From: Amanita rubescens
Taxonomy: Eukaryota > Basidiomycota > Agaricomycetes > Agaricales > Amanitaceae
Length of the DNA stretch: 39,075 bases
Assembly: GCA_015039365.1 (NCBI GenBank)
Contig: WION01000497.1
Coordinates: forward strand, 1 to 39,075
Direction: 5' to 3'
Both the position numbers and the translations under genes were made by a program. This document shows, in pieces, positions 1-39,075 of this stretch; within the stretch, counting starts at the first letter, position 1; every line of letters starts with the position of its first letter. A model generated the notes under the pieces. That model saw nothing but the letters and a program-made list of their open reading frames with translations, did not search any database and was not told the origin of the DNA.

Positions 1-1011
1 TGTCAGCTCTCCATTCCGCGTCATAGCCGAGGTCGTCGGCTCCAACGAGATGCCGATCTCGTGTGCGGGTATCAGACCTTGAGAAAATGCGTTATCGGTC
101 ACAGTGGGGATCGTGGTCGTGTTGTCCGGAGAGAGCGATCCTGGGAGCTATCAGGAACAGCTGTATTTTGAAAAAATATAACTAAAACGTACGTAAAGTT
201 AGGTCGATTGGACCGACTCTAAAGAAGGTCAGACATGCTATTAGTTAGCAAGGACGAACATACCCCAAGATGCCATCAATATCGGGGAATCCGTGGGCCT
301 GTAAAGTCATGAGTAAAGGTCATAGTTTACAATCAAGCTAGCCACCCACTGAAGTTGCAACGCCAATGGATTGATTATGAATTACCATTTCTCCAAGAGT
401 GACGGTATCTATGTACTCCACACCTTGAGGAAATCGATTTGAGCAATAAGCACGTCTGAACGAAGATATCTCTACCTGTGAAGTTTCCTGAACCGTATTT
501 AACAGCCTAAAAAAAATCGGCAACTGATATGCAATGAACACATTTGGTTTACCACAGTTTGATTAGTTTTGACACTGGAGAGTGTCTCCACATACGTCTT
601 GTTAGCTCCGACCCAGGTGTTTGAACTGCAAATCGTGTGAAGACAACAAAAGAACCACGATGCCTTGACACCTCACCTTCCGGTGTCAACAAGAAGGGAA
701 TCTGAAGGACCGTTAAAACAACCGAAATAGTTAAATTAAGTTCAAAGCGCACAGTAGGTGGGGGGAGTTCCAATCCCAACATCGGCAGTGTAATATTCAG
801 CCTCATTAACAATTGACTCGGGTTCATCCCAGCTGGAAACTCCAGTCGCGAGGAAAGTGGCGCGAGCTTGATCAAACTTCAAGATGCTCAGAGCACTTGC
901 GGTATTGAGATGTCTGTTAAGACGTATCGTTACAACAGCAGAAGTCGGATTGACCGCAAGGAATGGAGCGAGGAGTAAGCCGTTGAGCAGCGCTTTGGGC
1001 CCGGGAAACAT
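1..1011 (-). CDS. Polyporopepsin-like aspartic protease P1 (partial, 3' end outside window)
   Basis: Secreted A1-family aspartic endopeptidase, cut by the left window edge. The start ATG (complement 1009-1011) opens a signal peptide (MFPGPKALLNGLLLAPFLAV) and a short propeptide ending in the family's DQARATFLATG segment. The mature start reads YYTADVGIGTPPT. Splicing a 50-nt intron gives YYSLLVDTG. Splicing the next one (donor after GGAAG, acceptor TTTGCAG) gives DTGSSNTWVGA, so the first catalytic motif is intact. Further exons give the flap YGSGNFTG, EYIDTVTLG and NQSIGVAT. The second catalytic motif lies outside the window. No frame break is visible. It is one of five family members here, all on the minus strand. 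Family assignment is confident; exon borders are inferred from GT/AG sites and comparison with the other copies. Confidence 0.85.
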
Positions 1012-1768
1012 GACTCTTGTTCGAGAACCCAGTGCACTGAAAGTGGTTGTGGGCGCTCCTTTTTAGTAAGGGCTTGGCACATGTTAACGCCGCCCATCAC
1101 CATGAAGTTTAGCTAAAAATTACCATTTCTATTGCGCATTTACGAGAGATCATTCATAATCATTGATGAAGAACCGAGTGGATACACCCTAGAGCGTCTA
1201 TGGTATACCTCCATCAGACTAGAAACGCAATATTAAACGCGTCAGAGTCGAAGTTCTCGAACTTACAATGGCTATTGCCTACGTCGTATGGCCCGTACCG
1301 TATTCGCGAGGGTACTAAGTGGAGACACCTTCTCGATGCGATCAACGCGCAAGGAAATCGGCTATTGCGATACTAATCGATAGTCGAAAACGGTATTTAG
1401 GTAGAATAGGCGCTTCTGTCGTTCCCACATTCAGCTCATCATTCCTCTCGTGCGGTTGTTTGACAGCGAACAGCAAAGTCAAGCCTATAACGCGTGCGTC
1501 CTCCTCCTCTGACATGGATTAGTACTTCGGCACGCTAAGGAGGGGCAAAGACCGCTAGGTTGGCAAAACATACAAAAATAGCGCCCGCCTTTCCGAAAGT
1601 CCAACACGGATACCATCGCGCCCACATCTTCACATTTGCAAGATAATAATACAACACGAAAAATATAGCATAATCATACCTAAACTTTTTCATGACGCCA
1701 TAAATATATTCCGAGGCCCAAGCACCAGATATATCTCCCTGGCCAGATAAAGCACGGAAGGGAGATGC
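1012..1768. other. Intergenic, no supported gene
   Basis: Upstream of P1. Only short open frames of about 60 codons, with no recognisable protein. No clear TATA-like element is visible close to the P1 start, unlike the other protease copies. Confidence 0.5.
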
Positions 1769-2164
1769 TCAACGTGCAAGTTTGCAGTAGATAATATCTC
1801 TTGCGAGTCGCTGAAGCGAATCGGGGTCGATGCATATCTCCCTAAGAGGGCCGTATGAGGGATCGAGTTCCAAATTCACAATGTTCGGGCAGACGTTAAC
1901 CATCATTGCAGCGTAACAAGCCCCAACACCTGCCAAAGTTAGGTGTCTGACATTTGGCAAGTGCCAGTCGTTGGGAAGATAGCGGGGACTCCTATATGCG
2001 TCGCCTTTGTCTCGCAACCCTGATTTCAAAAAGTCGGGTATTTCGGGGCTGAACGTGTGGACTATCTCTAACCCAGTTACCTGCGGGGGGAAATCCACAA
2101 GTCGAGAATGTTTGAATACATCGTTGAAGCCAATGTTGTGATAGTGTATTGCAATCTTGCGCAA
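1769..2164 (-). CDS. F-box/LRR-like protein fragment (hypothetical)
   Basis: An open frame of 131 codons. Its C-terminal half reads like the leucine-rich repeats of the large basidiomycete F-box-associated family: HLPNVRHLTLAGVG, then VCPNIVNLELDPSYGP. The upstream half (VTGLEIVHTFSPEIPDFL) fits the same pattern. No F-box is visible, and the frame is far shorter than the usual 400-600 residues, so this is a truncated copy or the last exon of a degraded gene. The start is uncertain. Assignment rests on residue pattern only. Confidence 0.4.
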   Translation of the reverse strand: MRKIAIHYHNIGFNDVFKHSRLVDFPPQVTGLEIVHTFSPEIPDFLKSGLRDKGDAYRSPRYLPNDWHLPNVRHLTLAGVGACYAAMMVNVCPNIVNLELDPSYGPLREICIDPDSLQRLARDIIYCKLAR

Positions 2165-2968
2165 GTTGGAACAGAGGAAAGTTTGTTATAATCGATCGGG
2201 CAAGTATGATTGCGACTCCTGACGTAAGTATTATTCGCACAATTTTCGATTTTCCGTTTCGACGCCCTCGTCCTTATGCACTGAATCGCAATCCCACGTA
2301 AGTCCCTGCCATCGCCTTGACCACCACATAAACGTTTTTGTTGCAGGGATTAACCAGCACAGGCGGTAAAAAGGATCTACTAGCTTTCTATAGGGTTTGG
2401 ACTGATTATTAGTCAATACCTGGACCTGGATGTTCTGCTTAAGTGCAAGAGTCTGAGTGTTTACTACCCCCACTATGACTTTTGCCTGTTCACTGTACAC
2501 CTCTCAAGTCCACTCACGCTTTGCAATGATTCCGTCGCATCGTCAAGCCGGTCATCTGGTCTCTGTACTGCTCTGGATTCATCAGGCGATGCGTAAGCTC
2601 TATACGTCATGCACACGAATCAAATATTGTGAAGATCACGAAGCTTATAGCTGTCTTTGCGATGAAAGACTGCTTATTTAAGTATCATTGGTAAGCACTC
2701 TATTTCTTCGATTGCGAAATATCAAACCACACAAACTCAAGCCGATGCCGGTGTTGTCAGAATATTCATGATGGCTTATTTTGAAACTGATGATCCTGGT
2801 GGCCACTGAAACTTGGCCACATGAGTCATCTTATCAGGTGCGGAAGACAAAGGCCATTGCCAAATACAGGTCGAAACGCTTTGTCCCTTGCCACGATTTA
2901 ATCATCCATGCCACGCCCAACTCAGCTCGTTCTTTATCCTTGATACCTTCCTCTAAAGCCCGCGCGCA
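2165..2968. other. Intergenic, no supported gene
   Basis: Open frames under 105 codons on both strands, overlapping each other and without recognisable motifs. The missing 5' part of the F-box/LRR-like fragment may lie at 2165-2500 in degraded form, but I cannot support it. Confidence 0.4.
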
Positions 2969-3806
2969 ATGGAAGCCAAAAAAGCCGAATTCGCCAAATT
3001 CTTCGAACGTCTCATCAATCGTGCTTCGCGCAAAGATCATGCGTCCATGCCACCAGAGAGCCACAGGACCTCTGCTACCCCTACAGACCTGACACTACCG
3101 ACCATTCAAAATCACGCGCGAAGCAAGGACGCGCCCCAACGGGAGGCGCGAAATGCTGGATCCGCCGGGCTACGGAGTGGCACCGCAGCCAATCCGGGAT
3201 TGACTGCAGACGACACGATCTCAGTTGATTCGACGCATGAGTTCACCGTGGGGAGATGGTACCCATTCACGTTTAAAATGATGGTCCACAAACTATACGA
3301 GCTGGAGGAATGGGGGAAAAAGGTTAAAGAGGTACTGGAAAGATCACAAAAGGACTTCAAGCCCTTGTCGGAAGTAAACTGGGAGAAGAAGAAGGCGAGT
3401 GCCGGTGAAAGGCCTCAGGGACAGGTGCAGTTTCAAGCTGAAACAACCGGAGGGTCGGGTGAAAAGTAATTCTATTTCCGGAGGGGTTGCTCATACACGT
3501 AGCAACCCTTTGTTGGGGAATGTGCCAAGCGAACGGACGCACCGCAGGTTAAGTGCCACGCAAGACGCATTCGCATCCCCTAAAGTCGATGAGGGTGCGA
3601 GGATCGTCAAGAAGCGTTGCGTGGGAAGGGATAAGATATTCACCGGAAGCGCTGGTATGGGAGAAGTTAAGCCACAAAACACGTGGGTGTACAAAGGCAG
3701 CGCGATGCGACAGGCGGTTGATCGCCTTCAAACCCAAAGAAACTGGCGGAAGAAACGACATGCGGAATTTGAACAATGCCCGATCGCAGGTGTCATTATA
3801 CCATAA
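2969..3806 (+). CDS. Hypothetical protein, probably two exons
   Basis: The first open frame (2969-3469) begins MEAKKAEFAKFFERLINRAS and contains a charged segment VHKLYELEEWGKKVKEVLER. A second frame runs to the TAA at 3804-3806. A 37-nt GT...AG segment (about 3468-3504, GTAATT...CACGTAG) joins them in frame, giving about 270 residues. The tail is basic (RNWRKKRHAEFEQ). I do not recognise the family. There is no signal peptide, membrane segment or catalytic motif that I can name. The intron is short for this genome but has good borders. It lies between P1 and P2 on the opposite strand. It may be a real lineage-specific gene; otherwise the first frame alone is the protein. Confidence 0.45.
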
Positions 3807-4334
3807 ACGACGAAACCTTTTTGGCGTCGTTTTCTTTTATTTCCGGGGAAGTTCGTTCTATTTTAGTTTCTGTTGCATAATTAGACTATGTATTCACGAC
3901 TTGCATTGAGGCCCGTTTTGTACTAGCAATCTACGAATTGAATTGTTTACGTTACATTAATCATTGCGAACCCCAGCCCACATGTAGTTGCAGGTTTCTG
4001 TCTTCAGAAGGAATTTAGTCCATGTACAAAAAGAGGCTCTCAGTGGAGCCCGGAAACGAGACGGTCAAAAGCCTCTTTGGTTGTATAAGAACTAAATGTC
4101 TAGTGTACTGGATATCTGACCCTCTTTCACATCCAATTGAATTGCCATCGAGAGCCTCTCTCAATACCTGCCATCCCGTTGCCTTGTGTTACAGTATCTG
4201 CCATCAACGGGCCGAGGTCCGAGGATCGTGTCCAAGTTTACCCAGAACTGCCTCTCGTCGCAGTGTATTCAAGTCAGGTATATTATAAATTGAAAATAGG
4301 ATAAAGATGATAACTGTTCTTCTCCGATACAGCA
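3807..4334. other. Intergenic between hypothetical gene and P2
   Basis: No gene seen. From about 4111 the sequence matches the region downstream of P3 (from about 6708), so part of it belongs to the tandem duplication. Confidence 0.5.
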
Positions 4335-6092
4335 CTAGTTTGTTGTATCAAAAGTATGAGGAGTTGTTGCAAAACCAACTTGATGGTTAGCGGTATCATA
4401 GACAGTATAAAATCTCTCTAGGAAGGTATAACCGTTTACGAAATCAAGCCCTGTGCCGCTGTTTGAGCGGTTATCTCCAACAATCAGATAGATATTGCCT
4501 GCAGTGCCGCCAATTGCACTGTTCAGGGCACGGGGCCATATCTGCGCATTGGCAGTCAGCTCAAAGGTTGTCTGTACGTTAATGTCAGTAATGCGATAAA
4601 ATTAAGGTAGGAGAGAATAGTAACATACACCACCGATGTGGAAGAACAAGGACTCTAGATTAGCGAACTGACTACTAGATAGCGTCAGCATCCTAGTAGC
4701 CGAGTCCTTTGTGGCACCTGTCACTTGTTGGTACTTCGTAAATGCATCTGACGCAATGAGAATCAAGGTCGTGGCTGGGAATAATGCATTAACGTGCAGG
4801 TTAAAGTTCAAGGATGGTCTTGGACATACCAGTGTCGACGATGCCGGCGGTGCTACTCAAGATTGGCGTCCCGCTGGAACCATACGTAATGGATTGATCA
4901 ATTCCCCAATAAGTACTAGCTGGAGAAGTGGACGTGATGGGCCTAGAAAGTGTTATAACAATAGTTCCTAATGAGTGCAAGCCAAGCTCACACATAAGTC
5001 ACTGATCCAGTGAATTTCGAAGAGTCAGTGGCACCTGTCGATATTGGGATCTTTCGCCTTCTAAAGAATAAATACAATCACTAACCCCATGCCAGTTCTC
5101 CGTTCTGATCCGATTGCGACGTCGCCGGCTCAAAAGAGATGCCGACCATGTTCGCAGCTATCGAACCTGTTTCGAATAAATTATCCGTCACTGTAGGGAT
5201 CGTGACGCTGCTGTCGGGGGAGAGGGTTCCTGGAGAACAAATCAGAAACTGCCTTATTTTCGCGAAAAATAATACCAACATACCTTTACTCAGGTCGGCC
5301 GGACCAATTCTTACCAAAATGTCAGTAATTCCATTTGTCAGACAATGCTGGATATACCCCAAGACGCCATCAAGACCGGTGAACCCGGAAGACTAAAGGG
5401 ATGAACAAATTAATTATGATTATATGTACCAATTTAGCTACTCACAGTACTTGCAACACCGATTGACTGCTCAATTACCAGGCCAGGGCCGAGTGTGACA
5501 GTGTCCGTGTACTCTTCACCTTCGTGATATCAGCATCAGATACAATTGTGTCAGAATGAATGTGTCTCAACCTGAGAACGACCCTGAACCGTACGAAACG
5601 CTCTAGGAAGAAAGTTTGGTGACTCCTCTGAAATGAAGACGTTCGGCATACCACTTTATCAGGCGTTTGATGGCTAGTGCTCGTCGGAGCATATGGTTTA
5701 TTAGCTCCGATCCAGGTGTTTCCGCTGTAAAGCAGTGAGCATGACGAAAAGAGAATGTGATGAGATACCGCACCTTGCCGTGTCAACAATTAGGTCATCT
5801 GAAGAGTGGTTAGTCCTAGTCCGAGCAGTAGTCGAGAGCCGAGCATACAAGTGGTAGGGGGATTTCCAATCCCAACAGCCGCAATGTACTGGACAGCGTC
5901 ATTGGTAACAGGGACAGAAGCTCTAGTGACCAGGGAACGGGCGCGAGCCTGGTCACGTTTCACAATGTTGAACGCAGTGGCATTATCACTATTGAAGCGT
6001 CTAGTAAGGGGTAACTTGATAAGACTAGGGACTGGATTAGCCGCGACGACGAGAGCGAGAAGGAGGGTGCTGAGCAGCGTCTTGGGAAACAT
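4335..6092 (-). CDS. Polyporopepsin-like aspartic protease P2 with DTA at both catalytic motifs
   Basis: Complete multi-exon A1 aspartic protease gene. The start ATG (complement 6090-6092) gives a signal peptide MFPKTLLSTLLLALVVAANP. Next come propeptide TRRFNSDNATAFNIVKRDQA and mature start YIAAVGIGNPPTTY. The first catalytic motif is DTASGNTWIGAN (Asp-Thr-Ala at 5776-5784). Later exons give flap YGSGSFSG, RIGPADLSKG, TIPTVTDNLF, PASTYWGIDQSITYGSSG and ILSSTAGIVDT. Then come LILIASDAFTKYQQ and the C-terminal LDFVNGYTFLERFYTVYDTA, ending DTTN with TAG at 4335-4337. At the second motif the donor side ends GAC ACT G and the acceptor side begins CC, so it also reads DTA, where P4 and P5 give DTG. 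No frameshift or stop seen. Activity is uncertain because the invariant glycines are alanines. A TATA-like element lies about 50 bp upstream. Confidence 0.85.
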
Positions 6093-6135
6093 GATTGCTC
6101 TGAGGGGCCTGTCCGCATTCGCAGGTGTCCGTCGC

Positions 6136-6148
6136 ATTAAATATATTA
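6136..6148 (-). promoter_or_regulatory. TATA-like element of P2
   Basis: An AT run (plus strand ATTAAATATATTA) lies 44-56 bp upstream of the P2 ATG. P3, P4 and P5 have similar elements at similar distance, which supports a core-promoter role. Confidence 0.5.
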
Positions 6149-6940
6149 GAGGGTATTACGGCAATATTGTTGCCACATGTTCGTGAATAAGTTTTCTATG
6201 CTGACGGCATGATGCATGATGTGCTGGATGAGCGTTATGCGCTAGTGCGTTTTTGGATTAAATTCAACCAACGTTGAAGCGACTCGGAGTAAGCTGCTAT
6301 TTGTGCCGAGTGAGCTAGTCCATGTTGATTGGAATACGGTGCTTATCCGAGCGGCCCCATGCCAAGCGTGCATGGGAGCTGACAGAGAGAGATGTAGGAG
6401 GGATGAGGCAAGGCGAGTCGGGTGAGCGTCCGTGTCTGAGTCCGTATTAGGCTAGTGTAAACCGTGACGTTAATCTTACTTGGCACGGCGGAAACGATGA
6501 GATTTCTGATGACCGATCTGAATTGACGAGGATGATAATAATAGACGACCGCGAGGCTAAATCCTGACAATTCGCTCACCGCGTTTAGCCTAGCACCGAA
6601 AACGTCGTCAATGACGCGTGACGTCTCGTACACTCTCCAGAGCTGCATCTGCTTGCCCTAAGGTGCCCAGTTCTCGATACCGGCATTGTAAACTTGTAAG
6701 TCGCTTCGATATCTGACCCTCTTTCAGTTATTCATCAAATCGAATTGCCATCGGTCGTGTTGGTGCTGCCGGGGAAACTACTCTCAATACCTGCCATCGA
6801 CGGGCCGGGGATCATGTCGTTGCCTCCCCCCGTCCCGTTTATACAGGTTAATCTGAATTTGTCGCACAATGTACTCAAGTCAGGTGTATTATAAATTGAA
6901 AATAGGATAAAGATGATAACTGTTCTTCTCCGATACAGCA

Positions 6941-8640
6941 CTAGTTTGTCGTATCAAAAGTATGAGGAGTTGTTGCAAAACCGACTCGTTGGTTACCGGT
7001 ATCATAGACGGTATAAAACCTCTCTAGGAAGGTATAACCGTTTACGAAATCAAGCCCCACGCTGCTCTTTGAGCCCTTGTCTCCAACAATCAGATAGATA
7101 TTGCCTGCAGTACCGCCAATTGCAGTGTTCAGGGCACGGGGCCATATCTGCGCATTGGCAGTCAGCTCGAAGGTTGTCTGTACGTTAATGTCAGTAATGT
7201 GATAAAATTAAGGCAGGAGAGAATAGTAACATACACCACCGATGTGGAAGAACAAGGATTCTAGATTAGAGAACTGACTACTAGTTAATGTCAGCATGTC
7301 AGTAGTTGAGTCCTTTGTGGCACCTGTCGCCTGTTGGTACTTCGTAAATGCATCTGACGCAATGAGAATCATAGTCGTGGCTGGGAATAATGTGTTAACG
7401 TGCAGGTTAAAGTTCAAGGATGGTCTTGGACATACCAGTGTCGACGATGCCGGCGGTGGTACTCAAGATTGGCGTCCCGCTGGAACCATACGTAATGGAT
7501 TGATCAATTCCCCAAAAGGTACTAGCTGGAGAAGTGGACGTAATGGGCCAAGGAGGAGTTATAACAATAGCTCCTAATAAGTACAAGCCAAGCTCACACA
7601 TAAGTTAGATCTCCAGTGAATTTCGAAGCGTCAGTGGCACCTGTCGATATTGAGATATTTCGCCTTCTAAGGAATAAATACAATCACTGACCCCATGTCA
7701 ATTCTCCGTTCTGATCCGTTTGCAACGTCGTCGGCTCAAAAGAGATGCCAATCATATGCGCATCTATCGAACCTTGAGAGAATGCATTATCCGTCACTGT
7801 AGGGACTGTGCCACCGCCGGAGGTGGTCCCTGGGGAAGGGATCAGCAACTACTTTATTTTCGCGAAAAGTATAATCAACGTACCTTGACTCAAGTCGACT
7901 GGACCAATTCTTATCAAAATGTCAGTAATTCCATTTGTCAGACAATGCTGAATATACATACCCCAAGACGCCATCAAGACCGGTAAACCCGGAAGACTAA
8001 AGGCATGAACAAATTAATCATGATTATATGACCCGTGTAGCTACTCACAGTGCTTGCAACACCGAATGACTGCCCCTGAATTACCAAGGAGCCGAGTCTG
8101 ACAGTGTCCATGAACTCTTCACCTTCGTGATATCAGCATCAGATACAATTGTGTCAGATGAATACTTCTCAACCTGAGAACGACCCTGAACCGTACGAAA
8201 CCTTCTACGAAGAAAGTTTGGTGACTCGTTTGAAATGAAGACGTTCGGCATACCACCGTTTCACCCGTATCCTGACTAGAGGGCGACGGTTGATATCGTT
8301 GATTCGCTCCGATCCAAGTGTTTGCACTGTAAAGCAATGAACATGACGAAAAGAGAATATGATGAGACACCGCACTTCGCTGTGTCTACAAGCAGGGTAT
8401 CTGAAGAGCCGTTAGTCCTAGTCCGAGCAGTAGTTGAGACAGCCGAGCATACACGTGCCAGCTCCAATCTCAACGCTTGCAGTGTAGTTCATGGCGTTAT
8501 TGGTAAGAGCCTCGTTGTAGATACTTCTAGTGACCAGGGAACGGGCGCGAGCCTGATCACGTTTCAAAACGTTGAGTGCAGAGCATTATCGCTATTGAGG
8601 CGCCTAGTAAGGGGTAACTTGACAAGACTAGGGGGCCTGT
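6941..8640 (-). pseudogene. Polyporopepsin-like aspartic protease P3, start and signal peptide deleted
   Basis: Tandem duplicate of P2. The stop TAG is at 6941-6943. The protease body keeps open exons: LDFVNGYTFLERFYTVYDT, PASTFWGIDQS, TVPTVTDNAFSQ and a YGSGS flap. The 5' end is damaged. About 73 bp that encode the start codon and signal peptide in P2 (6031-6103) are missing, with a G-run at the junction near 8631-8637. One base is also missing in the propeptide exon: P2 AATGCCACTGCG against P3 AATGCTCTGCA, near 8585. Both catalytic motifs read DTA, as in P2 (first motif at 8378-8386, DTANANTW). The TATA-like element survives at 8653-8665. Any product would lack secretion and a proper propeptide. 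Confidence 0.85.
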
Positions 8641-8652
8641 TCGGATGGTGCT

Positions 8653-8665
8653 TTAAATATGTTAG
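8653..8665 (-). promoter_or_regulatory. TATA-like element of the P3 pseudogene
   Basis: Plus-strand TTTAAATATGTTA, the counterpart of the P2 element. It remains beside the deletion that removed the start codon. Confidence 0.4.
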
Positions 8666-8985
8666 AGGGGAAATCGAATATTACGGCAATCTGACGGCAT
8701 AATGTGCTAGTATGAGAGGATTATGCGCTAGTGCGTTTATGTAGTAGTGTAAACCAACCTTTAAACAAGCGCCATGCAGCCGGGTGCTGGAATAAGGCGA
8801 TTAGTGCTCAAATGATGCACTCTAACTTTTATAGACCACTTCTAATCCGAGTGGTCCTGTAGCGTGCGTGGGAGCCGACAGAGAGAATCTTGGAGGGAGG
8901 CGAGTGCGAGGGCGTGAGCAACCAACGCGCGTCATTCAAGGAGCGACGTCACGTCCGTATTACTATTAGGCTAGTGTCACTGCCA

Positions 8986-9462
8986 CTTTCGATGTTCCGA
9001 TTGGCTGTAGATATTTCGTTGAATTTCATTCCGAGTTTGGAGTGTGCCTCGATACTCCCCATATCGGTCACGTAGGTAACCGAAGTCATTCCTCCATCAC
9101 GCGTTCTTGCTCAAATATCATTTCTAGGCGAAATAAGAATAAACGTTTCAAAGCGCTTCAACCTATTTGAGGTAATTTTTATGGTAACCGGCAAGCCCTC
9201 ACTTGACACCATGCGTCACTCCAATAAGGTTTGACAGAACTCGATCTTTGACGGTTTTCTTGAACTTCGGACGCTTGCCGCATTATTTCAGGTCTGACTT
9301 GGGTTCTTATGCGACATACAACCGCTCTACCTAGCCATCTCCGGCATCATAAGTTCAAACCTATCCATCGTTCCCTTTCAGTACACATTCTCTTGCAACC
9401 AGTTTAACATTCAATTATGTCAATCATATTAAGACAAAAGTCAGATAAATACAATAGTAAAT
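8986..9462. other. Intergenic between P3 and P4
   Basis: No gene seen. It holds the end of the duplicated flank and about 470 bp of unique sequence downstream of P4. Confidence 0.5.
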
Positions 9463-11225
9463 TTATAGATTATAGTTCGTGGTGGCAGTGGTAAAAGGAG
9501 TGTTGGCAAATCCAATCCGTTTGTTGGTGGTATCATAGAGCGTATAGAACCTCTCGAGCCAGGTATAACCGTTGATCCAATCGAGTCCTTGACCACTCAT
9601 CGTTCCAAGATCGCCGGCAACCAGATATATAGCGCCAGCCACTCCGCCGACGTTAGTGTTCAGAGCACGAGGCCATACCTGTGCATCCGGTGTTAGGGTG
9701 AAGTTTTTCTGCATGTCCAAGTCAGCAATGTAAGATACAGGACGTATGAATGGCAACATACACCGTTGATGGTGAAGGTCAGAGGCTGTAGAGCCTCGTA
9801 CTGAGCAGCAGTTATTTCGAGCAAGCCTACGGTTGAGTTGAACGTAGCCCCTGTCGCATTCCCATACCGATACCACGCATCTGTCGCTAAGAGGATCAAT
9901 GTTGTACCTGGAGCAATTATTTGAGCAACAGTTCCAGTCTAATGATTTCTGGACTTACCAGTGTCAACAATGCCCGCAGAGTTGCCCATGATCGACAGGT
10001 GAGAACCGTATGAAACGGTTTGATTAACTCCCCAGTATTGACCAGCTGGACTAGTGCTCGTGAGAGATCTGAGAGCCAGGTCAAAACAATAGTTTTAATG
10101 AAACAGAAATCAACTAACGCATAATGGAGCGACCCTTTAAACTTCGTTGAGTCGTAACCACCTATTGATGTCTCAGTTTTCGACTTTTAGTAAATAAATA
10201 CAATTACTAACCCCATGTCAGCTCTCCATTGGCAACCCCGCTTGCCGTTGTCGGTTCATACGAAACACCGATCTCGTTGGCACCAATCACTTTTTGAGAG
10301 AACGCGTTATCGGTTATAGTAGGGACCTTGGTCGTATTGTCTGGTTTAAGGGTTCCTAGAAACCAATCAGAAACAGCTTTATTTGGCAACATTATGACCA
10401 ACATACCTATAGTTAGGTCGACTGGACCGATTCTGACCAAGAACGTCAAAAGTGCTATCAATTAGACGAGGGCAAATATTACCCTATGATGCCATCAAAA
10501 CCATTGAATCCGTGGGCCTAATCCCATGAAGTCGGTCGTCATTTACGGTCAAGTTAGCTACTCACTGATTTTGGATTTGAGACACCAATGGACTGATTAT
10601 AAACCTTGAGCTGTCCCAGGGTGATGGTGTCATTGAACTCGGCACCTTTGAGGAGATCAGAAAGAGCGGTAGTCATATGAGAATAAAGGCATCTCTACCT
10701 GTGACATTTCCTGAACCGTATGTGATAGACTGAACGAAAATTCGGCGACTTATTTGCAAAAAAAAGCGTCCGGCTTACGAAATTTTGACCAAGTGGCACA
10801 CTGGAGCTTGTCTTGACATATGTCAAGTTAGCCCCCAACCATAAGTTGGAACTGCAGAACCATTAAGATATAACGTTCAATTTTATGCTTAGGCGCTCTA
10901 CCTTCCAGTATCAATAAGAAGCGAAACTGAAGAGCCGTTAATACTATTTCAAGTAGTTGAGCGTTCGAAGCGTACAGTTAGTAGGAGGAGTTCCAACGCC
11001 AACTTGGGCCGTGTAATGTGTAGCCTGGTTACTAATTGCCTGGGAGTAACTGTTGGACGACCCAGTTGCAAGGTAACTAGCGCGGGCTTGATCACGCGTC
11101 AAGACGTCCCGAGCATTGACCGTATTAACATGTCTAGTAAGAGCCATGTTAAAGGCTGCCGAAGCCGGATTAGCGGCAAGGACGAGGGCCAGAACTAGGG
11201 TGTTGAGAAGCGCCTCGGGAAACAT
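9463..11225 (-). CDS. Polyporopepsin-like aspartic protease P4 (apparently intact)
   Basis: Complete multi-exon secreted aspartic protease. The start ATG (complement 11223-11225) gives signal peptide MFPEALLNTLVLALVLAANP and propeptide LTRHVNTVNARDVLTRDQAR. The mature start YTAQVGVGTPPTN splices to FSLLIDTGSSNLWLGAN (first catalytic motif, intact). Later exons give flap ITYGSGNVTG, EFNDTITLGQLKVYNQSIGV, GFDGIIGIGPVDLTIG, VPTITDNAFSQKVIGANEIG and IVDTGTTLILLATDAWYRYG (second motif, intact). The C-terminus contains LDWINGYTWLERFYTLYDTT and ends TTNYNL with TAA at 9463-9465. All splice joins examined are in frame with 46-60 nt introns. It is the best candidate for an active enzyme among the five copies. 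The family acts in extracellular protein breakdown. Confidence 0.88.
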
Positions 11226-11274
11226 GGTTACTCTGGGTGTGGGGCTGGTGTGCGCGTCGCGTTTGTGCGACCCC

Positions 11275-11286
11275 TTTAAATAATAT
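11275..11286 (-). promoter_or_regulatory. TATA-like element of P4
   Basis: Plus-strand TTTAAATAATAT lies 50-61 bp upstream of the P4 ATG, matching the spacing at P2 and P5. Confidence 0.5.
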
Positions 11287-11289
11287 TGA

Positions 11290-13516
11290 AGCGAATAACG
11301 CTAATTGGGTAAATTGAAACGGCATCGCGATTTGCGGAATTTTTTACCACATAGAATTTGACAAGAAAACATGCCCCTTTTAGCGCAAAAGTGATGCTAT
11401 TTACGACACATCACTGATGGGGGAGTATAAGTGATAGCCGCTAGTACGTTTAGGATGTCGTTCAGCCAACCTTGAAACGCGTTATTATGTACATCTCATG
11501 TTGCGTGCAGAAGCTATTGACTAGCATCCAGGGTGCAGCTAATCAACATCTTGAATGGACGGCATACAAGACGGTGGATAGGACGATGAGCGCAAGCATC
11601 TCTCGGGATATATTTAGAAAGGTAAAATGTCTCCGAAGCATCAACACGCCGGTGTGGCCATATGCATTTCAGCCGGTTGCTGATTTTGCTGATGTTAGCA
11701 AAGCGCGATTTAAGTATCCCCATTCTTTCTCACCCAATGTCATCAGCGATGTCATCCCTTTGCCACAAGGATTCTTCCTTGTTCGACCCTGTCTTGCGCT
11801 CATATGCCAAGACCCGTATCGGACGGGAACGGACGGGAACAGACGGGAACCCCCCAGCATACCAGGGCTCTTAGAAGCACGACGAACTGGTCCGAATGGA
11901 ACATCGCTATTCGAAACCTTAAGTCACTAACGGCGTGAATGCAGACAATGAGTATGCACCTTTATGTGATACAAATTCTTCTGAATTCCAGTCTCCAGAT
12001 GTGGTATAGTGCCGCATTAGTAATGGTCAAGATGCTGTTCCACTGAGACTGTAGCGAACATGGTTTCCCTCCATCTGTGTAGAAACTGTGTTCACCATCA
12101 CTGCCATCGTCAGTGCCATCTCCCTACACCGACAATCAACATATTGCATTGAACTATGAAGGAAGCCCACCCGATGCGCTTCAGATCTCACGGTTGCCGA
12201 GATGAGAGAATGACCCTGATGTTGACAAATGAGAACGCCGGTGACTTATCAGTTATTCACCGCACATTCCTTGCAAGTCGCCTAATTAGCCGGAGAACTC
12301 TGGTGTTCGCTTTTGGCTGCCAATGGACAAAACCAATTCATAAAATGCAGGTCCATAGAATCAATCGCTTTAACAAGGACAAAAATGCATAGAGGTCCTG
12401 TATGCAAGACGAGTAATGGGTACGTTTATCTTTAACAGGTTTTCGCGCTAGACTGAGTCTTACCAGAATCTATGCATTCTATTGTGATCTGGGGTCGTCA
12501 GAGGAATGATCATTTGACATCTGTTACGCCACGATCTGCCACAGTGCAAACTAACCTCAGAAAGAAAACGACTGCCGGCAATGTTGTGATACGCGCACTA
12601 GACGCGTGGTAGTACTTCTGATGAAGCGAACCGTCACAGCGGGTAGCTTTTAGCAAACGAATGGCAGAATTGGAGTCAACACGAATTAGGAGGACAATTT
12701 TGCTGGCAAAGGATCAAGAGAAACGTGTCACATTACATGCCACGCTTGGACCGACGCTCCAGCGCCCAGCAGTGAGTCCAGCTGCTCTTCCGCCTTGGCC
12801 ATCTGGAAGAAGGTTCGCAGAACAAAATGAGTGTCAAAAGAATGTTTTACACATATATGCTCATGCTGAAAAATATAAAATATTTATTCTACGACAGGAG
12901 CCTGTAACTCCCCGCCTGGTACCAGTCCCATCCAGGAACCCTCGTCTCTCCTTGAATCATCCACTAGCCCTGGCTTAGACGGAGACTTAGTCCCCTGCTA
13001 ACCTGGCTCATGAAATTCGTAAAAGACTCGAAGACTGCCAATTGCGAGTCACTTTGCTATCCCTTGCTTTTCTTTTACTGCATATTTGGAACGAAAAGGT
13101 TCACCCATTGACACCCAATGATAGAAGCGCAGAGGTAGCAGAAAATGACTGCAGCTGGATCTCCTTGTGAATGAATGAACTGGTTGTCACGAGCTGACTG
13201 CAGGCAAGGAGTGGGTAAGAGAACGTGGAAAGATAGTGGAACGGCGGCATTTAAAGCAATATTGTAACTAGAACATGTCCCATTTATAAACCGATGGTGC
13301 CAAGCAGCGGTGGCAACGGAGTGCAGCGTATAGTTGCGACGCAACCACTGTCGCCGCGACTATTTTCCCAAGAATGAGGTACCGGGACCGGCAACCCCCT
13401 GACCAATGCCCATCCGCCATGTTTTCTTGAATGTCCCACCATGCATACGCTCGTTATCGGCCGTAAGTGAACGACTTCAAGTCTGCTCGAGGCTATTGTC
13501 GGGAAATCCAAGCACG
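11290..13516. other. Long intergenic region, no supported gene
   Basis: About 2.2 kb between P4 (minus) and the NUDIX gene (plus). The longest frame (11472-11930) has no good start and no family features. A short direct repeat of ACGGGAACGG-like units occurs at about 11820-11850. The promoter and 5' leader of the NUDIX gene should lie at its right end. Confidence 0.5.
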
Positions 13517-14633
13517 ATGCCTCAACCGGAGCACCCAAGATTGTCAGCTAGCTTGGTTATTTTAAATCACCGAAACGAAGTCTTGCTAGTTCATAGGAAC
13601 CCCAAATCGCGGGCATACGGGGGAGTCCATGTGAGTCTTACTCCTCTCCATTAGGATCTGCTGAATGGAACATGTACTAGGTCTTCCCAGGCGGTAACTA
13701 CGATTCACAAGACGCTTCTCTTGAAATAACGGCCATCCGCGAGACCTTTGAAGAGACTGGTCTCTTACTTGCCTCTCCCGAACACTCGGGATCCGCAATC
13801 CCTGAATCAGAATGGGACAAAGCCAGACATGCCGTTCATGGGCAAGAGCTTTCTTTCGGCGATTTTTTGAACAAGTACAAACTAAAACCAGCTGTCGATT
13901 CGTTGCTGCCATTTACTGATTGGACGACACCAGAGTATGCACAACGGTAAGAAATTCTTGCTCAAATTTTACGTCTGCCGGATTTCTCAAAATTTTATCC
14001 ACTAGACGCTTCTGCACTCGCTTCTTCGTCACCTTTCTACATGCATCGTATTCTTCCAGGTTCTCGACTGGTACCAAGCAAGATTTCCTACCGACGTCCG
14101 GTATGCGGTTACCCCGTTCAATTACCTTATTGCTTTCTTATTCCTTCGGTTCCAGACGGAGGAAAAGAAATTGTATCTACCCGATTCGTTCATCCTAGTG
14201 ACGCTCTCGCCGAATTCCACAGAAAGGAAATCACATTAATGCCTCCGCAATACTATATCCTCTATACATTATCAGATATCCTCCCGAGAGGCATCAATAC
14301 CCAAAGCCAGCGTGAAAAGGTGAAGAGGCTATCTCGAGGAGCATTTGGCAAGTTGTCCTTCAATCCAAAGCATTTCCCCCCAGAAGATGGCGATGCGGAC
14401 CCAAAGCGGGTGCTGCTGGTGTACGAAGGCGACGAGACGCGAGGTGGTCCACCTGGTCGCTTGCATAGGGCATTTGTGAAGCACGACGAACATGGTGTAA
14501 GTATTTTTCATGATATATCCATTCACCCCGACGAACCTGACCGTGATGTTAGGTAACTCGTGAAATAGAACTTCATCGGAACTTTGACATATTCAAGGAC
14601 ATCGAGTCGGGACCTGCATCTACCAAGCTATGA
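13517..14633 (+). CDS. NUDT19-like NUDIX hydrolase
   Basis: Probable nucleoside-diphosphate-linked hydrolase of the NUDT19/RP2 group, whose animal members hydrolyse CoA and related compounds in peroxisomes. The chosen start is MPQPEHPRLSASLVIL. Exon 1 (EVLLVHRNPKSRAYGGVHV) splices to FPGGNYDSQDASLEIT, followed by AIRETFEETGLLL. This is the REx2EExG core of the NUDIX box, although the usual Glu eight residues before the Arg is Ala. Later exons give RRFCTRFFVTFLHAS, TRFVHPSDALAEFHRKEITL and PPQYYILYTLSDIL, all NUDT19-like. I infer introns after HV, AQR, PTS and HG, all about 55-60 nt. The last exon ends STKL and TGA (14631-14633). The TKL tail resembles a weak peroxisomal signal. No frame break. 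The 3' half is duplicated at 24303. Confidence 0.85.
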
Positions 14634-15043
14634 AACACGTATATTTATATGTTGTTCACTCGTACTGTATCAATGATTATTAGGAACTGCGTGCTGTTAC
14701 TGATAACGGCTCGAACCTGATGATGTTGTATTATCAAGACTATGGAAAAGAATAGAGGTTGGAACTTGGGAGAATGATGGCATTTGTATCACAACGGCGC
14801 TTTTGACCGGGGACGAGAAACTCATTAATCAGTATATGTGCGGTCGTTGGCAGTTGTTCCAACCCAACGGCAGGGTACGTGGTTGGGGCGCTCGACGTCT
14901 CAACATTTGTGGCGTTTTATGACATGATTTCTAAAATATGCCCGGACTATCGGCGTGCGTAGTTGTATATCAGCGTTTTGCGCACGAGAAAAGAAAAAGA
15001 TCCTGTTGCTAGATAGCGAACAACTTAGATATAGGATCGGGGA

Positions 15044-15053
15044 AAGAAAAAAA
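15044..15053 (-). terminator. Pol III T-run after 5S
   Basis: On the gene strand a stretch of T directly follows the 5S 3' end (plus strand GAAAGAAAAAAACC). Confidence 0.6.
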
Positions 15054-15169
15054 CCACAGCACCCAGGATTCCCGCGTGGTCCCCCACCGTGGTACTAACT
15101 AGGCGGCACTCTGGTTGACTGCGCAGATCGGACGGGATGCGGTGCTTTCAGAGTCCTATGGCCGTGGAT
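15052..15169 (-). rRNA. 5S ribosomal RNA
   Basis: Read on the minus strand from 15169: ATCCACGGCCATAGGACTC, then GAAAGCACCGCATCCCGTCC, GATCTGCGCAGTCAACC, GCCGCCTAGTTAGTACC, ACGGTGGGGGACCACGCG and GAATCCTGGGTGCTGTGG. This is the Agaricomycete 5S sequence at the expected length of about 118 nt. A run of T follows on the gene strand, as expected for RNA polymerase III termination. In basidiomycetes 5S genes usually sit in the rDNA spacer; no other rDNA is near. Confidence 0.9.
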
Positions 15170-15170
15170 G

Positions 15171-15710
15171 TTGGTGAATAATCTAAATTCCTTATGTACC
15201 CATTTTCTGACATTGCTGGTGGCAACGACAATTGGTGCGCTGCACTTACCAGAAGTGCGGTACCACGCGCACTTTGATGATGAAACGATTTTATATCGAA
15301 CTTCCAAATTTATGGTCAAATAAAGCGGCTCGCAGTACGCATTCACATGGAAAAAGATTAACCACAAGGCACATGTATACACCTGGTTGCTCGCAAATCG
15401 AATCATAGATCACTTGAGATGGAAAATTGGTCAGAGGGCGAACAACGCGAGCTGAAGCGCCTTACAGTAACGCTTTCAAAATCGATTGCTGCAAATAATC
15501 AAGAGGAGTGTACGCAAGAGCAACTGTGTGCAAAGGCGAGGTCGCGATAAGTGCATCCGTGGGGTTAGTATTAATAGGGTTACCACCTGAAGGCCTGACG
15601 CGTAGTAACAGCATGGATGTTTATTTCGCTACCTCGCATGACGGAATAGCAGATCACCATAACGTAGCGCGCATTCACACGTCAGGCGAGAAAGAATCAC
15701 GCGGTTCAAG
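15171..15710. other. Intergenic, diverged part of the left duplication
   Basis: Upstream of the 5S gene. It matches the right copy up to about 15322 and again from about 15678. The middle 355 bp has no counterpart there (the right copy has about 150 bp of other sequence). No gene seen. Confidence 0.5.
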
Positions 15711-16629
15711 CTATGCGCCAATCGTCATTCGCAAAGTAACATTCTGAGTAACATTACGCTGGATATGCATGTAAGCAACATGTACTACTATGCGACAAAG
15801 AGAAACGCAAACGATGCACACACCTAACTCATACCACCGAGGGTCTCTGTCTATGGATAAAAGCTGCTTGAACAAATCCAGTTCCTCCACAGCTGTGGGA
15901 CCTTGGTGAATAAGCCGAGCATTGTGAGTTGCGAAGCAAGGGACGACTGCCGCTCCCGAATAACTTGACAAAATTACTGGATAACACTCTGCCATCTCAG
16001 CAATATTCCGCACGATAGATATTTTTGAATCTCGGCTGTAGCGCTTTCCTTTCTCTCCGTGGTAGTCACCCAGGAAAGCATCATCTATGAAGTAACCGAA
16101 TCCAGCTTTTCGGTCCTTCAAGTCGTCTGGCACTGGTAGCATCTCAATAATCGCCCCTCTGGAAGATGAAAAAAGACACTTACCCAATTGCACGGACAAC
16201 GTTCATACCCGCTTGCAGTTGCGCTGCTGCTTTTTCCACCATCAGGCTTTTCTCCACCGCCACCGCCCCCGCGACCATACGTTCACTTTGCCTTTTTGGT
16301 AGTCCTGTGATGGAGCTGTGTAGTGGTAATGACAGGACCGGAACGAAGGAGAGCCAGACCGGTCGGGGACAATGCGGGAAGTAGTAGAATGTATTGCCAG
16401 GGGTGTAAGAGTGGATTGTGAGGTCCGGAGCAGATAGAACGGTGGACATTGATGAAGCGAGGCTGAAGCGAGTGATCGTCTGGATAAGAGTGGGCGTAAT
16501 ACTTATACAGCCGCCGTTCGAGCAGGCGGCCTGAACACGTCTTGCGTGGGCACGACTATCTTCCATGAAGAAATCGGAAAAAGAGTGGCTGAGGTCCTGA
16601 CGAGTTGGTGGGCGCCGGGCGTAGATCAA
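15711..16629 (-). CDS. Unrecognised protein, left copy (two exons, 3' end uncertain)
   Basis: I do not recognise the family. The upstream exon (to about 16191) reads MSTVLSAPDLTIHSYTPGNT, later GLPKRQSERMVAGAVAVEK and QLQAGMNVVRAIG. The downstream exon reads AIIEMLPVPDDLKDRKAGFG, YFIDDAFLGDYHGEKGKR, NIAEMAECYPVILSSYSGAA and LFKQLLSIDRDPRWYELG. Between them is a segment with a perfect donor (GTAAGTG) and acceptor (CTTCCAG) but only 25 nt long; removing it keeps the frame. The left duplication copy ends at this point, so the short intron may be a product of the rearrangement. Downstream of YELG the frame stays open without clear conservation, so the true 3' end is unknown. The downstream exon stays open in the right copy, which supports coding. 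Confidence 0.5.
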
Positions 16630-17428
16630 GGATAAATGAAGGATTTTTGAGGCCTGCGGAAGAGGTCAGGAAAGGTATATACAATTGAAGGGATGAACAC
16701 ACCTTGCGAAACGGTCCGCATACTCCATCCTGGTAGGACGCCACGATATTGCAAAAGGGGATTCAGAAATCACGACGCTAGTAGGGAGGTGGTTCCTCGC
16801 TTAGCGTGATGTTGATTATAAGGTTGCGATGGACGAGAATAGAAGATAGTGGTTGAGCAGTGTGTGAAAGCGGGACAGTGAACGGAGCACCTTCATAGTA
16901 AGCGGGTGCCCGTGAGAAGAGAAGTTATCCAAATACGTACGACTGGGCCTGAGAGCTGCCTGGTTCCTGGGGTCAGTGCTGCCTCGTGAACTTATAGTCC
17001 TGCGCGCTTTCAACCTTTTGACCGGACGCACCATTCGATTCGCTCGTAGCCGTACCATACAGTACACTCGCATTCGCTCTGCGCGCTCTCAAATCTTGAC
17101 CAAACGCGTCGTTTCTAACCACTGCCGCCTAGTATCGCACGGTCACCTGACGCACCGTTATCTCCTTGCCATCTGCATTTCACATACTACTAGGTGGGGC
17201 TACGTCATTGGAATAACCACTGATGCCTGCTGATATCTTAATCCAGAGTCCAGGAATCATCCGTTGCCCCCGTTGAGGAGCTCACTTCACACTACTGGTC
17301 TCCTTGATTCACACCATAGCACACACCCAGCTAGTCTCACCACTGTTTTTTTGATCAGCTCTGGTGACTTCCATTTTGTCACACCCACAATCAAACAATC
17401 TGATCTTGATCCTAGCACAACATCAGTC
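16630..17428. other. Intergenic, left edge of AT-rich island
   Basis: No gene seen. Base composition shifts from mixed to AT-rich at about 17240-17300. The GTPase promoter should lie at its right end. Confidence 0.5.
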
Positions 17429-20400
17429 ATGGCAGCTACAACTGGTGCACCATCTTTGAGTAGGCTGATTTATGAGTCTCAGCATTGCTAATCCTTGACT
17501 AATGCATATCAGATGTAGATGAGACACATGTTCAAATACTCAGAGAACACTACCTATGCCCACACTTTCGTATCCTTGTCATTGGGAGGGCCAATGCAGG
17601 CAAAACAACCATCCTTGAGAAGGTTTGTGGTGTGGCAAAGGGGACAAAGCCCATTATATATAACAAGGATGGTAAGTCAGTCTCAGTTTTGTGCTTCTTT
17701 TGACTGTTGAATTTCTTGCAGGCAATCAGCTTAAACAGTCTGATATTCATTTGATGCCATCAATTGAGGTGAGTCAGATAATGATTTATGGCCCTGTCAG
17801 ATGGATGTACCCATTCACATGCAATGATAACAGAGAGGCGAGCATGATATTGAGCATCAAATTACATACCCTGGAAGTAACTTTATCTTCCATGACTCTC
17901 GGGGTTTTGAATCTGGTTCAACTGAGGAATTGGAGATTGCTTGGGAGTTCATTGAAAAGAAGTCTGCAGAAACTGAGCTAAAAAATCAGCTGCATGCAAT
18001 CTGGTATTTTGCTTTATCCCTTTATAGTCTCTCTGACTTGGCTTCCTATAGGTACTGTATACCCATGGACAGCCCTCGTCCTGTTTTACCTGCAGAACTT
18101 GAATTTTTTAATAAAGGGACAGGCAGAGGTAAGTCATAATGAATTCACAAGTCATCTTATTGGTTTTGGAGAGATTGGTTCCCCTTAACTCCTTTCCATT
18201 GGCCAACTTGCCACAAAATCTGATAGTACTGACTAATAAATATTTCCTTTACAGTCCCCTTGGTGGTTGTATTCACTAAATTTGATGGTCAAATAGCCAG
18301 TGAATTTGTCAACTTGCCTGATGCAAAGGATGAAGTTAAGTGGGAGAGAGCCAGGGAAATTGCTGAAATCACTTTTCAGAAAGTTTATCTTCCTAAAGTT
18401 TTGAATGCCAAATATCCTCCCAAGGGATATGTGAAATTGGAAGGTGAGAATGATGAGAGCTTCTCCCTAAAAATGGCAGTAATGTTGTCTCATAGACATG
18501 GATTTACCAGAAATGAATTGTGCTGAATTAACTCAGGAAACTGCTGATGCAATAGATGATAACAGCATGAATCAGCTGTTTGTTTCAACCCAGATGAATA
18601 ATCTTGACCTTTGTGTTAAATCTGCACTTCGGTGAGGGCCACTTTCAAAAGTCACTTATGGACATAATTGACATTGTTCAGACATGCCTTGGACCATAAA
18701 CAACATTGGACATGGAATGATATCATTGTCATAGTTTTTGCAAAATTTCCACATTTCTGGGTATGCATTTTTGTCAACTGCACTTCAGCATAGGAAAAAT
18801 CAAATGCAAATAGGTGGACAGGGAGGTGGGTGCCTTCATATGAAATAATAAATATTTGCAACAAGTTCATCAGGAGGTAAGCAACACTCCAATGCCTTTA
18901 CATGAAAACAAAATTACTGATACTTCAGGTGGCCAATAAACAACTGAGTGAAACACAGGTCAGGTGTCACCACATTCTTAGTGGCAAGACCTGATGTTAT
19001 TGATATCAGTGGGTAAGTCACATTGAACTAACATAAATCTGATATATTTTCTCATGACAACAGTTTGTAAGTAATGCTGTCTTTTGTGATCAGAGATCTT
19101 GTCTCATAATCTACAGGAAGTGAGTGACATGACTCAATTCTGATTTTGGTAAATGATCCCATGCACATCATATGACCAATAGCGTGTAAGTTAATTTATC
19201 ACTGAAAGCAGACTTGTTAATCCAGTCTCTCATGGACAGGGAGTGAGTAACAAAATACTGCCTCACATCACATCTGACCTGCTTAAAGAAAGTAAGCAAT
19301 GTTGACATTTCTGCAGTTTAGAGTCATAGATAACTGAATGAACTATAGAAAGTTGGTGACATACTACTGTTATCTGAAAGAGAGTCTCAACAAGTTTCAT
19401 AACAGGATGTAAGTGACATCTATCTGCTTATAAACATTACATCTTGCCTCAAATGACAGATAGTAAATATTTATAATTTTTCCCTTTCAAAGCCTCTTCA
19501 TAAACTATTGCAAAATGAACAGGATGTATGTGATACTTTCATGACATGAAAATTCATCAGATGAACAACTATGGTAACAGAGAGTCTGTGGAATTGTCTT
19601 TTCCCCAACTCAATACACTAACTTGTCCACCCTAAAAGGAAGTGAGTGATGCAGCATGCTCACCACTCTGGTGCAAGATAATTTGGACACATACAATTTA
19701 AACTTATTTTTTGTTATATAGATGGTGAGTTATATTGAACTTTCTGTGAAAAGCAGTGAAATCACAGCTTTTTCTATAAATAGCAGGTAAGCAGTATGTC
19801 ATGTTGTTTTAGTAGTTCAAATGACCTTATCAAAATGTTGCCTATGGTTAACAGCATGTGAGTAACATTGCAAATGATGCTGAAAAGCTGTCCTATCTAT
19901 TTTTCCCATGACCAACAGGAAGTGAGTGACTTTGGAGATTCTTGTGAAAGACATCTTTTCTGAACCATGACCAACAGAAAGTGAGTTACATTGCACATTG
20001 TGTGAAAGGCAGTGTCATCACATCTTTTCCTATGAACCATGATCAACAGCAAGTGAGTTACATTGCACATTTTGTGAAAGGCAGTGTCATCACATCTTTT
20101 CATATGACTAACAGAGAGTGAGTGACATTGCACATTTTGTGAAAGGCAGTGCCATCATATCTTTTCCTATGACCAACAGTTTGTGAGTGACATTGCACAT
20201 TTTGTGCAAGGCAGTGTTATCATATCTTCTCCCATGACCAACAGGGAGTAAGTGACATTGCACATTTTGTGAAAGGCAGTGTCATCACATCTTTTCCTAT
20301 GACCAACAGGGAGTGAGTGACACAAGTTGCACATTTTGTGAAAGGCTGAGTGTCATCACATTTTTTCCTTTGACCAACAGCGTGTGAGTGACACTGCACA

Positions 20401-23400
20401 TCTTGTGAAAGGCAGTGTCATGACATCTTTTCCTATGAACAACAGATTGTGAGTGACATTGCACATTTTGTGAAAGGCGGTGTCATCACACCTTTTCCTA
20501 TAACCAACAGGCAGTGAGTGATGCTGCACATTTTGTGAAAGGCAGTGTCATCACATTTTTCCTATGACCAACAGCTTGTGAGTGACACTGATTGCAAATT
20601 TATGAAAGGCAATGTCATCACATTGTTTCCTATGACCAACAGAGAGTGAGTGAAATTGTACATCTTGTGAATGGCAGTGTTATCACATGTTTTGTTATCA
20701 CATTTTTTCTATGACCAACAGGCAGTGAGTGACATTGTCCATTTTATGAAGGCGTTGTTGTCACATCTTTTCCTACTATGACCAACAGAAAGTCAGTGAC
20801 ATTGCCCACTGTATGAAGGCAGTGTTATCACATCTTTCCCTATGACCAACAGCCAGTGAGTGACATTGCACATTTTGTGAAAGGCCTAAGTGTTCCTATG
20901 ACCAACAGTTTGTAAGCAACATTGCTTATTTGTGAAAGGCAGCAACATCACATCTTTCCTATGACCAACAGGAAGTAAGTGACATTCCCAGCACATTTTG
21001 TGAAAGGCAGTGTCATCACATCTTTTCCTATGACCAACAGGGAGTGAGTGACATTGCCCATTTATGAAGGCATTGTTGTCACATCTTTTCCTATGACCAA
21101 CAGGATGTGAGTGACATTGCCCCATTTATGAAGGCATTGTTGTCACATCTTTTCCTATGACCAACAGGATGTGAGTGACATTGCACATTTGATGAAAGCA
21201 GTACGGTCATCACATCTTTTCCTATGACCAACAGGGAGTGAGTGACATCACACATTTTGTGAAAGGCCTGTGTTCCTATGACCAACAGTTTGTAAGCAAC
21301 ATTGCTCATTTTGTGAAAGGAAGTGTCATCACATCTTTTCCTATGACCAACAGCAAGTAAGTGACATTGCTCATTTTGTGAAAGGCAGTGTCATCACATC
21401 TTTTCCTATTTGGACCAACAGTTTGTGAGTGACATTACACATTTTGTGAAAGGCAGTGTCATCACATCTTTTCCTGTGACCAACAGGTTGTCAGTGACAT
21501 TGCACATTTTGGGAAAAGCAGTGTTATAACATCATTTCACATCATTTTTTATGACCAACAGGTTGCAGTGAGCAACATTGCACATTTTGTGAAAGGCACT
21601 GTCATCACATCTTTCCTATGACCAACAGGGAGTAAGTGATATTGCACATTTTGTGAAAGGCAGTGTCATCACATCTTTCCTATGACCAACAGATTGTGAG
21701 TGAGATTTCACATTTTGTGAAAGGCAGTGTCATCACATCTTTTCCTATGACCAACAGGGAGTGAGTGATATTGCACATTTTATGAAAGGCAGTGTCATCA
21801 CATTTTTTCCTATGACTGGCAACAGGGAGTGAGTGACTGTACATTTGTGAAAGGCATTGTTATCATATCTTTTCCAGCAGGTGAGTTACATACATTGCAC
21901 ATTTTGTGAAAGGCAGTGTCATCACATCTTTTCCTATGACCAACAGGGAGTGAGTAATACTGCACATTTTGTGAAAGGTTTGAGTGTTATCACATCTTTT
22001 CCTATGACCATCAGGCAGTGAGTGACATTGCACATTTTGTGAAAGGCACTGTCATCACATGCTTTCCTATGACCAATAGATTGTGAGTGATATTGCACAT
22101 TTTGTGAAACATAGTGTCATCACATCTTTCCTATCACCAACAGGGAGTGAGTGACATTGCACATTTTGTGAAAGGCAGTGTCATTACATCTTTTCCTATG
22201 ACCAACAGGGAGTGAGTGACATCACACATTTTGTGTAAGGCAGTGTCATCACATTTTTCCCTATGAACAGGAAGTGAGTGACAGTACATTGCACATTTTG
22301 TGAAAGGCAGTGTCATCACATCTTTTCCTATGACCAACAGCAAGTGAGTGACAATGCACATTTTGTGAAAGGTAGCATCTTCACATCTCTTCCTATGACC
22401 AATAGCAAGTGAGTGACATTGCAAATTTTGTGTCATTGTATCTTTTTCTATGACCAACAGGAAGTGAGTGACATTGCACATTTTGTGAAAGGCAGTGTCA
22501 TCACATTTTTTCTTACAACCAACAGGAAGTGAGTGACATTGCACATTTTGTGAAAGGCCTGAGTGTCCACTGTCATCACATCTTTTCCTATGATCACCAG
22601 GGAGTGAGTGACATTGCAAATTTTGTGAAAGGCCTGAGTGTCATCACATCTTTTCCTATGACCAACAGAGAGTGAGTGACATTGCATATTTTGTGACAAG
22701 GCAGCATTATCACATCTTTTCCTGTGACTAACAGGAAGTGAGTGACATTGCAAATTTTGTGAAAGGCCTGAGTGTCATCACATCTTTTCCTATCACCAAC
22801 AGGGAGTGAGTGATATTGCACATTTTGTGAAAGACAGTGTCATCACATCTTTTCCTATGACCAACAGCTTGTGAGTGACATTGCACATTTTGTGAAAGGT
22901 TTGAGTGTTATCCTATCTTTTCCTATGACCAACAGGCAGTGAGTGACACTGGACATTTTGTGAAAGGCAGTGTCATCACATCTTTTCCTTTGACCACCAG
23001 AGAGTGAGTGAAATTGCAAATTTGTGAAAGGCAATGTCACCAAATTCTTTCCTATGGCCAACAGGCAGTGAGTGACATTGCCAATTTTGCAAAAGGCAGT
23101 GTCATCACATCTTTTCCTATGACCAACAGGAAGTGAGTGGCATTGCACATTTTGTAAAAGGCAGCAGTGTCATCACATCTTTTCCTATCACCAACAGCAA
23201 GTGAGTGACATTGCACATCTTGTGAAAAGCATGTCATCACATCTTTTCCTATGATCAACAGGCAGTGAGTGACATTACACATTTTTTGAAAGGCACTCAG
23301 TGTTATCACATCTTTTCCTATCACCAACAGGGAGTGAGTGACATTGCACAATTTGTGAAAGGCAGTGTCATCACATCTTTTCCTATGACCAACAGGCTGT

Positions 23401-24072
23401 ATGTGACATTGCAAATTTTCTAACCTGCATTCTCAGCATCCCATCATTCATGAATGTTTGATATACCATTAAATCCTACTAATGTCAGAAAGTGAGCATG
23501 TTGCCTTATCTTTTTCCTGTCTTCTTTTACACTAAAGTTATTGTAGATTGTAAGATTACATTTCATCTCACCCACTCTCACTGCCAAGTGATGTGACCAT
23601 TCCTCTCATTTAAATCACTTTCCTTGATTTCCAGGTGAGTGATTCTGGTTTATGAGGTACTATGTACTACTGAGATGTTTTACTCTATCTCATGATTAGC
23701 ATGAGCTTTTCTCCATCTTTGGATACAAGCAACAACAGAATTTTGCTTTCAAGGTCTTTCTGTTGTTTTTTTTGTGTAGTACACAACTGATCCTATTTCA
23801 ACAAGCCTACTGATTTCCAAATCTTAGTTTGTAAATTACTCCTTTCACTTTTACTGGATTTATGCTTAAACTTTCAAGCAATTATTATCATTGCAAAGAT
23901 ATCATTTTGGATCAATAAACCACTTCTGCCATCAATCATGGAGGCCTTGGATCAATACAAGCAAAAAGGCTATGTTCAGAAGCTGAAGACTGACATTACT
24001 CCTAACTTTATGGGCTCTGGTGTTCAAGATTTTGTCACATTACTCTATAGTCAAGTGACTCACATTGAGTAG
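17429..24072 (+). CDS. P-loop GTPase with a chain of about 73 single-codon exons
   Basis: Member of an Agaricomycete TRAFAC-like GTPase family. The P-loop exon reads FRILVIGRANAGKTTILEKV (GxxxxGKT at 17584-17607). G3 is DSRG (17894-17905), then HAIWYCIPMDSPRPVLPAE, then G4 TKFD in VVVFTKFDG (18275-18286). The exon ending NNLDLCVKSAL does not stop at the TGA at 18633: that TGA is part of a GTGAGG donor. A 50-nt intron joins it in frame to RHALDHKQHWTWNDIIVIVF ending FPHFW (18682-18760). Then come VDRE (18814-18825), E (18874-18876) and VANKQLSETQ (18929-18958). From 19010 onward 71 successive mini-exons follow, then HELFSIFGYKQQQNFAFK (23700-23753), a single TTT (23828-23830), and the last exon, ISFWINKPLLPSIMEALDQY through TLLYSQVTHIE, stop TAG at 24070-24072. 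Every join from 18682 on is phase 0. The N-terminal exon is uncertain (ATG 17429, donor near 17445). Codons are strongly A/T-ending, unlike neighbouring genes. Confidence 0.75.
18874..23830 (+). repeat. Tandem array of intron plus one-codon mini-exon units
   Basis: Each unit starts with a donor (GTGAGTGAC, GTAAGTGAC or close) and runs through a core like ATTGCACATTTTGTGAAAGG. It ends TTTTCCTATGACCAACAG (branch-like TATGAC, acceptor CAACAG), and exactly three bases follow before the next donor. I count 72 three-base exons and one six-base exon (GTTGCA near 21563). Units are diverged and 46-80 nt long at 18.9-19.9 kb, then nearly uniform at 60-66 nt from 19.9 to 23.4 kb. Triplets by my count: GGA 14, GAA 9, GCA 6, TTT 6, AGA 5, AAA 5, CAA 5, ATT 4, GAT 4, others fewer. 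No TAA, TAG or TGA. Without the exon reading it would pass as a 5 kb minisatellite. Confidence 0.9.
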
Positions 24073-24302
24073 AGCCAAGATATGGTATGCATTAATGTGG
24101 ATCTTATACCTATATATGTTTAACAAAGAACCATTTTTTTCCCAGAAGTGAATATAGCAGTTGAAAGCTAATGTACATATATGGCATATCAACCCTAGAA
24201 GTAGTTTTTGAGATATGAAGACAACAATGTGTAGCTCTTTTCATTGACATTCCATATTTGGAGTCATGTGACTGGCAGTGTCAGAGTTGGGTGATCACCG
24301 TT
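24073..24302. other. Right edge of AT-rich island
   Basis: Downstream of the GTPase stop. AT-rich, no gene seen. The composition changes abruptly at about 24303, where the right duplication copy begins inside a NUDIX exon. Confidence 0.5.
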
Positions 24303-24740
24303 AAATTCCACAGAAAGGAAATCACATTAATCCCTCCGCAATACTATATCCTCTAAGTATCAGATATCCTCCCGAGAGGCATCAATACCCAAAGCCAGCG
24401 TGAGAAGGTGGAGAGGCTATCTCGAGGAGCATTTGGCAAGTTGTCCTTCAATCCAAAGCATTTTCCCCCAGAAGATGGCGATGCGGACCCAAAGCGGATG
24501 CTGCTGGTGTACGAAGGCGACGAGACGCGAGGTGGTCCACCTGGTCGTTTGCATAGGGCATTTGTGAAGCATGACGAACATGGTGTAAGTATTTTTCATG
24601 ATATATCCATTCACCCCGACGAAGCTGACCGTGATGTTAGGTAACTCGTGAAATAGAACTTCATCGGAACTTCAATGACATATTCAAGGACATCGAGTCG
24701 GGACCGGACCCGCATCTACCAAGCTATGAAACACGTATAT
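24303..24740 (+). pseudogene. NUDIX hydrolase 3' fragment
   Basis: Copy of the NUDT19-like gene starting at FHRKEITL, so the NUDIX box and everything before it are absent. A small deletion changes TATACATTATCAG to TAAGTATCAG (about 24353-24362) and puts a stop after YYIL. The rest (RGAFGKLSFNPKHFPPEDGD, RLHRAFVKHDEHG) is nearly unchanged. Non-functional by structure. Confidence 0.9.
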
Positions 24741-25098
24741 TTATATGTTGTTCACTCGTACTGTATCAATGATTATTAGGAACTGCATGCTGTTACTGAT
24801 AACGGCTCGAACCTGATGATGTTGTATTATCAAGACTATGGAAAAGAATAGAGGTTGGAACTTGGGAGAATGATGGCATTTGTATCACAACGGCGCTTTT
24901 GACCACGAGAAACTCATTAATCAGTATATGTGCGGTCGTTGGCAGTTGTTCCAACCCAACGGCAGGGTACGTCAAGGAACGGTTGCCCCGCTCGACGTCT
25001 CAACATTTGTGGCGTTTTATGGCATGATTTCTAAAATATGCCCGGGCTATCGGCGTGCGTAGCTGTATATTAGCGTTTTGCGCACGAGAAAAGAAAAA

Positions 25099-25137
25099 GA
25101 TCCTATTGCTATATAGCGACAACTTAGATATAGGATC
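25099..25137. other. Short inverted repeat downstream of 5S
   Basis: GATCCTAT and ATAGGATC are perfect 8-bp inverted arms. In the left copy (about 14999-15038) one base differs (GATCCTGT). Position is just past the 5S T-run. Significance unknown. Confidence 0.35.
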
Positions 25138-25150
25138 GGAGAAAGAAAAA

Positions 25151-25268
25151 AACCACAGCACCCAGGATTCCCGCGTGGTCCCCCACCGTGGTACTAACTA
25201 GGCGGCACTCTGGTTGACTGCGCAGATCGAACGGGATGCGGTGCTTTCAGAATCCTATGGCCGTGGAT
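25151..25268 (-). rRNA. 5S ribosomal RNA, second copy with two substitutions
   Basis: Same sequence as the left 5S gene except two C-to-T changes on the gene strand: AGGATTCTG for AGGACTCTG, and CCCGTTCGATC for CCCGTCCGATC. The first leaves a G-U pair in a stem; the second alters a conserved loop. The T-run terminator is kept. It may be an active variant or a decaying copy. Confidence 0.8.
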
Positions 25269-25269
25269 G

Positions 25270-25649
25270 TTGGTGAGCAATCTAAATTCCCTATGTACCC
25301 GTCTTCTGACATTGCTGGTGGCAACGACAATCGGTGCGCTGCGCTTACCAGAAGTGCGGTACCACGCGCACTTCGGAAAAGATTTTAAATCGAACTCCAA
25401 AATTTATGGTCAAATAAAGTGTAGCATTCGGTCATTTCCATTGCCTCGCGCGATTTCATGTCTAGGCTAATCTAACCTCTCGATCCTCATTGACCCACGC
25501 TGCCAGTATACTATCACGACATCTGTTAACAGTGGACAACCTCATCGAAACCCCCACACCTTTGAATCACACGTCAGGCGAGAAGGAATCAAGCGGTTTA
25601 AGCTATGCGCCAATCGTGAACACTGAGGCTTTTCGCAAAGTAATATTCA
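25270..25649. other. Intergenic, right duplication copy
   Basis: No gene seen. Contains the block (about 25419-25567) that has no counterpart in the left copy. Confidence 0.5.
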
Positions 25650-26138
25650 TTACGCTGGATATGCATGTAAGCAACATATACTAGAAACGCAAACGATACA
25701 CACACCTAACTCATACCACTGAGGGTCTCTGTCTATGGAGAAAAGCTGCTTGAACAAATCCAGTTCCTCCACAGCTATGGGACCTTGGTGAATAAGCCGA
25801 GTATTGTGAGTTGCGAAGCAAGGGACGACTGCCGCTCCCGAATAACTTGACAAAATTACTGGATAACACTCTGCCATCTCAGCAATATTCCGCACGATAG
25901 ATATTTTTGAATCTCGGCTGTAGCGCTTTCCTTTCTCTCCGTGGTAGTCACCCAGGAAAGCGTCATCTATGAAGTAACCGAATCCAGCTTTTCGGTCCTT
26001 CAAGTCGTCTGGCACTGGTAGCACCTCAATAATCGCCGTGCTGGAAGATGAACAGCTGATATCAGCCGGGACTGTAGACATAACGTCCGGGCTAATTAGT
26101 GGCACCTTTTGGGCGTGACAGGTGGAATTTGAGTCCAT
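25650..26138 (-). pseudogene. Unrecognised protein, right copy (5' truncated)
   Basis: Carries the downstream exon of the 15711-16629 gene (AIIEVLPVPDDLKDRKAGFG through DRDPQWYELG) but a different sequence upstream of it, so the first exon is missing. The frame is open, and in the shared exon I see five replacement and one silent difference. It is either a truncated pseudogene or a gene with a new 5' end (MDSNSTCHAQKVPL...). Confidence 0.5.
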
Positions 26139-26416
26139 TCAAGCTCCGAGCGCAGCTCGCTTCCACCATATTGGCCTCTCCCTCTCGCAACCTCGCACTT
26201 GACCTCAAATTGTGACCACACGTTCGCGTGCCCTTTTCGTCTCCCTCTCCTTCGCCCCTTGCGCTCGCTCTTCATAAGTTTCTCAATCGTGCTCGTCCAC
26301 AGCATATTGTCTGAGCTGGTGGTCGTTAACCGGGGGAGGGGAAAGCTTGATGTTCTACGTGGAGAATGTCATGACGGGGCCGGTATCAGGGGTCCACGTG
26401 CCAACCGCTCGCTCTC

Positions 26417-29400
26417 ATGGCCGATCATCGACCCTCGTCGAAGACGTTCCTAAAAGCATTTCGAGGATGGGTTAAGACACCCAAATCAGTCACGAGTCCG
26501 GTTTCTGCCTCTAATGCAGTAATTGCAAAGTCGACGACTTCAAGTCAGTGTATTGTATCCGACTCAACAAGAAGATCTCCACCTCCTTTGTATACGAGCG
26601 TTCCAGATCTGTTGGGTCAAGGTGAGATTACAAGACGCCGAACTTTCAATTGACCTCGGATACGTCTCAAAGGGCGTGACGACGGCGAAACAAGCCGTAT
26701 TTCGACTTCTACCCCATGTGGTTCAACATCCATCTCCCCAACACCCGCCATCTCAGGAACAGCCTTTCCCGAGACGCACCCACATGCGCTTTCGGTGTAT
26801 TCTCAAGCGCAAAACTCCTACTCGGCCAAAGATATACTCGCAATCGCTTGGACTGGCATGGAAATGTTGCTCAAGAAGGTCGAGGGATGTCTCGGTGGAA
26901 CCCTGGCAAAGGCGCCTGTTGCCGCTGCTAACGCCATCATCGACATAAAAAATGTACATTGTCAGCCTGTCTACCACACACTCACTCATTCTCTGCCTCA
27001 GGCGGTTAAAGACAACAAGGACACCCTCGAAGAAATCATCATTCAGACTGCTGAAAGACTCCTTGCCGTGAATAAGGCCGTGGACGAAGGTATACCTGAC
27101 TCTGCAAAACCACGAATGATGGCCTTTGCCGGGTAAGCCATTCACATAACAAAATCGTAGACATTACTAAACCAATATGCGCAGGATCCTCCGGGATGAA
27201 ATCCGCAAGCTAGAGCAAATGGCATCGAAAGGAACACTTAGACAGTTATTGGAGAACGAAGCAGACAGGAGCGCCATAGAGGATGCATTCAAACGGATTG
27301 ACGAGGCTAGGAAGACTTTCCAGGTCAACCCTATTGAACTTCCTAACAGATTACCAACTTGCTCACTCGTCGCATCCAGCTCGACATCGCCTGGACCACC
27401 GAGAGAAAGGTGGATGATATACACTCTGAGATCAAAGTAAACATCACAATCTTCTACTAGGACGAGTGCTAATCATCCATTAGCTATCGCAGCTTGACCA
27501 TATGCGCGCTCGGAAGGCGATCTACAACGCTGACTTGGGGGGCGGGGGGACAGTGACCCGCGACCCATGCACCGAAGGAACGCGCGAGCAGATTCTCAAG
27601 GATGTAATCACATGGGCCGAGGCCATCTCGGCGGACTGCCCGCCTGTATTCTGGCTGACCGGTCAAGCTGGCTCTGGCAAGACAACAATCGCATATACCA
27701 TTGCCCAGCACTTCGATGGGCTTGAGAAGAAAGAACATACGGGACGACATACCGTCTTGGGCGGCACCTTTTTTTGTTCCCGCCAATTTGAAGAGACAAG
27801 ACGACAAGTCCATATTATACCCACCCTTGTATACCAGCTCGCTCGAAAGTCGAGATCGTACGCACACGCTTTGCATGAATCAGACAAGTTCGACTCGGCC
27901 GACAAGTTGACCGAGCAGATGGAGAACCTCTTTATTGGCCCATGGGAGAAGTCCAAACCCCAACGTCATACAGAGCTCCCACCTTACCTCATCATCGTTG
28001 ATGCATTGGACGAGATCGAAGCCGTTGGAGGGTCCAAGTTTCTTCAAGACATACTCAGGACAATTAACCGACATCCCCTCCGAGGACTCAAATTTCTTAT
28101 CACAAGCCGACCAGACCCTCATGTCGTCGAACTCTGCAAGTCTTTCTCGTCCAACGCCGTCTGTCGCCTGCAAGACGTGCCGATTGAGCATATAGAATCA
28201 GATATCACCAAATACCTGCACGTCAAGCTTCCGAACTTTGCGGGAAAGCCAGAGTTGGAGACCACGGCACGACTGGCGGACGGTCTGTTTATTTCCGCCG
28301 CAACCATCGTGAGGTATTTGACACCACGTCCACTGATCACGGTAGACGAGCAGTGCAAGCTACTGCGAAAACTGCACGTCCGGCAATCATTTTCAGCAAG
28401 TGGTACACGGAGACCATTACTCATTGACGAGTTATATCAGCAAATCCTGCGTGACGCATTTTCTGGCCTTGACGACGACCTCTTCGACTCTCGTCTGCGC
28501 ATCCTTCATACCTTCCTCTGTACATTTGAACGCACATCGACATCTCTTGCTGCTACCCTCCTCTCTGAATCAGATGAAACTGCGATCACGGTGTTGAATG
28601 AACTTCACGCGGTTCTCTATTGCAAAGATGACCAGGTTCTTTGGTACCACGCATCATTTCCCGACTTCATCTTCAGTCAGACACGATCGACATTCGAGCT
28701 TGATGGTCGTCGGATTTCCATGTCAATCCAGCCCCACCACCACGCTCTCCTCACAAACCATTGCTTCGATTTCATGTTGAAGTTGCTACGTTTCAATATA
28801 GGTGACATACCATCGTCATTCGTTCTCGATTCCTGAGGACCCAGAACTGACGCACCGGGTTGACACTAATATCAATGCCATCCTGAGGTACGCCTCTCGG
28901 CACTGGGCTCATCATTTGGCCCTGACCGATGAAACGGAGGCCGATGACAAGTCGAATCTCTGCGATCGTATCACGGACTTTCTTCGTATCCGGATTCTCT
29001 TCTGGATTGAGGCGATGAACCTACTTGGATCCAGCGGTCAGTGTACCAGAATCCTCCAATCTGCGCGTGGGTGGGTCTTGAAGGTGAGAATACTATCAGT
29101 TTGGATTCACAATTTCCAACGTTTGGTCAATCAGAACGCGAACGCAGAATCCAAGCTTGCTGCCAACATTGCGGAAGCAGCCAATTTCGCCACTTACTTT
29201 GTTGCACATCCACCTGCTTTGTCCACACCGCACCTGTACATCTCAGCATTAGGCGACCTGGTCAACAGGGTCCACTCTCTCTCAACAGTGGAGAGATCAG
29301 TTCCCTCACATCCCTTCTTTCACTCATAGGACGGCTAGTGATGTGTCACTGGCGGTTATACAAACCGAAAGTTCTATTCAATCTGTCGCCGTCTCTGCTG

Positions 29401-31443
29401 ACGGCACGCGCATTGTCTCTGGCTCATACGACAACGGAGTGCAAGTGTGGGATGCCTCAACTGGGGCTGAACTGAGGGGGCTCAGGGACTCCCACCCCGC
29501 TTTTATCCGTTCCGTTGCCTTTTCTGCTGATGGCATGTACATCGTCTCTAGCTCAACCCACTCCTTGGAGGTGTGGGATGCCTCGACTGGGGCTAAGCTG
29601 AAGGCGCTCTATGGCCACACTGAATCCATCTATTCCGCCACCTTCTCTGCTGATGGCACACGCGTCATCTCCGGCTCAGAAGACCGGTCTGTGCGGGTGT
29701 GGGATGCCTTGACTGGGGCTGAGCTGAAGGTTCTCAATGGCCACACCGGGACCGTCTATTCTGTCGCCTCCTCCGCTGATGGCAAACTCATCGTCTCTGG
29801 CTCAGACGACAAGTCTGTGCGGGTGTGGGATGCCTCGACTGGGGCAGAACTGAAGTTACTCAATGGCCACACCGGGCCCATCTATTCCGTTGCCTTCTCT
29901 GCTGACAGTAAACACATTGCCTCTGGCTCACGTGGTGCCTCTGTGCGGGTGTGGGATGCCTTGACTGGAGCTGAGCTGAAGGTGCTCGAGGGCCACAATG
30001 GTGATGTTAATTCCGTCGCCTTCTCCGCTGATGGCACACGCATCATCTCTGGCTCAAGTGACCATTCTGTGCGGGTGTGGGATGCCCTGACTGGGGCTAA
30101 GCTAAAGGTGCTCAAGGGCCACACCAGGGTCGTCTATTCGGTTGCCTTCTCTGCTGATGGTACACGTATCTTCTCTGGCTCCGAAGACAGGTCCATGCGG
30201 GTGTGGGATGCATCGACTGGGGCTAAGCTGACGGTGCTCAATGGCCACGCCAGTATTGTCTATTCCGTCGCCTTCTCCGTTGATGGTAAATGTGTTGTCT
30301 CCGGCTCACACGACGACTCTGTGCGGGTGTGGGATGCCTTGACCGGAGCTGAGCTGAAGGTTCTCAATGGCCACAGCTGGACCGTCTATTCCTGTCGCCT
30401 ACTCCGCTGATGGCAAACTCATCGTCTCTGGCTCAAGAGACCGGTCTGTGCGGGTGTGGGATGCCTTGACTGGAGCTGAGCTGAAGGTGCTCAAGGGCCA
30501 CACTGAGACCGTCTATTCCGTCGCCTTCTCTGCTGATGGCACACATATCGTCTCTGGCTCAGGTGACAAGTCTGTGCGGGTGTGGGATGCCTCGACTGGG
30601 GCCGAACTGAAGTTGCTCAATGGCCACACCGGGGCCATCTATTCCGTTGCCTTCTCTGCTGATGGCACGCGCATTGCCTCTGGCTCAGGTGACCGGTCTT
30701 TGAAGGTGTGGGATGCCTTGACTGGGGCTGAGCTGAAGGTGCTCAATGGCCACACCGATGATGTCAATTCTATTGCCTTCTCCACTGATGGCACACGCAT
30801 CATCTCTGGCTCAGACGACAAGTCTGTGCGGATGTGGGATGCTGCGACTGGGGCCAAACTGAAGTTGCTCAATGCTTATGCGACTGTCTCCTCCGTCGCC
30901 TTCTCTGCTGATGGCATGTACATTGCCTCTGCATCCACGGGTCGGTCTGTGCAGGTGTGGGATGCCTCAACTGGGGCTAAGCTGAAGGTACTCGATCATG
31001 GCCACACCGATACAAACCCCTTCGCTCCTAACGGCGCCTCGGGTACCATCACTTCCGTCACCTTCTCTGCTGATGGTACACGCATCGTCTCCGGAGCATA
31101 CGACGGGTCTGTGTGGGTGTGGGATGCCTCAACTGAGGTGCCAAACCTTCACACAGATTCAGCCAATTCCATTACCTCCCCCGGGACTGACGGCACCTGC
31201 ATTACCTTAGAGCCGGAGGAATCTGCACAGTCGTACATTGTAGGCCGCACTTACCCTGCCTGGACTAGTGATACCAAAACAGGCTGGACCCATTCAGTTC
31301 ATGGTGGTTATCGACTCATGTGGGTTCCAGAGCAGGCTTATCCATACAGCATCATCATAATTTCCCGGAAAGCATCTGCCTATATCAACTTTCAAGGTTG
31401 CAAGATTGGTCGTGATTGGGCTGGTTGTTACATACCTAGCTAA
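26417..31443 (+). pseudogene. NACHT-WD40 (fungal NLR-like) gene with several frame breaks
   Basis: STAND NTPase with the order N-terminal helical domain, NACHT, helical linker, WD40. The start MADHRPSSKTFLKAFRGWVK is followed by 50-60 nt introns through AKDILAIAWTGMEMLLKKVE, TLEEIIIQTAERLLAVN and ITNLLTRRIQLDIAWTTERK. Walker A is GQAGSGKTT (27661-27687); Walker B is LIIVDALDE (near 27990-28013). Breaks: one extra T at 28834 gives TGA after IPSSFVLDS where the conserved text continues EDPELTHRV; one extra G near 29252 before ATWSTGSTLSQQW; one extra T at 30393 inside a WD repeat. At about 27324 either a 26-nt intron or a one-base deletion is needed. The C-terminus (GYRLMWVPEQAYPYSIIIIS ... GCKIGRDWAGCY) is typical, with TAA at 31441-31443. 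Family members are linked to heterokaryon incompatibility and innate recognition. Confidence 0.8.
29380..31140 (+). repeat. WD40 repeat block, about 14 near-identical units
   Basis: Period about 126 bp (42 residues), pattern VRVWDA(S/L)TGAELKVLNG then HTxxVYSVAFSADGTxI(V/I)SGS. I count eight units before the break at 30393 and six after. Units share long identical nucleotide stretches, pointing to recent internal duplication or conversion, as known for fungal NLR-type WD40 genes. Variation concentrates at a few positions (DRS/DKS/HDDS, HTGTV/HTGPI/HNGDV). Confidence 0.9.
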
Positions 31444-32501
31444 GCATAAGCGTCGTAGTTTGTAAACGTCCTGTATTTCAGACCACCGCGTCGCTCGGAC
31501 GCATCCCACTAAATCCCAATGTAATATACTACTTATATATATGAATATTACCATTGTGCTTCCAATACATATTAATCGGACTAAGCATTGTAGTGCATAT
31601 GAGCAAGTGATTATGGACAAATCTCATAATGCACCTCATTTATGACCTGCCCATCTCTTTCTTTCATTTTCTGCTTCTCCATAGCCTTCCCTTCCGACCG
31701 TTGTCCTTCCAACGTCCCGAACAGATGCTTCACTTATTCCCATTGTAACCACAATCCCCGTCCGTTTGCTTTCAAAAAGACGTATGGGTAAGGTGGTTTT
31801 CAGAGGCATCGCCTGCCTGGAAAATGTCTGAAATTGGCACAAGATCCGACCCACTACCTGCCCAAGACGAGCGGCCTCCCTGATCATGTTTCATCAGAAC
31901 AAGATTTACGCGATATCAGGGAGGCTACACACCTACCATGCGCGTCACAGCAGAAGTTGCCCATCGTAGCCCATCTGGCGGCACGGCATCCGGTATGCAA
32001 GCATGGCCATTGTTGGGGTAACATTGAGTCAGTTCAACTGCCTGAAGCAACCTCGTTTCACCACTCGGATGTTTAAAGCCATTCTCAACATATTTCGGCT
32101 TCTTCCCGCAGATCTGAGGTTTTCTTTGAACCACTGTAGAAGATGACGACAGCAAGCTTACCTCACAAAGGTCAGGCGCCAGCGCCGGGAACATGGTAGC
32201 TTTGGGATTGGGGCTCGATGGATTTCACCAGTGAAGACATAACAAAAGGTTCCTCGATCGAAACTTGCGCACGCTGGGACTAGTAGATATCCTTGGACGG
32301 GTCACGCCGTGTAAACCATGATGTAGAATTCGAAGTTGCTGTGCCGCAGCATGCAAATTTACACAAAACATTGTCCACCGTAGATCGATCAACTTGAATA
32401 TCAATCTTAACCCATCCGCCGCAACCCAATTTCACATACCACGAAAGAATATACCCGCTTCGCGGTCGAATACCACGTCAAATCACAAAGCAAATAGCGC
32501 A
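31444..32501. other. Intergenic, possible protease-start relic
   Basis: No supported gene. At 32183-32215 the minus strand resembles the P4 start region (GGGAACATGGT followed by CTTTGGGATTGGGGCTC), which would read MFPALAP, but no protease sequence follows. Confidence 0.3.
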
Positions 32502-34061
32502 ATGGCTGCGGGCAGCCCGTTAAACTCCAATCTGTGCAATGCGAGTGATTGCGGACTTTTTGAGCCAAATCTTTGCTGACCTTCAATTGGCAGTACTGCA
32601 ACCTCCGTCCCAAGCACGCTGACGCTTTCAGGACACACTTGTATTGTAGTACGACATGTGCGAGGACGGCAAAGTCTTATAGAGCTTCGTCGAACAGCAT
32701 CGCCTCTAGTTCGCGCAATTCATCGAACTGCGATGTACGCCGTTGTCCCTTTTTTATTTTACGGTTCTGAGTTTAACTAGGAACATGGCAGTGCTGTCAT
32801 ACGCGCTCCAATGGTGTTCGAACACATCGTTATTGCAGCGACGACTGTGCAATCAGCGCCTGGTACAAGAAATTTGGATCAAAGAGTAGGTGTCGAGATC
32901 AAACTCGTCCTCCATCTTCCAACCGATCCCTTCGCTAGGAGGAACGTGTCAAACGCCTAATTGTACGAAACCGGTGCATGATATTTCGTCCATTGGCGAA
33001 TATTGCTCGGAGCTCCACAGGATGGTAGACCTTGTGATGATATATACTTCGAATTTTTGCTTGATATGCCAACAAGCACCGAAGACGGCCGACTCCTACT
33101 TCTGTAGCCAAACCTGCACAGATGATGCGGAGAACAATGCTCCGATGATCCTAGAGGTGCCTCAAGGACACAGCGCTTTCGAGAGCGGTATGGACATGGT
33201 TTTAAGTAACAACCAGAATGACATTAAAAATGCGTATCAGTTTCCGATCAATTCAAGTCATCATGGAGGCACAGTTCGAAATCATGTCCGCCTGTGAAAC
33301 ACATGTATAAGATTATTAATTCCCAGGAGACTCTGATTGCCTATAACACGTATCGGTAAGCCCAATTCACATTTTGATGATTGAATGATACCTGAGATTA
33401 ATATGATAGAGATGAGATGGAGGCTCGGGGGCAATTCGTTGCCACTGGCAGGTCAGCTGGAAATGAGAATCGACGCTGGCACGGCACAACTCGTGAATGC
33501 ACCCTTGGCGACAGGGGCCGAACGCAGTTTTGCTCGTCCCAGACCTGTTCTCTTTGTTGCATTATCAGATGGTCTTTTGATCTAAGTCTCTTCGGAATGA
33601 AGACAGGGTGGGGAAGGTGAAGTCTTGACCCAGTTAATTGCCACGAACAAACTAAGACCACGTGCCAGGTTCGGCAGAGGCATCTATACTTCATCCACGT
33701 CGTCGAAGTGAGTGACATGGCATCGGTCTCTTCGGGCTGTTTTTTACTCACGAGCATAACATAGGTCCGATGACTATTCCCAAAATGCTTCGCGTTGCAG
33801 CTCGAAATTGAAGGCCTATCCTCCTCAATAACGTCGTCGTCGGCAGGGGATGTAGAATCCTGCATGATAACACATCTTTGACAGCTCCGCCAAGTGGCTA
33901 TGACTCTGTATGTCTGAACTTCAACTTGTTCCCTCTCGTCTTTTCTCTGACAAAGCGGGCAGGTTCTCGCGGAAACAGGCAGAGGTCTAAACTACGACGA
34001 GCTCGTCGTTTACAACAACGATGCGATACGGCCGTCCTTCCTGGTGATGTACGAGCCTTGA
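32502..34061 (+). pseudogene. PARP-like ADP-ribosyltransferase with Cys-rich N-terminus, one frame break
   Basis: The start MAAGSPLNSNLCNASDCGLF opens a Cys-rich region with repeated zinc-finger-like motifs: RTHLYCSTTCART, RTHRYCSDDCAISAWYK, CQTPNCTKPVHD and NFCLICQQAPKTADSYFC. Then comes PMILEVPQGHSAFES. The PARP-like catalytic domain has the H-Y-E pattern: H in NRRWHGTTRECTLGDRG, Y in FGRGIYTSSTSSK, E in LNYDELVVYNNDAIRPSF. It ends VMYEP with TGA at 34059-34061. Good 45-60 nt introns join most exons, including a 53-nt one (GTAGGT...CTAG) before GGTCQTPNC. One extra T at 33817 (GCC T ATC) shifts the frame after SRCSSKLKA; the conserved text ILLNNVVVGRG and SLTAPPSGYDS continues in the next frame. 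The first join, near 32575, is also unclear. Catalytic residues are all present, so the break is recent or an assembly error. Confidence 0.7.
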
Positions 34062-34377
34062 GTACATACGTAAACAACTTCGCTTTCCAACTAGTCTGAC
34101 GAAATTAGAGGCCGGAATAAAAATAGATGCGGCGCTTATCCTTTTATATGTAGTTGGCCACAATGTTCCAAAAGCTACTGAAGCTCTATTTATGAGACTG
34201 CATACTACATATTCGATTACCAGAGTCGAAGATGTTCAATACGAATACAAGGGAGTCATACAGCGGGTGCTATGCTACATCAAAAATAAGCAATAAGAAA
34301 AAGGAAGGAAGGAGAAATACAAGGACGAGGCTCTGCTATTCATATACGTCTCGAGACAGGACCGAAAAAAAAACAAT
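34062..34377. other. 3' intergenic between convergent genes
   Basis: AT-rich spacer between the PARP-like gene (+) and the carboxylesterase (-). No gene seen. Confidence 0.5.
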
Positions 34378-36304
34378 TTAGATCCCGTAAACTTGATAAT
34401 CATACGGTATGCGCTGTCCCCAAAAGGTGGGTTCGCATGCACCAATTGGAACACTTCCCGAACCACCCAGGTTGTGCGCATTGACAGTTGAACCGGCCAC
34501 AGCAGCCCATGCTTCAAGGCCCTGTGCATTCGGATTCCCGCTGTATATGAATGCTTTATATCGTTGCTGCACCTCTGAGATGAGGGAAGACTGCGCTGGA
34601 GTTGGATTTGGGACCGTCCCGAACTAGAGTGAAATACAATCAGGCTTCTTTAGGAACGGGGTATTCAGGATGGAGCGCTTACCACGATCATAATATCATC
34701 CTGATGACACACAACACCAGCTTGTTCGCAAAATGGAATTTGTGCATTGGGAGGATAAGTTGCGCCAACAGTGTAAAGGCCGACGTATGCAGTGCCACCG
34801 TTGTGAACCCAATTCCTCGCAAACGTCCACGACGCGCATTTCCACAACCCATCAGTTGCGATAGGTTCCAGTTGGTCTCGAGCGTCAACCGATTGATTTA
34901 ACAAAATCATAGGACGATAAAACGCCGAGTTTATGACTTTGGAAGTACGCACGGGGCCCAAACTTGCATTACAAAAGGCCTCCAAGCCACTTTCGCTTAG
35001 GGGAGATGTGAAAAAACCATAAATAGCGGGTCCGGCGTCATTTAAGACGGTGGAAATCATAAGCGGTTTGGAAACCGGGGGAAATGGCGCCGTGGAATCC
35101 AGTGGAGAGGTAATGAGCACACCGTCCTTGACTGGTCGCATTGGTTCGCCTGTACCGGTTGAGGGGTCGATAGTGTAGGCCAATTGAAACAGGCTATTTT
35201 GGGCTTCAAGTATCACATCGAGGCTCAGAGAATCCCAATACGTCCTATTTGACGAGGTGCAGTCTATGAGAGAATTATACTTGCTTTGAAGCCGTTGCTG
35301 TGTGGTAATAGATAAGAATCCATAATCCTACAATTCGGCATCAATTATAAGTGAAAAACTAGCAGATTAGACAATACCATTGGATCCGAATGGATGATTG
35401 CAGATTTGAAGAGCGAATTTGCCGATGGTGTAGCAAGCAGTGCTCGGATCATTGTTGCACCACTGCTCTGTCCAGCTAACGTGATATCAGAATTTCCACC
35501 AAGCAATGGTGTGACCGTTTTGATAAACTTCATTGCATTGATAGCGTCTTGGACGGCAAAATTGGTTTTACCGTCAGGGGATAAGAACCCAAGCTGCACG
35601 TCCTAACATTAGAAAACCCATCGTTGACTTATGCATAAATAAAACCTACAGCTCCAAGTCGACACTGAACAACGGCAACAATCGAGTTCGTCACGAAAGC
35701 CAGGTTGGAACCGTCAAGCCCGGGGTCCGTTGCAGAACCAATGATAAATGAACCGCCAGGAATCCTGCCATGAAAAATGTATCATTCAACCCGCGAGTGT
35801 GAGAAGTGGGACCCACCACATCAATGTCGCAGGATGCTTCTGGATGTTCCGTGGGACGTACAACACCATAGAAAGACAATTCTCGGTATAGTTTGATGAG
35901 TCCAAACCAGGTTGGGGACAAGGAAGGGGCAACCCGGCGGCATTTGCTGCCCTAGACCTAAAATGTTATAGCATGACTTATTTCAAATGTTGAAATAAAA
36001 AGTTCTTCATAACTGACGGTAAGTTCCATCTAGTCGCCACCGTTGATTCCTCCCAACGGTTCGCCGTCGCATATTGAACGGAAAATCGCGTAGTGCCAAC
36101 AACATCCATTATGCCCCTAGCAAGACCAACTGGGGTTTCAATGATAACATTCGAATCTGTCGGATGTAAAAGAACGCGTTGAGCATGAGCATGGTTGCCA
36201 TTGTAAGAAAAGAAGCCAGGATAATCACCTTGCAAAGGATATGCCAACGATAAGCACCGTAGGAAAGACAATAAAAGAGGAGCGATCTTCGTGGCTGCGA
36301 TCAT
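34378..36304 (-). CDS. Type-B carboxylesterase/lipase, secreted
   Basis: Alpha/beta-hydrolase of the carboxylesterase/lipase family. The start MIAATKIAPLLLSFLRCLSL (complement 36302-36304) is a signal peptide. Next come ETPVGLARGIMDVVGTTRFS and TANRWEESTVATRW, then after an intron DSSNYTENCLSMVLYVPRNI. Splicing gives LMWIPGGSFIIGSATDPGLD, with the GGSF oxyanion segment. Further on are VAVVQCRLGAFGFLSPDGKT and the nucleophile elbow AGQSSGATM (GQSSG at 35459-35473). A late exon has VVCHQDDIMIVV, where the His is the likely catalytic base. The end reads EAWAAVAGSTVNAHNLGG then FWGQRIPYDYQVYGI, TAA at 34378-34380. All introns checked restore the frame. An alternative reading in the exon at 35820-35921 is a shadow. 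Likely acts on extracellular esters. Confidence 0.85.
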
Positions 36305-37043
36305 AGTAAAAGATTCTCGGCCCCAACCTTTAAGCGCACGGGGACCGGAGTTCTTGGGAGGGTATAACGAATGCGGAGATTGGTATACAGCGTAGCATAA
36401 ATATGTGCGGCGGTAGTCGGTCGCAAGAGCATATGACACGCGGAATGCGTATAGAACCAGTCCGGATCAGGGAATTAGGTTCTCCGGAGGGAACAATGAC
36501 CTTTCAAGGGACCGAAGTCCATGTGAGATGAAAGTCGGGCATACGAGAAAAACAGGCAACGTACAACATTAAACAATCCAAAAGGGGAAGAAAATTGATT
36601 TTTGCCGCGCAAACATTAAGTTGAATTTGCCATGTGGGAGCATGTGGGTGCCTGCCTTGTCCCAAGTTCGTGATGTCGAATGTGTTGATTAGATGACCTG
36701 CTGTGAATCCTCCTTATCTCGCGGCTCCGTGTATGTATTGCGGGTCAGACGCGGATACTATTGCGAGATAGCGGCGTGAGTCGTCGTGAAGGCACAAGAA
36801 GAAAGGTAAAACACAAGATTTCGAAAACAACAAATTTCCAATTTGGTGACTGCGTGCTCAGCGCTCAGGTGCGGTAATTCAAATCGGAACGGCGTCGCGC
36901 AGACAGCCCAAGTTTTAATATTCAGTCTACAGCCTCTCAGGCGCTGCTTCAAGCTTTATCTAAAAAATCCAAGTAAAAGTAAACGTGAAATTGAAGTGAA
37001 ATGCATATAGTAAAACTGAATACAAATACAATGACATCGATAT
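36305..37043. other. Intergenic between carboxylesterase and P5
   Basis: No supported gene; contains the esterase promoter region. Short frames only. Confidence 0.5.
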
Positions 37044-38846
37044 TTAGTTTGTTGTAGCACTGGTATAAGGGGTGGCAGCAAAGCCGATGCGTTGGTTGGT
37101 GGTATCATAGGTGGTGTAGTATCTCTCGAGGAAGGTGTAGCCATTAATGAAGTCAAGTCCTAGGCCACTTGTTGTACCGATGTCTCCAACAATCAAATAG
37201 ATAGAACCAGCGGTGCCGCCGATGGCAGAGTTAAGAGAGCGAGGCCATATCTGCGCATTGGGCGATAGACTGAAGGTTTGCTGTGCGCAGAGTCAGTAAT
37301 GTAATTCAAAAGAGACAGATGCAGTGACGTACGCCGTTGATATGGAAGCTTAGAGGCTTCAGTGCGTTGTATTGGGATGTAGTTATTTTGAGCAAGCCGG
37401 TAGCTGAGTCCGCCGTGCTACCTGTTGCTTTCTGATATCGGTTGAACGCATCGGTCGCTATAAGGACAAGGGTTGTGCCTGGGAGTAACATGTAATTAAG
37501 CACTCCCAGATTAATAACGGTTTGTTTTCGGACGTACCAGTATCGACGATGCCCGCCGTGCTGCTCAAGATCGTTGTCGTACCATACGTAATGGATTCGT
37601 CGATTCCCCAGTAATAGCTAGCAGGATAAGTGCTCGTGACGTTTCTAGCATGAGGTTTGTTTTGTGGTACCAATTGACGTTATGTAAATCTGACTCACGC
37701 AAAGTGGATCGAGCCTGTGTACTTTGTGCTGTCGATACCACCTGTTGATAGTCAGGTCTTTGTCTTTCCGTGAATTAATCAAATAACCAACCCCACATCA
37801 ATTCTCCGTTCTGAACTGAATTTCCCGTCGCCGGCTGAAATGAAACACTGACACAGTGGGTACTGATCTTCTTTTCAGAAAATGCTGTATCGGTTACTGT
37901 GGGGATAGTGGTCCCAGTATCGGGTGAAAGTGTTCCTGGCGAACGTCTCAGGAACGGGCGCTTTCCCAAAAGAGAAGAAGGGTTGACATACCTCGAGTCA
38001 GATCAGCGGGGCCGATTCTAATCGGGAATATCAGTAAGGCTTAGTATTCGTGGCTAATGATGACGTTGTACCCCAAGATCCCATCAAAGCCTGTGAAGCC
38101 AGAGGACTGAAAATTCGAAATAAAATCATGACCACAATTATTAACATTATCTACGTACCGACGATGCGACACCGATTGATTGCTTATCAAGCACCAAACT
38201 GCCGAGCGTGATGGTATCCGTATACTCCGTTCCTTTTGAAGAAGACTCGGCGTCAGGCATGATCGTCAGGGTAAAGATTGCCTACCTGAAAAGGATCCAG
38301 AGCCGTATGAGACGGCCTACGAAGAGATACAATTGCACCCTCAATGAATTACGGTGAACATATTTGACTTACCACGGCATCCTTAGTTTTGACACTGGTG
38401 CCCGTTGTGGTGTATGGTGTGCCAGCCCCCACCCAGGTGTTTGAACTGCACGACTGTTAGGATGCCAGGAATATCGTCGAGCCAGGGCGACCCTCACCTT
38501 CCCGTATCAACGATAAGATTATCTGGAATGATTTAGCATCGCTGAAGTCTGCGGGTCATTGAACGTACATGTGGTGGTGGGATTTCCAACTCCAACGGCT
38601 GCAGCGTAAATTATAGCGTCATTGGTAATAGGCTCGCTAGTCGCAGCAGATTGGAGATCGAGTTGTCCAGTCGCCTTGGCCACAAGATGACGGGCTCGGG
38701 CCTGGTCATGTTGAGGATGTTGAGAACACCAGTAACATTGAGATGCCTAGAAAGGATAACTTGACATGAGATTCCAGAGTAGGGACCGGGTTAGCGGCAA
38801 CAACTATGGCGAGGAGTAGAGTGCTTAGCAAAGTCTTGGAGAACAT
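37044..38846 (-). pseudogene. Polyporopepsin-like aspartic protease P5, exon 1 frame-broken
   Basis: The start ATG (complement 38844-38846) gives signal peptide MFSKTLLSTLLLAIVVAANP, but the exon then passes through three frames. After PTLESHVK the propeptide LSRHLNVTGVLNIL is in a second frame, and DQARARHLVAKATGQLDLQ with NDAIIYAAAVGVGNPTT is in a third. Two one-base losses explain this; read straight, the exon stops after SMLLVFSTSST. The rest looks sound: IVDTGSSNTWVGAG (first motif), IPTVTDTAFSEK, ATGNSVQNGELMWG, SYYWGIDESITYGTT and IVDTGTTLVLIATDAFNRYQ (second motif, intact). The C-terminus has LDFINGYTFLERYYTTYDTT and TAA at 37044-37046. Sequencing error in exon 1 cannot be excluded. 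Confidence 0.7.
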
Positions 38847-38885
38847 GCTGGGTGTGGGTCTTGGGTCAAACTGGAAAAGATTCGT

Positions 38886-38897
38886 CCCTTTATACCT
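38886..38897 (-). promoter_or_regulatory. TATA-like element of P5
   Basis: Plus-strand CCCTTTATACC, read as GGTATAAAGGG on the gene strand, about 40-51 bp upstream of the ATG. Confidence 0.5.
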
Positions 38898-39075
38898 CAG
38901 AATGCGGTATACCATCTGCATAGCTAGCGTTAAAAACATAGAACTGAACTGATAGTCCGCAGCCGCCTTGCCCACATGAAAATTGGCATTTCGGTGATGT
39001 TGCCGTCGGGTGGATCCTAACATTGCACGTGGAATCACCTCCTTCCGCCTCGATCATTGATAAGTATCATCAACG

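Follow-up and report, generated by a model that had tools for sequence, protein, structure and literature searches.

In schistosomes, micro-exon genes (MEGs) are defined by the majority of their coding region lying in very small symmetrical exons, with which a few residues can be added or dropped without a frameshift, protein variants arising by alternative splicing (PMC4350168). Micro-exon 8 of Drosophila homothorax (hth) comprises 3 nt, all internal hth exons being flanked in the form CAG-exon-GTGAGT/GTAAGT (PMC7392893), and the plant genes APC11 and VPS55 possess accurately spliced exons of 1 nt (PMC8831610). Near-identical introns at many genome positions are described as introners (PMC9860276, PMC4457414), and the introner passages of the first of these papers name pezizomycotina/ascomycetes only among the fungi.

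The window analyzed here, a stretch of 39,075 nucleotides of Amanita rubescens (contig WION01000497.1), revealed at positions 17429-24072 a gene model of 85 exons and 84 introns, all GT-AG, resulting in a single open frame of 473 residues. Its 72 mini-exons, none of which is a stop codon, measure 3 nt in 71 cases and 6 nt in one (GTTGCA, 21562-21567). Direct reading and a script thus bore out the codon-by-codon chain proposed by a sequence-only reading, including its single 6-nt member, though with 72 mini-exons instead of 73. As to their succession, 71 form an unbroken run from TGG (19010-19012) to ATT (23547-23549), while the remaining one, GAG, is located upstream of the head exon VANKQLSETQ and outside the run. 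The 72 mini-exons were chosen by eye; an automatic chain search recovered 63 of them and missed nine with weak sites.

All features are located on the forward strand. The probable first coding exon, MAATTGAPSL (17429..17459), was placed by comparison with the N-termini of P0001 and P0002. The G-domain part (17513..18760) consists of seven ordinary exons (17513-17671, 17722-17768, 17834-18003, 18052-18128, 18255-18443, 18496-18631, and 18682-18760) with a GRANAGKT P-loop, and is based on the gene model and a match to MMR_HSR1 (PF01926) of 20.6 bits, which is below the curated cut-off of 21.9; the domain is annotated in the database on some relatives. It is followed by exon VDRE (18814..18825), whose position equals that of VDRA/VGRD in P0002/P0034, the first single-codon exon GAG (18874..18876), and the 30-nt head exon VANKQLSETQ (18929..18958; MANKQLSEAQ in P0034). 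The run itself starts with a conserved head of 13 single-codon exons, WFERGKKDIDREM, separated by diverged introns (19010..19724), and continues with a hypervariable body and tail of 58 more mini-exons (19784..23549), whose introns are mostly copies of a consensus of ~62 nt, near-identical to one another in the younger part. Downstream of the array, exon HELFSIFGYKQQQNFAFK (HELFSIFGYK, 23700..23753) corresponds in position to GPLLSLFG in P0121 and locus L031, a 25-nt exon PTDFQILV(S) (23806..23830) was placed by comparison with P0121 and locus L028, and the last exon, IIIIAKISFWINKPLLPSIMEAL...THIE plus stop (23879..24072), contains ISFWINKPLL. As had been read from the letters alone, the chain is entered from VANKQLSETQ and left into HELFSIFGYK in phase 0, and all 72 mini-exons are symmetrical. 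The 70 introns between successive mini-exons measure 46-90 nt, typically 62; 53 of them deviate from 62 nt, and the length is not a multiple of 3 in 52. CAG-exon-GTGAGT/GTAAGT is the commonest mini-exon context at the splice sites of the window.

With regard to the protein, Foldseek resulted in GM4951, IniA, and Irga6 as best matches (E ~1e-5, TM-scores 0.24-0.43, rmsd 12-29 Å). In the model of a relative, the segment equivalent to the array displayed block-mean pLDDT values of 31-48 between more confident domains; it is modelled there as a low-confidence linker that connects a G domain to a C-terminal helical domain.

The same anatomy recurs across a large gene family and is not peculiar to a single gene. 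The unit motif revealed 2002 genome matches at up to 2 mismatches, and array units were present in 25/25 other family stretches examined, 17 of which had been picked by the unit motif; all loci were selected via the array motif or the family's own exons. In this set, no family member without an array was established, the candidate L028 carrying an old array. A chain search allowing exons of 1-12 nt resulted in 833 exons, of which 812 were exactly 3 nt long and nine were not a multiple of 3. The pooled counts omit L010, L016, L027, and L029 (near-identical copies or overlap) as well as L028 and L030-L033, which were used in the P0121 alignment and the old-array comparisons, and L023 (contig end, 5 units) was outside the automatic chain search. 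Locus L009 contains spacers of 2 and 4 nt and cannot stay in frame throughout.

Since the units are copies of one another, the fixed spacing of 3 nt is weak proof of coding, and we therefore rely on stop avoidance and the match to P0121 as tests against chance, which show that the triplets are codons. Among 812 triplets pooled from 16 arrays, no stop occurred in phase 0, while permutation of first bases within arrays (2000 runs) led to a mean of 64.4 stops and a minimum of 44; the other phases contained 2/778 (phase 1) and 90/778 (phase 2). T as first base was found in 0/452 NRA triplets versus 99/296 NNT triplets (Fisher 1e-45), and whole-genome counts with exact unit flanks gave TRA 0, VRA 484, and TNT 79. 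The arrays are thus under selection against phase-0 stop codons. Their codon usage also differs from that of the ordinary G-domain exons of the window gene, with C or G as third base in 33/812 versus 103/285 triplets. NYA triplets amounted to 31/812 in arrays (17 outside L009) versus 35/285 in ordinary exons; as NYA would create a YAG acceptor, the array triplets represent a splice-compatible codon set.

The second test is provided by the database protein P0121 (285 aa), which is one unbroken reading frame from a source contig of 1,099 bases. In a spliced alignment, 69 of the 71 residues of its array region were identical to L031 across 45 introns, with a score of 422 compared to a mean of 202 and a maximum of 228 for 20 shuffled cores. 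Among five sister loci L031 was the best, and each locus scored above all of its own shuffles. The matched exons are ordered in L031 with introns of 48-106 nt (44 GT-AG, 1 GC-AG), and 39/45 exons are single codons; P0121 also reads without a break through the junctions between ordinary exons of this type of gene. L031 is an old array with diverged introns and not a young homogeneous one. The G-domain part of P0121 is nearest to other copies, with 98-99% identity at C23 and C67 compared to 94-95% at L031, and the identity to L031 is 90% in the last exon, so that the protein appears to derive from a copy in another strain or else to be a mosaic, or a chimera of copies formed during assembly. We infer that its contig, known here from the protein sequence, is RNA-derived; via P0121, the micro-exons of L031 would then be spliced into mRNA, and those of the window gene would be expected to be so as well. 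A database search, the query of which contained 13 mis-modelled post-array residues, found no transcript covering the window gene or the body of a young array. Proteins P0002 and P0034 match the array head W.F.E.x.G.K... (18/18 comparisons above all 25 shuffles), an agreement confined to the head, since later residues depart from the A. rubescens arrays and may be out of frame. Aligned automatically on the window, 14 and 16 of 28 residues were identical, the eye-picked chain being followed through WFERGK only and then left for other triplets.

Altogether, stop avoidance, splice-compatible codons, the agreement with P0121, and the open frame of 473 residues favor spliceosomal introns after single codons, as had been suggested from the letters. 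With a probability of roughly 0.9, the locus represents a GTPase gene containing 72 mini-exons, the codons of which are very likely joined by the ordinary spliceosome into a segment predicted to be a flexible hypervariable linker that connects the G domain to a C-terminal helical domain. The introns of 46-90 nt would be removed singly, joining codon to codon, also in the window copy. Because an exon of 3 nt is too small for bridging across the exon, we infer that the splice sites are recognized by intron definition.

Regarding the origin of the arrays, introns and codons appear decoupled. A 62-nt intron is present in 99 identical copies, distributed over three loci, and adjoins 13 codons, and L011 has spread a 53-nt intron variant of its own to 13 positions, next to 6 codons. 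When the introns of two units are identical, the codon is shared in only 145/836 pairs in L012, 42/214 in L026, 17/88 in L011, and 191/670 in L009. L009 and L026 have flanks of 98.4% identity (2393/2431 bases upstream, 711/723 downstream), yet quite different array codons. These observations speak for mobile introns, which by introner-like spread or reverse splicing were inserted, or replaced older introns, between pre-existing codons. However, each insertion would have to hit phase 0 exactly 3 nt from the next, a search with one exact pattern found no uninterrupted WFExGKK exon, and the intron ends match in 7/14 bases without an inverted repeat. Furthermore, equal adjacent codons (112/796, above a shuffled mean of 84) and the rarer sharing of codons by pairs with different introns (64/761, 230/1928, 273/2245, and 77/647) are what whole-unit duplication predicts. 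We consider such an origin possible, though rather doubtful; it concerns where the arrays came from and is compatible with codon-by-codon splicing. A transposon-like insertion with 3-nt duplications is not supported, adjacent codons being equal in just those 112 of 796 cases.

Comparison of copies revealed how the arrays change. Over 6135 aligned bases, L012 and L027 are set apart by a single unit of 65 nt (an intron and CGA), a single substitution, and an intronic insertion of 7 nt, while the window and L010 differ by 14 substitutions in 7328 bases and L017 and L029 by 6 in 5738. None of these 21 substitutions lies in array codons, with ~0.7 expected by length, which excludes a strong excess only and is no test of selection. 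Between close old paralogues, change was smaller in codons than in introns (L031/L032, 1/117 vs 100/2719; L028/L030, 1/105 vs 48/2344), mixed pairs gave 3/105 vs 88/2367 (L028/L033) and 4/105 vs 77/2338 (L030/L033), and six distant pairs showed more change in codons than in introns, e.g., 14/105 vs 212/2332 for L028/L031. A strong continuing hypermutation of codons is not supported, in view of the 0/21 substitutions and the smaller change in the codons of close old paralogues.

Since every one of the 72 mini-exons of the window is symmetrical, any of these phase-0 exons could be skipped, and the array could serve as a combinatorial splicing device with many linker isoforms per gene. We regard this as unlikely, as P0121 keeps every codon of L031 over 71/71 aligned positions, though this is a single sequence beside which minor isoforms are possible. 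That the array is a minisatellite within one large intron, excised as a whole with the splice-like motifs as passengers, is in line with its tandem repeat of 65-bp period and with the deposited protein P0088, which omits it, but seems very improbable given that stop avoidance is confined to phase 0, that P0121, presumably a family cDNA with array codons, agrees codon by codon, and that the largest gap between successive window mini-exons is 90 nt, i.e., every unit keeps its splice sites. Finally, an assembly artefact or pseudogene, to which the broken spacers of L009 might point, as misassembly or loss of function may have affected some of the arrays, is hardly credible for the arrays in general, as near-identical copies on separate contigs agree (window/L010, L017/L029), stops are avoided, and the outside sequence P0121 fits.

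If the codons are joined as we propose, loss or gain of one unit of ~65 bp, seen in one case between near-identical copies, would remove or add one residue without a frameshift, and the array would let the linker vary freely in length and sequence. Further than that, the recognition linker of the whole GTPase family may be built from single-codon cassettes in near-identical introns. These introns would act as interchangeable recombination handles and would spread or be exchanged without regard to the codons, allowing linkers at many loci to grow, shrink, or change amino acid by amino acid with the frame intact. Such a eukaryotic codon-unit diversity generator is put forward tentatively, at somewhat short of even odds. 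Its purpose might be to let a surface for recognition or assembly diversify rapidly within a large family of GTPases, which is our best guess and the least certain part of the proposal.

With 84 predicted splicing events for a protein of 473 residues, exon size and intron density are at a practical limit. The array offers a natural system in which to study intron definition, how accurately introns are spliced in sequence, and, as one and the same 62-nt intron is found next to different codons, the gain of introns. Standard annotation overlooks such coding sequence: among nine deposited Amanita relatives, eight end before the array, shortly past FPHFW or FPHYW, and one (P0088) jumps it.

In the open PubMed Central literature (bioRxiv being outside the scope of the search), we found no description of runs of single-codon exons or of these Amanita genes. 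The splicing chemistry is presumably ordinary; the novelty lies in the gene architecture and in the way a protein segment could evolve. In fungal NLRs, hypervariable repeats form arrays whose units vary in number and at selected positions, each unit coding in an open frame for one repeat of the protein, whereas a unit of the Amanita array is an intron plus one codon. A likely fungal NLR (NACHT-WD40, hypervariable repeats) is also located in the window at 27484-31443. Like introners, the array introns are near-identical at many sites, but they are arranged in tandem, 3 nt apart, and, among the loci examined, within a single gene family, and in contrast to introners of the DNA-transposon type they display neither inverted repeats nor 3-nt duplications. 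As in schistosome MEGs, the mini-exons are symmetrical, here in phase 0; unlike there, they are single codons, 71 mini-exons follow in succession between short introns copied in tandem, and of the 1422 coding nt they account for 219 and not for most of the gene. Micro-exon 8 of hth shares with them the size of one codon and the context of CAG and GTGAGT or GTAAGT. However, the micro-exons of hth, APC11, and VPS55 are isolated among ordinary exons, while the window gene carries 71 mini-exons one after the other.

The window represents one contig (C437) of a genome assembly of 75.7 Mb in 786 contigs. Modelling of its GTPase gene, which starts at or near position 17429 and ends at 24072 on the plus strand, resulted in 85 exons and 84 introns, all of the latter GT-AG in the model, and one uninterrupted reading frame of 473 residues; the more than 80 splicing events per mRNA expected in the sequence-only reading are thus predicted here as well. 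The G domain, encoded by eight ordinary exons of which the first (starting at or near 17429, plus strand, placed by homology) is probable, displayed a GRANAGKT P-loop and scored 20.6 bits against PF01926, slightly below the cut-off. It is followed by an exon encoding VDRE, a one-codon exon (GAG), the exon encoding VANKQLSETQ, and then an unbroken run of 71 mini-exons, of which 70 are 3 nt long and the remaining one 6 nt. The long run of 3-nt exons described earlier therefore stands, with 71 mini-exons in succession and GAG as a separate exon, 72 in total instead of 73. A 25-nt exon (23806–23830, plus strand) was also placed by homology. The 70 introns between the mini-exons ranged from 46 to 90 nt, 53 of them differing from 62 nt and 52 not being a multiple of 3, and the exons nonetheless comprised one or two codons, in agreement with the strict triplet spacing initially proposed.

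A chain search permitting exons of 1–12 nt, whose only input was donor and acceptor profiles, covered 16 arrays and yielded 833 exons. Their length was exactly 3 nt in 812 cases and a multiple of 3 in 824, while nine broke the rule of three. The search describes the arrays more than it tests them independently, since AG-N(1-8)-GT strings of these very loci had served to train the profiles; an independent test is offered by the coding content. TAA, TAG, and TGA were absent from the 812 triplets, as had been claimed for the window, whereas permutation of the first bases within each array (2000 trials) led to a mean of 64.4 stops and a minimum of 44. T occurred as first base in 99 of 296 NNT triplets but in none of 452 NRA triplets (Fisher 1e-45), i.e., it was missing exactly where a stop would arise, although these counts are not fully independent, the units being related by descent. 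Genome-wide, units with exact flanks comprised 0 TRA, 484 VRA, and 79 TNT, the TNT units being distributed over 36 contigs. Shifting the reading of these triplets to phase 2 gave 90 stops in 778, and phase 1 gave only 2 in 778 and is hence nearly open too, presumably due to composition. Codon choice in the arrays also fits splicing, with few third-base C/G (33/812 vs. 103/285 in the ordinary exons of the window gene) and few NYA triplets, which would create a YAG acceptor (31/812 vs. 35/285).

A protein search identified P0121, a database protein of 285 residues from a 1,099-base contig labelled jgi, which very likely derives from a spliced RNA, judging from its sequence, since it is unbroken across both the ordinary exon junctions and the array. 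When the 71 residues of its array region were aligned, with introns allowed, to five sister loci, each with 20 shuffled-core controls, the score exceeded all controls at all five. At L031 (contig C328), 45 introns were placed and 69 residues were identical, compared with 64 at L032 and 49–50 at L028, L030, and L033. Set in the order of P0121, 39 of the 45 L031 exons were one codon long, and the introns measured 48–106 nt, 44 of them GT-AG and one GC-AG. GC donors (GCAAGT) were observed in some array introns of L028 and, in L031, before exon 1185–1187 (trimmed coordinates). As the G-domain part was 94–95% identical to L031 and 98–99% to copies on contigs C23 and C67, and the last exon 90% identical to L031, P0121 is not the L031 copy itself, but either a mosaic or chimera or a copy from another strain.

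Two further proteins, P0002 and P0034, revealed piecewise identity of up to 89% to the A. rubescens genome and share the conserved head, e.g., WFEKGKKESDREIEYDGG compared with the single-codon exons W.F.E.Q.G.K.K.K.T.D.R.E.I.H.Y.D.G.R of locus L014. All 18 head comparisons (two proteins, nine loci) scored above 25 shuffles. On the window itself, their alignment agreed with the picked chain through WFERGK only, and beyond the head they follow no A. rubescens array; P0002 may be out of frame there. The window's own array plus C-terminus as query matched no database protein. In P0088, a deposited A. rubescens protein, the annotation runs from FPHYW almost straight into the C-terminal domain, omitting the array.

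With up to two mismatches, the pattern CTATGACCAACAG-NNN-GTGAGTGACATTGC gave 998 forward and 1004 reverse matches genome-wide, and its reversed control gave none in the same search. The last exon of the window gene had at least 150 matches, and many contigs look like duplicate haplotypes; as both haplotypes seem to be present in the assembly, match counts need not equal numbers of distinct genes. Besides the window, 25 stretches were fetched (17 by array motif, four by last exon, four by P0121 match). Chains of 24–80 exons were found in the window and all 19 fetched stretches searched; L023 is a contig end holding five units, and L028 and L030–L033 contain old arrays. Thus, the codon-by-codon array is a feature of a gene family and not of the window gene alone.

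The first 13 or so codons of the arrays (WFExGKKxxDREI) form a head that is common to paralogues and has diverged introns; units with near-identical introns follow, and the switch is abrupt in L009, L012, and L026. In units selected for at most two flank mismatches to consensus per 28 nt (42/55, 68/80, and 26/43, respectively), flank diversity was 0.003–0.023 per site, a value lowered by the selection, and codon-position diversity reached 0.5–0.7, except in L009 (first position 0.05, third 0.18). One identical 62-nt intron occurred in 99 copies in these loci beside 13 codons. Since unit pairs with identical introns shared their codon in 17–29% of cases compared with 8–12% for different introns, the coupling is weak, not absent. 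Between L009 and L026, flanks were 98.4% identical on both sides, while codons were quite different. Near-identical copies displayed 14, 1, and 6 substitutions, none in array codons (about 0.7 expected inside), and their small indels (1, 7, and 1 nt; 7 nt; 1 nt) all lay between chain exons. Altogether, introns look homogenised within and across loci and codons do not, for which intron replacement, short-tract conversion, and diversification at unit birth are candidate explanations.

Individual arrays showed further peculiarities. The near-identical L012 and L027 are distinguished by a single 65-nt unit, which carries a CGA codon, and also by one substitution and an insertion of 7 nt within an intron. 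In L011 (C8:73000-82900), a 53-nt intron variant has spread locally, occupying 13 positions with six different codons (5643–6979). L009 (C13:576500-586400) harbors an almost perfect array (5285–8340), in which three spacers measure 2 nt and two 4 nt, and CTA, a codon rare elsewhere, occurs 13 times; it is probably not translatable throughout, frame breakage, very young age, and assembly error being the candidates.

P0048, a related full-length protein, was modelled with AlphaFold2 from an alignment of 22 sequences (mean pLDDT 75.4). Its counterpart of the array (residues 314–358) lies between a G domain and a C-terminal helical domain, both more confident, and is drawn partly as helix with block-mean pLDDT of 31–48, values also lowered by the few sequences aligned there. 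We infer a flexible hypervariable linker. The best solved relatives in Foldseek were immunity-related and dynamin-like GTPases, with TM-scores of the predicted structure (0.24–0.43) too low to assign membership. Based on family size, variability, and this weak fold resemblance, our guess is that the protein takes part in recognizing self/non-self or pathogens.

Near-identical ORFs (SDILPRGINTQSQREKV..., 13951–16202; GDYHGEKGKRYSRDSKISIV..., 24357–26138) lie on either side of the GTPase gene, which is thus enclosed by the copies of a stretch present twice. Downstream, an ORF which we take to be NACHT-like precedes presumably WD40-like repeats (27484–31443, plus strand; 126-bp period at 29385–31009). 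Several related minus-strand ORFs, repeated along the window (549–11300 and 37044–39053), resemble what we assume to be aspartic proteases.

Isolated 3-nt exons are already known, Drosophila hth exons share the CAG-exon-GTGAGT frame of the array exons (PMC7392893), and 1-nt exons exist in plants (PMC8831610). Schistosome micro-exon genes (MEGs) possess mostly small symmetrical exons (PMC4350168), and introners are near-identical introns spread through a genome (PMC9860276). As described in these sources, none of the four systems has one intron per codon, in line with the earlier remark that no gene with such a run is known. By a stricter judgement, the array gene could instead be classed as an extreme MEG-like variant; we call its architecture categorically new, the splicing chemistry presumably being ordinary.
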